The translations under genes and the position numbers were made by a program. This document shows positions 1-64,000 of a DNA stretch of 64,000 nt, piece by piece. The notes beneath the pieces are model-generated. The model was not told where the DNA came from. It worked only from the letters and a program-made list of their open reading frames with translations, and ran no database searches. The stretch is from Streptomyces sp. NA02950 (GTDB taxonomy: Bacteria; Actinomycetota; Actinomycetes; Streptomycetales; Streptomycetaceae): positions 8,462,001 to 8,526,000 of the forward strand of contig NZ_CP054916.1 in NCBI RefSeq assembly GCF_013364155.1, in the 5' to 3' direction. The first letter of the stretch is position 1. The number at the start of each line of letters is the position of its first letter.

Positions 1-155
1 TCGAGGATCCGGGAGTCCAGGTATTCCGGGTGTGCGGTGAGCACCGGTCCGAGGCTCTGCACCACCTCGCGCGCCGCCTGGTGGAATTCCGCCTCACCGG
101 CGTTACGGTCCACGACCTGCGCGTAGACGGCCTCGATACGAGCGCTGACGTCCAT
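1..155 (-). CDS. gdhA: NADP-specific glutamate dehydrogenase, N-terminal fragment (cut by window edge)
   Basis: Only the first 51 codons are inside the window; the rest lies to the left. Read on the minus strand, the start ATG is at 153-155. The peptide begins MDVSARIEAVYAQVVDRN, continues with GEAEFHQAAREV and ends near HPEYLDSRIL. This matches the N-terminal helical segment of class I hexameric glutamate dehydrogenases such as E. coli GdhA, which has TEFAQAVREV at the same place. The enzyme makes glutamate from 2-oxoglutarate, ammonium and NADPH in the cytoplasm. Catalytic residues lie outside the window and cannot be checked. The identity rests on about 50 residues, but the match is continuous. 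Confidence 0.85.
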   Translation of the reverse strand, partial: MDVSARIEAVYAQVVDRNAGEAEFHQAAREVVQSLGPVLTAHPEYLDSRIL

Positions 156-546
156 GAAGTGCCCTTTCTGCCAACTCGTCGGCGCGTCAGTCTGTCAGCA
201 GACGGCCGCCCGCGGTGGCAAAACCGCCGGAGATGTAGTGGATCCGGAGAAGCGGTGGACGGCGGGGCCCGAGTTGCGGCGCGCCGTGGCCGGAGGGACG
301 GTGGAGAGGGGGCGTTGCGGACGTACCCGGCCATGCCCCTTCCGGGAGCGGGGTGCGGTACGTGTGCGAGGACGCGCGTACGCGAGGTGCGCACGCGCGA
401 TCACATCCCATACGCGATGGCGACGCGCCGGTACACGGCAGAACCGCTCTCCCGCCAGAACCGCTCTCTCGTCCTGGCCGCCTGACACTCCGCGCATCGG
501 CGCGTCTCCTCCGAGCCGGGGGAGCGCACAGAAAGCGGAGACAGCA
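156..546. other. Intergenic region between divergent gdhA and protease genes
   Basis: About 390 bases separate gdhA (leftward) from the protease gene (rightward). Reading frames continue through it but show no credible start, ribosome site or family resemblance. It should hold the gdhA promoter and the protease promoter. I found no clear -35/-10 pair, riboswitch or terminator. Confidence 0.5.
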
Positions 547-1884
547 ATGACCAACGGACCCATGGGCAGGCGTCCCTTCGGCGGCGAACCGCCGGAGCGG
601 GCCGATTCCCCCATGACGCAGCAGAAAGCCGAGTACACGGGCCGGTACGTGGTCCTGCTCGACGAGCAGGAACCCCAGAGCGGCATCGACGCCCTCCAGT
701 CCTCGGTCGGCATCGCGTCCGTCGAACGGGTCGGGGGAGCCGAGGCCGAAGGCGCCACCGAACTCCTCCAACGCCCCGACACCTCGGTGCTCTTCGACGA
801 CCTCGCCACCGCCGTCGTCGAAGTACGCCCCGACCAGCGCCACACGCTGGTGACGACCGCCGAGGCGGAACCCACGATCATCGCCGCGGAGCCGGAACGG
901 ATGGTCTACGCCTCCGTGATCACCGAACCCCAGCGGACGCTGACCGGCTTCTTCCCGACCTATCGCAGCGACGAGGACGAGGTAAACCGTCACACCCGCG
1001 CCGAACTCGCCGCCTCGCTCGGCCCGGCCTGGGACGAGCAGAACACCACCTGGGGACTCCAGGCGATCCGGGCCAACTGGTCCACCCTGACCGGGAGCGC
1101 GGTGAAGGTCGCCGTCCTCGACACCGGTGTGGACACCGACCACCAGGATCTGACCGGCTGCCTCGAGGCCACCGCCTCGTTCGTCCCCGGTGAGACCGTG
1201 GAGGACGGCAACGGCCACGGCACCCACTGCATCGGCACGGTGGCCGGACCGGTCAAACCCGAGCACGCGCCCCGCTACGGTGTGGCGGGCGAGGCCCGGA
1301 TGCTGGCCGGGAAGGTGCTCAGCGACCGCGGTGTGGGCACCGACGGCCAGATCCTCGCGGGCATGGCCTGGGCGGTCTCCCAGGGCGCACGGGTGATCTC
1401 CATGTCGCTGGGCGCTCCGGTGGAGCCGGGTGAACTCTTCCCGCAGACCTACGAGAACGTGGCGCTGCGCGCGCTCGAACGCGGAACCGTGATCGTCGCG
1501 GCGGCGGGCAACGAGAGCCGCCGGCCCCGGTTCGTCGCACCCGTGGGCCGCCCGGCCAACTGCCCGTCCATCCTCGCGGTGGCCGCGCTCGGCAAGGACC
1601 TGGCGACCGCGTGGTTCTCCTGCGGAGCCATCAACGGGGCGGGCGGCGAGGTCAATATCGCCGCTCCCGGTGTCGATATCTTCTCGGCCGCGCCGGACGG
1701 CACGTACCAGACGCTGAGCGGCACCAGCATGGCCACTCCGCACACGGCCGGTGCGATCGCGCTGATGGTCCAGGCACACCCCGAGGCCACCGCGGCCGAC
1801 CTCCGCTCCCGGCTGCTCTCCGGGGCGTACCCGCTGCCGCAGCCCGCCGCGGACATCGGCTCGGGGCTGCTCCAGGCCCCGTGA
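547..1884 (+). CDS. S8 family subtilisin-like serine peptidase
   Basis: A 445-residue subtilase. The catalytic triad is visible in family order: Asp about 192 in VAVLDTGVD, His about 224 in GNGHGTHC, and Ser about 394 in SGTSMATPH. I chose the ATG at 547 because GGAG lies about 7 bases upstream; the open frame continues upstream without a better start. The first roughly 170 residues are acidic and hold no signal peptide or Tat motif, so the protein is either cytoplasmic or exported by a non-classical route. This N-terminal block (YTGRYVVLLDE onward) may serve as a built-in propeptide. The stop overlaps the GTG of the next gene, so the two are probably translationally coupled. The substrate is unknown. 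Confidence 0.9.
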   Translation: MTNGPMGRRPFGGEPPERADSPMTQQKAEYTGRYVVLLDEQEPQSGIDALQSSVGIASVERVGGAEAEGATELLQRPDTSVLFDDLATAVVEVRPDQRHTLVTTAEAEPTIIAAEPERMVYASVITEPQRTLTGFFPTYRSDEDEVNRHTRAELAASLGPAWDEQNTTWGLQAIRANWSTLTGSAVKVAVLDTGVDTDHQDLTGCLEATASFVPGETVEDGNGHGTHCIGTVAGPVKPEHAPRYGVAGEARMLAGKVLSDRGVGTDGQILAGMAWAVSQGARVISMSLGAPVEPGELFPQTYENVALRALERGTVIVAAAGNESRRPRFVAPVGRPANCPSILAVAALGKDLATAWFSCGAINGAGGEVNIAAPGVDIFSAAPDGTYQTLSGTSMATPHTAGAIALMVQAHPEATAADLRSRLLSGAYPLPQPAADIGSGLLQAP

Positions 1885-2129
1885 ACCGGACCTCCCCGTC
1901 CGGCCCGGTCGGAGTCATCCTCTCGGTCGACCCGGACCGGTTCGCCGAGGTGGTGGCCGCGGCGCGCCGGGCCGGACTCACCGTCACCAGGGAGCAGGAC
2001 GTGCTCGGTTCGCTCTCCGGGACCATCGAGGAGGACCGGATCCCGGCCCTCGAGGCCGTTGACGGCGTGGATTCCGTCGACCGGGACCGGACCGTCCGCC
2101 TGCCGCCGCCGGACGCGCCGATCCAGTGA
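1881..2129 (+). CDS. Small protease-associated protein, possible separate propeptide/inhibitor
   Basis: An 82-residue protein starting at a GTG that overlaps the protease stop codon (GTGA), which implies coupled translation. The sequence shows VGVILSVDPDRFAEVVAAA, a helical middle, then LSGTIEEDRIPALEAVDGV and a final strand VDRDRTVRLPP. This beta-alpha-beta pattern with a G-x-I-x-x-x-x-I-x-A-L-E-x-V-x-G-V segment recalls the I9 propeptide/inhibitor fold, where a small domain caps a subtilase. That is an inference from pattern, not a proven match. Database labels for similar small proteins sometimes use unrelated enzyme names, which the length here would not support. A strong hairpin follows 4 bases after the stop. 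Confidence 0.65.
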   Translation: MNRTSPSGPVGVILSVDPDRFAEVVAAARRAGLTVTREQDVLGSLSGTIEEDRIPALEAVDGVDSVDRDRTVRLPPPDAPIQ

Positions 2130-2133
2130 CCGA

Positions 2134-2162
2134 GCGGCCGGGCCGCCGCCCGGCCCGGCCGC
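2134..2162 (+). terminator. Strong GC hairpin after the protease operon
   Basis: A perfect 12-base-pair stem (GCGGCCGGGCCG and its complement) with a 5-base loop begins 4 bases after the stop at 2129. There is no U-run, which is usual for Streptomyces terminators. It probably ends the two-gene protease operon. Confidence 0.7.
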
Positions 2163-2283
2163 GTCAGGTCCGCCTGTTTTCAGCACCTGCAACTGTCCAC
2201 CAGCGGCTGGGCGTTCACCGCACGGTGCCGCACACGGCGGGCCATGGCCGCATCCCGCGGAGCCGACGGCCATCATGGGCGTC

Positions 2284-2622
2284 ATGAACGCTCCGAGCCC
2301 TGAACTGATCACCATCGCGGCCTACGGGAACAGCCCGGGCCGCCCCACCCCGATGGCGGCCGTCCGCGGTTGACTGCGTGAGCGCGGTATCGATTGGATG
2401 CCCTTCGCGCCCGACGAGATCCGCTGGGACCACGCCTGCGGTATCGGCACCGACGGCCACTGGTTCGGCTGGTTCCGGATCCAGGTCGACGCCGCCGCCC
2501 TGCGGCGGCTCGGCCTCCACCCCGACCAGCCCACCCCACGGGTCACCGGCCCGTCCCCGCCCGCCTGGTGGCACGCCGAGGCGGAACGCCTCGCCCGCCA
2601 CCGGCACGGCCCCACGGCCTGA
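2284..2622 (+). pseudogene. Small hypothetical gene broken by an in-frame TGA
   Basis: One reading frame encodes MNAPSPELITIAAYGNSPGR and continues to AAVRG, reaches TGA at 2371-2373, then continues without a frame change as LRERGIDWMPFAPDEIRW through HGPTA and a normal stop at 2622. The two halves read as a single protein of about 112 residues: the second half has no ribosome site before its ATG at 2398 and begins in mid-domain. The simplest reading is a single-base nonsense mutation (TGG or CGA to TGA) in a small conserved actinomycete protein. A sequencing error is the main alternative. I do not know the function. An upstream in-frame ATG at 2275 is an equally possible start. Confidence 0.55.
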
Positions 2623-2741
2623 CCGCCGCCCGGGTCACCGCCCCGCCGCGGCCGGGCGGCGGCCGTCGCCGTCGTGGAGCGCCCCGCCACCAGGTCGCCT
2701 AGTGTGGAATCCGGAGGGGCACAGGGGCACGGGAGGTCCCC

Positions 2742-3352
2742 GTGACGAACGAGCACTTCGTCTTCATCCCGGGAGGCGGTGGCCGGCAGCGGCTGTGGCG
2801 CCACCAGACGGCCGCCCTCGCCGCCCTCGCGACCAGCGAGGTCATGGTCCTGGACCGGCAGGCCACCCGTGCCGGGATGGCCGGGTACGACCTCGCGCGC
2901 ACCCCTGAGGCGTTCTCCGCCGCCGGTCATTCGCTGGGCGGACGGGTCGCCCAGGAGGTGGCCGCCGGGGCCCCGGACCGGGTCTCCCGGCTCTTCCTGT
3001 GCGACACCTGGGCGCGGTCGGCCCCCGGCACCATCGCCTGCCTCGACCCCTATGCGGCCCACCTCATCCGCGACGCCGACGGGGTGCGGGACGCGCCCAC
3101 TTCGACCAGCCGCTGGACCGCGTTCGCTACGCGGGCAAGGGGTTCTGCGCCCGGCTCAGGGCGTGGCAGCGCGAGACGGCGCCCGCCCCGTACATCCGCC
3201 GTCCGCGGGCGTCGGCCCACGACTGCGCGACCGAGCGGCTGCTGCCGGAGATCACCGCGGTGCTGCGGCTGTGGCTGGTCCGGACCGGACGAACCGCGAC
3301 GGCAAAGGTGGCGGAGGCCCTGGCGCTGGGTACCCGGCGGCTAGCCGTCTGA
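2742..3352 (+). pseudogene. Alpha/beta hydrolase, degraded
   Basis: The gene starts with GTG at 2742 behind GGGAGG. The early frame gives VFIPGGGGRQRLWRHQ and the nucleophile elbow AGHSLGGRVAQEV, typical of an alpha/beta hydrolase. Two faults are visible. The segment between the oxyanion-hole region and the GHSLGG elbow is shorter than in intact relatives. Near 3090-3105 the sense passes to another frame, which reads HFDQPLDRVRYAGKGF and ends at 3352. The first frame runs on without resemblance. The protein is therefore probably inactive. Its original substrate cannot be told. Confidence 0.6.
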
Positions 3353-3393
3353 GGGCCTGCCCGCCGGGGCCGGTCCGGAAAGGAGCCGCAGTC

Positions 3394-4761
3394 GTGTTCG
3401 TCGTGGACACCCTGGCGATCGAGGGCCTGGGAAACCGCAGTTATCTGGCGGGCGGGCCGCACGAAGTGGTGGTGGTGGACCCGCCGCGGGACATCGACCG
3501 GGTGATCGCCGCGGCGGCCCGGCGCGGGGTGCGGATCGCGTACGTGGCGGAGACCCATGTGCACAACGACTACGTCAGCGGCGGTCTCGAACTGGCCCGG
3601 GTCACCGGCGCCGGTTATCTGGTGCCCGCCCGCGCGTCGGTCTCCTTCGACCGCACCCCGGTCGCCGACGGCGACACCCTCGCCCTCGACGACGGGCTGG
3701 TGCTACGGGCGCTGGCCACCCCCGGCCACACCCCGCACCACACCTCCTACGTCGTCGAGGACAACGGCCGCGCCGCCGCGGCGTTCACCGGCGGATCGCT
3801 GCTGATCGGCACCGTCGGACGGCCGGACCTCGTCGAACCCCGGCTCACCGAGCCGCTGGCCCGCGCCCAGTACGCCTCGGCCCACCGGCTGGCGGACGAA
3901 CTGGACGACGAGGTGCCGGTGCTGCCCACCCACGGCTTCGGCAGCTTCTGCTCCTCCTCCCAGGCCACCGGCGAGACCACCACCATCGGCCGGGAACGGG
4001 CGCGCAACCACGCCCTGACCGAGGACGTGGAGACCTTCGTCGCCGAAACCCTCGCCGGTCTGGACGACATCCCGGCGTACTACGCGCACATGGGCCCGGC
4101 CAACGCCGCCGGACCCGCCCCGGTCGACCTCACCCCGCCGCACCGGGCGGATCCCGACGAGATCGCGGCGCGGCTCGCGGCGGGGGAGTGGGTGGTGGAT
4201 CTGCGCAGCCGTGTCGCCTTCGCCGAGGGGCACCTCCCCGGATCGTTCAACTTCGAGGGCGACGGTAACCCCGCCACCTATCTGGCCTGGCTGATCCCCT
4301 GGGGCAAACCCGTCACCCTGCTCGCGCACAGCCCCGAGGAGATCGCCGCCGCCCAGCGCGAACTGGTCCGGGTGGGCATCGACCATCCGGCCGCCGCCGC
4401 CACCGGCGGCCCCGCCGCCTGGGTCCGGGCGGGCGAGGAGACCCGGTCCTTCCCCCGGACCACCTTCGCCGCCCTGGCCACGGCCCGTCGGCGCGGCGAG
4501 GAGATGGTGGTCCTCGACGTCCGCCGCGACTCCGAACGCTCCGGCGGCTTCATCCAAGGCTCGGTCCACCTCCCCGTCCACCGGCTGCACGACCGCATGG
4601 ACCAGGTGCCGCCCGGCACGGTGTGGGTGCACTGCGCCAGCGGGATGCGCGCGGCGATCGCCGCCTCCCTGCTGGACGCCGCCGGACGCGCCGTCGTCGC
4701 CGTCGACGACGCCTTCGAGGCCGCCGCCGCGGCCGGACTGACGGTCACCCGGACCCCCTGA
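3394..4761 (+). CDS. MBL-fold persulfide dioxygenase-like / rhodanese fusion protein
   Basis: A 455-residue protein starting with GTG at 3394 behind AAAGGAG. Residues 1-250 are a metallo-beta-lactamase fold of the ETHE1/glyoxalase II type, with ETHVHNDYVSG (HxHxD metal ligands) and the PGHTPHHTSYV segment. Two rhodanese-like domains follow. The first (about 260-350, VVDLRSRVAFAEGHLPGSFN) has LLAHS where the active-site loop should be, so it lacks the cysteine. The second (about 360-455) has the cysteine loop VHCASGMRA. Such fusions oxidise persulfides to sulfite and pass sulfane sulfur between centres, as in CstB-type sulfide detoxification. Cytoplasmic. It stands alone, with no visible sulfide-quinone reductase beside it. 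Confidence 0.88.
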   Translation: MFVVDTLAIEGLGNRSYLAGGPHEVVVVDPPRDIDRVIAAAARRGVRIAYVAETHVHNDYVSGGLELARVTGAGYLVPARASVSFDRTPVADGDTLALDDGLVLRALATPGHTPHHTSYVVEDNGRAAAAFTGGSLLIGTVGRPDLVEPRLTEPLARAQYASAHRLADELDDEVPVLPTHGFGSFCSSSQATGETTTIGRERARNHALTEDVETFVAETLAGLDDIPAYYAHMGPANAAGPAPVDLTPPHRADPDEIAARLAAGEWVVDLRSRVAFAEGHLPGSFNFEGDGNPATYLAWLIPWGKPVTLLAHSPEEIAAAQRELVRVGIDHPAAAATGGPAAWVRAGEETRSFPRTTFAALATARRRGEEMVVLDVRRDSERSGGFIQGSVHLPVHRLHDRMDQVPPGTVWVHCASGMRAAIAASLLDAAGRAVVAVDDAFEAAAAAGLTVTRTP

Positions 4762-5022
4762 GCGTCCCGTCGGCAGCGCCTGTCGCGAACCCGTCGCGCA
4801 CGCGCCCCGAACTCGCCGCGAACCCGCCCGAGATGTGAACCGGGCCACCTCGAACCCCCGCGACGCGCCAGTATCGCGTCAACACCCCACCGAATCCCGT
4901 CAGCGTCGCGTCAGGGACGGCGTCGGTCCCCGGCCCGGGGGAATGAGCAGCCCGACGCGCCCCCGGACCCGCCCGGCCCGTGGCCGCCACCGCTGCTCAC
5001 CACTCCTCCAGGGAGGACCGCC

Positions 5023-5430
5023 ATGACCGAGCTGTTGTACGGGGACGACCCGGAACCCTCGGAACGGATCCCGGCCGGACCGCTCTACGTCCCCGTCCGG
5101 CCGGGACCCGACAGCTGTGCGGTGCGGGTGTTCCGCACCCCCCTCGGCGGCCGCACCGCCGTCGGCTTCTCCAGCCGGCGCCGCCTGACGGAGGTCCTCG
5201 GTGCCCGTCAGCCGTGGGTCAGGCTCGCCGAACCGGCGCTGCGCGCCCTCACCGAACCGCTGGGCGTCACCGTCCTCACCGTGGACCCGAAGGTGGCGGG
5301 GAGCCGCGGTCTGCCACCGGCCCGGCCACTGGAACGGCGCATCCGGCGCCCCCGGGACCCCGAGGGCATCACCCTCGCCGCACCGCTCTCCGGACGCGGC
5401 ACCGGGGCCCTCGGCACCGGCATCGGCTGA
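5023..5430 (+). CDS. SAV_915 family protein
   Basis: A 135-residue soluble protein starting at an ATG behind AGGGAGG. It reads TELLYGDDPEPSERIPAG, then PLYVPVRPGPDSCAVRVFRT, then LGVTVLTVDP. This pattern belongs to a small actinomycete family usually called SAV_915, which is related to SseB-like N-terminal folds. No enzyme motif is visible and the role is unknown. It sits 14 bases before lysA in the same direction and is probably cotranscribed. The tail after residue 95 is rich in Arg, Pro and Gly and looks disordered. Confidence 0.8.
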   Translation: MTELLYGDDPEPSERIPAGPLYVPVRPGPDSCAVRVFRTPLGGRTAVGFSSRRRLTEVLGARQPWVRLAEPALRALTEPLGVTVLTVDPKVAGSRGLPPARPLERRIRRPRDPEGITLAAPLSGRGTGALGTGIG

Positions 5431-5444
5431 GGGGACAAACGGCC

Positions 5445-6791
5445 ATGGTCACACCACTGCTCCCGGACGCCGAGCACCCGGCACCCGGCCCCGACGACGA
5501 GCTGACCGTATGGCCCGCCTCGGCCACCCGGCTCGTCCACGGCGACCTGGCGGTGGGCGGAGTGCCGCTCACCGAGATCGCCGACCGCTTCGGCACCCCG
5601 GCCTATCTTCTCGACGAGACCGAGGTACGGGCCCGCTGCCGCGCCTACCAGCGTGCCTTCCCGGGCGCCACCGTCCTCTACGCGGCCAAGGCCTTCCTGT
5701 GCCGCGCCATGGCGAGCTGGGTGGAGGACGAGGGCCTGGGACTGGACGTCTGCTCGGCGGGGGAGCTGGAGCTCGCGTTCACCAGCGGCTTCCCGCCGGG
5801 CCGCATCGTGCTGCACGGCAACGCCAAGAGCCCGCAGGACCTGGCGGCCGCGCTGCGCTTCGGCGTCGGCCGCATCGTGATCGACAGCCCCTCGGAGATC
5901 GCCCGGCTGGCCGTCGCCGTGCCCGTGGGCAGCCGCCAGAAGGTGATGGTGCGGATCGCGCCCGGGATCGCCGCGGGCGGCCACGCCAAGGTCCGTACCG
6001 GTACCGAGGACCAGAAGTTCGGCCTGTCCCTCACCGACGGCTCCGCACACCACGCCATCGCCCGGGTCCTGGACCAGCCACGGCTCGAACTGGTCGGCCT
6101 GCACTGCCATCTGGGCTCCCAGATCACCTCCACCAAGCCCTATCTCTCGGCGGTGCGCCGCATGGTCGGTCTGATGGCCCGGGTCGGGGAGCTGTACGGG
6201 GTCGTCCTGCCGGAGCTGGACCTCGGCGGCGGCCACGGCATCGCCTACCGGCCCGGTGAACCCGCGCTCGACATCGCCGCCCTGGCCGGTCGGGTGCGGG
6301 CCGAACTGACCGAGGGCTGTGCGGCGGCCGGGCTGCCGGTACCGCGGCTGATCATCGAACCGGGGCGTGCGGTGGTGGGCCCGGCCGGGGTGGCGCTCTA
6401 CCGGGTACTGGCCGTCAAGCGCACCGGGGAGAACCGCTTCATCGCCGTGGACGGAGGGATGAGCGACAACCCGCGGCCCGCGCTGTACGGGGTGCGCTAC
6501 GCGCCCCGGCTGGTCGGCCGCCGCTCCACCGCCCCGCTGGTCCCCGTGACGGTGGCCGGACGCCACTGCGAGGCCGGTGACATCCTGGCGGGCGGGGCCG
6601 AACTGCCCGCCGACGTCCACCCCGGCGATCTGCTCGCGGTGCCGGTGGCGGGCGCGTACCACCTGTCCATGGCCTCCGGCTACAACCTGGTCGGACGGCC
6701 GCCCGTGGTCGCCGTGGCCGACGGCCACGCCCGGCTGCTGGTGCGGCGCGAGTCGCTGGCCGACTTCCGCAGCCGCGACGTCGGGCTGTAG
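5445..6791 (+). CDS. lysA: Diaminopimelate decarboxylase
   Basis: A 448-residue fold-type III PLP decarboxylase. The PLP lysine is about residue 82 in LYAAKAFLC; GLHCHLGSQI and DLGGGHGIAY are the phosphate-binding and barrel motifs, and RHCEAGDIL carries the conserved CxxxD-type segment. It decarboxylates meso-diaminopimelate to lysine, the last step of lysine biosynthesis, in the cytoplasm. The ATG at 5445 follows the SAV_915-type gene by 14 bases, so the pair forms a short operon. A hairpin at 6802-6832 ends it. Length and motifs are normal. Streptomyces often carry a second lysA-like copy, so whether this one is the main copy cannot be told. Confidence 0.92.
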   Translation: MVTPLLPDAEHPAPGPDDELTVWPASATRLVHGDLAVGGVPLTEIADRFGTPAYLLDETEVRARCRAYQRAFPGATVLYAAKAFLCRAMASWVEDEGLGLDVCSAGELELAFTSGFPPGRIVLHGNAKSPQDLAAALRFGVGRIVIDSPSEIARLAVAVPVGSRQKVMVRIAPGIAAGGHAKVRTGTEDQKFGLSLTDGSAHHAIARVLDQPRLELVGLHCHLGSQITSTKPYLSAVRRMVGLMARVGELYGVVLPELDLGGGHGIAYRPGEPALDIAALAGRVRAELTEGCAAAGLPVPRLIIEPGRAVVGPAGVALYRVLAVKRTGENRFIAVDGGMSDNPRPALYGVRYAPRLVGRRSTAPLVPVTVAGRHCEAGDILAGGAELPADVHPGDLLAVPVAGAYHLSMASGYNLVGRPPVVAVADGHARLLVRRESLADFRSRDVGL

Positions 6792-6801
6792 CGGGGTGCG
6801 G

Positions 6802-6832
6802 CGGAGGGGCGGTGGACGCGGCCGCCCCTCCG
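6802..6832 (+). terminator. Hairpin after lysA
   Basis: A perfect 11-base-pair stem (CGGAGGGGCGG with its complement) and a 9-base loop start 11 bases after the lysA stop. It is a likely intrinsic terminator without a U-tract. Confidence 0.65.
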
Positions 6833-6917
6833 CGCGGATGGTCTACGGTCGGGGCGTGCCCGGCGCACCGGCCGGGCACCTGGCCGCGCGCAGCCCGTCC
6901 GAGAGAAAGCCCGTACC

Positions 6918-7253
6918 GTGCTCATCGCCCGCTCCGTCGCTCTGTTCGTGGTCGCCGCCCTCTGCGAGATCGGCGGTGCCTGGCTGGTGTGGCAGGGGGT
7001 GCGGGAACACCGGGGCTGGGTCTGGATCGGTGCCGGGGTGATCGCCCTCGGGCTGTACGGCTTTGTGGCCACCCTCCAACCGGACGCCGAGTTCGGGCGC
7101 ATCCTCGCCGCCTACGGCGGGGTCTTCGTCGCCGGTTCGCTGGCCTGGGGCATGGTCGCCGACGGCTACCGCCCCGACCGGTTCGACGTGCTCGGCGCGC
7201 TGGTCTGCCTCGCCGGAGTGGCCGTGATCATGTACGCCCCGCGCGGCCACTGA
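6918..7253 (+). CDS. ynfA: YnfA family (UPF0060) small membrane protein
   Basis: A 111-residue protein from a GTG start (TTG-like context, [12 protein letters not shown]). It has four hydrophobic helices and the family signatures [27 protein letters not shown] and [16 protein letters not shown], with D-x-x-G-A-L-x-C-L-A-G-V in the last helix. YnfA proteins are small inner-membrane proteins resembling SMR transporters, and some have been linked to export of cationic compounds. The length matches the family. It stands alone after the lysA terminator. Confidence 0.9.
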
Positions 7254-7387
7254 CTCCGCGGGGAACCTGCGGTGGCGGCCGCGGCCGACGCGAGGGACGG
7301 TGGTGGAGGGGGACGGTACGGAAGGGCTAGCGGGATCCGGGGGCTCGGGGAGACCGAACACAGGCCGTCCGCGACAGGTGATCCACC

Positions 7388-7804
7388 ATGGCAAGGGACA
7401 TCGTCCGCATCGCCATCCATCCCGCGATCGGAATCGCCCGGGTCGGCAACAGCACCACGGAGTTCTTCCACGGCCCCGAGCTGCCCGACGAGAGACCCGC
7501 GCGCCCCGGCTTCTACCGGGACGCCCAGGGCGCGATCAAACGACACACCGGACTGCGCGCGGGCCAGGCCGTCGACGCCCGGCTGCGCGGTAACCGCGAG
7601 GCACTGCGGGACTACACCGCCCAACTCCGCCGGATCCGTGCCGTCTACGTCCGCCATCACGACGACGCCTATCTCGCGGAGCGCCGATGGCCCGCCCATC
7701 CGTTCTGGCGGCGACGGCACGCCCGGAACGACCGGTACGCGGGGGAGGAAGGGCGGTTGGACGGGACGAGGGAAAAAGCCAGGGAGAAGTCCGGGCAGGG
7801 CTGA
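7388..7804 (+). pseudogene. LodA-type (CTQ-dependent lysine epsilon-oxidase family) N-terminal stump
   Basis: The first roughly 45 residues, IVRIAIHPAIGIARVGNS and then EFFHGPELPDE...GFYRDAQGAIKR, match the conserved N-terminus of LodA/GoxA quinoprotein amino-acid oxidases, which are normally 650-750 residues. After that the sequence becomes an arginine-rich stretch unlike LodA and stops at 138 residues. The whole catalytic part, with the Cys and Trp that form the CTQ cofactor, is absent, and no partner flavoprotein LodB is nearby. It is either a deletion remnant or a small protein that borrowed the N-terminal domain. I favour a remnant. Confidence 0.65.
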
Positions 7805-8011
7805 CGTAATCCGCGCGCCCCGGGGTACCCGCTGCGCAAGCTGTCGACGGAGCCCCCGGGGGAACGCGATGGCCAGGCTCTTCCGGTCCAGAATGCGGGC
7901 CGGTGGAGCCGCCCTGACCGGCTGGGCGCGGGACGGTGGAGCCACCCGGCCCGGCGGGTCAGCTCCCACAGGACCGGCTCATCGTGACCGAAGGGCCGGT
8001 TCTGTGCTCCG

Positions 8012-9514
8012 CTACGACTGGATCCACCCGAACGACCGCTCCACCGCCCGCCGCCAGTTCTCGTACTCCGCCTCCCGGCGCCCGGGGTCCATCGTGGGCA
8101 TCCACTGACCGGCCCGGTGCCAGTTGCGGCGGAGCCCCTCGAGGTCCGGCCAGTAGCCCACGGCCAGGCCCGCGGCGTAGGCCGCGCCCAGCGAGACGGT
8201 CTCGGAGACCATGGGCCGTACCACGGGGACATCGAGCACATCGGCCACGAACTGCATCAGCAGGTTGTTGGCCGTCATACCGCCGTCGACCTTCAGGGCC
8301 TTCAGCGGCTCGGGCGAGTCCGCGTTCATGGCGTCGATGACTTCGCGCGTCTGCCAGCCCGTGGCCTCCAGCACCGCGCGGGCGAGATGTCCCTTGGTGA
8401 TGTACGAGGTGAGGCCGATGATGACCCCGCGGGCGTCGCTGCGCCAGTGCGGGGCGAAGAGCCCGGAGAACGCGGGAACGATGTAACAGCCGCCGTTGTC
8501 CTCGACGGTACGGGCGAGGGTCTCGATCTCGGGGGCGCTGTGGATCAGACCCAGCCGGTCCCGGAACCACTGCACCAGCGAACCGGTGACCGCGATCGGC
8601 CCCTCCAGGGCGTAGACCGTCGGTTCGTCCCCGATCTTGTACCCCACCGTGGTGAGCAGCCCGTGCCGGGAGCGCACCAGGTTGGTGCCGGTGTTCATCA
8701 GCAGGAAGCTGCCGGTTCCGTAGGTGCACTTCGCCTCTCCGGTGGCGAAGCAGGTCTGTCCGAAGAGCGCCGCCTGCTGGTCGCCGAGCGCGGCACAGAT
8801 ACGCACGTCGGGCAGCAGCGCACGGGCCACTCCGTAGCACTCGGCGGACGGACGGATCTCCGGCAGCATCGGACGGGGCACCCCGAAGTAGCTCAGCAGT
8901 TCGTCGTCCCAGGCCAGGGTGCGGATGTTCATCAGCATCGTGCGGCTGGCATTGGTGGCGTCGGTGATGTGCAGTCCGCCGTTGGGTCCGCCGGTGAGAT
9001 TCCAGATCAGCCAGCTCTCCACGGTGCCGAACAGCACCTCGCCGCGTTCCGCGCGCTCGTGCAGGCCGTCGACATGGTCGAACAGCCAGCGGATCCGCGG
9101 CGCGGAGAAATAGGTCGTGGGCGACAGACCGCAGCGGTCGAGGAAGAAGCCGTCACCGGTGGTGCGCCGCAGCTGCTCCACCAGAGCGTCGGTGCGGGTG
9201 TCCTGCCAGGTGATGGCGTGGCCGATGGGGATGCCGGTCGCGCGGTCCCAGACGACCGTGGTCTCACGCTGGTTCGCGATGCCGATCGCCGCCACCTGGT
9301 CCGGGCCGATACCCGCGTTGCCGAGCGCCCGGGGCACGATGCGTTGCAGATTGGCCCAGATCTCGGCGGCGTCGTGTTCCACCCAGCCGGGCTGGGTGAA
9401 GTACGACTGGTGTTCCCTCTGTGCGACGGACACCAGGCGTCCTTGGTGGTCGAAAAGGATGCACCGGGTGGAGGTGGTGCCCTGGTCAATGGAGATCACA
9501 TAGCGTTCAACCAT
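8012..9514 (-). CDS. glpK: Glycerol kinase
   Basis: A 500-residue FGGY-family kinase, starting at the ATG complementary to 9512-9514. Signatures include SIDQGTTSTRCILFD at the N-terminus, GIANQRETTVVWDR, WQDTRTD, FGTVESWLIWNLTGG, ALGDQQAALFGQ, CTYGTGSFLLMNTG and VDGGMTANNLLMQF. It phosphorylates glycerol to sn-glycerol 3-phosphate with ATP in the cytoplasm. It lies 43 bases downstream of an IclR-family gene in the same direction, which is the regulator/glycerol-gene pairing known from the Streptomyces gyl system. No facilitator glpF or dehydrogenase glpD accompanies it, so this is a reduced or secondary glycerol locus. Confidence 0.95.
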   Translation of the reverse strand: MVERYVISIDQGTTSTRCILFDHQGRLVSVAQREHQSYFTQPGWVEHDAAEIWANLQRIVPRALGNAGIGPDQVAAIGIANQRETTVVWDRATGIPIGHAITWQDTRTDALVEQLRRTTGDGFFLDRCGLSPTTYFSAPRIRWLFDHVDGLHERAERGEVLFGTVESWLIWNLTGGPNGGLHITDATNASRTMLMNIRTLAWDDELLSYFGVPRPMLPEIRPSAECYGVARALLPDVRICAALGDQQAALFGQTCFATGEAKCTYGTGSFLLMNTGTNLVRSRHGLLTTVGYKIGDEPTVYALEGPIAVTGSLVQWFRDRLGLIHSAPEIETLARTVEDNGGCYIVPAFSGLFAPHWRSDARGVIIGLTSYITKGHLARAVLEATGWQTREVIDAMNADSPEPLKALKVDGGMTANNLLMQFVADVLDVPVVRPMVSETVSLGAAYAAGLAVGYWPDLEGLRRNWHRAGQWMPTMDPGRREAEYENWRRAVERSFGWIQS

Positions 9515-9557
9515 GGCCTGGCCTGTCTTCGCGCGGGTTCGAGCAGGACATGGGGTA

Positions 9558-10325
9558 TCACCAGCGGGCCGCACCGAGGTCTCGGGAGACCGCCCGTGCG
9601 GCATCGCGCACCAGGCCGACGAGCGGGGGGTTCGGCTTGCCCTTGCTGTCGCAGAGGCGATCCACGGATCCGGACACCCCGATGGCGCCGACCACCAGGC
9701 CGCCCTGTCCGCGGATCGGCGCCGCGACATCCGCTTCACCCATGATCATTTCTTGGACCGCGGCCGCCCATCCGGCCTCCCGGATCTCGCCGAGCGCTCT
9801 GCCCAGCTGGTGGTGGGAGACGAGGGTGTGCCGGGTGTAGCCCTCTGGTTCTGCTTCCATAACCGGCTCCAGGGGTGTCGCCCCGTACGCCAGCAGGACC
9901 TTCCCCAGGGCGCTGGCGTGCAGGGGCAGCAGGGATCCCACGTCCAGGGTCTGAAATGTGTCGTCAGGACGGAAGACGTGGTGGACGATGAGTACCTTGC
10001 CCTCGAGGGGCACGCCGAGCCGGACTGCCTCACCGCTGCGGGCGGCGAGGGCATCGGCCCAGTTGATGGAGCGGGAGCGCAGCTCGTTGATATCGAGATA
10101 GCTGGTTCCCAGGTGGAGCAGCGCGGCGCCGAGCTGGTACTTGCCGGTCTCCTTGTCCTGCTCGACGAAGTCCACGCTCTGGAGGGTGCGCAGTATGCCG
10201 TGTGCGGTGCCCTTCGCCAGGCCCAGCGCGGCCGCCACCTCGCCCAGGCCGAGCCGTCCGGAGCCCTGGGCGAGCAGCCGCAGGATCGCCGCCGCCCGCT
10301 CGATCGACTGCACCGGGCCGGCCAT
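9558..10325 (-). CDS. IclR family transcriptional regulator (GylR-like)
   Basis: A 255-residue regulator. Residues 5-70 form the winged helix (VQSIERAAAILRLLAQ, LGEVAAALGLAKGTAHGILR), and residues 80-250 form the IclR effector domain (GTSYLDINELRSRS, LPLHASALGKVLLAYG, REAGWAAAVQEMIMGEADVAAPI, GAIGVSGS). It is followed by glpK after 43 bases on the same strand, so it is probably cotranscribed and probably controls glycerol use, as GylR does in Streptomyces. This role is inferred from context. Direct repeats upstream of its start (10358-10438) may be its binding sites. Confidence 0.9.
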   Translation of the reverse strand: MAGPVQSIERAAAILRLLAQGSGRLGLGEVAAALGLAKGTAHGILRTLQSVDFVEQDKETGKYQLGAALLHLGTSYLDINELRSRSINWADALAARSGEAVRLGVPLEGKVLIVHHVFRPDDTFQTLDVGSLLPLHASALGKVLLAYGATPLEPVMEAEPEGYTRHTLVSHHQLGRALGEIREAGWAAAVQEMIMGEADVAAPIRGQGGLVVGAIGVSGSVDRLCDSKGKPNPPLVGLVRDAARAVSRDLGAARW

Positions 10326-10626
10326 GTCGCGATCGTAGCTCTATGTCCCCTCATTCAGCTTGTTGACCAGAGTTGTTCGCTGACGGGAGGTGATCCCCTT
10401 TGGTGCCGTTAGCTGCATGTTTCCGCGCTTGTTCAGCGTTGTACAAAAACGTTCGGTAATGCCGACCAGGATTCGTTGACCGCGCCTTTGTGCGCCCATA
10501 GCGTCCCTATCAGAACAGCCCCGACATCCGGGGTGACTTGCCGGTCGTTATTCGGCCGGAGGCCGACAGGCAACCCACTGGGCGCTCGACAGGGCAGTGC
10601 CCGGCAGAGCACCCGGAGGAGGAGAA
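10326..10626. promoter_or_regulatory. Divergent promoter region with repeated TTGTT boxes
   Basis: This 300-base spacer separates the leftward IclR gene from the rightward ATPase gene. Three similar boxes lie in it: GCTTGTTGACC (about 10358-10368), GAGTTGTTCGC (10370-10380) and GCTTGTTCAGC (about 10427-10437). Read on the minus strand they give repeated GAACAA or CAACAA cores just upstream of the IclR gene. They could be operators for autoregulation. No firm -35/-10 pair was recognised. Confidence 0.4.
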
Positions 10627-11280
10627 GTGGCGGACCAGCTGAGTTTTTCGACGGTCGGCGGCGCCCCGCCGACTGATCCCCGCGTGGGAGCGGCTCCCGT
10701 GGTCGCAGCGGGGGACTGGAGCGTTCCCCGGGCATTCGGCTTCGTGGGGCCCACCGTTCCCACCCAGACGCCGGCGCCGTTCATCGGCCCCCAGCTGAGC
10801 GGGGCGGGCTCGCCGCACGGGACGGCGCCGGGCGGCGGTCAGGCCGGACCCGCCGAGGGTGCGCCTTTCGGCCATGTCGACCACCGTACCGACCACCATC
10901 TCCCGGTGCCGCACCTCCACGAGGCCGTCGCCGGGGTACGGCGACGGGCGCAGCTGCTGCTGGACGAGTGGGATCTGCCTGCCGAATGCCTCGAGGACGC
11001 GCTCATGGTGATCTCCGAGCTGATCACCAATGCGGTGCTGCACGCGCTTCCCCCCGCCGTACTGCGGCTGTGCTCGAGCGAGACCGACGGCTGCCGCACC
11101 CTGCGCATCGAGGTCACCGACGGTGGCCCCGCGCCCCGGGCCGAGCAGGTGGGCGAGGGGATCGAGCCGGACGAACACGGCCGGGGGATCGGCATCGTCT
11201 CCGCGCTGTCGTCCTGCCACGGCACCCGGGTGGGCTGTTCCGGGGTCACCCGCTGGGCGGAGCTGCCGGTCGCCGTCTGA
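10627..11280 (+). CDS. ATP-binding anti-sigma-type (HATPase_c, RsbW/SpoIIAB-like) protein
   Basis: A 217-residue protein starting at the GTG at 10627 behind a very strong GGAGGAGGAG. Residues 1-95 are a low-complexity Gly/Pro/Ala region. The second half is a GHKL ATPase fold: N-box ELITNAVLHA, G1 box EVTDGGPAPR, and a G2-like box HGRGIGIVSALSS. Streptomyces encode dozens of these as anti-sigma or regulatory kinases. The long disordered N-terminus is unusual. A relic of a PP2C-type phosphatase, the usual partner class, follows on the opposite strand. The target is unknown. Confidence 0.85.
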   Translation: MADQLSFSTVGGAPPTDPRVGAAPVVAAGDWSVPRAFGFVGPTVPTQTPAPFIGPQLSGAGSPHGTAPGGGQAGPAEGAPFGHVDHRTDHHLPVPHLHEAVAGVRRRAQLLLDEWDLPAECLEDALMVISELITNAVLHALPPAVLRLCSSETDGCRTLRIEVTDGGPAPRAEQVGEGIEPDEHGRGIGIVSALSSCHGTRVGCSGVTRWAELPVAV

Positions 11281-11329
11281 CGAGCGCCCCCACCTCATGT
11301 GGCGCCGTCCGCACACCGCGTCGCCAGGT

Positions 11330-11768
11330 GTCAGAGCACGGTGCGTACCGCCTGGAGCCCCTTGCCGCGGACATCGCCGACGATGGCGCGCTCACCGTGC
11401 TGGGTGGCGCGGATGTCGAAAAGATCCCCGCCCATCATGGTGCCCCGCCTCGGCGGGGCAGTGGAGCGCCGCCGCCAGCACATGCCCCACCTCGTGCGGC
11501 AGCGGCCGCAGCAGGGTGCGCATCAGGGCCTCGGCCACCGAGCCGGCGTGCATCAGATCGGCTTCCTGACGCTTCCGGTGCGCCGCCAGGATGGTACCGA
11601 GGGCGCCGACCAGGGCGTGGCGATGTAGATGGCCACGCAGTGGCGTTCCCAGATGCAGTCCACGCTGCGGCCCGCACAGCACGGGCCAGCCCGCGCAGGC
11701 TGTGTGCGTCCAGCCGCCGGGCGGGGCCGGGGAGCGGGGGGCGGTACGGGTTCGGGCGTGTCGGTCAT
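11330..11768 (-). pseudogene. PP2C/SpoIIE-family phosphatase relic
   Basis: Read leftward from the ATG complementary to 11766-11768, fragments of a membrane-linked PP2C phosphatase appear in changing frames: an N-terminal stretch rich in Pro and Arg, HALVGALGTILAAHRKRQEADL, then AGSVAEALMRTLLRPLPHEVG with LAAALHCPAEAG, and finally, in another frame, GGDLFDIRATQHGERAIVGD followed by VRGKGLQAVRTVL and a stop near 11330. The metal-binding segment G-G-D-L-F-D and G-D-V-R-G-K-G-L are intact as words, but at least one frameshift separates them, and the C-terminal 150 residues of such enzymes are gone. This is a decayed RsbU-like gene. Confidence 0.7.
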
Positions 11769-11825
11769 GATCGCATCGTAGGTTGCAGAGGATCCTCTGC
11801 GAAGAGTCCTCTGCCTCTCTCCCCC

Positions 11826-11892
11826 TTGACCGACGTGGCCCGTCGGCCAAGCCTTTCCATCCTCATATATAAACGTCGTCCACATACGTGGA
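11826..11892 (+). promoter_or_regulatory. Candidate gudD promoter and operator
   Basis: An unusually AT-rich patch (ATATATAAAC at 11865-11874) stands out in this GC-rich DNA. A TTGACC sits at 11826, too far away to pair with it simply. Just downstream, TCCACATACGTGGA (11879-11892) is an inverted repeat with 5-base arms. It lies about 55 bases before the gudD start. The patch is a plausible -10 region with an operator overlapping the transcription start. Confidence 0.45.
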
Positions 11893-11946
11893 ACAAGTGT
11901 GAGGCGGCGGCCGTACGGGAAACCCAGCCCTCAGGAGCGCCCCGTC

Positions 11947-13278
11947 ATGAGACAACCGACCGTCACCGCCTTCTCCGTCTATCCGGTCGCCGGACGGGAC
12001 TGCATGGAGCTGAACCTCTCCGGTGCGCACGGCCCCTACTTCACCCGCAACGTGGTGGTGCTCCAGGACTCCGAGGGCCGCACCGGACTGGGCGAGGTGC
12101 CGGGCGGGGAGCTGATCACCCGGACACTGCGCGACGCCGAACCCCTCGTCGCCGGAGCACGGCTGGGCGACTACCAGCGGGTGCTGCGCGCGATGGGCGA
12201 CCGGTTCGGCGACCGCGACGCAGGTGGCCGGGGTGCGCAGACCTTCGACCTGCGCACCGCCGTCCACGCCGTGACCGCCGTCGAATCCGCGCTGCTCGAC
12301 CTCCTCGGGCAGCACCTGGAAGTGCCCGTCGCCGCCCTGCTCGGCGACGGACAGCGGCGCGAGACGGTCCGGGTCCTCGGCTACCTCTTCTACGTGGGCG
12401 ACCCCGACCGCACCGACCTGGACTACGCACGCGAACCCGACGCGACCGCCGAGTGGTACCGCATCCGCCACGAGGAGGCGCTCACCCCCGAGGCCATCGT
12501 CCGTCAGGCCGAGGCCGCCCATGAGCTGTACGGCTTCCGCGACTTCAAGCTCAAGGGCGGTGTCCTGGAGGGGGCCGAGGAGGCCAGGGCGGTACGGGCG
12601 CTCAAGGAGCGCTTCCCCGGGGCCCGGATCACCCTCGACCCCAACGGCGCCTGGTCCCTGCGCGAGGCGGTCGAGCTGTGCCGGCCCCTGGTGGACACCC
12701 TGGCCTACGCCGAGGACCCGTGCGGAGCCGAAGGGGGCTACTCCGGACGGGAGATCCTGGCCGAATTCCGGCGGGCCACCGGACTGCCCACGGCGACCAA
12801 CATGGTGGCGACGGACTGGCGCCAACTGGCCCACGCACTGGCCCTCCAGTCGGTGTCCATCCCGCTGGCCGATCCGCACTTCTGGACCATGCGCGGTTCG
12901 GTACGGGTCGCCCAGCTGTGCCACGCCACGGGCCTGACCTGGGGGTGCCACTCCAACAACCACTTCGACATCTCCCTGGCCATGGTGGCCCACTGCGGTG
13001 CCGCGGCCCCCGGCGAGTACAACGCCCTGGACACGCACTGGATCTGGCAGGAGGGACTGGAGCGCCTCACCACCGACCCCCCGCGGATCAGCGACGGGGA
13101 GATCACCCTCCCGGACGCCCCCGGGCTCGGTGTCACCCTCGACCGGGACCGGCTGCTGGCGGCCCATGAGCTCCACCGGGAGAAGGCGCTCAACGCGCGG
13201 GACGACGCGGCCGGTATGCGGTACCTGGTTCCCGGGTGGACATTTGATGCCAAGCGCCCCTGCCTGGTGCGCCCTTGA
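11947..13278 (+). CDS. gudD: Glucarate dehydratase
   Basis: A 443-residue enolase-superfamily enzyme that aligns end to end with E. coli Gud[50 protein letters not shown] with the catalytic KxK lysine, [11 protein letters not shown] and [10 protein letters not shown] for metal ligands, then [29 protein letters not shown] with the catalytic His, and a C-terminal [13 protein letters not shown]. It dehydrates D-glucarate to 5-keto-4-deoxyglucarate in the cytoplasm. The ATG at 11947 is preceded by AGGAG. No transporter, aldolase or reductase of the pathway is adjacent. An operator-like inverted repeat lies upstream. Confidence 0.95.
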
Positions 13279-13444
13279 CCGCGGACCGCCGACTCGATGG
13301 GATCGGACGGGTGCGGTGTGTCGGGGCGTCGGTGATTGACATGCCGACGCGATCTGGGGGACGTTCGTCTTCTTGAGCGTGGGTCATCCACGTCCCGGAA
13401 CCGAAGAGCGTGGTCCGTTTCGTTCGACGCATGGGGGAATCCGA

Positions 13445-15118
13445 GTGGCTTTAGAGCCGTCCGTCAGCCCTGCCGGTCCCGATCCCTCCGCCGGCGGAGG
13501 GGGGCCACTGCCGGGGGGCCGCCGGCCCTCCGCGCCACCCGGTTCCGGCGCCTCGAAGTGGTGGACGCTGACGGCGGCCGTGCTCGGGACGTTCATGCTG
13601 ATGCTCGACCTCAGCGTGGTGAACGTGGCCCTGCCGGTGATCCGCCAGGAGCTGGACGCCGGGTTCGAGGAGGTGCAGTGGGTGCTCGACGCCTATGCGC
13701 TCACCCTCGCGGTCTTCCTGCTCACCGCCGGGGCGCTGGCCGACACCCTCGGCCGTAAGAAGATCTTCCAGGTCGGGTTCGTCGTCTTCACGCTGGCATC
13801 CCTGGCCTGCGGAGTGTCCAACACCGGCCTCGCCCTGGACATCTCCCGCGGTGCCCAGGGCGTGGGCGGAGCCGTGCTGTTCGCCGTCGCCCCCGCGCTG
13901 ATCTCCCATCAGTTCCGCGGCAGGGAACGGGCGGTCGCGTTCTCCGTGTTCGGGGCCATCATCGGACTGGCCGTCGCCCTGGGACCGCTGATCGGCGCCG
14001 CACTGGTCACCACCGCGAGCTGGCGGTGGATCTTCTACCTGAACATCCCGATCGGGGTGTTCGCGATCGTCATCACCGCCGTGTTCGTCCGTGAGTCATG
14101 CGATCCACGGGCTCGTGGCGTGGACGTACCCGGTCTGCTGGTGCTGTCGGTCGCGCTGCTCGCCCTCGTCCTGGGGCTGATCCGGGGCCCACAGGACGGC
14201 TGGAGCGATCCGAAGATCATCGGCCTGGGTGTGCTGGCGGTGGCGGGCCTCGCCCTGTTCGTCGTGGTGGAGCGCCGCCGCGGACCCGCGGCGATGCTCG
14301 ACATGAGCCTGTTCGGCAATGTGACCTTCGTCGGTCTGGCCCTGGTCGCCCTCTTCGCCTACATGGCCGGTACGACCTCCATCTTCCTGGAGGCCAACTA
14401 CGTCGAGAACGTCCTCGGGCTGAGCGCGTGGGAGACCGGTGTCCGCTTCCTGCCATTGACCTTCGGCATGCTCGTCGCCGGGACCGTGGCGGGTATGGTG
14501 ATGAATCGCATCCCTACCCGGCTGCTGCTGTTCGGCTGTGGAGCGTTTCTGTGTGCAGCCATGCTCCTGGTTCTGCTGGCCGACCAGGACTCGTCGTGGA
14601 CGGCGCTGCTTCCGAGCATGATCGCCGCTGGTATCGGAATGGGGGCCTTCAATCCGCCACGCGCGTCGGTCGCGATGCTGGTCGCCGAACCGGCCCGGGC
14701 CGGGATGGCCTCGGGCGCGAGTGAGACATTCCAGCAGATCGGAGTGGCACTCGGAATCGCGGCCACCGGTTCGCTGTTCCAGAACCACGTGGCGCGGGAA
14801 TTCTCCGACAGTGCGGTCGGCAAACAGCTCGGTGACTCCGGAGTGGACACCCACACTCTCGGTGTCACCATCGCCAACGGCGGTGCCAGAGAAGCGAGTG
14901 AGGCCATTCCGGGGCCCCTGCGGCAGGACTTTCTCCGTTCCGCCGACAGCGTATTCGTCAGCAGTATGCATCTGTGTTTTGTGGTGCTGGCCGTGGTCGC
15001 CGGGATCGGCGCCGTCACCGCCCTGCTGTTCATCCGGCGGCGCGACATGCGCGAGGACGTTCCCGAGGATGTGGAAGCCGAGTCGGACATGTCGAAGCTG
15101 GCAGTCTCGGACCGGTGA
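13445..15118 (+). CDS. MFS drug exporter, DHA2 (14-helix) family
   Basis: A 557-residue transporter. About 35 low-complexity residues precede the first helix. Family signatures are FMLMLDLSVVNVALPVI in helix 1, WVLDAYALTLAVFLLTAGAL in helix 2, and ALADTLGRKKIF as the motif A loop, followed by further helices, giving about 14 in all. Such antiporters export small molecules using the proton gradient. As the first gene of the cluster it most likely exports the product or gives self-resistance. I used the GTG at 13445 behind GGGGGA; an in-frame GTG at 13373 is an alternative. Codon 3 is TTA (13451-13453), a leucine codon read only by the bldA tRNA. Confidence 0.92.
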   Translation: MALEPSVSPAGPDPSAGGGGPLPGGRRPSAPPGSGASKWWTLTAAVLGTFMLMLDLSVVNVALPVIRQELDAGFEEVQWVLDAYALTLAVFLLTAGALADTLGRKKIFQVGFVVFTLASLACGVSNTGLALDISRGAQGVGGAVLFAVAPALISHQFRGRERAVAFSVFGAIIGLAVALGPLIGAALVTTASWRWIFYLNIPIGVFAIVITAVFVRESCDPRARGVDVPGLLVLSVALLALVLGLIRGPQDGWSDPKIIGLGVLAVAGLALFVVVERRRGPAAMLDMSLFGNVTFVGLALVALFAYMAGTTSIFLEANYVENVLGLSAWETGVRFLPLTFGMLVAGTVAGMVMNRIPTRLLLFGCGAFLCAAMLLVLLADQDSSWTALLPSMIAAGIGMGAFNPPRASVAMLVAEPARAGMASGASETFQQIGVALGIAATGSLFQNHVAREFSDSAVGKQLGDSGVDTHTLGVTIANGGAREASEAIPGPLRQDFLRSADSVFVSSMHLCFVVLAVVAGIGAVTALLFIRRRDMREDVPEDVEAESDMSKLAVSDR

Positions 15119-15164
15119 CGCGTAAGCTCGTCGCACCATCGGAACAGTGGGAAGGAAACGGGGA

Positions 15165-16190
15165 GTGGCTGTCTTGACCCCCTCGATCGGCATTGCGGGG
15201 ACCGGGAATTATCTGCCGCACGAGCCGATCAGCCTGGAGTCGTATGTCGAAGCGGGTCTGGAACTGAGCCCGATGGACAACGGACCGCTGCTGCGGGCCC
15301 CGCAGTGGCGGCACCACATCGCACCGGGTGAGCGGGCCAGTGAGATGATCGAACGGGCCGCGGCCCCGATGTTCGAGCGGCTCGGAGTCGATCCCGCCCG
15401 CGATGTGGACCTACTAGTCACCAATGTGCTGCTGCCCGACGATCTGTTCACCGGATGCGGCGCCGACACCGCCCACCGGATGGGGATGTCGCCCGAGTGG
15501 ATCATCGATCTGCACAACGGCGGCTGTGCGTCCTTCCAGTACATGCTGAAGATCGTCGCGCCCATCATGGCCGTTGAAGGCGCCAGGACCGCGCTGCTGG
15601 CCAATGTGCAGAACACCGCGGGCCAGATATTCGCCCAGGACGGCAACCGCTTCAAATCGCACAGTGTCGCCGCCGGTGACGGCTGCGGAGTCGCCCTGGT
15701 CACCCTCGACCCCGGCCCCGACACGCCCCGGCTGCTGGGCACGCGCACCCGTAACACCCCCGCCACCGCACGCGACCTCGGCATGGCGACCTCCGACGGC
15801 CGGCACCACTGGCAGACCGGCGACAGCGTCCTCGATGTGCAGTTCGACGCCGCGAAGACCAAGGAGACCCTGGAGCTGGGCAACCGGCTGGTGCCCGAGC
15901 TCGTCCGCGAACTGAGCGAGCAGTGCGCGTTCGACGTCGACGAGATCGATGTCCTCGTCACCAACCAGCCGAACCGTATCTTCCTGCGCAACTGGCGCAA
16001 TGGACTGGGGATCGACGCCGAGCGCCATATCGACACCTACGACCGCTTCGGCAATCTCTACGGCGCGGGAGTGCCCGTCACCCTGCACGACGCGGTCACC
16101 GCCGGCCGTATCAAGCCCGGCAATCTTGTGGTCACGGCGGGCTTCGCGCATGCCGGGGATTTCGCCGCGGCGGCCGCCTTCCGATGGTGA
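15165..16190 (+). CDS. KASIII-like (FabH-fold) enzyme with altered catalytic triad
   Basis: A 341-residue thiolase-fold protein starting at the GTG at 15165 behind GAAGGAAA. The nucleophile cysteine is about residue 121 (NGGCASFQYM). The usual HQAN motif, which carries the catalytic His, is VTNQPNRIFLRNW here, putting Asn (about 267) in the His position. The second catalytic Asn is kept near 297 (FGNLYGAGVPVTL). A Cys-Asn-Asn centre should not decarboxylate malonyl-ACP normally. FabH relatives with changed triads act as acyltransferases or in unusual condensations (CerJ is a known KASIII-type acyltransferase with a different change). It lies between the exporter and the PKS gene and may supply the starter to the N-terminal ACP of the PKS. 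Confidence 0.85.
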   Translation: MAVLTPSIGIAGTGNYLPHEPISLESYVEAGLELSPMDNGPLLRAPQWRHHIAPGERASEMIERAAAPMFERLGVDPARDVDLLVTNVLLPDDLFTGCGADTAHRMGMSPEWIIDLHNGGCASFQYMLKIVAPIMAVEGARTALLANVQNTAGQIFAQDGNRFKSHSVAAGDGCGVALVTLDPGPDTPRLLGTRTRNTPATARDLGMATSDGRHHWQTGDSVLDVQFDAAKTKETLELGNRLVPELVRELSEQCAFDVDEIDVLVTNQPNRIFLRNWRNGLGIDAERHIDTYDRFGNLYGAGVPVTLHDAVTAGRIKPGNLVVTAGFAHAGDFAAAAAFRW

Positions 16191-16407
16191 TCCCCCGCCG
16201 AACCGGATAACAACCGCACACTCAATGACCAGAAGATGTCGCGGAGTTGACTGTGAAGAAAACGGGGTTACCTCCTCCCGGATGTGAATGGCATGGCGAG
16301 CACATCGGACGAGGGAAAGCATCACGACGTCCGCCTCCCACCTCATCACCGGGGCCACCGGCCCCCTTTTGCGGCCCGACCGAAGGTTCGTAGAAAGGGT
16401 GGACACC

Positions 16408-22176
<5,769 letters not shown>

Positions 22177-22190
22177 TTGGACCCACACCT

Positions 22191-25100
22191 ATGCCTGTCG
22201 ACAACGAGGATGTCTTAGAAGCACTGCGCGCGGCCATGAAGGACAACGTCCGGCTGCGGCAGGAGAACGAACGCTCCCGGGAGCCGATCGCCGTCGTCGG
22301 CCTGGCCTGCCGGTACCCCGGCGATGTGATGTCCCGTACGGATCTGTGGGAGCTGGTGGCGGCGGGCCGGGAGGCCATATCCGGCTTCCCCGGCGACCGC
22401 GGCTGGGACCTGGACGCCATCTACCACCCCGACCCCAGCCATCCGGGCACCAGCTACGTCCGCACCGGTGGCTTCCTGTCCAGCGCCACCGAGTTCGACC
22501 CCCGGTTCTTCGGCATCAGCCGCCGTGACGCCCTGGCCATGGACCCGCAGCAGCGGCTGCTGCTCGAAGGCGTGTGGGAGGTGTTCGAGGACGCCGGTAT
22601 CGCCCCCGACACGATGCGGGGCAGCAGCACCGGAGTCTTCGCCGGGGCCATGTTCCAGGACTACGCCTGGCTGGCGCGCCAGCGCGACGACCAGGTCGGC
22701 GGCCGCTGGGGACTGGGCAACCTGGGCAGCTTCGTCTCCGGCCGGATCGCCTACACCTTCGGCTTCGAGGGCCCCGCCATGACCGTGGACACCGCGTGTT
22801 CGTCCTCGCTGGTGGCCACCCATCTGGCGATGCAGTCGCTGCGTCGCGGCGAATGCTCGATGGCCCTGGCCGGCGGGGTGACCGTACTGGCCACCCCGGG
22901 TGTCTTCGTGGAGTTCTCCCGGCAGCGGGCGCTGTCGCCGGACGGCCGGTGCCGGTCCTTCTCGGCCAAGGCCGACGGCACCGGATGGGCCGAGGGCATG
23001 GGGGTGCTGCTGCTGGAGCGGCTCTCGGACGCGCGTCGCAACGGCCATCCGGTCCACGCGGTGTTACGCGGCTCCGCGGTCAACCAGGACGGCGCCAGCA
23101 ACGGGATGACGGCCCCCAACGGCCCCTCCCAGGAGCGGGTGATCCGCGGCGCGCTGGCGGACGCCGGGCTGTCAGCGGCCGAGGTGGACGCGGTCGAGGC
23201 ACACGGCACCGCCACCGTGCTCGGCGATCCCATCGAGGCACAGGCACTGCTCGCCACCTACGGCCAGGACCGCCCCGCGGACCGGCCGCTGTGGCTGGGC
23301 TCGCTGAAGTCGAACATCGGCCACACCCAGGCCGCGGCGGGCGTCGGCGGCCTCATCAAGATGATCACGGCGATGCGTGCGGAGACCCTTCCGGCCACCC
23401 TGCACGCGGACGAGCCCACCACCAAGGTGGACTGGTCCTCCGGCGCCGTGGCCCTGCTGACCTCGGCGCGCCCGTGGCCGCGCGCCGACCGCCCCCGGCG
23501 GGCCGGGGTGTCCAGCTTCGGCGCCAGCGGTACCAACGCCCACCTCATCGTCGAGGAACCGCCCGCCGACCCGGCACCCGCCCGGGCCCGGCCCGCCGCC
23601 ACCGCCCCCGGTGAGCCGGTGGTGTGGCCGGTGTCGGGAAAGATGCCGTCCGGACTCACCGCCCAGGCACGCCGGTTGCGGGAGCGGCTGGCTGCCCACC
23701 CCGAACTCGACCCCGTGGACATCGGCCACTCCCTGACCACCGGCCGAGCCCAGCTCTCGCACCGTGCGGTCGTGGTGGGCCGCGACCGCGACGAACTCCT
23801 GGCCGGGCTGGACACGGTGATCAGCGGGGACGCGGCCCCCGGGGTACTGCTCCACTCCGGGGCACGGGCCGGAAGCGCGGCATTCGTGGTCCCCGCCCCC
23901 GACAAGCAGTCCATGGAGCTCGCCCGCCAACTCCTCACCGACGCACCGGCGTTCACCGCGCGGATGGAGGAGTGCGCCCAGGCGCTCGCTCCGCACACCG
24001 ACTGGAACCTGCTCGACGTGGTGAACGGCGCCCCGGACGCCCCCGCGCCCGAGGAGCCCGGTGTCCTCGGCCCCGCCCTCTTCGCCGTCCAGGTGTCCCT
24101 GGCGGCGCTCTGGCGCGCCTACGGTGTGGAGCCCGACGCGGTCGTCGGTGAGCCGGGCGCCGACATCACCATCGAGGTGATCGCCGGTCGGCGCACCCTC
24201 GAGGACGCCGCACCCGCCGTGGCCACCGCGGCCACCACCGGCGCGGCCGAGTCCGGCGCCCTGCGGGAGACCCTCCGTACCCAGGTCGAACAGGGCTTCC
24301 GCGCCTTCATCGAGATCAGCCCGCAGCCGACGCTCAGCGCTACCCTGACCGGCGCCGTGACCGCCGCGGGCGGCGATCCCGGCGAATTCATGATCACCGA
24401 ACCGGCGCCGGGCGCGCCCGACGGCCTGGCCACCTTTCTGCACACGCTGGCCCAGGCGTTCGTCGGGGGCGTACGGGTCGACTGGTCTCCCTTGTTCGCC
24501 GGGCGCGACGCCCGCACCGTCGAGCTGCCGACCTATCCCTTCCAGCGCCAGCGGTACTGGCTGGCCGGGACCAAGGACCGGCCGGCGGCGCCTCCGCCGG
24601 AGCGCCCGGCCGCGGCCGAGGACAGCCGCGGCACCCTCACCGTGCTGCTGCGCCGCGCCCATGTCGAGAACGCCATCCCCGAGGCCGTCCCGATGGTGAT
24701 GGCCGCCTCGCGGTTCCGGCCGTCGTTCTCCTCGACGGCGGAGCTGAGCGGTGTGCCGGGCTCGATACTCGCGGCCGAGGGCGCGGCCTCGCCCGCGGTC
24801 ATCTGCGTACCCTCGTTCCTCGCCGGTTCCGGTCCGCACCAATTCGCCCGGCTGGCCTCGGAGTTCACCCCGCGGCTGCGGACATCGGCGTTGGTCCTGC
24901 CGGGGTTCGGCAAGTCGCATCTGCTGCCCGCCTCCTGGACGGTGGCGATCGAGGCGATGTCGGACGCCACCCTGGCGGCCGCCGCGGGCGAGCCCTTCTT
25001 CCTGGTGGGCCACTCCGTCGGTGGGCTGATCGCCCGGGCCATCGCGGAACGCCTCCAGCACAGCGGCCATCCCGCCCGGGGCGTTGTCATGATCGACACC

Positions 25101-25448
25101 TATGACATCGACGTCCGCAGCGAACGCGAGGCCCTGTTCGTCTGGGCGATGAGCGAGATCCTCGACCGGGATCCAACCGGTCTGGTGGTCAACGACAACA
25201 ACCTGATGGCGATGGGGTCCTATCTGCGGCTGTACGACGAGTGGTCCCCGGGCAGCTTCGACGCACCGACCCTCGCGGTGCGGGCGGTGGCCTCCGACAC
25301 CCCGCTGAGCCTGCCCGTCGACCCGGTCTGGAAGGCGGCGGACACCAGCGAATCCGTCCTGGCCGACCACTTCTCGATCCTGGAGGACAAGGCGGCGACC
25401 ACCGCCCGGGTGGTCGGGGACTGGTTCGCCCGGGTGTCCGCACCCTGA
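22191..25448 (+). CDS. Type I PKS protein: KS, degenerate AT, TE, no ACP
   Basis: About 1,085 residues. The N-terminus ([20 protein letters not shown]) is a docking coiled coil. The KS is intact: Cys near 203 ([12 protein letters not shown]), EAHGTATV and [10 protein letters not shown]. The AT region (about 480-790) is dead. PGQG is replaced by PAPD, the GHSxGE elbow reads GEPGAD near 653-658, and the substrate-binding block with its catalytic His is deleted. After the post-AT linker (YPFQRQRYW) comes a TE with Ser near 942 (GHSVGG) and His near 1060 (DHFSI). There is no ACP between AT and TE. The KS must work with a carrier in trans, or only pass the chain to the TE. The start could also be the GTG at 22173, which overlaps the previous stop. 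TTA codons occur at 22215 and 23064. Confidence 0.93.
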
Positions 25449-25495
25449 CCGGCGTCCCGCCGCAGCAACAGACCCACCCGTCTCCGGCGCAGCAC

Positions 25496-25530
25496 AAGCA
25501 GCAAGCAGCAAGCAGCAAGCAGCAAGCAGC
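25496..25530 (+). repeat. Five tandem 7-bp repeats
   Basis: AAGCAGC is repeated five times without error, followed by a near copy, in the spacer between the second PKS gene and the methyltransferase gene, about 25 bases upstream of the latter. Such simple repeats can change length by slippage and would alter the leader before the ribosome site. Confidence 0.9.
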
Positions 25531-25554
25531 ACGAGCAGCACAAGGGGAGAGCCC

Positions 25555-26388
25555 ATGGTCAAATCGGTGATCGACAATGTCTCCGACACCGCGCGCTGGG
25601 TCGCGGAGTACCGGGCACGGGAATCCGCCCGCCCGGACGCCCTGTTCCGTGATCCGCTGGCGACCGGGCTGGCGGGGGAGCGCGGCAGGGTCATCGCCGA
25701 GGCGGCCAAGCGGTCGTTCGGCAACGGCTGGTTCTTCATCGCGCGCACCAAGCTGATCGACGACCTCATCGAGCGGTCCCTCGCCGAAGGGTGCGACCGG
25801 GTCGTCAACCTCGCCGCCGGTCTGGACACCAGACCGTACCGGCTTCAGCTGCCGCCGTCGCTGGAGTGGATCGAGGTGGACCTCCCGGGGATCATCGAGG
25901 AGAAGAACCGCCTCCTCGCCGATGAGTCCCCGCGCTGCAAGCTCTCCCGGGTGCCGGTCGATCTCACCGACGTGGCGGCGCGCCGCGGCTGTCTGATCGA
26001 CGCCACCAAGGGGGCCGCGAAGACACTCGTCATCACCGAGGGACTTCTGCTGTATCTGGCGGAGTCCGAGGTCCATGAGCTCACCACGGAGCTGAAAAGG
26101 CCGGAAATCGCCTGGTGGGTCGCGGACATCATCGGACCCGCCATTCTCAAGATGTCCAGCAGAGCGAGCAGAACGAATAACGCGCCGGTCATCTTCGGGC
26201 CGGAGAACGGGATTGCGTTCTTCGAACGGGCGGGCTGGACCGTCGATCGCTTCGCCTCACAGTTGCCCGCGGCCGCCCAATGGAATCGGCTGTCACCCGT
26301 GATGCGAATCGTGGCCCGGCTGCCCAAGGGGAATCCACGCCGCCCCGGCCGTTCTCTGTGGTCCGCCGTAGTCCGGCTGACTCCCTGA
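25555..26388 (+). CDS. SAM-dependent methyltransferase, leucine carboxyl methyltransferase (LCMT/PPM-like) family
   Basis: A 277-residue protein with an ATG behind AGGGGAGAG. It shows the family N-terminus (SDTARWVAEYRARES...FRDPLA), the SAM site VVNLAAGLDTRPYRLQLP, the acidic EVDLPGIIEEKNR strand end, and the LVITEGLLLYLAESEV motif. In secondary metabolism, members of this family often methylate carboxylates or other oxygens on polyketide-derived chains. It is downstream of the TE-bearing PKS protein, so methyl-esterification of the released acid is a reasonable guess. The C-terminus is basic. No TTA codon was noticed. Confidence 0.85.
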   Translation: MVKSVIDNVSDTARWVAEYRARESARPDALFRDPLATGLAGERGRVIAEAAKRSFGNGWFFIARTKLIDDLIERSLAEGCDRVVNLAAGLDTRPYRLQLPPSLEWIEVDLPGIIEEKNRLLADESPRCKLSRVPVDLTDVAARRGCLIDATKGAAKTLVITEGLLLYLAESEVHELTTELKRPEIAWWVADIIGPAILKMSSRASRTNNAPVIFGPENGIAFFERAGWTVDRFASQLPAAAQWNRLSPVMRIVARLPKGNPRRPGRSLWSAVVRLTP

Positions 26389-26410
26389 AAGGCCGTGTAT
26401 CCGCAATGCG

Positions 26411-26440
26411 TTGACACCGAGTACAGAGGACTGTCAGGAT
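26411..26440 (+). promoter_or_regulatory. Likely HrdB-type promoter before the ThDP enzyme gene
   Basis: TTGACA (26411-26416) and CAGGAT (26435-26440) are separated by 18 bases. This closely matches the vegetative Streptomyces consensus (TTGACA / TAGRAT). It lies about 105 bases before the start at 26545, so the ThDP gene, the ACP gene and perhaps the DUF2867-like gene form a separate transcript. Confidence 0.65.
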
Positions 26441-26544
26441 CGAAATTGGGATAGTCGCACGATGTCGGATCGAGGGCGACGGAACGTCAGAACCACTCTC
26501 CGACCTGGTTAGTCCTGATCACGCCTACTGTTGGGATGTTCTAG

Positions 26545-28971
26545 ATGCCCGAGATGGCTCATATCAGTCCCTTTCACCGGCTGGTGGTTGTCGTCACCGA
26601 TAGCGAGGTGATGGGCCCGGCGGCGGGCCGCGCGCTTTCCGATCTGGCCGGAGCGCGTGACGTCGACATAGCCGTTTCACCGGCCGGTAATCCGGCGAAT
26701 GACGAATACCGCGAAGTGGTCAAGCGCGGTTTACGATTCCTTGACCTCGTCGCGCCCGAGGACCAGTTCACCCTTCTGACGGTGGATTCACTCGATGCCG
26801 TCGGGGACGCGGTCATCAAGGCGGCACAGGACCGGAAGACCGTCCTCAGCCTGCTGGTCGTCGACCACGCGGACTACCGCTACCGCATGACCTCGCCCGA
26901 TGACCTCAATGAGCGGCTGGGCGCCCTCTCCCAGGAACTGGGCGAGACGGTCGAGTTCGAGCCGAGCCCCTACACGGTGCACGTCTACACCGACACCGAT
27001 GTCGAGAGCTTCTACTCGGTGGAGCACTTCACCCCGCGCTGGAAGCCGGTCGAGGAATGGGTCGTTCCCGCCGACATCGCCTGCGTCTTCGTCGACTCCG
27101 TCCAGTTGCAGAGCAACAGCCGGCTGCGGCCCGCGATGAAGCCGAGCACCATCGCCGACGCCATCGCCGACTTCCTGACCGCCCGGGCCGGATCCGAGTG
27201 GGGGCTGCACTACTACACCGGATCAGGGGTAGCCACCTTCATCGACGATATCGAGCAGCGCGCCGTCGCGGGCGGGAACCCGATCGTCCGCGGCCCCAGC
27301 GAGCACAGCCTCGCCTGCTCCGCGCTGGCCCGCTACACCCTCGACGGCGCCCCGTTCGCCATCGTCGCCACCAGCGGTATGCACGAGGAGTTCCGCGGTA
27401 CGCTCGCCAACCACGTCGCCGTCCGCACCAAGGGCTTCATCGTCTGTTGCGACTCCCGCGTCGACCAGTGGCACCCGTTCCAGGGCACCATCCACCGCAC
27501 CGAGGACAGCCGTCCGTCGTTGCTGGCCCGCGGCTTCCCGGTGGTCCACATCCCGCGGTCCGACGACATCCCCCGCGGCCTCGCCGAGGCGTTCGAGGCG
27601 TACTCGGCCGACCGCGGCCCGGTCATGGTGATCGCACCCCGCGATGTCCTCCAGACCACCCTCGACCTCGACGAGCTGCCCGCGGCGGGGGCCGCGGCAG
27701 CACCCACGGCGGAAGCCGTCCGCACCCCCGAGGTCGAGCGGCTGTCCCAGCTGCTCAACTCCGAGCGCCGCAGGCTGCTCTGCCAGGTCGGGCCGCTCGG
27801 CGACACCGCGAAGGGGCTGCTGTACGAGCTGGCGCACAAGGCGGGTATCGGCCTGGCCGACTCGGTGGCCCAGCCCGGTACGGTGACCCGCCACCACAAC
27901 GGCCGCACCGTCGACGAGTACATCGGCACGCTGAGCATGTACGGCTACTCACCGCGCGTCTACGAGTACCTGTACCGCGACGGGCGGCTCCGCCCCGGTG
28001 ACGAGCAGTCGGTGATGTTCCTCGGCACCCAGATCCCGCAGATCGACACCCCGTTCTCGGAATCCCAGCAGCGGCAGCTGGCCCCGATCCAGATCATCGA
28101 GCGGGAGATCGACCGGGCGCCGTTCACCGGACTGGGCATCGTCGCCGACATCGAGGGGGTGCTGCGCACCCTGCTGGACCGGCTCGACGTGGACCCCGAG
28201 GTGCTGGCCTACCGGCGGGACGCCATGGCCTCCACCACCGACTCCGACGGCGATGTGATCAGCCTGCTGCCGGTGCTGCCCATGACCACCAACTACTTCT
28301 TCCGGCGGCTGCGCGGCGTCCTGGACGGCATCATCAGGCAGCACGACTACCGCTACGTCGGTGTCTACGACATCGGGCGCGCCGGGCTCTCCGCGGTCAA
28401 CAGCCTGCCGCGTACCAGCCCCTGTGTCTCCGGCTGGTACGGCCGGGGGCTGATGGGCGACGGTCTGATGGCCCTGCCCGGCATCCTCACCCGGCGCGAG
28501 GAGAACGTCATCTCCTTCACGGGCGACGGCGCCGCCGCCATGACCCCGGACATCGTGCCCACCCTCGTCCAGCAGATCGCGGTCGACCGTGAGCCGTTCC
28601 GCCGCAACCTCAGCATCTTCCGGTTCGTCAACGGCAGCCACTCCGTGATCCGCACCTACCGGGAGAGCGTCAAGCCCTCGGGCATCAGCGGCCAGACCGG
28701 GGTGCTGACCTTCACTCCCGAGGACTACGAGCGGCAGTACGGCGGGCTGACGGTCCGGCACCGCCGGATCGTCGGATTCGACGATGTGCCCTTCGCCGAG
28801 CAGCTCCGGGAGCCCGGGACCATCAACCTGTACTCGGTGATGGTCGGGCACAACAACGAGGGTGACGGGCTGAGCCGGTTCTCCTCGCTGGGCTGGCAGC
28901 GCGATGAGCTGTCCCCGAAGGCGCTGGCCATGGCCGGAGTGCCGATCTCGACACAAGCGCCGACGCCGTGA
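26545..28971 (+). CDS. Large thiamine diphosphate-dependent enzyme (acetolactate synthase/MenD fold)
   Basis: An 808-residue protein with an extra N-terminal domain (about 1-210) unlike common ThDP enzymes. It is followed by a PYR domain with the likely activating Glu near 253 (GPSEHSLACSALARY), a central TH3-like domain (about 390-545), and a PP domain with the ThDP/Mg motif SFTGDGAAAM near 658-667 and the downstream Asn in FRFVNGS. ThDP carboligases of similar size with an N-terminal extension include the PigD-type Stetter enzymes, which add an activated pyruvate unit to enoyl substrates; this comparison is inference. The next gene is a free ACP, suggesting a carrier-bound substrate. TTA at codon 63 (26731-26733). 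The start could also be the ATG at 26554. Confidence 0.82.
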   Translation: MPEMAHISPFHRLVVVVTDSEVMGPAAGRALSDLAGARDVDIAVSPAGNPANDEYREVVKRGLRFLDLVAPEDQFTLLTVDSLDAVGDAVIKAAQDRKTVLSLLVVDHADYRYRMTSPDDLNERLGALSQELGETVEFEPSPYTVHVYTDTDVESFYSVEHFTPRWKPVEEWVVPADIACVFVDSVQLQSNSRLRPAMKPSTIADAIADFLTARAGSEWGLHYYTGSGVATFIDDIEQRAVAGGNPIVRGPSEHSLACSALARYTLDGAPFAIVATSGMHEEFRGTLANHVAVRTKGFIVCCDSRVDQWHPFQGTIHRTEDSRPSLLARGFPVVHIPRSDDIPRGLAEAFEAYSADRGPVMVIAPRDVLQTTLDLDELPAAGAAAAPTAEAVRTPEVERLSQLLNSERRRLLCQVGPLGDTAKGLLYELAHKAGIGLADSVAQPGTVTRHHNGRTVDEYIGTLSMYGYSPRVYEYLYRDGRLRPGDEQSVMFLGTQIPQIDTPFSESQQRQLAPIQIIEREIDRAPFTGLGIVADIEGVLRTLLDRLDVDPEVLAYRRDAMASTTDSDGDVISLLPVLPMTTNYFFRRLRGVLDGIIRQHDYRYVGVYDIGRAGLSAVNSLPRTSPCVSGWYGRGLMGDGLMALPGILTRREENVISFTGDGAAAMTPDIVPTLVQQIAVDREPFRRNLSIFRFVNGSHSVIRTYRESVKPSGISGQTGVLTFTPEDYERQYGGLTVRHRRIVGFDDVPFAEQLREPGTINLYSVMVGHNNEGDGLSRFSSLGWQRDELSPKALAMAGVPISTQAPTP

Positions 28972-29009
28972 CCGGGACCGACGTCGGGACATCGATCGAA
29001 GGAGCGGAT

Positions 29010-29291
29010 ATGGAGCGCGCCCAGCTCGAGGAGCGGGTGATCACGCTACTGGCCGAGGCCGTGGTGATGCCGCGGGAGGACGTGGAGGACCCGCGGACCA
29101 ATCTCCGGGAAGACCTCGGCATGGACTCGATGGACTATGTCGACCTCATCACCGTGCTGGAGCGCGAACTCGGCCAGCATGTGGAACGGGAGCAGCTCTC
29201 CTGGGTCCGCACCGTCGGTGATGTCGTCGACCTGGTGTGCGAACTCGCCGCCAAGCGGGACGACTTACCGACGCCGCGGACGAGTGCCTGA
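29010..29291 (+). CDS. Free-standing acyl carrier protein (first)
   Basis: A 93-residue ACP with an ATG behind AAGGAG. The phosphopantetheine Ser is near residue 40 in EDLGMDSMDYVDLI, and helices II and III (LERELGQHVEREQL, TVGDVVDLV) are normal. It lies 38 bases after the ThDP enzyme gene and probably carries that enzyme's substrate or product. It is also one of two candidates for the carrier missing from the KS-AT(dead)-TE protein. Residue 86, in the disordered tail, is encoded by TTA (29265-29267). Confidence 0.92.
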   Translation: MERAQLEERVITLLAEAVVMPREDVEDPRTNLREDLGMDSMDYVDLITVLERELGQHVEREQLSWVRTVGDVVDLVCELAAKRDDLPTPRTSA

Positions 29292-29527
29292 GCCCATCGC
29301 GCCGGACCCATTCCGGTGATCGAGCGGAGCCGTCAGCCGCCCGGAGGAATCCGGTCGGCTGACGTGTTGCGCGGAGAGAAGCGTGCCGGCCGGGAAGAGA
29401 CGCGGAGATGCGGGGGGATATCGAAGCGCCGTCTTCCGGGCGTTCGTCAGCAGCGGGTAAAATTCGACGCCATCATGGGCCGTCAGGCCGTATGTCCCCG
29501 CCAGCGATTCCCAAGGAGCCCTCTTCC

Positions 29528-30010
29528 ATGGCCACTGCGCGCGCACGGCGTGTCGACATTCCGCGAGCACTTCAGGACGGGCACAAATTCACGGGATTCC
29601 ATTACGAGTCGGCGTATCAATTGCCCGTGGAGGAAGCACGGAAGCTGACGCCCGAACAATGGGGGCGGGCCACCTTCGAGGACGCACCCGCCGTCCTGCG
29701 GTGGTTTCTCCGGTTCGGCTGGACCAAGGTCCTCGGCTTACGGATGGGCCCGAAGACCACGTCGCCGCGGCACGTCCTGGGCTGGCACATCGCGGATTCC
29801 GACGACGGGATGATGACCATCGAAGCCCATTCCGGGATCGTCGCCACCTACAACATCGTCCTGGTGAACGACGGGGATGTTGTATGGGTGACTTTTGTGC
29901 GCTTCAACAAAGGAATCGCACGCGCCGTCTGGGGCATGGCCAAACCGGTCCATCAGATGGCCGTGCCGTATCTGCTGAAGCGCGCCGACCGGTCCCGCGC
30001 CACCGGCTGA
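29528..30010 (+). CDS. DUF2867-like protein
   Basis: A 160-residue soluble protein starting at an ATG behind AAGGAG. The core pattern is WHIADSDDGMMTIEAHSG, IVATYNIVLVNDGDVVWVTF and a C-terminal WGMAKPVHQMAVPYLLKRA. The sheet-forming strands and terminal (W/V)-x-x-x-x-P-x-H-x-x-x-x-x-Y-L helix are typical of DUF2867 proteins (START-like cavity fold), which often accompany SDR or polyketide genes. A ligand-binding or cyclase-like role is possible; no catalytic residue is evident. A 236-base gap after the ACP gene and a TTA codon (29738-29740) are notable. It is the last gene of the left arm, tail to tail with the KASIII gene. Confidence 0.65.
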   Translation: MATARARRVDIPRALQDGHKFTGFHYESAYQLPVEEARKLTPEQWGRATFEDAPAVLRWFLRFGWTKVLGLRMGPKTTSPRHVLGWHIADSDDGMMTIEAHSGIVATYNIVLVNDGDVVWVTFVRFNKGIARAVWGMAKPVHQMAVPYLLKRADRSRATG

Positions 30011-30088
30011 CCGGGCGGCCCACCGGACACGGGGGCGGCCCACGGAGAGGAGGGGGCGGACCCACCATGGGCCAGCCCCCCGGTGTCC

Positions 30089-31087
30089 TCAGGGCAGCGC
30101 GACGACGGTGGCCGCGTACGACAGCCCGGCGCCGTAACCGACCAGCAGCGCCAGATCCCCGGGGCTGGTCGCGTCGGAGGACATCAGCGCCTCCATCGCC
30201 AGCGGGATCGAGGCGCCCGAGGTGTTCCCGGTGGTCACGATGTCCCGGGCGATGACGGTGGACTCGGGCAGCTCCAGCCGCTTGGCCATCGCGTCGATGA
30301 TCCGCGTATTGGCCTGGTGCGGAATGAAGGCGTCGAGATCGGCGGGGGAGACCCCGGCGGCGGCCAGGGCCTGCTCCGCCACCTTGGACACCTCGTAGAC
30401 CGCCCAGCGGAACACCTTCTGTCCCTGCTGCTGAAGGGCGGGCCACCGGTGGTCGCGGTCCGTGCGCAGCGCGTCCCACGGCACGGTCTGCGAGATCGCC
30501 TCCGTCTGGGAGCCGTCGGCGCCCCAGACCACCGGGCCGATCGCGGGCGTCTGCGACGGGCCGACCACCACGGCTCCGGCGCCGTCGCCGAAGATGACCG
30601 CCGTCGAGCGGTCCTCCAGATCGAGCAGATCGGTCATCCGCTCGGCCCCGATCACCAGCACATGGCCGCCCCGGGACCGCACCGCGTCCGCGGCCAGCGA
30701 GAGACCGTGCACAAACCCGGCGCAGCCGGCCGACACATCGAAGGCGGCGGCGTGCGTCCCCAGCCGGTGTGCCACCTCCGCCGCCACCGCGGGTGTCTGC
30801 CGCAGATGGGTGAAGGTGGCCACGATGACAGAGTCCAGGGCATCGGCCGGGACGCCCGCGGCGGCCAGCGCCTTGCCCGCGGCGGGCACCGCCATGTCGG
30901 CGATGGTCTCGTCGGGATCCGCCCAGCCCCGGGCGGCGATCCCGGTGCGGGTGCGGATCCACTCGTCGGAGGAGTCCACCTGGTGGCACAGCTCCTCGTT
31001 GGTCACCGCACGGCGGGGCCGGTACGCGCCCACGCCGAGAATACGGGCGTGCGGTGCGCCCACGGACGGAGTGATCCGCGCCTTCAT
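30089..31087 (-). CDS. Beta-ketoacyl-ACP synthase III (FabH family)
   Basis: A 332-residue KASIII with the full Cys-His-Asn centre: SAGCAGFVHG, FIPHQANTRIIDA and TTGNTSGASIPLA. The N-terminus, ILGVGAYRPRRAVTNEEL with SSDEWIRTRTGI, is canonical. It starts at the ATG complementary to 31085-31087, with GGAGG nine bases before. FabH enzymes condense an acyl-CoA with malonyl-ACP. Here it lies in an operon with an acyl-AMP ligase and a desaturase, so it may start or extend the chain on the right-arm ACP. It differs sharply from the other KASIII-like gene of the cluster (15165-16190), which lacks the catalytic His. Confidence 0.92.
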   Translation of the reverse strand: MKARITPSVGAPHARILGVGAYRPRRAVTNEELCHQVDSSDEWIRTRTGIAARGWADPDETIADMAVPAAGKALAAAGVPADALDSVIVATFTHLRQTPAVAAEVAHRLGTHAAAFDVSAGCAGFVHGLSLAADAVRSRGGHVLVIGAERMTDLLDLEDRSTAVIFGDGAGAVVVGPSQTPAIGPVVWGADGSQTEAISQTVPWDALRTDRDHRWPALQQQGQKVFRWAVYEVSKVAEQALAAAGVSPADLDAFIPHQANTRIIDAMAKRLELPESTVIARDIVTTGNTSGASIPLAMEALMSSDATSPGDLALLVGYGAGLSYAATVVALP

Positions 31088-31187
31088 GTGCGATGCCTCC
31101 GGGGAGAAGGGGCGGAGCTGCCCGCGGGAGCCCGAACGGCAACCGGGAAAACGGCCGTTGGGGTGGGGGTCACAGACGTCCTCCTCG

Positions 31188-32816
31188 TCAGGCGAACGCC
31201 ACACGGGCGAGCGGCTCGAGCCGGTCCCCGTCCAGCATCGCCCGGCAGCGGAACCGCTGGATCTTTCCGCTGGGGGTCTTCGGCAGGGTGCCGCGCGGCA
31301 GGAACACACATTCCGACAGCGCGACCCCCGACTTCTCCAGCGCCACGGCCGCCGCCTGGTCCGCGATCGGCCGGAAGTCACGCGGCTTGCCCTGCGGCTC
31401 CAGCATCAGCACCAGCCGGGGCAGATCCCCGGAGCCGCCGATGTCCACCACCGCCGCACACCCCTTGCGCACCTGCGGGAAGGAGTCCACGGCCGACTCG
31501 ATCTCCGCGGCGTAGATCTTCCGTCCGCCGACGGAGAGCATGTCGTCCGAGCGCCCCATCACATACAGCTCGCCGTCGTGGACGAAGCCCAGGTCGCCGG
31601 TGCGCAGCCGGCCGTCCACAAACCGGTCGGCGGTGCGCTCCGGATCGGCGTAGTACCCCTGGGCCAGGCTCGGCGAGCCGACCTCGATCTCGGCCACCTG
31701 GCCCGAGGAGCCGGCCACCACCTCGACCCCGGGGAGCGCCAGTCCGTTGGACACCAGCCGGGTGGCCCGGGGGTGGTCGGCGGACACCTCCACCGCCTTC
31801 AGGTCCAGCAGTGCCGCTCCGTCGAAGACGAGCGAGGACGGGGCGTTGGCCCACGGCTTGCCGGTCACCGCGAGGGTGGCCTCGGCCATGCCGTACGCGG
31901 GCTGGAAGGCGGTTTCGGACAGGCCGAAACGGCTGAACTTCTCGGTGGCCATGGCCAGGGTGTCCCAGTCCACGCGCTCGGCCCCGATCACCGCGGCGCG
32001 CAGCCGCAGCTCCTTGGGGAGTTCCGCGCGGCCCTGGGCGCGGGCGGCGAGATATACCGCGGTGCTGGTGCCCGCGGTCATGGTGGCCTCGTACTCGGAC
32101 ATGTCGCGGAACCAGCTGCGGGGCGCCATCGCGAAGCGCTCGGGCGTGGACAGCACGAAGTGGAAGTCGTACGACCAGGCGTAGAGCAGACAGCCGAACA
32201 TCCCCATGTCGTGCGAGAGCGGCAGCCAGGACACCACCGTGTCATTGGCGGGACGGCCACCGGTCAGACTGAGGATGATCTTCATCTGCTCCTCGATGGC
32301 GCGGGTGGTGAGCGCACATCCCTTGGGGGTGCTGGTGCTGCCCGAGGAGTACTGGATGAAGGCGATGTCGTCCGGCCCCGGCGGGCTCGGCTCGATGGTC
32401 CCGGAACCGCGCAGCGAGGCCCACCCCGCCACCGGCACCTGGGCGGTCAGCTCCTCGGGCACCAGGGAGGTCAGCCAGTCGTCCACCAGCAGCAGCGTCG
32501 GATCCAGCCGCGCGGCGACGGCGGCGAACTGACGGCGGTACTCCTCCTGGCTCTGGCCGCGGGTGGGCAGCGGCAGCGAGGCCACCGCGCCGCCCGCGAG
32601 CCAGATGGCGAGCAGCCCTCGGACCGTGTCCGGGGTGTTGGTGAGGATGGTGGCCACCCGGGTGCCGGGCCGCACTCCGTGGGCGCGCAGCCGCGCGGCC
32701 ATCCCATGGGCGTCGGCGACCACCTCGCGCCACGGTGTGTGCTCGAAGTCCTCGCCGGACCAGGCGTGCAGGGTGCCGCCCGCCGAGCCGCTGGTCAGCG
32801 CGTTCCACAGTTGCAT
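31188..32816 (-). CDS. Fatty acyl-AMP ligase (FAAL), ANL superfamily
   Basis: A 542-residue adenylating enzyme. Motifs are the P-loop YSSGSTSTPKG, LPLSHDMGMFGCL, AYGMAEATLAV, the ATP-binding RTGDLGFVHDG, the hinge region GRKIYAAEIE, and the C-terminal lysine region LPKTPSGKIQRFRCR. FAALs make acyl-AMP and pass the acyl group to the phosphopantetheine of an ACP rather than to CoA. The natural acceptor is the ACP encoded across the divergent promoter (34725-34970). It is cotranscribed between the desaturase and KASIII genes. The substrate chain cannot be read from sequence. Confidence 0.9.
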   Translation of the reverse strand: MQLWNALTSGSAGGTLHAWSGEDFEHTPWREVVADAHGMAARLRAHGVRPGTRVATILTNTPDTVRGLLAIWLAGGAVASLPLPTRGQSQEEYRRQFAAVAARLDPTLLLVDDWLTSLVPEELTAQVPVAGWASLRGSGTIEPSPPGPDDIAFIQYSSGSTSTPKGCALTTRAIEEQMKIILSLTGGRPANDTVVSWLPLSHDMGMFGCLLYAWSYDFHFVLSTPERFAMAPRSWFRDMSEYEATMTAGTSTAVYLAARAQGRAELPKELRLRAAVIGAERVDWDTLAMATEKFSRFGLSETAFQPAYGMAEATLAVTGKPWANAPSSLVFDGAALLDLKAVEVSADHPRATRLVSNGLALPGVEVVAGSSGQVAEIEVGSPSLAQGYYADPERTADRFVDGRLRTGDLGFVHDGELYVMGRSDDMLSVGGRKIYAAEIESAVDSFPQVRKGCAAVVDIGGSGDLPRLVLMLEPQGKPRDFRPIADQAAAVALEKSGVALSECVFLPRGTLPKTPSGKIQRFRCRAMLDGDRLEPLARVAFA

Positions 32817-32933
32817 GGGATGTTCCCCCGTCGTCTCGCTCCCCGGCTGATCCGGTCGCCCGGCCGCTCAGGTGGTGTTCCGGTTGTCTGAATCCGGCAA
32901 CCCGGCGGTGGAGGGCCGGGCGGTACGCCGGGG

Positions 32934-33941
32934 CTACTCGACGTCCACCACGGACGCCGTCGCGTTCCGCTTGCGGTCGGCCATGGGTGCGATCCGCTGC
33001 TGGCCCTCCAGCAGCTCCTGGCGGCCCAGCCGGCCCGCCTCCACCCGGCTGATGTTGGCCTCCCGCATGGTCAGCCGCTCGGTGTCGATGCGGACGACCT
33101 TCCAGGCCAGGCGGGTCTTCTCCAGGCTCCAGATGAGGATGGCGCTCAGGTCGAGCTCGTACCACTTCATGCCGTGCCGCGCCGAGCGGGGGAAGGCGTG
33201 GTGGTTGTTGTGCCATGCCTCGCCGAACGACGGGATGGCGAGCCAGGCCACGTTGCGGGACTCGTCGGTGGTGGTGAACCGCCGCCGGCCGAAGTAGTGG
33301 CCGACCGAGTTCACCGCGTAGGTCATGTGGTTGATCAGGAAGATGCGGACCAGGCCGCCCCACAGGATGCCGGTGAGCAGCGCACGTACCGAACCGCCGG
33401 TGATGGCGTACGCGATCAGGCCGGGCAGCAGCACCCCGGCCAGCACCACCGGCACCAGGTTCTCGCTGAGCCAGCGCAGGGGCTTCTCGCGCACCAGGTC
33501 CGGGCAGTAACGGATGGGATCGGAGGTCAGCTCGGTCCGGAACAGCCAGCCGAGGTGGGCGTGCCACAGTCCGGCCATCATGCCCTTGAAGCCGGGCTCG
33601 AAGTCGAGATGCGGGCTGTGCGGGTCACCGGCCTTGTCGGCCACCCTGTGGTGACGCCGGTGGTGGGCGGCCCAGATGATCGGCGGGCCCTGTCCGGCCA
33701 TGACTCCCGCGGTGGCCAGGGCGACCCGGATCGGCTTGTAGGTCTCGAAGGAACGGTGGGTCAGCATCCGGTGGTAGCCGGTGGAGATACCGAAGCCGGA
33801 GATCGCGTACATGATGACCAGGACGACGATGTCCGACCAGCGGAAGATCTCCTGCCACAGGAGAACCATGGCGCCGAAGACCGCGACGAGCGGAATCACC
33901 GACGCCGCGAGGATGAACCAGCGATGTTCCCTACCGTCCAT
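32934..33941 (-). CDS. Membrane fatty acyl desaturase (diiron, stearoyl-CoA desaturase type)
   Basis: A 335-residue integral membrane enzyme with about four transmembrane helices and the three histidine boxes that bind the diiron centre: HRMLTH, HRRHH and HNNHH, plus the typical WGGLVRIFLINHMTYAVNS segment. It starts at the ATG complementary to 33939-33941, behind GAGGGAGAG. It is the first gene of a leftward operon with FAAL and KASIII. With the FAAL and the divergent ACP it makes the set (ligase, membrane desaturase, ACP) used by JamABC/TtuABC cassettes to make terminal alkynes or alkenes on an ACP. Ordinary delta-9 desaturases look similar, so the regiochemistry is open. Confidence 0.9.
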   Translation of the reverse strand: MDGREHRWFILAASVIPLVAVFGAMVLLWQEIFRWSDIVVLVIMYAISGFGISTGYHRMLTHRSFETYKPIRVALATAGVMAGQGPPIIWAAHHRRHHRVADKAGDPHSPHLDFEPGFKGMMAGLWHAHLGWLFRTELTSDPIRYCPDLVREKPLRWLSENLVPVVLAGVLLPGLIAYAITGGSVRALLTGILWGGLVRIFLINHMTYAVNSVGHYFGRRRFTTTDESRNVAWLAIPSFGEAWHNNHHAFPRSARHGMKWYELDLSAILIWSLEKTRLAWKVVRIDTERLTMREANISRVEAGRLGRQELLEGQQRIAPMADRKRNATASVVDVE

Positions 33942-34724
33942 GGTGTCTCTCTCCCTCTCTGGATCCCTTGCTTCACCTGGCGCGGTTGATCACGCGTCCG
34001 CTGATCACGCGTCTGCCGCGGCGGTCAACACCGTGACGGCGGCAGGGAGATGACCCGTGGCGGGAGTGGACCGGGGCCGGAGCGCGAAGACACGATCGGC
34101 AACTTCATGACAGGGGCGAGCGGAATTCTTTCGTCCCATGCTTCGCCGGTGGATAAGCCGGACGTCGGCGACGCCGACGCATCGCCGTGCTCCCCCAGTT
34201 GATCAGGCATGTCACCCTCTGGCCGTCACATCGTCTTGCCCTCCGCCCTCCTGCGTCGAGCGGGAGGGCGGGTGGCGATGGTCCACCCACCATTTTTTGA
34301 TACTGCGGCAAAGGAGTTCAACCCGCTACCCGGTGGCAGGACGTTGCCAATTTTCCGGAAGCACCTAGTGGCAGGTCCTTGCCATTTTCCGCGAAACACA
34401 TGCCACATGCACTTCAACCGCTCTGACGTGAGCGATCCTGGGGCGGCGGTACGGTTCGTACTCTTTCACGGTCCGAAACCTACGGCACGCCGGGGAGTTA
34501 GTGGAGACACTGGCAATGACCTCGCCGGTCGTGCAAGATGGGCAACCGAGTTCGATGGTTCGACGGGGGACGGCCCGGGTTCGTTTCACCCGTTCATCGC
34601 GAGTGCCCGTGCGTCGCGGGCGCGGGGAGTGGTCCCGCACCGCCGTACCCGCGTTCCCGCACCATGAGCATCGAGTTTCGGACCGGTTTACGGTCGCGTA
34701 ACCATTCCAGGAGAGGTGAAGCCC
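33942..34724. other. Large divergent intergenic region of the right arm
   Basis: This 783-base spacer separates the leftward desaturase operon from the rightward ACP operon. It is less GC-rich than its surroundings, especially at 34280-34420 (short A/T runs such as CATTTTTTGATAC). It contains the paired inverted repeats annotated separately. A 66-codon frame at 34501-34701 has a GTG start but no family resemblance, and I do not call it. Promoters for both operons must lie here. Confidence 0.6.
34334..34384. promoter_or_regulatory. Two 16-bp inverted repeats TGGCA-N6-TGCCA, 35 bp apart
   Basis: TGGCAGGACGTTGCCA (34334-34349) and TGGCAGGTCCTTGCCA (34369-34384) are dyads with perfect 5-base arms and a 6-base centre. 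Each is followed by a similar A/T stretch (ATTTTCC), so the whole unit of about 28 bases is a direct repeat, 35 bases from start to start. It is a strong candidate operator pair for a regulator of the divergent right-arm operons. The regulator is not evident in the window. Confidence 0.7.
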
Positions 34725-34970
34725 GTGATTACCGTCGAGGACGTCTGCGGTCTCATAGCCAAGAAGCTCGGCAGCAAGGCGGATTCGTTCACACTCAACG
34801 CCGATACCGCCTTCGACGAGGTGGGCCTGTCGAGTCTCCAGATCGCTGACATCGTCTACACCATCGAGGACGACGCGGGAATCGAATTCGACCCGAGCCA
34901 GGCCGCGAGCGTGAAGACCGTGGGTGATCTCGTGAAGCTGGCCGAGGCCACCAAGGCGAGCGCCGAGTGA
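34725..34970 (+). CDS. Free-standing acyl carrier protein (second), atypical SSL motif
   Basis: An 81-residue carrier protein. The GTG at 34725 has AGGAGAGG about 8 bases upstream; the GTG at 34716 is less likely. The four-helix pattern is clear: VEDVCGLIAKKLG, then EVGLSSLQIADIVYTIED and SVKTVGDLVKLAE. The pantetheine Ser should be residue 37, where the usual D-S-L reads S-S-L, so the conserved Asp is missing. It is the probable acceptor for the FAAL. Its stop overlaps the GTG of the methyltransferase gene (GTGA), indicating coupled translation and suggesting that the next enzyme acts on the carrier-bound chain. Confidence 0.9.
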   Translation: MITVEDVCGLIAKKLGSKADSFTLNADTAFDEVGLSSLQIADIVYTIEDDAGIEFDPSQAASVKTVGDLVKLAEATKASAE

Positions 34971-35830
34971 CGGTCGACTACCAAGGTGCCACCGCGGAAT
35001 CGATCAGGCACCACTACGACGTCTCCAACGATTTCTATGAGTTGTGGCTGGACGAGGAGCTGACCTACACCTGCGCCCTGTGGGGCGAGGGGGACACTCT
35101 GGAGGACGCCCAGCGGCGGAAGCTGGACTATCTGATCGAGGGCTCCCGTGCGCCGGGCGCACGACGGGTGCTCGACGTCGGCTGCGGATGGGGAAGTCTG
35201 CTCAAGCGGCTGGTCGGCACGCACGGCGTCGAGCAGGCCGTGGGGCTGACGCTGAGTAGCAGTCAGGCGCAGTATCTGAACGGGCTGGAACTGCCCCGCA
35301 CCGAGATCCGGGTGGAGAACTGGCTCGACCACGAACCCGTGGAGAGCTATGACGCCATCATCTCGATCGGCGCCTTCGAGCACTTCGCGCGCACCGGGCT
35401 GTCCCGCGCCGAGCGGGTCGCGGCGTACCGGGAATTCTTCCAGAGGTGCCGGTCCTGGCTGCCCCGGGGCGGCCGGCTCGCGCTCCAGACCAATATCAAG
35501 GGCAACAACACGGTCATGGACAAGCAGACCGTCCGTGACCTGATGTTCATCATGGAGACGGTCTTTCCGGAATCCGAGATTCCTGCACTCTCCGAGGTTC
35601 TGGAGGGCAGTGAGAAACAGTTTGACGTCGTCACGTTGCGCAACGACCCGGACCACTACAGCCGCACCTGTCAGGAGTGGCTGAACCGGCTGCGGGCGAA
35701 CCGCGAGAAGGCCCTGGAATGCGTCGGCGAGCTCAATGTCGCCAACTACGAGAGGTACCTGGGCGCGACCGTCGAGCACTTCGCCAAGCGGCACCTGGGG
35801 CTGTCGAGAATGGTTCTCGAAGCGGTGTGA
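34967..35830 (+). CDS. SAM-dependent methyltransferase of the cyclopropane-fatty-acid synthase family
   Basis: A 287-residue enzyme starting at a GTG within the ACP stop. The family hallmarks are HHYDVSNDFYELWLDEELTY, the SAM site VLDVGCGWGSLLKRL, GLTLSSSQAQYL and SIGAFEHFARTG, with an EHF-type bicarbonate/active-site segment. Members methylate alkenes to cyclopropanes or methyl branches, but some in natural-product clusters are N- or C-methyltransferases. Working downstream of a desaturase on an ACP-bound chain would fit alkene methylation. The pairing with a downstream FAD oxidoreductase recalls branched-lipid pathways, although that oxidoreductase belongs to a different family here. Confidence 0.87.
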   Translation: MTVDYQGATAESIRHHYDVSNDFYELWLDEELTYTCALWGEGDTLEDAQRRKLDYLIEGSRAPGARRVLDVGCGWGSLLKRLVGTHGVEQAVGLTLSSSQAQYLNGLELPRTEIRVENWLDHEPVESYDAIISIGAFEHFARTGLSRAERVAAYREFFQRCRSWLPRGGRLALQTNIKGNNTVMDKQTVRDLMFIMETVFPESEIPALSEVLEGSEKQFDVVTLRNDPDHYSRTCQEWLNRLRANREKALECVGELNVANYERYLGATVEHFAKRHLGLSRMVLEAV

Positions 35831-35867
35831 CCGGAAATCACTGGTGGTTCATGTCAAGGGGCCATAA

Positions 35868-37190
35868 TTGAGCAACCTGAAACATGTCGTGTACTGGCAC
35901 GACACCGAGCCCGTCGTGCCCGGACCCCCGCTGCGGGAGTCGGTCGACTGCGATGTGTGCATTGTCGGCGGTGGATTCACCGGACTGTGGACGGCCTACT
36001 TCCTCAAGGAGGCCGAACCCGCGCTGGACATCCACATCGTCGAAGCGAAGCACTCCGGTTACGGAGCCTCGGGACGGGCGGACGGATTTGTCACCCCGAC
36101 CATCGGCAAGGATCTCCAGGCGCTCGTCAAGAAGTTCGGTGCGCAGCGGGCCCTGGAAGCCACCCAGGCCGTCGGGCGGTCCATCCTGGAAATCGGCCGG
36201 TTCACCCGCAGGAACAAGGTCGACGCGGGATACGAGGCCAATGACTACCTGATGGTCGCCACCGACCGTGGTCAGGTCAGGCGGTTGCGGGAGGACCGGG
36301 AGCTGGCCGAGCGCATCGGCGGGGTCGCGCCCGAGATCCTCAGCGGTGAAGAGGCCCGGGACATCATCGACTCGCCCGCCGTCCAGGCCGGTATGCGGGT
36401 CGGCGGCGCCCTGGTCAACCCGTTCCGGCTGGCGCGCGGTATCGCCCGGGTGGTCCGGGACAAGGGCGTGGTCATCCATGACGACACCCCCTGTCTGCGG
36501 GTCGAGCCCGGTGTGCGGACCACCGTCGTCACCGCGGGCGGCCGGGTCACCGCCGACAAGGTGGTGCTCGCCACCAACGTCCACATGGACGCGTTCCGGC
36601 CGTTCCGCCACCGGGTCGTCCCGATCTGGACCTACGCGATGGTGAGCGAACCGCTCACGGACCGGCAGATCGAGCGGGTGCGCTGGGCCGGACGCGAGGG
36701 CATGGTGGAGGCCAAGTCCCTGCTGACCTGCGCCCGTTTCACCCACGACAACCGCATCATGTTCGCGGGGGGTCCCGCGCCGTACTACTACGGGCGTGAC
36801 AAGCGGCAGCGCAACATGAACCGCGACGAGGTCTACCGCACGATCCGCCACGAGTTCCAGCGGTTCTTCCCGCAGTGGGACGACGTGTCCTTCAGCTACG
36901 CCTACGGGGGGACCGCCGACGTCGTCCGCGACTACGCACCGCACTTCGGCCGGCTCAGCCACGGTGTGTTCTACGGCTACGGCTACTGCGGCAACGGCAT
37001 CGCGGCCACCCACACCGGTGGCAAGGTCCTTCGCGATCTGGTGCTCGGCAAGGACACCGACCACTCGCGGCTGCTGCTGGTCGACAACGACCAGCGCAAG
37101 CCCCCGCCCCCGTTCCCGCCCGAGCCCTTCCTCTTCGCCGGAGCCCGGATGGCGCCCCGGCTGATGGACTGGAAGGACGCCCGGCCATGA
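35868..37190 (+). CDS. FAD-dependent oxidoreductase, DadA/glycine oxidase family
   Basis: A 440-residue flavoprotein starting at the TTG at 35868. The N-terminal dinucleotide fold is CDVCIVGGGFTGLWTAYFL, followed by IVEAKHSGYGASGRADGF. The C-terminal FAD motif is GVFYGYGYCGNGIAATHTGG. The family oxidises C-N bonds of amino acids and amines (D-amino acids, sarcosine, gamma-glutamylputrescine). In this operon it may oxidise an amine made on, or added to, the lipid chain; that is inference. Its stop overlaps the next start (ATGA). It is probably soluble. The TTG start follows the methyltransferase gene by 37 bases with a poor ribosome site. Confidence 0.85.
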   Translation: MSNLKHVVYWHDTEPVVPGPPLRESVDCDVCIVGGGFTGLWTAYFLKEAEPALDIHIVEAKHSGYGASGRADGFVTPTIGKDLQALVKKFGAQRALEATQAVGRSILEIGRFTRRNKVDAGYEANDYLMVATDRGQVRRLREDRELAERIGGVAPEILSGEEARDIIDSPAVQAGMRVGGALVNPFRLARGIARVVRDKGVVIHDDTPCLRVEPGVRTTVVTAGGRVTADKVVLATNVHMDAFRPFRHRVVPIWTYAMVSEPLTDRQIERVRWAGREGMVEAKSLLTCARFTHDNRIMFAGGPAPYYYGRDKRQRNMNRDEVYRTIRHEFQRFFPQWDDVSFSYAYGGTADVVRDYAPHFGRLSHGVFYGYGYCGNGIAATHTGGKVLRDLVLGKDTDHSRLLLVDNDQRKPPPPFPPEPFLFAGARMAPRLMDWKDARP

Positions 37191-38218
37191 GCGGCACACC
37201 GCGGACCGTATTGCTCACCGGTGCCTCCGGTGTGGTCGGCCGATCCCTGCTGCGCGAGAACACCGGCCCCACGGACGGCCGGGAGGCCGCGGGACTGCGC
37301 ATCATCGCCGCCTCCCACAGCGCCCCCGCGCCGGAGGCCGAGCGGTCGGTGGCCTGCGACGTCACGGCCGAGCGCTTCGGACTGGACGAGGAGAGCTACG
37401 CGGCGCTGGCCGACGAGGTGGACGTGGTCATCCACTCCGCCGGGCTGACCGAATGGGGTCTGCCCGCCGAGCGCTACCAGCCGATCAATGTCGAGGGCAC
37501 CCGGCGGGTCGCCGAGTTCGCCGAACGGGCCGGTGCGGTCGTCCACTTCATGAGCACGGCCTTCGTCGCCGCGCTCGCGGACACCGCCCCGATGCCGCTC
37601 GGCGACGGAAATGTGTGCCGCAACTACATCGAGTCCAAGCACCGGGCCGAGGAGCTGCTGCGCGCGTCCGGAGTGCCGCACACCGTGTTCCGGCCCACCA
37701 ACCTGGTCGGCGACTCGGTGACCGGCTGGACATCCCAGGGCCAGATCGTCCAGTTGATGTCCGACTGGATCGGCCGCGGCCGGGCGCCCTTCGTCCCTGC
37801 CCACGACGGGATCCGGATGGACTTCGTCCCGCAGGACCTGCTGTCCAAGGCGGTGCTGCGGGCCATCCAACTCGGCGACGACCAGGGCGAGTTCTGGGTG
37901 ACCTACGGGGCCGAGGCGATGGATGTGGCCGAGTGTCTCCAGGTGGTCGTCAAACACGCCGCCGCCCGGGGGCGGGACCTCACCGCACCACCGGTCGTGG
38001 ACCCGGCCTCGCTGGACCCGGCCGAGCTGGCACGGATGGCGCCGATGACCCGCTCGTACCTCTCCGTGCTGCGCGATGTCAGCGAGGTCACCGCGTGCAG
38101 CGGCGGGGTCCTGCCCACCTCCATGCCCCACCTCCGCGAGCGCTACGGCGTGCCGCCTGTGGCCGACTCCACGGCGTACCTCCGCAGCCTGGAGTACGCC
38201 ACGGCGCATCTGAGCTGA
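37187..38218 (+). CDS. Extended SDR / thioester-reductase-like NAD(P)-dependent protein
   Basis: A 343-residue protein that overlaps the previous gene by ATGA. The Rossmann motif TGASGVVGRSLLREN is at residues 10-24. VIHSAGLTEWG and NVEGTRRVAEFA are typical of extended SDRs, and the catalytic YxxxK is in NYIESKHRAEELL. RPTNLVGDS and WTSQGQIVQL are typical of the male-sterility / thioester reductase branch (TE-Red, Lys2-type). A role in reductive release of an ACP-bound chain to an aldehyde or alcohol is therefore possible. It lacks the larger C-terminal extension of stand-alone carboxylic acid reductases. Confidence 0.78.
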   Translation: MSGTPRTVLLTGASGVVGRSLLRENTGPTDGREAAGLRIIAASHSAPAPEAERSVACDVTAERFGLDEESYAALADEVDVVIHSAGLTEWGLPAERYQPINVEGTRRVAEFAERAGAVVHFMSTAFVAALADTAPMPLGDGNVCRNYIESKHRAEELLRASGVPHTVFRPTNLVGDSVTGWTSQGQIVQLMSDWIGRGRAPFVPAHDGIRMDFVPQDLLSKAVLRAIQLGDDQGEFWVTYGAEAMDVAECLQVVVKHAAARGRDLTAPPVVDPASLDPAELARMAPMTRSYLSVLRDVSEVTACSGGVLPTSMPHLRERYGVPPVADSTAYLRSLEYATAHLS

Positions 38219-38247
38219 TACGCGCCCCACAACGGAAGGACAGAACG

Positions 38248-39180
38248 GTGAACGACGGCTGGAACCCACCGGACCTCAGCAAGGCGGTGGCGGTGGTCAC
38301 CGGCGCCAGCCGGGGCGTGGGCCGTGGCATCGCCGCCGCGCTCGGCGCGGCGGGGGCGACCGTGTACGTCACGGGCCGCAGCGCGCGCGACGGGAGCCGG
38401 ACCGAGAACCTGCCGGGCACGGTCGACGAGACGGCCGAGGAGGTCACCCGGCGTGGCGGCACGGGTGTCGCCGTACGCTGCGACCACCGCGATCCGGCGG
38501 ACAACGAGGCGCTGTTCGAGCGGATCAACACCGACCACGGGCGGCTCGATCTGCTGGTCAACAACGCCTGGGGCGGCTACGAACGCTCCTCCGAGGTCCG
38601 CTTCGACGCCCCGTACTGGGATCAGCCCATGTGGCGCTACGACCTCTTCGAGGGGTCGCTACGGGCTCAGTACGATGTGACCCGCCGCCTCACCCGGCTG
38701 ATGCTCCCGGAGAAGCGCGGCCTGATCGTGGGCATCAGCTTCTCCGACGGGGACATCTATCTGGGCCAGGTCGGCTACGACGTGTTCAAGTCGGCCTCGG
38801 ACCGCATGTGCCGGGGGTTCGCCGCCGATCTGCGCAAGACCGATATCGCGGCCGTCTCCCTGCACCCCGGCTTCGTCCGCACCGAGCGGGTGGAGGCGGC
38901 CTGGGACGCTCTCGGCAGCGGCCCCGCCGCGGTGGTGCACACACCGGAGTACGTCGGCCGCGCGGTCGTCTCGCTGCTGGCGGACCCGGAGGCCAAGGAG
39001 TACACCGGGCAGGTGCTGGCCACCGGTGACCTGGCCGAGCGGTACGGCTTCGACGATGTGGACGGTAAGCGGCCCCCGGCCTTCCGGCTGGAGGGGCGGA
39101 TGACGCTGGCCACCCGGATGGACCGGCTGAACCGCGTGGTCAAGCAGCGGTCGGAACAGCAGCGGTCGGAACAGCAGTAG
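38248..39180 (+). CDS. Classical SDR family oxidoreductase
   Basis: A 310-residue protein from the GTG at 38248 behind GGAAGGA. It has AVVTGASRGVGRGIAAALG as the cofactor site, LLVNNAWGG in place of NNAG, a catalytic YxxxK in VGYDVFKSASDR, and the post-catalytic HPGFVRTE. The large family of related proteins (DHRS1-like) reduces ketones using NADP(H). It is the last gene of the right arm. Its final residues, QRSEQQRSEQQ, are encoded by a 15-bp tandem repeat whose third copy carries the stop codon, so the C-terminus is a recent slippage product. Confidence 0.85.
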   Translation: MNDGWNPPDLSKAVAVVTGASRGVGRGIAAALGAAGATVYVTGRSARDGSRTENLPGTVDETAEEVTRRGGTGVAVRCDHRDPADNEALFERINTDHGRLDLLVNNAWGGYERSSEVRFDAPYWDQPMWRYDLFEGSLRAQYDVTRRLTRLMLPEKRGLIVGISFSDGDIYLGQVGYDVFKSASDRMCRGFAADLRKTDIAAVSLHPGFVRTERVEAAWDALGSGPAAVVHTPEYVGRAVVSLLADPEAKEYTGQVLATGDLAERYGFDDVDGKRPPAFRLEGRMTLATRMDRLNRVVKQRSEQQRSEQQ

Positions 39181-39189
39181 TCGGAACAG
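39145..39189 (+). repeat. Three 15-bp tandem repeats ending the SDR gene
   Basis: CAGCGGTCGGAACAG occurs at 39145-39159 and 39160-39174. A third copy at 39175-39189 has CGG changed to TAG, which is the stop codon of the SDR gene. The repeat length is a multiple of three, so slippage adds or removes five residues. Confidence 0.9.
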
Positions 39190-39226
39190 CAGCAGTCCGG
39201 CACGGCGTAATCGCGCCAGCGGACGC

Positions 39227-39814
39227 TCACCCGGGCACCGCGGACCCGGACCGCCGGTAGTGGAGCAGGACCACACCATTGCCGAAGGTCCGGGTCCGCT
39301 CCAGTTCCAGCCCGGTGGTGGTGTCCGAGGGCCGGAAGAGGGGTCTGCCCCGTCCGAGCAGCACCGGATGGACATAGATCCGGTACTCGTCGATCAGGTC
39401 GTGCCGCCGAAACGTTTCGGCCAGGTCGGCGCCGCCGAGTGCCAGATCGCCGCCCGGCCGTGCCTTCAGTGCCATGATCTCGTCCACGTTCACTTCGTGC
39501 CGGACGGTGGTGTTCCAGTCGGCGCCGGTGAGGGTCCGGGAGAACACGATCTTGGGCATCTCCCGCCAGATCGCGGCGAATTCGGCCATGGGCCCGGTAC
39601 AGGACGGGTCGGCGTCGGCCGTCGGCCAGAAGCCGGCCATCAGCTCATGGGTGACACGTCCACTGAGGAAGGCGCCCATGGCCGCGGCGTGTTCATTGAA
39701 GTGGCGGTGCAGTTCGTCGTCGACCTGATGCCAGTCGATCTCGCGGTTCGGCCCCTCGAAGTAGCCGTCGAGGGACACCGACATGGACAGGATGATCTTC
39801 CTCAGCACGGTCAT
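39227..39814 (-). CDS. Dihydrofolate reductase-like (RibD C-terminal domain) protein
   Basis: A 195-residue protein starting MTVLRKIILSMSVSLDGYFE. The family signs are SLDGYFEGPNREIDW, GAFLSGRVTHELMAGFW, KIVFSRTL, GGDLALGGADLAETF and RIYVHPVLLGRGRPLF. This clan uses NADPH to reduce small heterocycles; close relatives in Streptomyces are of unknown substrate (YwjB/YyaP type). It points leftward toward the SDR gene and is unlikely to be part of the biosynthetic operon. A strong hairpin sits just upstream of its start but belongs to the Roadblock gene above it. Confidence 0.9.
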   Translation of the reverse strand: MTVLRKIILSMSVSLDGYFEGPNREIDWHQVDDELHRHFNEHAAAMGAFLSGRVTHELMAGFWPTADADPSCTGPMAEFAAIWREMPKIVFSRTLTGADWNTTVRHEVNVDEIMALKARPGGDLALGGADLAETFRRHDLIDEYRIYVHPVLLGRGRPLFRPSDTTTGLELERTRTFGNGVVLLHYRRSGSAVPG

Positions 39815-39839
39815 GTCCGTGACGATACGCCTGCGGGGC

Positions 39840-39887
39840 GTAGCGGAACCGGCCGGACACCGGGGCCGGGCCGGCCGGTTCCGCTAC
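39840..39887 (-). terminator. Perfect 17-bp hairpin after the Roadblock gene
   Basis: GTAGCGGAACCGGCCGG (39840-39856) pairs perfectly with 39871-39887 around a 14-base loop. It begins 13 bases after the stop of the leftward Roadblock/LC7 gene (39901) and is very probably its terminator. Confidence 0.8.
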
Positions 39888-39900
39888 CGCGCCGGAGGGG

Positions 39901-40275
39901 TCAGACCTCCAGCTCCCCTTCGATCTTGCGTAGCTGGTGGCGGGCCATGGCCAGATTGGCACGGTTCCTGTCCAGGGCCAGGTAGAGGAAGAGCCCCTGG
40001 CTGTCACGTCCCTTCAGCAGGCGGATCAGGTGGTACTGGGTGCCGAGGGTGATGAGGATGTCCTCGATGCCGTCCTTCAGGCCGAGCTGTTCCATGGTGC
40101 GCACCTTGGCGCGCACCACATCGGTGTTGCCCGCGGCGGCCACCGTCAGGTCGAGTTCCTTGCCACCGCCCACAGTGCCCAGGGCCATACCGCTGGAGTA
40201 GTCGACCAGCGCGACGCCGAGGCTGCCCTCGATACTCGTCATCGCCTCTTTGAGCGCGGTCTGGGTGTTCGCCAT
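39901..40275 (-). CDS. Roadblock/LC7 domain protein
   Basis: A 124-residue protein: ALKEAMTSIEGSLGVALVDY, SSGMALGTVGGG, NTDVVRAKVRTMEQLG, IEDILITLGTQYHLIRLL, and LYLALDRNRANLAMARHQL. This is the alpha/beta Roadblock (MglB-like) fold that partners small Ras-like GTPases or acts as a scaffold in actinomycetes. In conservons it accompanies a kinase, a DUF742 protein and a GTPase, but none is here. Two more Roadblock-like genes on the same strand lie beyond an IS110 element to the right, so the group was probably one locus. Confidence 0.88.
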   Translation of the reverse strand: MANTQTALKEAMTSIEGSLGVALVDYSSGMALGTVGGGKELDLTVAAAGNTDVVRAKVRTMEQLGLKDGIEDILITLGTQYHLIRLLKGRDSQGLFLYLALDRNRANLAMARHQLRKIEGELEV

Positions 40276-40488
40276 GGTGGAGTTTCCCTAAGAATGTTGG
40301 CGGTCCGGGAGGACCGGGTGTGGCTGATGGTGGGTTGCCGTTCGTGGCTCGAAAGGAATGGCCGCCCGGTCCTCCGGGACGCTCCGACCACTGATTGAGA
40401 ACTGCGGTCATCGCTGGTTAGGGACCTGTTGGCGGAGTGTTCCTCGGACCACGAAAGGTGCTGGTCACGGTGGAACGGAGCAACGAGT
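40276..40488 (+). ncRNA. Candidate IS110 bridge RNA region (left non-coding end)
   Basis: IS110-group elements encode a structured bridge RNA in the non-coding left end before the recombinase gene. This 213-base stretch is the only space for it. It contains an inverted repeat, GTCCGGGAGGACCGGG (40303-40318) against CCCGGTCCTCCGGGAC (40365-40380), with 15 of 16 positions pairing and a 46-base loop. The repeat may instead belong to the promoter of the neighbouring Roadblock gene. The call rests on family knowledge and position. Confidence 0.3.
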
Positions 40489-41750
40489 TTGAGCACGTCT
40501 CACACGCGGATATGGGTCGGCATCGACGCCGGCAAGGGGCATCACTGGGCGGTGGCGGTCGACGCCGACGGCGAGACACTTTTCTCGACGAAGGTGATCA
40601 ACGACGAGTCGCAGATTCTCGCCCTCATCGACACCGCCCGTGAGCGGGCCGATGAAGTGCGGTGGGCGGTGGATATCTCCGGCAGGGCCTCCACCCTGCT
40701 GCTGGCCCTGCTGATTGCCCACGGCCAGCAGGTGGTCTACGTGCCCGGCCGGACGGTCAACCGTATGTCCGGCGCCTACCGTGGGGAGGGCAAGACCGAC
40801 GCCAAGGACGCCCGTGTCATCGCCGACCAGGCCCGCATGCGCCCGAAGGACTTCGCCCCGCTGAACACACCCCCGGAGCTGGTCACCACCCTCCAGGTGC
40901 TCACCAACTACCGGGCCGACCTGATCGCCGACCGGGTGAGACTGATCAACCGGCTCCGCGACCTGCTGGTCGGGATCTGTCCCGCGCTGGAACGGGCCTT
41001 CGACTACTCCGCGGCCAAGGGGCCCATCGTCATGCTGACCGAGTACCAGACCCCGGCAGCCCTCCGCCGGATCGGCGTCAAGCGGCTGACGACCTGGCTG
41101 GAACGCCGCAAGGTCCGAAGCGCCGACACCGTGGCCACCAAGGCGGTGGAGGCCGCCCAGTCCCAGATGACCGTGCTGCCCGGCGAGAAACGGGCTGCCA
41201 AGCTGGTCTGCGACCTCGCCCACCAGCTGCTGACGCTGGACGAGCGGATCAAGGACAACGACCGGGAGATCCGCGAAACCTTCCGCGACGACGACCGCGC
41301 CGAGGTCATCGAGTCCATGCCCGGCATGGGGCCCATCCTCGGCGCCGAGTTCGTCGCCATCGTCGGGGACCTGTCGGGCTACCGCGATGCCGGCCGACTT
41401 GCCTCCCACGCCGGCCTGGCCCCGGTCGCGCGGGACTCCGGCCGCCGCAGCGGCAACTATCACCGGCCCAAGCGCTACAACCGGCGCCTGCGACACATCT
41501 TCTACCTGGCCGCGCAGACCGCGATGATGCGGCCCGGTCCGTCCAGGGACTACTACCTCAAGAAACGATCCGAGGGCCTGCTGCATACCCAGGCCCTGCT
41601 CGCACTCGCCCGCCGCCGGGTCGACGTGCTGTGGGCGATGCTGCGTGACAAAAGGCCGTTCACCCCCGCCCCACCGGTCACGCAGGCGGCTTGACACGAT
41701 CATTGAGATTCCTTTCCCATCAATCGGGTGATGTCCGGGTGAGTCCGGAT
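40380..41750 (+). mobile_element. IS110-family insertion sequence (ends approximate)
   Basis: The element is defined by its transposase gene. IS110 elements lack clear terminal inverted repeats, so the ends cannot be placed by eye. The left end lies somewhere in 40276-40480 and the right end shortly after 41694. It sits between leftward Roadblock genes, pointing rightward, and probably interrupts a former operon. Confidence 0.6.
40489..41694 (+). CDS. IS110 family DEDD transposase
   Basis: About 401 residues from the TTG at 40489, behind ACGGAG. The RuvC-like DEDD domain is at the N-terminus (IWVGIDAGKGHHWAVAVDADG; VRWAVDISGRASTLLL; YRGEGKTDAKDARVIADQAR), followed by a coiled-coil region and the C-terminal transposase_20 domain (VIESMPGMGPILGAEFVAIV, SHAGLAPVARDSG, NRRLRHIFYLAAQTAMM). 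It is intact in length and motifs, so it may be active. It belongs to the group that includes Streptomyces IS117. It cuts and joins circular element and target under bridge-RNA guidance. Confidence 0.93.
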   Translation: MSTSHTRIWVGIDAGKGHHWAVAVDADGETLFSTKVINDESQILALIDTARERADEVRWAVDISGRASTLLLALLIAHGQQVVYVPGRTVNRMSGAYRGEGKTDAKDARVIADQARMRPKDFAPLNTPPELVTTLQVLTNYRADLIADRVRLINRLRDLLVGICPALERAFDYSAAKGPIVMLTEYQTPAALRRIGVKRLTTWLERRKVRSADTVATKAVEAAQSQMTVLPGEKRAAKLVCDLAHQLLTLDERIKDNDREIRETFRDDDRAEVIESMPGMGPILGAEFVAIVGDLSGYRDAGRLASHAGLAPVARDSGRRSGNYHRPKRYNRRLRHIFYLAAQTAMMRPGPSRDYYLKKRSEGLLHTQALLALARRRVDVLWAMLRDKRPFTPAPPVTQAA

Positions 41751-41852
41751 GGTGGTGGTGCGTGGGTGCCGCAGGCGTGGCCGCGGCGGTGGAACGGGCC
41801 GTGAGCAGGCCGTGGAGCGGCCGGGACGGCCCGGCGATGGTGTGCAGGGGGC

Positions 41853-41964
41853 GGGCTGTGCGCGGTAGGGGTTGCGCGGGGTACGGGCTGCGCGGGGTGC
41901 GAGCTGCGCGGCGTGCGAGCTGCGCGTACGACGGGCTGCGCGTACTACGGGCGACGCGTGGTGC
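41853..41964 (+). repeat. Seven contiguous 16-bp degenerate repeats (minisatellite)
   Basis: Seven units of exactly 16 bases follow one another, for example GGGCTGCGCGGGGTGC (41885-41900), GAGCTGCGCGGCGTGC (41901-41916) and GGGCTGCGCGTACTAC (41933-41948). The array runs into the 3' end of the leftward Roadblock gene, whose stop (41945-41947) lies inside the sixth unit. The unit length is not a multiple of three, so copy-number change alters the frame of the tail. Confidence 0.85.
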
Positions 41965-42346
41965 TCGGCCCGTGCGAGGAGCCGCCGACCAGGTCGGCGA
42001 TCCGGGCGCCCGACCGGCGGGCCTCCATATGGAGTCGGCCGACGTTGGTGCGGCGTCCGGCCAGGACGGTCAGCACCGCCGCGGGTCCCGCCGCGTAGGT
42101 GGCGACGTAGCCGTCCTCGCCGCGCACCAGCAACTCACGGAAGGCGCCGCGGCTGGTGGCGTCCGCGAGCGACTGCGACACCCCGAGGGCCGCGGCGGTC
42201 AGCGCGGCGACGCCCTCGGGTTCGACGGTGGCCGTGTCATGCGCCAGCACGAGGCCGTCGCTGGTGGCGGCCAGGGCACCGGTGACATCGACGACCCTGG
42301 CCCGTAACCGTCGGAGTTCTTCCAGCACATCGGGTTCGGCGGCCAT
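41945..42346 (-). CDS. Roadblock/LC7-like regulatory protein
   Basis: A 133-residue protein with an ATG complementary to 42344-42346. It reads LEELRRLRARVVDVTGALAA, TSDGLVLAHDTATVEPEGVA, LTAAALGVSQSLADATSRG, then FRELLVRGEDGYVATYAAG and VLTVLAGRRTNVGRLHMEA. This is the Roadblock fold with a typical strand-helix-strand order. It is the last gene of a leftward operon with a DUF4388-like protein and another Roadblock protein. The final residues (GPSTTRRP) come from the 16-bp repeat array. Confidence 0.82.
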   Translation of the reverse strand: MAAEPDVLEELRRLRARVVDVTGALAATSDGLVLAHDTATVEPEGVAALTAAALGVSQSLADATSRGAFRELLVRGEDGYVATYAAGPAAVLTVLAGRRTNVGRLHMEARRSGARIADLVGGSSHGPSTTRRP

Positions 42347-42425
42347 CAGGTGTTTCCTCTCCGTGCGCTGTCGCAAGGTGCGTCTCATGACGGTGCGCAA
42401 GAGGCGGCCGGAGTGGTCGGGGGGT

Positions 42426-43268
42426 TCACAGGGTTGCCTCCAAGGCGTCACGGAGCCGACGCAGCAGATCGATACCGGGGTCGGCGAAGACGGTGCCGGG
42501 GACGGGGCCGGGCCAGACCACCGCGCCGGACCCGGGGGAGCGGGCCGGTGACGCGGTGGCCTGGGGCCGGGGGGTGTCGACATGTCCGGCGGCGGCCAGC
42601 CGCCGGATGTCGATGAGGGTGTGGAAGGCGGGGCGGCCCAGGGCTCGGGCGATGTCGGCGGGGGTGCGCACACCGTCGGCCAGCTCCAGCACCGCGCGCT
42701 GACGGCGGGTCACGGCCGGGGACCGCGGATCCGGCCGGCGGAGCACTACCGGCGCGGTGTCGACTTGGGGACAAGGCCATAAATCGTCCAGCAGTCGGCC
42801 GCGTCGCCGGGTCTCCCGTTCGACGGCGTCGGCACCCACCGGGCGGACCGGGCCCAGCCAGTGGGCGGCGCCCGGCTGGAAGCCGCGCGGGCCGCTGCCG
42901 GTACCCAGGGCGAAGTAGGCCGCGTCGAACAGCGCCCCCAGGTGGCAGATTTCCAGCTCCGCGTCCGACAGCCGACCGCTGTCGACCAGGAACCGGCCGA
43001 CGCCGGGACCGTCCGTACGGCCGACCGCCTCCCGCCAGGTGTCGGCGGTCAGCCGTCCACCGGTGGTGAGCAGCACATCGATACCGGGGGCCACCGGGCT
43101 CTCGGCGTGCACGACCCGGCCCCGCGACAGATAGACGGTGCCCGCGTCGCACAGCAGGGCGCCGCTGGCCTGTTCACCGGCGAGCTCGGTGAGGCTGGGC
43201 CCGTCTCCGGATCCGCGGTGTCCCGGTCGGCCGTTGTGTCTCGCCATAGGGTTCATGTCAGGGTTCAT
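42426..43268 (-). CDS. DUF4388-like protein with winged-helix C-terminus
   Basis: A 280-residue protein starting at the ATG complementary to 43266-43268, overlapping the previous stop (ATGA). The N-terminal part (SLTELAGEQASGALLCDAGT, VYLSRGRVVHAESPVAPGID) matches the DUF4388/PATAN-like pattern seen in gliding and Roadblock systems: a short strand-rich domain that begins with use of a group-response phrase like A-S-G-A-L. A helix-turn-helix-like C-terminal part follows (ELADGVRTPADIARALGRPA, FHTLIDIRRLAAAGHV). It is flanked on both sides by Roadblock genes in one operon. Function unknown; a regulatory adaptor is likely. Confidence 0.72.
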   Translation of the reverse strand: MNPDMNPMARHNGRPGHRGSGDGPSLTELAGEQASGALLCDAGTVYLSRGRVVHAESPVAPGIDVLLTTGGRLTADTWREAVGRTDGPGVGRFLVDSGRLSDAELEICHLGALFDAAYFALGTGSGPRGFQPGAAHWLGPVRPVGADAVERETRRRGRLLDDLWPCPQVDTAPVVLRRPDPRSPAVTRRQRAVLELADGVRTPADIARALGRPAFHTLIDIRRLAAAGHVDTPRPQATASPARSPGSGAVVWPGPVPGTVFADPGIDLLRRLRDALEATL

Positions 43269-43678
43269 ATGAGGGTCAACCGGTCGGACAGATCGCGCAG
43301 TCGCATCCGGGCGAGGGCCAGATTCCCCTCCCGGCGGTCGAGCCATAAGTAGAAGAACACGCCGCTGTCGAAGGCTGTGTCGACGAAGCGCAGCAGGTGA
43401 TAGCAGGTGCCCGTGGTGACGATGACGTCCTCCACACACGACGCCCCGCCCGCGCCTCCGGCCTCCTCCGCGTCCTCCGCCCCGACCGCCGCGAACGCCC
43501 GCTGCTCCGCGGCCATCCGGGCCAGCTCGGCCGTCTCCGCCGCCGTGGCCTCCGGGTCGTCGTCCCGCACCTCGCCGACCATCCCGAGCGCGAGTCCGCT
43601 CGTCCACTCGATCACGGCGGCTCCGCGGGCGCCGTTCACGGTCATGGCCTCGAGCAGACATTCGTCGATGCCGGGCAT
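43265..43678 (-). CDS. Roadblock/LC7 domain protein with acidic insert
   Basis: A 137-residue protein, first gene of the leftward operon. It starts at the ATG complementary to 43676-43678, behind GGAGGGGAG. The pattern is ECLLEAMTVNGARGAAVIEW, TSGLALGMVGEV, VEDVIVTTGTCYHLLRFV and FYLWLDRREGNLALARMRL, close to the other Roadblock gene at 39901-40275. An Ala/Glu-rich insert (AAVGAEDAEEAGGAGG) lengthens the middle helix. Its stop overlaps the start of the next gene. Confidence 0.85.
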   Translation of the reverse strand: MPGIDECLLEAMTVNGARGAAVIEWTSGLALGMVGEVRDDDPEATAAETAELARMAAEQRAFAAVGAEDAEEAGGAGGASCVEDVIVTTGTCYHLLRFVDTAFDSGVFFYLWLDRREGNLALARMRLRDLSDRLTLI

Positions 43679-44211
43679 ACGGTCTCCCCTCCTTGCGGTA
43701 CCCGTGGCGCGCACCGATGGCGCTACATCAGTGACCGTGAGGTTACGCACCGTTCAGCACGAGGGGGTGAAATCCGGTAATGCTATGAAAAGGCCGGTGC
43801 GTTGTAGTAGGGTCCACGACCCCCTCAGCCCCACGGGCCCCAGCGGCCCCACCCACCACAGGGCCCCGGCGAATGCCCTGCGTACGGCGCCCCCGCCCCG
43901 CCCGGCCGCCCACGACCCGCGGTCGCGCCCCGAACTCCTCGGGTTCACCGGCCACTTCGGCCCGTGGTCGACACATAGCGCGGAGTGGTCCATGCGGCCA
44001 AGGGCCTGGAGGAGCATATTCCATAGTCCTATGTGCGGGCAGCAGAGTAGACCAGCCTCCGGCCGCCCCGGCGACATGACCTGAATCAGACATGCGGAAT
44101 ACGCCGCTTCTGCGTCCGGAGGCCGACGCCGTACGACATCGACTGTCGACGCCGTGGGTACGTCACGGACCCTGGGCCCACTCAAGAGCCGCGACCGTCC
44201 CCGCGGTGTGG
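43679..44211. other. Gene-poor region upstream of the Roadblock operon
   Basis: About 530 bases with open frames but no plausible start, ribosome site or protein family. The part next to 43679 must hold the promoter of the Roadblock operon. Codon use elsewhere looks like decayed coding sequence; I recognise nothing in it. Confidence 0.5.
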
Positions 44212-44517
44212 TCATCCTCTTTTGATGCGCCCGCGGACGGCGTCGGCGAACGGCCGGTGGAGTTCCGGGCGGCGGTCGCCGATCACCCCGGAGGCGGGCG
44301 CATACGGCCGGGCCGGGGTGCCCGGCAGGCCGAAGCCCATCATCAGCAGCACGGTGGCGAGCACGGCACCGGCGAACCGCCCGAGCGCCCGAGAGGCGCG
44401 CAGACCGTAGCCGGACAGCAGCCAGTACGCCTGGAGGAGCCAGCGCTGTTCCGTCGGCCAGGTACGCGGCGGTCGTCGACACACGCGTTGTCCGGCTGGC
44501 GAACACCCCGTGCGCAC
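44212..44517 (-). pseudogene. Membrane C-terminus remnant of a pentapeptide-repeat protein
   Basis: The leftward frame reads TEQRWLLQAYWLLSGYGLRA followed by SRALGRFAGAVLATVLLMMG and FGLP. The phrase YWLxSGYGLRASRALGxxxxAxLATVLLMM is typical of the membrane-spanning end of Streptomyces pentapeptide-repeat proteins, where the repeats come before it. No A(D/N)LXX repeats precede it here and there is no start with a ribosome site. It is a deletion remnant. Confidence 0.6.
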
Positions 44518-44722
44518 AGTCCTGATCCAGTGTCACCAGCCGGGTTCCGGGGCGCTGTCGGCGGAGCCCACGGGTGCCGCGATCGGGGTGACGGGGTCAT
44601 GCTCCTCACCGTTCTGCTGTGAGACCGTGGCGATCCGGCCGCATTCTGAGCGCACCGCGCCACCCCCTCACGGCCGCGCTGCTGGAGGCGTTGTCGTGGC
44701 GGCACCCGGCGGCCGGTGCGGG

Positions 44723-45160
44723 CTACGGGGCGCCGCCGGGCTCCGGGCCCTCGTAGCCCGGCCGGGACGACGCGTCGACGCCCACCTCGTAGCCGATCCC
44801 GGGATCGAGGGTGTTGCGGCCGATAGGGGCACCGGTCGAGTGGTCGGCGAGCCCGATGGCGACCACGTGGTCGGCCTCGACCGTGATCCCGTGCACCGCG
44901 GCTCCGCCACCGGAGTAGGTGATCGGCTCCCGCGCGGTCCCGCCCCGGGTGATGGCCGGCCGCCGCCGGGACAGGTCGCCGTCGAAACACACCACGTCCC
45001 CGGTCCGTGCCGAACGGGCGGTGTCCCGGGGATCGGTGGTGTGCCGGGTGCGGTGCGCGGTGTCCGCGCCGCTCGACCTCCAGGATCCGGCCAGCACGGC
45101 CGGCAGCGCGAGCAGTGAGACGGCGAGGAAGCCGATGACCAGTTTCCGTGTGATCCGCAT
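44723..45160 (-). CDS. Short exported protein, truncated beta-helix type
   Basis: A 145-residue protein starting at the ATG complementary to 45158-45160; a GTG three codons upstream is an alternative. The N-terminus, MRITRKLVIGFLAVSLLAL followed by PAVLA, is a signal peptide. Then SARTGDVVCFDGDLSRRRPA and ITYSGGGAAVHGITVEADHV resemble the first coil of right-handed parallel beta-helix proteins. Intact relatives have several hundred further residues with many strands; here the protein ends after two coils. It may be truncated and non-functional. Confidence 0.55.
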   Translation of the reverse strand: MRITRKLVIGFLAVSLLALPAVLAGSWRSSGADTAHRTRHTTDPRDTARSARTGDVVCFDGDLSRRRPAITRGGTAREPITYSGGGAAVHGITVEADHVVAIGLADHSTGAPIGRNTLDPGIGYEVGVDASSRPGYEGPEPGGAP

Positions 45161-45179
45161 GGCGGTCACCGTAGGCGCG

Positions 45180-45205
45180 GGCTCCCGGGACCGGTCCCGG
45201 GAGCC
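45180..45205 (-). terminator. Perfect 26-bp palindrome downstream of the DUF3662 gene
   Basis: GGCTCCCGGGACC is followed directly by its reverse complement. It lies 8 bases after the stop of the leftward gene at 45213 and 20 bases before the next leftward gene. It is a likely terminator, though a protein-binding palindrome is possible. Confidence 0.6.
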
Positions 45206-45212
45206 CGGAGCC

Positions 45213-45641
45213 CTACTCGGGTACCGGAGCGGGTACCGGAGTGACCACCGGAGCGGCGAACCCGTCCGCGCGGATGTGGGCCATGGGGTTTCCAGCCACC
45301 CGGTACCGTCCGTTCGGCACCTCGCGGGACCAGGTCACATGGACGGTCAGCGGGCCCGCCCATTCGTATCCGTTCCTCTCCGCGTGGCGCAGCAGGCTGT
45401 CGGTGAGCACCTGTCCCACCGAGCAGCCGCGCCGGGTCAGCTCCCCGTACACGCCCTCGGACAGCTCGACGTCGTAGGCGTTGGGGACCACCACCCGCTT
45501 CGGTCCGCAGACCACGGCGTGGTCGTCGCACTCCCGTTGCAGCGCTTCGACGAGTTCCACGGGTCCGCTCCGGGACATCTTGGCGAGCAGTCCTTCCTGC
45601 CAGCGTTCGAGCGCTCGTTCCCATCGGCTCAGCGTCTCCAT
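45213..45641 (-). CDS. DUF3662 (FhaA N-terminal domain) protein without FHA domain
   Basis: A 142-residue protein: RWERALERWQEGLLAKMSRS, PVELVEALQRECDDHAVVCG, then KRVVVPNAYDVELSEGVYGE and NGYEWAGPLTVHVTW. This is the DUF3662 domain found at the N-terminus of FhaA, which recruits cell-wall and division proteins in actinomycetes. FhaA continues with a disordered linker and an FHA domain. Here the protein ends after the first domain with a short Pro/Val tail, so it cannot bind phosphothreonine as FhaA does. It stands alone, away from pknB and pbpA. Confidence 0.8.
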   Translation of the reverse strand: METLSRWERALERWQEGLLAKMSRSGPVELVEALQRECDDHAVVCGPKRVVVPNAYDVELSEGVYGELTRRGCSVGQVLTDSLLRHAERNGYEWAGPLTVHVTWSREVPNGRYRVAGNPMAHIRADGFAAPVVTPVPAPVPE

Positions 45642-45749
45642 GGCGTCCCGGTTTCCCGGAAAGGATCACCTCATGCCCCGTCGGTGCGGGTTCGCCGGTG
45701 CGGGCCGGTGCGGGGGCGCCGGTCGGATCACCAGCGCCCCCGGCCGTGG

Positions 45750-46892
45750 TCAGCCGCGGAGCGGACCGAAGAAGACCCGCAGACCGGCGGCGACACTGCC
45801 GGGCAGCTCCATGGCCACGAAGTGGTGCCAGCCCGGGCTGCCCACCGGCCAGTGGGTGACGGTGTTGTGGCGCTCGGCGAGCCGGCGGATTCCGGGCGGG
45901 CCGTTGTGGACACCGGTCGGCGCGGCCTGCCGGCCCTCCGGCCAGGCGAACTCGGTGGACTCGGTGGACTCGTACATGTACCACGAGGAGGAACCGAAGG
46001 TGTCGGTGAGCCAGTAGAGGGTCAGATTGGTCAGCAGCAGATCGCGGTCGAGTATCTCGTCCGGCAGCTTGTCCACCATGGTGAACTCCTTGAACTTCTG
46101 CGTCATCCAGGCCAGCGCCCCGACCGGGGAGTCGTACCGGGCGAAGGCGAAGGTCTGCGGCGCGGCGCGCAGCAGCGCGTGGTGGTCCACACCGGACATC
46201 CAGTCCTGGCTCTGCATGAAGGCGAAGACGGCTCGCTCCTCCTCGTTCATCTCGGGGAGGTCGGCCTCGGTGGGGAAGCCGAGCCCGCCGATCACATAGA
46301 CGCCGACCACCTGGTCCGGAGCGGCCTTGGCCACCTCGGGGGCGATGTACGCCCCGAGGTCGCCGCCCTGGACGCCGTAGCGGTCGTAGCCGAGGCGGCG
46401 CATCAGCTCCGCCTCAGGCTGCCCACCCGGGCGACGTGCCAGCCGGTGGTGGGCGGCGGGGCGGAGAAGCCGAACCCGGGCACCGAGGGGACGACCACGT
46501 GGAACGCCTGGGCGGGGTCGTCGCCGTGGGCGCGCGGGTCGGTGAGGTGGCCGATGAGATCGAGGAACTCCACGAAGGAGTTGGGCCAGCCGTGCGTCAG
46601 GAGGAGCGGCAGGGCGTCCGGCTCGGGGGAGCGGATATGCAGGAAGTGGATGTCCAGACCGTCGATATCGGTCATGAACTGCGGGAACTCATTCATCCGC
46701 GCCTCGGCGCGACGCCAGTCGAAGCCGGTGCGCCAGTAGTCGGCCAGCTCCTTGAGGTACGTCGTGGGAACGCCACGGCTCCAGCCCTCACCGGGCAGCT
46801 GCCGGGGCCGGCGGGCACGGGCAGTCGGTCGTTGAGATCGTCCAGGTCGGCCTGGGGATGTCGACGCGGAAGGGGCGGATCTCGGTGCTCAT
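45750..46892 (-). pseudogene. Epoxide hydrolase (microsomal EPHX1 type) with several frameshifts
   Basis: Pieces of one epoxide hydrolase are readable leftward in successive frames: [13 protein letters not shown] from 46892; [11 protein letters not shown] in a shifted frame; then [59 protein letters not shown] and [19 protein letters not shown]; and, after another shift near 46405-46430, RRLGYDRYGVQGGDLGAYIA through GWHHFVAMELP to a stop at 45750. The nucleophile Asp (QGGDLG) and oxyanion HGWP survive as words. At least three shifts break the gene, so no full protein can be made. Confidence 0.8.
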
Positions 46893-47014
46893 CTCGGCGT
46901 CCTCTGCTGGGAGTTCCTGGGCATCCGTCGTGCGATGTGCAGAACGGTAGAGGCCCTATAGGTCAGAAGATGTCGTCTATCGGAGCTCGGGGGACCGTCA
47001 TCCCATCACGACGA

Positions 47015-47052
47015 GTAGACACTGTCTACTCAGCTCTGGTAGACAGTGTCTA
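47015..47052 (+). promoter_or_regulatory. Two palindromic TetR operators, the second on the start codon
   Basis: GTAGACACTGTCTAC (47015-47029) is a perfect 15-bp dyad. TAGACAGTGTCTA (47040-47052) is a perfect 13-bp dyad with the same arms (TAGACA/TGTCTA), 25 bases further on, ending on the A of the regulator's ATG. They are almost certainly the binding sites of the TetR protein encoded next and imply autorepression of the regulator/exporter operon. Confidence 0.88.
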
Positions 47053-47636
47053 TGAACGAGCGGGACATGGGGCTTCAGGCCCGGCTGGTGGACGTGGGCG
47101 TCGACTTGGTGACCAGAGAGGGGGTGCAGGCTCTGTCCCTGCGCGAGATCGCGCGCCGGGCCGGGGTTTCGCACGGGGCGCCACGCCGCTACTTCCCGAC
47201 CCATCTGGATCTGCTCTCCGCCATCGCGCGCCGGGGCTTCATCGATCTGGCCAACCGTGCCGCCACGGCGATCGCGCACACCGGGACCGCGCCGCGTGCC
47301 CAGATCGAGGCGGTGGCCCGGGTCTACCTCGGCTTCGCGCGCACCGAGCGCGGCATGTACGAGCTGATGTTCCGCCACGATCTGCTGGAGAGCGACCGGC
47401 TCAGGCTGCGGGACACCAGTCTGCCGCTGTTCGGTGTGCTGGTGGACCTCGTGGCCCGCGCCCGGCCGTCCTCCGGTGCCGAACCGGCTCTGGTGGCAGG
47501 GGCGTTGTGGGCGAATCTGCACGGCATCGCCCAGCTGTGGGGGTGGGGCAGCCTCCAACTCGCCACCGGCAGCGAGGACATCGAACCGCTGCTGCGCGCC
47601 GCGGTGGACGCCCACCTCGGACCGGAGGCCCGATGA
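47052..47636 (+). CDS. TetR family transcriptional regulator
   Basis: A 194-residue protein. The helix-turn-helix region is LVTREGVQALSLREIARRAG with VSHGAPRRYFPTHLDLLSAI. The C-terminal part (residues 75-190) is the WHG/TetR_C-type ligand domain with YELMFRHDLLE. The ATG at 47052 overlaps the second operator; a GTG at 47046 is a less likely start. The gene overlaps the exporter gene by ATGA and so controls it within one transcript. Confidence 0.92.
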   Translation: MNERDMGLQARLVDVGVDLVTREGVQALSLREIARRAGVSHGAPRRYFPTHLDLLSAIARRGFIDLANRAATAIAHTGTAPRAQIEAVARVYLGFARTERGMYELMFRHDLLESDRLRLRDTSLPLFGVLVDLVARARPSSGAEPALVAGALWANLHGIAQLWGWGSLQLATGSEDIEPLLRAAVDAHLGPEAR

Positions 47637-49117
47637 GCACCGTGCGCCGGCGGCGCCTCACCCTCGTCAGCAGTATCACCGGGGCGGTGATCGTCGCCAT
47701 GGACGGTACCGTGCTGACGATCGCCCAGCCCGCCCTGGGCCGGGAGCTCGACGCCACCTACGCCCAGGTCCAGTGGACCAGCACCGGATACCTGATCGCG
47801 GTGGCCAGTCTGCTCGTGTTCGCGGGCCGTCTCGGCGACCGGTACGGCCATCGGCGGATCTTCGCCTCGGGGGTGCTGGGCTTCGCGGCCACGTCGGCCG
47901 GGATCGGCTTGGCGGACGGAGTCGGCTGGGTGATAGGGCTGCGCGTCGCCCAGGGCGTCTTCGGCGCGCTGCTGCAACCGGCCACCCTCGGGATGTTGCG
48001 GGCCGCCTATCCGCGCGACAAGCTCGGCATGCCCATCGCGCTGCGCACCGGAGCCATCGGCGTGGCCGCCGCGGCCGGGCCGCTCGTGGGTGGCGCGCTT
48101 GTCGCCCACCTGGGCTGGCGGGCGGTGTTCTTCCTCAACGTCGTGCCCGCCCTCGCCGTGGGCGTCCTCGCACTCACCGACCGGATCCCGGAGCCCCGGC
48201 AGCCCCGGGAGGACGCGGCCGACCACCGGCTCGACCTGCCCGGCGCCTGTCTTCTCGCGGTGGCTCTGATATGTCTGGTGCACACGCTGGTCGCGATACC
48301 GGAGACCGGCTGGACGGTGGCCAACGCCCTGGGGCTCGTCGCCGTCGCGGCGGCCGGCGGGGCCTTCGTCCAGCACGAGCGGCGTATGGCGAGCCCGCTG
48401 GTGCCGCCCAGCGTGCTGCGCTCGGTGCCCGTCACCTCGGCGCTGGGTGTCCTGGTGGCCGCGTCGGCCGCGATGTCCGGGGCGCTGTTCCTCGGGACGT
48501 ACTTCCTTCAGGACGTCCTCGCGCTGGATCCGCTCGACAGTGCCCTGAGGGCGCTGCCCGGGGCCGTGATGATGGTGCTGAGCGCGCCCGCCTCCGCCAT
48601 GCTGATGCGATGGCAGGGGGCCCGGCGGACGGTGGTGGCCGGGATGGCGCTCATGGTCCTCGCCGCCCTGCTGATGTCCGGCCTCGAACGGTCCTCGACC
48701 CCGGTCGCGATCGGCGGCTGCTTTCTGCTCCTGGGGGCCGGGTTCGGCACGGTGATGGTCACCGCGACCCATGTGATCGTGCACCAGGCGTCGGTGGACT
48801 CCGCCGGGGTGGCCGGGGGACTCCAGCAGACCGCGATGAACATCGGCCCGGTGCTGGGCATCGCCGTCACGACCACGCTGATGACACTCACCGCGCCGGG
48901 TACCGCAGCCGGTGGCCGGGGCGCGGGGGAGGGGCCACGGCTGCCCGCGGATGCCTTCCTCACCGCCATGCGGCCGACGTTCGCCGCCCTTGCCGCCTTG
49001 GCCGCCGTCGGCGCGATCCTGGCCGCCCGTCTGCCCGGCCGTACCCCGCTCACGCGCGGGCAGACGGCACTGTCCGAGGCGGCGGCCTCCGCCCCGGACT
49101 CGGCGTCACGGGGCTGA
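47633..49117 (+). CDS. MFS exporter, DHA2 (14-helix) family
   Basis: A 494-residue transporter starting at an ATG within the TetR stop. The signatures are VIVAMDGTVLTIAQPALGRE in helix 1, WTSTGYLIAVASLLVFAGRL, GRLGDRYGHRRIF as motif A, and GALLQPATLGMLRAAYPRD for motif C-like helices. About 14 transmembrane segments are visible. It probably exports a drug or metabolite that is also the inducer of the adjacent TetR protein. It is not part of the PKS cluster as drawn, but could serve it. Confidence 0.92.
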   Translation: MSTVRRRRLTLVSSITGAVIVAMDGTVLTIAQPALGRELDATYAQVQWTSTGYLIAVASLLVFAGRLGDRYGHRRIFASGVLGFAATSAGIGLADGVGWVIGLRVAQGVFGALLQPATLGMLRAAYPRDKLGMPIALRTGAIGVAAAAGPLVGGALVAHLGWRAVFFLNVVPALAVGVLALTDRIPEPRQPREDAADHRLDLPGACLLAVALICLVHTLVAIPETGWTVANALGLVAVAAAGGAFVQHERRMASPLVPPSVLRSVPVTSALGVLVAASAAMSGALFLGTYFLQDVLALDPLDSALRALPGAVMMVLSAPASAMLMRWQGARRTVVAGMALMVLAALLMSGLERSSTPVAIGGCFLLLGAGFGTVMVTATHVIVHQASVDSAGVAGGLQQTAMNIGPVLGIAVTTTLMTLTAPGTAAGGRGAGEGPRLPADAFLTAMRPTFAALAALAAVGAILAARLPGRTPLTRGQTALSEAAASAPDSASRG

Positions 49118-49259
49118 CGCCGCGCGCGGTACGGGCCACGGGGCACGGCAGTCAGCGGCGCCCCCGTACTCGGGCCGTTGTCGCCCCCCACTCGGGGAGA
49201 CACCGGCCCGGGCGGCACCGGCGAAGAGGCGCCGCGCGGACCGCGGCGCCGGGCGAGTG

Positions 49260-49797
49260 CTACGCCCCGGCGGTCAGCCGTGGATCGGCGCGTGGCCGCG
49301 CGGGGGCACCGTCCGGGGCCGGGTCAGCGGCCCCGGCCCCGTTCCCGGCCCCGTCCTCCGCGGCCGCCCCCAGCTGTGCCGCCACCGCGTCCGTACGGCG
49401 CCGCAGCGCGAGCACCCGCTCGGCCGCCCCGACCTCCAGCGGCGCCGGCTCCGCCGGGAGGACCGGTACCCCCCATGGACTCGGCCGTGACGACCAGACT
49501 GTGCACCACCTCGGGCTGCTGGGCCAGCGGCGCGGTGGTGAACAGCTGGGCCCGCAGCGACTTCTCCCGGCCGAGCAGCCCCCGGTAGACGATCTCGCGG
49601 GCCACCTCCCGGGTGTCCAGCCGCTGTTCACCGGACTGCTCCAGGGCGGCGAGGGCCACTGTGCCCAGGCCCTCGACCACCTTGGTCACCGCCCGTGTGC
49701 GGCCGGGGAGCGGAGGCAGCAGATCACGGACGCGGTCGATCTCGGCGTCGAATCCGTCCGTGGCCGCTGATGTCACCGCGCCCGCGGCGGATGTCAC
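49260..49797 (-). pseudogene. Hypothetical helical protein gene with a frameshift
   Basis: Leftward from a GTG at 49797 the frame gives FDAEIDRVRDLLPPLPGRTR, VTKVVEGLGTVALAALEQSG, TREVAREIVYRGLLGREKSL and VVHSLVVTAESMG. Near 49475 the sense continues in another frame: VPVLPAEPAPLEVGAAERVL, ALRRRTDAVAAQLGAAAEDG, to a stop at 49260. Run together they form a mostly helical protein of about 180 residues. The best-placed upstream ribosome site (GGAAGGAAG) serves a GTG in yet another frame, so the 5' end may also be damaged. Function unknown. A sequencing slip in the G-run near 49475 is possible. Confidence 0.5.
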
Positions 49798-49881
49798 CGC
49801 GTCACCGATACCGCGCAGCCTGCCCCTTGTCCCCCACGTGGTGCCGCTTCCTTCCGTCCGGCTGTAGTCGGACGCAGTGTC

Positions 49882-52800
49882 TCAGTCCAGGGCTACGAGC
49901 AGATCGCCGCCCTCCACCTGCTGGATCGTGTTGATGGCGATCCGGGACACCGTTCCGCCCTTCGGGGCGGCGATGGTGGCCTCCATCTTCATCGCCTCGA
50001 TCGTCGCCACCGTGGCACCGGCCTCCACCTGGTCGCCCTCGGACACCGTCAGGGTCACCACGCCCGCGAACGGTGCCGCAACATGGCCGGGGTTGGACCG
50101 GTCGGCCTTCTCGGTCACCGGTACATCGGTCGCCGCCGAGGTGTCCCGCACCTGGATCGGGCGCAGCTGGCCGTTGAGCGTGGACATCACCGTGCGCATC
50201 CCGCGCTCGTCGGCGTCGCCCACCGCCTCCAGCTCGATGAGCAGCCGGACACCGGGGTCGAGGTCCACCGTGTACTCCTGCCGCGGGCGCAGCCCGTAGA
50301 AGAAGTCCTTGCTGTCCAGCACGCTGGTGTCGCCGTACGCCTCGCGGTGCGTCTCGAACTCCTTCGTCGGCCCGGGGAACAGCAGCTGGTTGAGCGTGGC
50401 CCGCGGCTCCTTCTCCAGCCGCTCACGGTCCTCAGCGGACAGCTCCCCGTCGGTCGGCTTCGAGGCGCCGCGGCCTTCCAGCGCCCGGCTGCGGAACGGC
50501 TCCGGCCAGCCACCGGGCGGATTGCCCAGTTCACCGCGGAGGAATCCGATGACCGAGTCCGGGATGTCGAAGCGGTTCGGCTCGGCCTCGAAGTCCTCCG
50601 GCGACACCCCGGCCCCCACCAGGTGCAGCGCCAGGTCGCCGACCACCTTCGAGGACGGGGTGACCTTCACCAGATGGCCGAGGATCCGGTCCGCTGCGCT
50701 GTACATCGCCTCGATCTCCTCGAAGCGGTCCCCGAGGCCGAGCGCGATGGCCTGGGTGCGCAGATTGGACAGCTGCCCGCCGGGGATCTCGTGGTGGTAC
50801 ACCCGCCCGGTCGGCGAGGCGAGCCCCGCCTCGAACGGTGCGTAGATCTTGCGAACGGCCTCCCAGTACGGCTCCAGCGCGCCGACCGCCTCCAGGCTGA
50901 GCCCGGTGGGCCGCTCGGAGTGGTCGGTGGCGGCCACGATGGCCGACAGGGACGGCTGCGAGGTGGTGCCCGCCATCGACGCCACCGCCCCGTCCACCGC
51001 GTCCGCACCGGCCTGGATCGCCGCCAGATAGGTGGCCAGCTGGCCGCCCGCGGTGTCATGGGTGTGGATGTGCACCGGCAGGTCGAACTCCCGGCGCAGC
51101 GCGGACACCAGCTTCACCGCGGCCGGGGCGCGCAGCAGCCCCGCCATGTCCTTGATGGCCAGCACATGGGCGCCCGCGTCCACGATCTGCTCGGCCAGCC
51201 GGAGGTAGTAGTCCAGCGTGTAGAGCTGCTCCGAGGGGTCGGACAGATCCGAGGTGTAGCAGAGCGCGACCTCGGCCACCGCGGTGCCCGTCTCCCGCAC
51301 CGCGTCGATGGCCGGTCGCATCTGCCCCACGTCGTTGAGCGCGTCGAAGATGCGGAAGATGTCGATCCCGGTGGCGGCGGCCTCCTGGACGAAGGCGTTG
51401 GTCACCTCGGTGGGGTAGGGCGTGTAGCCCACGGTGTTCCGGCCGCGCAGCAGCATCTGGAGGCAGATGTTCGGCACCGCCTCGCGCAGCGCGGCCAGCC
51501 GCTCCCAGGGGTCCTCGGCGAGGAAGCGCAGTGCCACGTCATAGGTGGCGCCGCCCCAGCACTCCAGGGACAGCAGCTCGGGCGTGGTCCGCGCCACCAC
51601 CGGGGCCACGGCCAGCAGGTCCTTGGTGCGTACCCGGGTGGCCAGCAGCGACTGGTGAGCGTCGCGGAAGGTGGTGTCGGTGACCCCGATCGTCGGCGAC
51701 TCGCGCAGCCACCGCGCGAAGCCGTCCGGGCCGAGCTCGGTGAGCCGCTGCCTGGACCCGGCGGGCGGCTCGATGGCGGGCAGCCGCGGCAGCTTCTCGG
51801 TGGCGTCGATGAGATGGGGCCGCTCGCCGTGCGGCTTGTTCACCGTGACATCGGCGAGGTAGGTGAGCAGCTTGGTGCCGCGGTCGGCGGAGTGCCGCGC
51901 GGTCAGCAGATGCGGCCGCTGCTCGATGAACGAGGTGGTTACCCGCCCGGCCTGGAAGTCCGGGTCCTCCAGCACCGCCTGGAGGAACGGGATGTTGGTG
52001 GACACACCGCGGATCCGGAACTCGGCCACGGCGCGCCGGGCGCGGCCGATCGCGGTGGCGAGGTCCCGGCCCCGGCAGGAGAGCTTGACCAGCATCGAGT
52101 CGAAGTGGGCGCTGATCTCGGTACCGGCGTGGGCGGTGCCGCCGTCGAGGCGGATACCCGAACCGCCCGGTGAACGGTAGGCGCTGATCATGCCGGTGTC
52201 CGGGCGGAAGCCGTTGGCCGGGTCCTCGGTGGTGATCCGGCACTGGAGCGCGGCACCGCGGGTGTACACCGACTCCTGGGCCAGCCCGAGGTCGGCCAGG
52301 GTCTGCCCGGACGCGATCCGCAGCTGCGACTGCACCAGATCGACGTCGGTGATCTCCTCGGTCACCGTGTGCTCGACCTGGATGCGCGGGTTCATCTCGA
52401 TGAACACATGCTGTCCGTCGCGGTCGAGCAGGAATTCCACGGTGCCCGCGTTGCGGTAGCCGATCTGCCGGGCGAACTTCACCGCGTCGGCGCAGATCCG
52501 CTCGCGCAGCCCGGGGTCGAGATTGGGCGCCGGCGCGAGCTCGATCACCTTCTGGTGGCGGCGCTGCACCGAACAGTCGCGCTCGAAGAGATGGATGACA
52601 TTGCCCTCGCCGTCGGCGAGGATCTGCACCTCGATGTGGCGCGGTTCGACGACGGCCTTCTCCAGGAACACCGTCGCGTCACCGAAGGCGGCATCGGCCT
52701 CACGGGACGCCGCCTCGATGGACTCGCGCAGCGTCGAGGCGTCCTCGACCCGGCGCATCCCGCGCCCGCCGCCACCCGCCACCGCCTTGACGAACACCGG

Positions 52801-53259
52801 GAAGCCGAGCTCCTCCGCGGCCCGTACCAGCTCGTCCACATCGGTGGAGGGCTCGGATGAACCGAGCACCGGGACCCCGGCCGCGCGGGCCGCGGCCACC
52901 GCGCGCGCCTTGTTCCCGGTCAGCTCGAGGATCTCCGCGCTGGGGCCGACGAAGGTGATCCCCGCCTCCTCGCACGCTCGCGCGAGATCGGGGTTCTCGG
53001 ACAGAAAGCCGTATCCGGGATAGACCGCGTCCGCCCCGGCCTCACGGGCGGCGGCGACGATCTCCTCGACGGACAGATAGGCGCGCACCGGATGTCCCGG
53101 CTCACCGATCTCGTACGCCTCGTCCGCCTTCAGCCGGTGCAACGAATTGCGATCCTCGTGGGGGAAGACCGCGACCGTCCTCGCCCCCAGCTCATAGCCG
53201 GCGCGGAAGGCGCGAATGGCGATTTCTCCACGGTTGGCGACCAGCACCTTGCGGAACAT
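49882..53259 (-). CDS. pyc: Pyruvate carboxylase
   Basis: A 1,125-residue single-chain enzyme. Residues 1-450 are the biotin carboxylase (FRKVLVANRGEIAIRAFRAG; VAGGGGRGMRRV for ATP; FIEMNPRIQVEHTVTEEITD). Residues 520-800 are the carboxyltransferase TIM barrel (DTTFRDAHQSLLATRVRTKD; VHIHTHDTAGGQLATYLAA for metal-binding histidines). Then comes the PYC/OADA conserved domain, and the biotinyl domain ends the protein with the lysine in IEAMKMEA. It makes oxaloacetate from pyruvate, bicarbonate and ATP (anaplerosis). Length and all motifs are normal. Confidence 0.97.
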   Translation of the reverse strand: MFRKVLVANRGEIAIRAFRAGYELGARTVAVFPHEDRNSLHRLKADEAYEIGEPGHPVRAYLSVEEIVAAAREAGADAVYPGYGFLSENPDLARACEEAGITFVGPSAEILELTGNKARAVAAARAAGVPVLGSSEPSTDVDELVRAAEELGFPVFVKAVAGGGGRGMRRVEDASTLRESIEAASREADAAFGDATVFLEKAVVEPRHIEVQILADGEGNVIHLFERDCSVQRRHQKVIELAPAPNLDPGLRERICADAVKFARQIGYRNAGTVEFLLDRDGQHVFIEMNPRIQVEHTVTEEITDVDLVQSQLRIASGQTLADLGLAQESVYTRGAALQCRITTEDPANGFRPDTGMISAYRSPGGSGIRLDGGTAHAGTEISAHFDSMLVKLSCRGRDLATAIGRARRAVAEFRIRGVSTNIPFLQAVLEDPDFQAGRVTTSFIEQRPHLLTARHSADRGTKLLTYLADVTVNKPHGERPHLIDATEKLPRLPAIEPPAGSRQRLTELGPDGFARWLRESPTIGVTDTTFRDAHQSLLATRVRTKDLLAVAPVVARTTPELLSLECWGGATYDVALRFLAEDPWERLAALREAVPNICLQMLLRGRNTVGYTPYPTEVTNAFVQEAAATGIDIFRIFDALNDVGQMRPAIDAVRETGTAVAEVALCYTSDLSDPSEQLYTLDYYLRLAEQIVDAGAHVLAIKDMAGLLRAPAAVKLVSALRREFDLPVHIHTHDTAGGQLATYLAAIQAGADAVDGAVASMAGTTSQPSLSAIVAATDHSERPTGLSLEAVGALEPYWEAVRKIYAPFEAGLASPTGRVYHHEIPGGQLSNLRTQAIALGLGDRFEEIEAMYSAADRILGHLVKVTPSSKVVGDLALHLVGAGVSPEDFEAEPNRFDIPDSVIGFLRGELGNPPGGWPEPFRSRALEGRGASKPTDGELSAEDRERLEKEPRATLNQLLFPGPTKEFETHREAYGDTSVLDSKDFFYGLRPRQEYTVDLDPGVRLLIELEAVGDADERGMRTVMSTLNGQLRPIQVRDTSAATDVPVTEKADRSNPGHVAAPFAGVVTLTVSEGDQVEAGATVATIEAMKMEATIAAPKGGTVSRIAINTIQQVEGGDLLVALD

Positions 53260-53540
53260 GCCCGATCCCTTCTACCTGCCCGGTACGACCACAAGCCTGC
53301 CCCGTACGGGCATGAGCTCGCGGGCGACACTACTGCCGAGTTGCGCACAGGCCGCCCCCATGTGATCCACTTCTCGTGACGTATGCCGTCCTCCTACCCA
53401 GCCGACCGGATTCATCCCGCCGCTATGTGAGACGCCTGCGTGGTGGCCGTCACGTGCCCCGGGGCGAGATGGTGGCCGTCATGCGCCCCGGGGGCGCATA
53501 CGGTGGTACGCCGTCGCCCCGCACGAGAGGACCGCGCCGT

Positions 53541-54299
53541 ATGCCCGCCCCCGCCTCAGGCCCGCAGTCCGTCGACCGCGCGCTGGACATCCTGGACGCG
53601 GTGGCGGAGGCCGCCCGCCCGGTCAGCGCGAAGGCGCTCGCACGGCGGCTCGGCTGCTCCCTGTCCACCGTGTACCACCTCCTGGGTCCGCTGACCGTCC
53701 GTGGCCATCTGATGCGCACCGGTGACGGCTATGTCACCGGCCCCCGGGCCGTCGCGCTGCACCGCTCCTTCCGGCGGCATCTGCGGGTGCACCCCGGCAC
53801 GGCCGAGCTGATGCGGCGGGTACGGGAGACCGCGGGGCTCCCGGCGTATCTCACCGCCTACCGGGACGGGCGGATCACGATGATCGACTCCACCAACCCG
53901 GCCACCGACCTCGACGACCCCTTCACCCCCGGCCCCGAGGTACGGGCGCATGCCACCGCACACGGCAAGATGCTGCTGGCCCAGCTGCCCCGGGCGGCCC
54001 GCCACCGCTATCTGGACACCCATGGCATGGCCCGGCTGACCGAGCGGACCATCACCAGCGCCGACCGGTTCGACGCCGAGCTGGCCCGGGTGCGGGGGGA
54101 CGGCGTGGCCGTCTCGATCGGCGAGGCCGACCCGGCGTACGCCTGTCTCGCGGTGCCCCTCGCACCGCCGGACGCCGGTCCGGGGCGGGTGGCGCACGCC
54201 CTGTCGGTGTCCCTGCCCGCCGAGGACTTCCCGCGGCGGCACGGCGAGGTACGGGCGGTGCTGACCCGGGAGGCGGCCCGGCTGGGGCCCGGTGGCTGA
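53541..54299 (+). CDS. IclR family transcriptional regulator
   Basis: A 252-residue regulator starting at the ATG at 53541. The winged helix is SVDRALDILDAVAEAARPVS, AKALARRLGCSLSTVYHLLG; the effector domain has AHATAHGKMLLAQLPRAARH and SIGEADPAYACLAVPL. It diverges from pyc across 281 bases. The galactonate dehydratase gene is 1.7 kb away and IclR proteins often control such catabolic genes, but the two are not adjacent, so the target is open. Confidence 0.88.
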   Translation: MPAPASGPQSVDRALDILDAVAEAARPVSAKALARRLGCSLSTVYHLLGPLTVRGHLMRTGDGYVTGPRAVALHRSFRRHLRVHPGTAELMRRVRETAGLPAYLTAYRDGRITMIDSTNPATDLDDPFTPGPEVRAHATAHGKMLLAQLPRAARHRYLDTHGMARLTERTITSADRFDAELARVRGDGVAVSIGEADPAYACLAVPLAPPDAGPGRVAHALSVSLPAEDFPRRHGEVRAVLTREAARLGPGG

Positions 54300-54324
54300 G
54301 CGGCCTCGCTGAAGTCCGGTGCGG

Positions 54325-54380
54325 TTCGGTTGCGCCCCGAAGGGGCGCGGGGAACCGCGCGACCGGCCACGGCCCAGCCG
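54325..54380 (+). repeat. Streptomyces-type interspersed repeat with GCGCCCC hairpin
   Basis: GCGCCCC-GAA-GGGGCGC (54332-54348) is followed by a GGGAACCGCGCGACC-type segment. I recognise this as a common Streptomyces intergenic repeat. It sits 25-80 bases after the IclR stop and may serve as its terminator. The following stretch to 54595 shows no gene. Confidence 0.65.
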
Positions 54381-54595
54381 CGGACGAACGACCGTACCTC
54401 GCGGCACTTCCCGCGGAGCGCTCAGCGGACGGGGCGCCGCCCCACGCGTGGCGGGCCGGATTTCCGACCGTGGCGGAATCGGCGGGCCCGTGAGGTGCGG
54501 ACGGCACTCACCGGCGGCACAGTGGCAGGACACGCCGCGCCCGCGCGGCTGCCGCATCCCGTGTCCGGTCCGCCCACGTCGCGAAAGCAGCCTCC

Positions 54596-54928
54596 ATGAT
54601 CTTCATCGCCGTCAAGTTCACCGTCCGCCCCGAGCGCAGTGCCGACTGGCTCGACCTCGTCGACGGCTTCACCCGGGCCACCCGCGAGGAGCCGGGCAAC
54701 CTCTTCTTCGAGTGGTCCCGCAGTGTGGCCGACCCGCATCAGTTCGTCCTGCTCGAGGCGTTCGCCGACGCCGACGCGGGGGCGGCGCACGTCGAAAGCG
54801 CGCACTTCACGGCCGCCATGGAGACGATGGCCGACGCCATCGCCACCACCCCGGAGATCATCAACGTGGAGGTGCCGGGCCAGGGCTGGAACACCATGGC
54901 GGAGCTGACCCCGCGCCACCCGGCCTGA
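54596..54928 (+). CDS. ABM domain (YgiN-like antibiotic biosynthesis monooxygenase) protein
   Basis: A 110-residue protein: MIFIAVKFTVRPERSADWLD, REEPGNLFFEWSRSVADPHQ, FVLLEAFADADAGAAHVESA and HFTAAMETMADAI. These match the dimeric alpha+beta-barrel ABM fold, including the E-x-G-x-x-x-F/Y-x-W and H-x-x-S-x-H-F segments. Relatives are cofactor-free quinol or polyketide monooxygenases, or stress proteins. It is followed after 123 bases by an FMN reductase gene in the same direction. Substrate unknown. Confidence 0.9.
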   Translation: MIFIAVKFTVRPERSADWLDLVDGFTRATREEPGNLFFEWSRSVADPHQFVLLEAFADADAGAAHVESAHFTAAMETMADAIATTPEIINVEVPGQGWNTMAELTPRHPA

Positions 54929-55051
54929 GCCGTCCGCCGCGCCCGGCCGTCCGATGGCGGGGCGGCCGGGGGCGCACCACACTGGTCCGCAGGGGTGCCC
55001 GGCCCCGGTCGGGTGCCGCACGGAAGGCCCGGACGCCGGGAGGACACCGCC

Positions 55052-55711
55052 ATGCCCACGGAATCCCACGCCGGCCCGCTGCGTGTCCTGGTCCTCGGCG
55101 CCGCGCTGCGGGCGGGGTCGACCAATCTCCGGCTCGCCTCCCTGGTGGCCCGACTGATCGACGACACCGGTGCCACCGCCGATCTCGCCCCGCTGCACGA
55201 GTTCGACATGCCGCTGTACAACGGGGACGTGGAGGAGGCCCACGGGCTGCCACCGGGTGCGCTCGCCCTGCGCGACCGGCTGAAGAACAGCGACGCCTTC
55301 GTGATCGCGTCCCCCGAGTACAACGCGTCGGTGCCCGGGGTGCTGAAGAACGCCATCGACTGGGTGTCCCGGGTGCGGCCGCAGCCGTTCAAGACCAAGC
55401 ACGCGCTGCTGGTGTCCGCCTCCCCGTCGATGGCGGGCGGCAACCGCGGGCTGTGGGTGCTGCGGGTGCCGCTGGAACACCTGGGCACCCGTGTCTACCC
55501 GGACATGTTCAGCCTCGCCAAGTCACACGAGGGGTTCACCGAGAACGGGGACCTCGTCGATCCGGGGTTGCAGACGCGGCTCTCCGAGACCGTCCGTGGC
55601 TTCCTCGGCCTGGTCGAGGCGGACATCCGCTACGGCTGCCTCCAGCGCCGGTGGTACGAGTTCCTGGGCGACCGCACCGGGGCGCCCGTCACCCAGCGGG
55701 CCGAGGACTAG
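55052..55711 (+). CDS. NADPH-dependent FMN reductase family protein
   Basis: A 219-residue flavodoxin-fold protein starting at an ATG behind GGGAGGA. The FMN phosphate site is VLVLGAALRAGSTNLRLASL. The family motif SPEYNASVPGVLKNAIDWVS is near residue 90, followed by KHALLVSASPSMAGGNRGL. It transfers electrons from NAD(P)H to FMN or quinones. The C-terminal extension of about 30 residues is acidic/basic mixed. It could feed the ABM-type protein upstream; that is inference. Confidence 0.9.
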   Translation: MPTESHAGPLRVLVLGAALRAGSTNLRLASLVARLIDDTGATADLAPLHEFDMPLYNGDVEEAHGLPPGALALRDRLKNSDAFVIASPEYNASVPGVLKNAIDWVSRVRPQPFKTKHALLVSASPSMAGGNRGLWVLRVPLEHLGTRVYPDMFSLAKSHEGFTENGDLVDPGLQTRLSETVRGFLGLVEADIRYGCLQRRWYEFLGDRTGAPVTQRAED

Positions 55712-55721
55712 GCCGGACTAG

Positions 55722-55936
55722 CCCTTGTCCGGTGGATCTTATCGGGCCCGCGACGTCTGGCACCGCGCCCCCGGCTACCGCTGGGAGGTGCCCCCGGCCG
55801 CGTGGTCGGAAGTCGCCCGGGTACGCCCAGGACGAGGGCGGTCCTCCGCCCTGCGATGCTCCCCCGGCTACCGCTGGGAGGCGCCCCCCCCGCACCAGAC
55901 GCCGCGGGCCGACCCTCGCAGATCCACCGGACAGGG
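55722..55936. repeat. MITE-like element with terminal and internal repeats
   Basis: This 215-base spacer begins with CCCTTGTCCGGTGGATCT and ends with AGATCCACCGGACAGGG, which are inverted copies apart from one extra T. Inside are two direct copies of a roughly 28-base segment (CCCCCGGCTACCGCTGGGAG followed by GTGCCCCC or GCGCCCCC) at about 55768-55796 and 55861-55889. It fills the gap between the convergent FMN reductase and galactonate dehydratase genes. Its features fit a small non-coding mobile or palindromic element known in Streptomyces intergenic space. No ORF is in it. Confidence 0.65.
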
Positions 55937-55961
55937 CCCAACGGCCTCCCGGTCACCGTTC

Positions 55962-58930
<2,969 letters not shown>

Positions 58931-59025
58931 CCACCCCCACCTGGTCCGAACGACCCCTGATCGGCGGGTATGTTGTCCGAACACGTGGTGTCGGAACACG
59001 ATCAGGTGCACGGGGTGTCGGAGGA

Positions 59026-59664
59026 ATGATGGGTACGGTGCGGGCCGCGCGGAACACCAAAAGCGCCGGGGCCACAGGGACACCGCCGGCGTCCGGCCCC
59101 TCCCGCACCTGGCCCACCTCGCTCCTATGGGCACTGATCGTTCCGGTGTTGAGCACCCTGGCGGGCTGCTTCGCCCAGTACCCGTACGGCATGTGGCTCG
59201 GCATTCCCCTGGTGTTCTTCGCCGCCGGTGCCGCGGCGGTCGTCGCCGGGGGGCTGTGGCACCGCGCGGGCGCGGCCACATCGGCGTGCGTCGCGGCCTT
59301 CGTCCTCGCGTTCTTCGCCGGGCCCGCGCTCTACGAGCTCTACGCGAAGGAGGCCGGGGACGCCGTCGACGCCGTGGTGACCCGGACGGGACACCGCAAG
59401 AGCATCAGGAACAAGGATCTGGAAGCCTGCACCGTGGTCGACACCTCAGGCGCCGTCCACCACATCTCCCAGCAGCAGAACTGCTTCGGCCAGTTCAAGG
59501 CCGGACAGCGGGTGGTCCTGTACAAGGACCCGGCCGGGCTTCTCGACCCCTTCGCCGACACTCCCGGCAACCGTGCCCCGGACACCACCGGACTGGCCGT
59601 CTCCGCCGGGCTGTTCGCGCTCACCGGAGTGAGCGTGTTCCTCGCGGGGCAGCGACGGCGCTGA
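59026..59664 (+). CDS. Membrane protein of unknown function
   Basis: About 212 residues, starting at the ATG at 59026 or, more likely from the ribosome site GAGGA, the ATG at 59029. Three transmembrane helices come first (SLLWALIVPVLSTLAGCF, MWLGIPLVFFAAGAAAVVAG, and VAAFVLAFFAGPALYELY). A soluble domain follows (about 110-180) with VDTSGAVHHISQQQNCFGQF and QRVVLYKDPAGLLDP, then a last helix near the C-terminus. The layout suggests an extracytoplasmic SH3-like or beta domain. I do not recognise a named family. Two repeats TCCGAACACG/TCGGAACACG lie upstream (58976-59000). Confidence 0.75.
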   Translation: MMGTVRAARNTKSAGATGTPPASGPSRTWPTSLLWALIVPVLSTLAGCFAQYPYGMWLGIPLVFFAAGAAAVVAGGLWHRAGAATSACVAAFVLAFFAGPALYELYAKEAGDAVDAVVTRTGHRKSIRNKDLEACTVVDTSGAVHHISQQQNCFGQFKAGQRVVLYKDPAGLLDPFADTPGNRAPDTTGLAVSAGLFALTGVSVFLAGQRRR

Positions 59665-59689
59665 CGCCGCGGCCGCCCCGGCGGCTGCT

Positions 59690-60964
59690 CTACGTGAAGG
59701 GGAGGGTGAGCCAGGGGCTCGCCGGATCGGTGGTCAGGATGCGATGCGCCGTGAGCATGTCCTCGTACCAGCTGCCGAACTCCTCCTCGTCGAAGTGGAG
59801 ACAGCGCCCGAGGATGTACGCGGCGGAGAACTCCTCCCAGGAGCGGTAGTTGGCCTGCGCCGCGCGACTCGCCCGCAGTACCGCGTGCTCGGCCTCGGGC
59901 AGGGTGCAGAACCGGGCGGCCAGCCCCCAGCGGGCCATCCCCGAGGCCCGGCCGTAGTCCCACGCCTCCACGGTGCGGATGAACTTCCCCTCGGCCAGCA
60001 GCCCGTCCGCGCGGAACCGGGCCTCGTACCGGGCGATCCGCCCGATCAGCCGCTGCACCCCCGCGACCTGCGCCTCCACCTCCGAGCTCTCCCGCGGCTC
60101 GGCCTTGGTGACCCCGTCGGGGGTGATCCGGAACTCGGCCTCGGCCGCGTTGCGCCGCAGCACCCGCTCGGCCACCGCCCGCCAGTGGTCCACCCCGACC
60201 GGCCCGGCGAAGTCCAGGGCCAGCGAACGGCGGACACCGAGCGCGAACTCCCAGACACCGCTGATCATCTCGGCGGTGAGCAGCACCTCCTGGGTGCGCT
60301 GCCACTCCTCGCGACTGGTGACCCCCCACCACTCCTTGAGCCGGTTGCGCTCGCTGGTGTAGCCACCGCCGTGGTAGGCCATGGCGTTCCACAGCTCACC
60401 GTTCTTCACGAACAGCAGCGCCGCGCAGGCCAGTCCATGGGCCACCGGCCCTTCCGTGGCCCCGCCGGTGTCCAGTCCGCGCAACTCGAGGTGGGAGTGG
60501 CCGCAGCCCGAGGCGTTCTGGGCGTGCTGCTTCCACAGGGCCCGCTGCGCGGGTCCCGCCGGGAAGAACGTCTCACACGGAGTGCCGGGGTTGATGACGA
60601 TCCACGGCGGATCGTCATGCCGCCACTCGTCGGCGAACCAGCCCAGGGACTGCGAGAGGAAGACCGTCTCCGGATGGGGAGCGGGGAGCATGCCCTCGGT
60701 GAGCACCGGCAGACACTCCGCCCGGACCTGCTGGTACCAGTACGGGGTGAACCGCACGGTCCTCGGATGCGCCTGGAGCCGGGTGTAGGAGTCGGCCACG
60801 AACAGATCCGTACGCGCCAGCACATCGAAGTACGCGGACCAGTCACCGCGGTTCTTCGCCTCGTACAGCTCCCGCTCGACACGGCTGGGCGCCTGCCATG
60901 CCGCCATCGCCCCGTGGCCGCCGTGTTGTTCCGGCCCGGCGGCGAGCCCCTCCCCGTTCCCCAT
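59690..60964 (-). CDS. DUF1266 domain protein
   Basis: A 424-residue soluble protein starting at the ATG complementary to 60962-60964. The first part (SRVERELYEAKNRGDWSAYF and DVLARTDLFV; VRFTPYWYQQVRAECLPVLT; WIVINPGTPCETFF) resembles the N-terminal SseB-like half of these proteins. The second part is DUF1266: LKEWWGVTSREEWQRTQEVL, FIRTVEAWDYGRASGMARWG, NYRSWEEFSAAYILGRCLHF. Family members are common in Streptomyces, sometimes near toxin or secretion systems, and their biochemical role is unknown. It is the third gene of a leftward run with the zinc-motif protein and the GH15 gene. Confidence 0.85.
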   Translation of the reverse strand: MGNGEGLAAGPEQHGGHGAMAAWQAPSRVERELYEAKNRGDWSAYFDVLARTDLFVADSYTRLQAHPRTVRFTPYWYQQVRAECLPVLTEGMLPAPHPETVFLSQSLGWFADEWRHDDPPWIVINPGTPCETFFPAGPAQRALWKQHAQNASGCGHSHLELRGLDTGGATEGPVAHGLACAALLFVKNGELWNAMAYHGGGYTSERNRLKEWWGVTSREEWQRTQEVLLTAEMISGVWEFALGVRRSLALDFAGPVGVDHWRAVAERVLRRNAAEAEFRITPDGVTKAEPRESSEVEAQVAGVQRLIGRIARYEARFRADGLLAEGKFIRTVEAWDYGRASGMARWGLAARFCTLPEAEHAVLRASRAAQANYRSWEEFSAAYILGRCLHFDEEEFGSWYEDMLTAHRILTTDPASPWLTLPFT

Positions 60965-60979
60965 GTCGGTCAACCCTAT

Positions 60980-61582
60980 CTACCCGAGCGCGGCGAGCAC
61001 GAACAAGGACAGCACCCACAACACCGGCACGAGTACCACGAGCGAGGCAGGGCGCTGGAAAACGGGCCTACCGACGTCCGGGCGCGCACCGAACGGGTCA
61101 TGCCCCGGGTCCGGCAGCTTGTTGATCTTCGAACGCGCCACCAGGTCCACGACGATCGTGAACGGGTTGAACAGCGCCGCCGAGAACGGACTCCACCACC
61201 CCTGCCACAGCGTCCTGCTCATCATGTCGCGGAACACCGAGGTGCCGCAGATCCGGCAGAACGGCCCCTCCAGCTTGCGGAAGGTCATCATCACCAGCAG
61301 CCCCTGATGGCTGCGGATGGTGACGTCCGCCGCGGGGAACCCACCGCAGATCCGGCAGGCGTGCTGACCGTGGACACCGGAATGGGGGTACGCCCCGGGC
61401 TGCGGGTGCCCGCCGGGCGGGCCGTACGGGCCCGCCTGCCCGTACGCACCGGGCTGGGCGGGGGCACCGGGTATCGGCGGCGGTGCCTGCTGCACCTGCG
61501 GGCCTGCCGGAGCCTGGGGTGCGCCGTACCCGGTACCGGGAACCGCGCCGTAGGGATTTCCGGGCGGTGGTGGCTGTGACAT
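60980..61582 (-). CDS. Pro-rich protein with paired CxxC motifs and C-terminal helix
   Basis: A 200-residue protein. The first roughly 75 residues are Pro/Gly/Ala/Gln-rich and disordered (YGAPQAPAGPQVQQAPPPIP). Then HACRICGGFPAADVTIRSHQ and KLEGPFCRICGTSVFRDMMS hold two CxxC pairs, likely binding one zinc. A membrane-associated stretch (WWSPFSAALFNPFTIVVDLV) and a C-terminal transmembrane helix (LVVLVPVLWVLSLFVLAAL) follow. This architecture is common in Streptomyces. Function unknown. Confidence 0.8.
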   Translation of the reverse strand: MSQPPPPGNPYGAVPGTGYGAPQAPAGPQVQQAPPPIPGAPAQPGAYGQAGPYGPPGGHPQPGAYPHSGVHGQHACRICGGFPAADVTIRSHQGLLVMMTFRKLEGPFCRICGTSVFRDMMSRTLWQGWWSPFSAALFNPFTIVVDLVARSKINKLPDPGHDPFGARPDVGRPVFQRPASLVVLVPVLWVLSLFVLAALG

Positions 61583-61642
61583 GAACGTCCCTTGGAAGAC
61601 ATACGCATGGACAGGTCAAACCTATCGTCCACGGCTGTCCGG

Positions 61643-63481
61643 TCAGCCCAGCGCCCGGTCGAGGTTGAAGGCGGCACTGATCAGGGCGAGGTGGGTGAAC
61701 GCCTGCGGGAAGTTGCCGCTCTGCTCGCCGGTGCGCCCGATCTCCTCCGCGTACAGCCCGAGGTGGTTGGCGTAGGTCAGCATCTTCTCGAAGGCCAGCC
61801 GGGCCTCGTCCACCCGGCCCGCCCGGGCCAGGGCCTCCACGTACCAGAACGAGCAGATCGAGAACGTGCCCTCCTCGCCCGGCAGCCCGTCCGGGCTGCG
61901 CTGCGGGTCGTAGCGGTAGACGAGCGAATCGGACACCAGCTCCTCGCCCAGGGCGTCCAGGGTGGACAGCCACTTGGGGTCGGTGGGGGAGATGAACTTG
62001 GCGAGCGGCATCATCAGCACGGCGGCGTCGAGCACGTCGTCGCCCTCGTGCTGGACGAAGGCACGCCGTGCCGGGGACCAGCCGTTCCGCATGATCCGCC
62101 GGTAGATGGCGTCGCGCGCCCGCGCCCAGCGGAGGGTGTCCGCGGGCAGGCCGCGGCGGGAGGCGATCCGCATGGCCCGCTCGATCGCGACCCAGCACAT
62201 CAGCTGCGAGTACAGGAACCGCTGGTCCCCGACCCGGGTCTCCCAGATCCCGCGGTCCGGCCGGTCCCAGTGGTCGCAGACCCAGCCGACCAGGTCACCG
62301 ATGGTGTCCCAGTGCTCGCTGGACAGCGGCTGGCCCCATTTGTCATAGAGGTAGAGGGAGTCCACCAGGGCGCCGTAGATGTCCAGTTGGAGCTGTTCGA
62401 CCGCCTTGTTGCCGATGCGGACCGGCGCCGAGCCCAGATAGCCCTCCAGATGGGGCAGTTCCTCCTCGGGGAGGTCGCTGCGGCCGTCGATGCCGTACAT
62501 GATCTGAAGCGGTCCGCGCGGGCCCTCCTGGAGGCGGATGTTCTCGGACAGGAAGCGGACGAAGTCCTCGGCCTCCTCGGTGAAGCCCAGCCGAAGCATC
62601 GCGTAGATGCAGAACGCGGCGTCGCGGATCCAGACGTAGCGGTAGTCCCAGTTGCGGGTGGAGCCGAGCAGCTCCGGCAGGCTGGCGGTGGGGGCGGCCA
62701 CGATGGCACCGGTCGGGGCGTAGGTGAGGAGCTTGAGGGTGAGCGCCGAGCGGTGCACCATCTCCCGCCACCGCCCTCGGTAGCGGGAGTGGGACAGCCA
62801 GCGGCGCCAGTACCGCACGGTGGCACCGAACTGCTCCTCGGCCTCGGCCAGCGGGCAGGACCGGGGCCGGACCGAGTCGCCGATACGGTCCAGGGCGAAG
62901 ACCGCGCTCTCGCCCTCGACCAGTTTGAAGGTGGACACCGCGTCCTGGCCGTCGGCCTCGAGGGTGACGCTGGTGGTCAGCGCGAGCGACAGCTCGGGGG
63001 AGGCGAAGACGGTGTGGTCGTGGCCGATGTCCAGGGTGTGGGTCCGCCGGCCGTAGTCGAAGCGGGGGGCGACCCGCGCGGTGAACGGCATCGATCCGCG
63101 GACGCACAGCACCCGGCGGATCAGCCGGTGCCGGTCGGCCTCCCGGGAGTCGTCCACGATCGGCATGAAGTCCTGGACCTCGGCGACCCCGTCGTCCGCG
63201 AAGAACCGGGTGATCAGGATGTTGGTGTCGGGGAAGTAGAACTGCTTGTTCCGTACCGGCACATCCGGGGAGAGGTCGAAGGACCCGCCGCGGTCGGCGT
63301 CCAGGATCGAGGCGAAGACGCTGGGGGCGTCGAACCGGGCGCAGCAGTACCAGTCGATGGTGCCGTTCGTCCCCACGAGCGCGGCCGTCCGCAGATCGCC
63401 GATCAGTCCGTGCTCGGCGATGGGGAGGTAACGGGGCGCGTCCGCCTTGCGGGGGCGGAGGATTCCTTCGGGCGCGGTCAT
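61643..63481 (-). CDS. Glycoside hydrolase family 15 protein (trehalase/glucoamylase-like)
   Basis: A 612-residue protein with a GH15 N-terminal beta-sandwich (about 1-240: LIGDLRTAALVGTNGTIDWY, CARFDAPSVFASILDADRGG) and an (alpha/alpha)6 barrel (about 245-612). Catalytic-domain motifs are STRNWDYRYVWIRDAAFCIY, DIYGALVDSLYLYDK and the second acid segment GEEGTFSICSFWYVEAL. There is no signal peptide, so it is cytoplasmic. Actinobacterial enzymes of this architecture include inverting alpha,alpha-trehalases; other relatives cleave alpha-glucans. The two uses cannot be told apart here. Confidence 0.9.
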   Translation of the reverse strand: MTAPEGILRPRKADAPRYLPIAEHGLIGDLRTAALVGTNGTIDWYCCARFDAPSVFASILDADRGGSFDLSPDVPVRNKQFYFPDTNILITRFFADDGVAEVQDFMPIVDDSREADRHRLIRRVLCVRGSMPFTARVAPRFDYGRRTHTLDIGHDHTVFASPELSLALTTSVTLEADGQDAVSTFKLVEGESAVFALDRIGDSVRPRSCPLAEAEEQFGATVRYWRRWLSHSRYRGRWREMVHRSALTLKLLTYAPTGAIVAAPTASLPELLGSTRNWDYRYVWIRDAAFCIYAMLRLGFTEEAEDFVRFLSENIRLQEGPRGPLQIMYGIDGRSDLPEEELPHLEGYLGSAPVRIGNKAVEQLQLDIYGALVDSLYLYDKWGQPLSSEHWDTIGDLVGWVCDHWDRPDRGIWETRVGDQRFLYSQLMCWVAIERAMRIASRRGLPADTLRWARARDAIYRRIMRNGWSPARRAFVQHEGDDVLDAAVLMMPLAKFISPTDPKWLSTLDALGEELVSDSLVYRYDPQRSPDGLPGEEGTFSICSFWYVEALARAGRVDEARLAFEKMLTYANHLGLYAEEIGRTGEQSGNFPQAFTHLALISAAFNLDRALG

Positions 63482-63600
63482 CCGGACCTCCCGCGCTTAA
63501 GGGGGCAGGAGCTCTTCAGTTCTCAGGGTACGACCAGCCGGCCGGGGCGACGAATCTGCCGCCACCGCCGGTACCGGGCAGCTGCCGCCGGGCGGGACGG

Positions 63601-64000
63601 TCAGCTGCCCTCGGGGTTACGGGGCGCGGCCAGCCAGGACGCGACGGCCGCCGCGATGGGCTGGCCGGTCTCCAGCTCGATAAATCCGAACTGGCCGCCT
63701 TGATTGCACTCCAGGAACCACCAGATGCCCTCCTCGTCCTCGGCGAAGTCGAAGGCCCCGTAGGCGAGATTGGTGAGTGACATGTACTCGTGGACCGTGC
63801 GAACGATTCTGTCGGGCACTTCCACCGGCTCCCACAGATGTCCATGGAAGCCGAAGCGGCCATCCACCTGGTCGGCGGCGGCGACCTTACGCGCTGCGAA
63901 CAACTGGTCACCGACACAGATCAGCCGGATGTCGGCTTGTTTAAGAATGTACTGCTGGAGAAGGGTGGCCCCCGCGGCGACGTCCGAGAAATCCGTTTCG
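63601..64000 (-). CDS. ATP-grasp protein, C-terminal part (cut by window edge)
   Basis: The last 132 codons of a gene that continues to the right. The protein reads ETDFSDVAAGATLLQQYILK, QADIRLICVGDQLFAARKVA, DRIVRTVHEYMSLTNLAYGA and FDFAEDEEGIWWFLECNQGG with QFGFIELETGQPIAAAVASW. The metal-binding D-F and E-x-N segments and the N-x-x-G-Q-F-G-F-I-E ending match the ATP-grasp ligases that make omega-ester or omega-amide bonds in graspetides (MvdC/D, TgmB; SAV_5884 type in Streptomyces). The precursor peptide would lie outside the window. Confidence 0.75.
   Translation of the reverse strand, partial: ETDFSDVAAGATLLQQYILKQADIRLICVGDQLFAARKVAAADQVDGRFGFHGHLWEPVEVPDRIVRTVHEYMSLTNLAYGAFDFAEDEEGIWWFLECNQGGQFGFIELETGQPIAAAVASWLAAPRNPEGS

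Follow-up and report, generated by a model that had tools for sequence, protein, structure and literature searches.

A conserved polyketide synthase protein with KS and TE but without a working AT or an ACP, possibly paired with a discrete ACP in Streptomyces and Nocardia

The window (the whole stretch of 64,000 nucleotides of Streptomyces sp. NA02950 DNA that was analysed) encodes a polyketide synthase protein, PKS2, in which KS and TE are intact, the AT is a remnant and no ACP is present. This protein is real, conserved and under selection. Modular PKS modules normally carry their own carrier, and the fact that relatives keep the same stripped design beside a separate carrier suggests that PKS2 works with a borrowed one, most likely, as judged from gene content, the discrete type II ACP that we call ACP1. 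Our confidence in this carrier exceeds our confidence in the reaction. For the latter, the account that we tentatively prefer, at slightly less than even chances, is that PKS2 is a terminal type I KS-TE unit extending the chain of the upstream protein PKS1 onto ACP1, with a PigD-like step before TE release. The genes concerned are the following.

15147..16190, + strand: KASIII-like protein, Cys kept, HQAN changed to NQPN
16288..22176, + strand: PKS1, ACP - KS - AT - DH - KR - ACP (from Pfam, motifs and spacing)
22191..25448, + strand: PKS2, docking - KS - AT remnant - TE, 1085 aa, no ACP
25555..26388, + strand: LCM-family methyltransferase, at 7 of 9 loci
26545..28971, + strand: PigD-like ThDP enzyme (NCBIfam NF053552)
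28968..29291, + strand: ACP1, discrete type II ACP, proposed trans carrier of PKS2
30089..31006, - strand: FabH, HQAN kept
31188..32816, - strand: FAAL-like AMP-binding ligase
32934..33941, - strand: fatty acid desaturase family protein
34716..34970, + strand: ACP2, second discrete ACP, adjoining the CMAS gene
34967..35830, + strand: CMAS-family methyltransferase
35868..37190, + strand: DAO-family FAD oxidoreductase
37187..38218, + strand: stand-alone thioester-reductase-like protein (NAD_binding_4)
38248..39180, + strand: SDR

The last two entries replace a single open reading frame at 37453-39180, which was rejected as one gene. The FAAL-like ligase, the desaturase and ACP2 (31188-34970) resemble the alkyne/alkene cassette of the JamABC type; beside this set lie the CMAS, DAO, stand-alone thioester reductase and SDR genes, and an IS110-family transposase gene (40429-41694) is found at the edge of the cluster.

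The PKS2 reading frame was borne out: the ATG at 22191 agrees with the starts of the homologues, the earliest in-frame GTG being at 22173. The preliminary description of this DNA had called the KS intact and the TE normal, and both statements hold. The KS keeps Cys203, His338, Lys373 and His378 together with the canonical SFGASGTN loop, and the TE keeps GHSVGG with Ser942 and DHF with His1060; in these catalytic residues PKS2 appears to match a canonical cis-AT terminal module. A structure model recovered the AT and TE folds; it was poor in the KS (pLDDT <50 over residues 25-202) and gives no information on that domain. The best PDB sequence matches are cis-AT DEBS chains, at 862.8 bits, against 383.3 for the best AT-less PKS chain. 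The features of a trans-AT PKS were not encountered either: the KS of PKS2 (KS2) is not of the trans-AT type and groups with the cis-AT KS of PKS1 (KS1) in a tree of cis-AT KSs, and no dedicated discrete AT was named by Pfam among the cluster genes scanned. A FabD-like protein is encoded in the genome outside the PKSs (232.7 bits, below the family cut-off of 260.9).

The AT had been described as having lost its motifs and a large internal block. In the alignment, the GQGSQ columns read APDKQ in PKS2, the GHSIGE columns read GEPGAD and the HAFHS columns are gaps, and 124 residues of the control P0017 are absent in one block; the best stretch of the Pfam Acyl_transf_1 profile on PKS2 spans only positions 14-115 of 319. 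The domain search that had been proposed as a check on the missing ACP gave KS, partial AT and TE and no ACP, and PP-binding had no match in PKS2 even at E<=1, by which the possibility of an overlooked ACP was put to the test.

A homologue search yielded at least 551 matches among 7985 scored candidates, of which 120 were listed. The alignment took in 17 proteins: 15 family members from Streptomyces and Nocardia, PKS2 of the window included, and two ACP-containing control PKSs. (P0040, which has neither ACP nor AT in precomputed Pfam annotation, lies outside the 17.) In all 15 members the motifs of a catalytic AT (PGQG, GHSxGE, and HAFHS or YASHS) are lost or deleted and the ACP columns between AT and TE are empty, whereas both controls keep AT and ACP. 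The Ser and His of the TE are kept in 15/15 members, and the Cys, His, Lys and His of the KS in all 11 that cover these sites; in P0012 a Ser replaces the loop Gly of the KS. The state of AT and ACP is the same in independent genomes, several of them represented by contigs of 7.6-10.3 Mb. Because it recurs in this way, the AT gap is not an assembly artefact, which disposes of the local assembly error that might have explained it. Among 392 Streptomyces genomes the AT-TE part was found in 3, counting that of the window, and 9 of 148 Nocardia genomes were matched, 6 over the full query and 3 over the TE only.

PP-binding matches four of the 17 aligned proteins, which by annotations and alignment are the two controls, P0005 and P0008; in the latter two the ACP is N-terminal and PKS1-like. 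These proteins are organised as ACP-KS-AT remnant-TE and resemble PKS1 and PKS2 merged inside the KS, by assembly collapse or by real recombination. A collapsed KS repeat is likely for P0005, since a partial PKS, P0085, is known from the same strain. A PKS1-PKS2 fusion in the genome G051 (an open frame of 3099 aa) was rejected, the two genes sitting in different frames.

The KS and the TE are under constraint. In five comparisons with the window, omega was 0.11-0.22 in the KS, 0.23-0.45 in the TE and 0.30-0.69 in the AT remnant, the KS being lowest in all five. KS1 and KS2 are 76-91% identical in eight pairs; seven of these pairs come each from a single genome, and that of N. brasiliensis mixes two strains (78% within one strain). 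The KS tree does not divide PKS1 and PKS2 into two groups: it requires four label changes, at least three of them forced by well-supported branches, and it is the Streptomyces and Nocardia KSs that separate. The two KSs of the genome G297 pair up at 100/100 and share 91% identity, compared with 72% to KS2 of the window. When labels were shuffled, the observed clustering was matched in 46-56 of 500 shuffles, and the KSs of the window and of S. coffeae still cluster by protein; the TE tree places the PKS2 TEs in one group apart from two controls (97/94). Gene conversion between KS1 and KS2, several times over, would be the simplest explanation, and this homogenisation could in part be a passive outcome of repeat homology. 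Since the KSs group by lineage and not by protein, KS2 seems to be kept interchangeable with the condensing KS of the upstream module. The grouping thus argues against a KS2 specialised for another reaction, without thereby proving condensation; on the present sequences, KS2 probably still condenses.

As to the carrier, two free ACPs had been reported near PKS2 (29010-29291 and 34725-34970). Both were confirmed, with boundaries slightly longer at the 5' end (28968-29291 and 34716-34970); the ACP1 gene shares 4 bp with the PigD-like gene. The comparison covered nine loci: the window, L005 (S. coffeae), L006, G051, G297, G392 (N. brasiliensis, L007/L024), G414, G497 and G440. Every one of the nine has PKS2, the PigD-like gene and ACP1. 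PKS1 is present at eight (the L006 contig breaks off within PKS2), and ACP2 is also present at eight, being absent from the G414 cluster. The G414 genome, whose assembly is possibly incomplete, gave only weak matches to ACP2 (best 29%, E 2.3e-4), and in the 40 kb read at that locus there is no ACP2, desaturase, CMAS, DAO, reductase or SDR; a different ligase (29.5%) and another ACP beside FabH are found there. The KS2 loop of G414 reads SFSI in place of SFGA, and its PKS core adjoins genes for a polyprenyl synthase, HMG-CoA reductase and synthase and a squalene-hopene cyclase (L049:2582-13678). Among the other genes, that for the LCM methyltransferase did not turn up in the sequence read from G414 and G497, and tblastn with the desaturase matched nothing in the sequence read from S. 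coffeae L005. In G497, ACP1 lies 2.6 kb away from PigD. Two further loci, L008 and L009 (N. brasiliensis and N. vulneris), hold PKS1, PKS2, LCM, PigD and ACP1; they stand outside the nine-locus count, the ACP2 stretch lying beyond their sequence read.

ACP1 is therefore core to the cluster and ACP2 a separable part, which, given its absence from G414, the PKS2 family does not require. Being present at 9/9 loci, while ACP2 is gone from one, ACP1 is favoured as the borrowed carrier. The preliminary description had stated that PKS2 must use a separate carrier. The use of a separate carrier is supported, with ACP1 favoured over ACP2 (9/9 against 8/9 loci); "must" is too strong, because the chain could pass from the PKS1 ACP to the TE without an intermediary and because CalA3, which also lacks an ACP, releases its chain onto a small amine.

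PKS1, whose stop codon lies 14 bp upstream of the PKS2 start, is the proposed supplier of the chain. The AT of the window's PKS1 carries GHSQG and YASHS, which by the usual motif rules indicates the methylmalonyl type; in N. brasiliensis the second motif is HAFHS. KR and DH motifs are also present in the window. The chain is predicted to be an alpha-methyl enoyl thioester, and one condensation later it would have become an enone. In G297 and N. brasiliensis, PKS1 deviates from HxxxGxxxxP in its DH motif, so that the enone may not arise in every lineage. Upstream of PKS1, the KASIII-like protein has its HQAN His replaced (NQPN) with the Cys kept in 6/6 sequences compared, the window's included. 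With this His replaced, it is possibly an acyl transferase rather than a condensing enzyme, and we propose that it moves an acyl group to PKS1.

The PigD-like protein matches the PigD equivalog model NF053552 over nearly its full length with 663.9 bits, against a curated cut-off of 950, and is therefore designated a PigD homologue and not an equivalog. The preferred site of attack by PigD is the beta carbon of unsaturated ketones and thioesters, an enoyl thioester being its proposed natural substrate (PMC8341465). Five remote PigD loci (44-47% identity) were also compared. Three of them encode a discrete ACP close by that, of all the carriers of the cluster, scores best against ACP1, and the genes of this ACP and of a discrete KS overlap; the other two gave no ACP match. 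No discrete KS partner was found among the window cluster genes scanned. The remote locus L043, on which Pfam was run, encodes PigD, a class III aminotransferase, an ACP and a discrete KS, the aminotransferase and KS being confirmed by Pfam. At L043:1679-4108 there is a PKS protein for which Pfam gives a KS and a weak ACP match and no AT; it adjoins a discrete TE and the aminotransferase, ACP and KS.

In the mechanism that we prefer, the docking domain would bring the PKS1 chain, predicted to be alpha-methyl-enoyl in the window, to PKS2, and KS2 would take it onto Cys203. Through a putative contact with ACP1, KS2 would then condense the chain with an extender held on ACP1, probably malonyl and possibly loaded by the FabD-like protein of the genome, which would yield an enone thioester on ACP1. 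The PigD-like ThDP enzyme would add a two-carbon acyl unit on ACP1 by a Stetter reaction, presumably at this stage, and the tethered TE would free the product by a release chemistry that we infer. The order of the steps does not follow from co-occurrence, and making the PKS1 starter could be the task of ACP1 and PigD instead. It had been suggested that the KS joins two carrier-bound chains; condensation with an extender on ACP1 is the more economical reading. That the system is a type I/type II hybrid, in which the modular KS-TE permanently outsources its carrier to a type II ACP shared with a Stetter-type ThDP enzyme, and in which the chain, once through its last condensation, would receive an acyl anion on the borrowed carrier before being released, is a proposal that we make with clear reserve, at about one chance in three.

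Three other readings have to be weighed against extension onto ACP1. KS2 might move the enoyl chain from the PKS1 ACP to ACP1 without extending it, the PigD-like enzyme acting on the enoyl thioester and the TE releasing the product; we regard this as rather unlikely, though it is no idle alternative. Non-elongating KSs often lack the HGTGT His, whereas KS2 has the His, the Lys and the FG loop that serve decarboxylative condensation, and its sequences sort by lineage together with the condensing KS1. The co-occurrence of PKS2, PigD and ACP1 also fits plain transfer, the enoyl thioester is the proposed natural PigD substrate (PMC8341465), and polyether chains are reported to pass to a discrete ACP before release (PMC4147253). 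It is also conceivable, if unlikely, that KS2 and the AT remnant act as a scaffold for docking, with the TE taking the chain from the last PKS1 ACP and ACP1 and PigD acting elsewhere, e.g., on the starter. A scaffold would not need an invariant KS active site, and the active site is invariant in 11/11 covering members and KS2 has the lowest omega while the adjoining AT has decayed.

Very improbable, finally, is a CalA3-like release of the chain by KS2 onto a small-molecule nucleophile. Its attraction is that CalA3 likewise has no ACP, a dead AT and a Cys-His-His KS at equal spacing, and PKS2 shares with it this combination and the Lys at the positions given in PMC10006239. The nucleophile loop of CalA3, C436-L437-T438-L439, is what PKS2 lacks: by constant offsets from those positions, independently of the CalA3 sequence, it maps to S442-F443-G444-A445, the canonical SFGA, and the L437A substitution abolishes amidation in CalA3 (PMC10006239). 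CalA3-like amidation is disfavoured on account of this canonical loop. PKS2 moreover has a fused TE, which CalA3 has not, and in the cluster genes scanned Pfam identified neither an aminotransferase nor an enzyme that makes amines, although the DAO-family oxidase encoded there can act on amines.

A conserved carrier-less terminal unit with intact KS and TE would be a natural means of delivering chains to tailoring enzymes via a mobile carrier. PKS engineering would profit from such a unit, which also opens KS-ACP recognition in trans to direct tests. Its pairing with a PigD-like enzyme suggests a polyketide product that possibly contains a 1,4-dicarbonyl.

Among known systems, the canonical cis-AT terminal module, KS-AT-ACP-TE (P0017, from the genome that also holds the window, and P0015), has the same order of remaining domains and homologous KS and TE, and differs in the AT core and ACP, which are gone in the 15 family members aligned. 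PMC10006239 describes CalA3 of calcimycin (PDB 7wvz/8i4y/8i4z) as an ACP-less release module with inactive AT, DH and KR, whose KS forms an amide. Both proteins are terminal, lack an ACP, have an AT without catalytic residues and a docking domain, and place His, Lys and His at +135, +170 and +175 from the KS Cys. CalA3 differs by its dead DH and KR, the absence of a TE, the retained small subdomain of the AT and the amide-forming KS; PKS2 has no DH or KR, a fused TE, a canonical FG loop and an AT short of 124 residues. In polyether pathways, chains are reported to be transferred to a discrete ACP and then met by a type II TE (PMC4147253), so that the chain sits on a separate ACP as proposed here, with a separate TE unlike the fused one of PKS2. 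Module 10 of pateamine (KS-KR without ACP) is proposed to act on an ACP-bound substrate (PMC7157528); it has a KR and no TE, and it starts a chain. The order KS-AT-TE is also found in a dinoflagellate transcript contig, beside a burA-like KS-AT-TE-KR-PP, with the AT motif GHSLG kept (PMC7159223), and in a mollusc clade only KS, AT and TE are predictable (PMC10764717). No bacterial KS-AT-TE terminal unit without ACP was found in the literature searched, which was partly accessible, and the portions of PMC11260071 and PMC5719088 that were available held nothing relevant to that question. Nor was published work recognisable as dealing with this cluster found in a search that left most subscription journals aside.

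The NCBIfam Pks13 model scores 603.7 bits on PKS2, far below its cut-off of 2100. Pks13, which joins two long carrier-bound chains and whose AT works, is the nearest precedent for the earlier idea that the KS of PKS2 does the same. In the mycobacterial FadD32-Pks13 system, a FAAL feeds a small PKS (ACP-KS-AT-TE type) with a fused TE (PMC9113097). Unlike Pks13 with its working AT, PKS2 has neither a working AT nor an ACP. The prodigiosin MAP pathway (PigD, PigE) likewise combines a PigD-like enzyme with a neighbouring discrete ACP, and the MBC branch of prodigiosin uses a KS with a separate ACP (PigJ/PigH). No aminotransferase was named among the window cluster genes scanned, and in the window a modular PKS stands in for a discrete KS.
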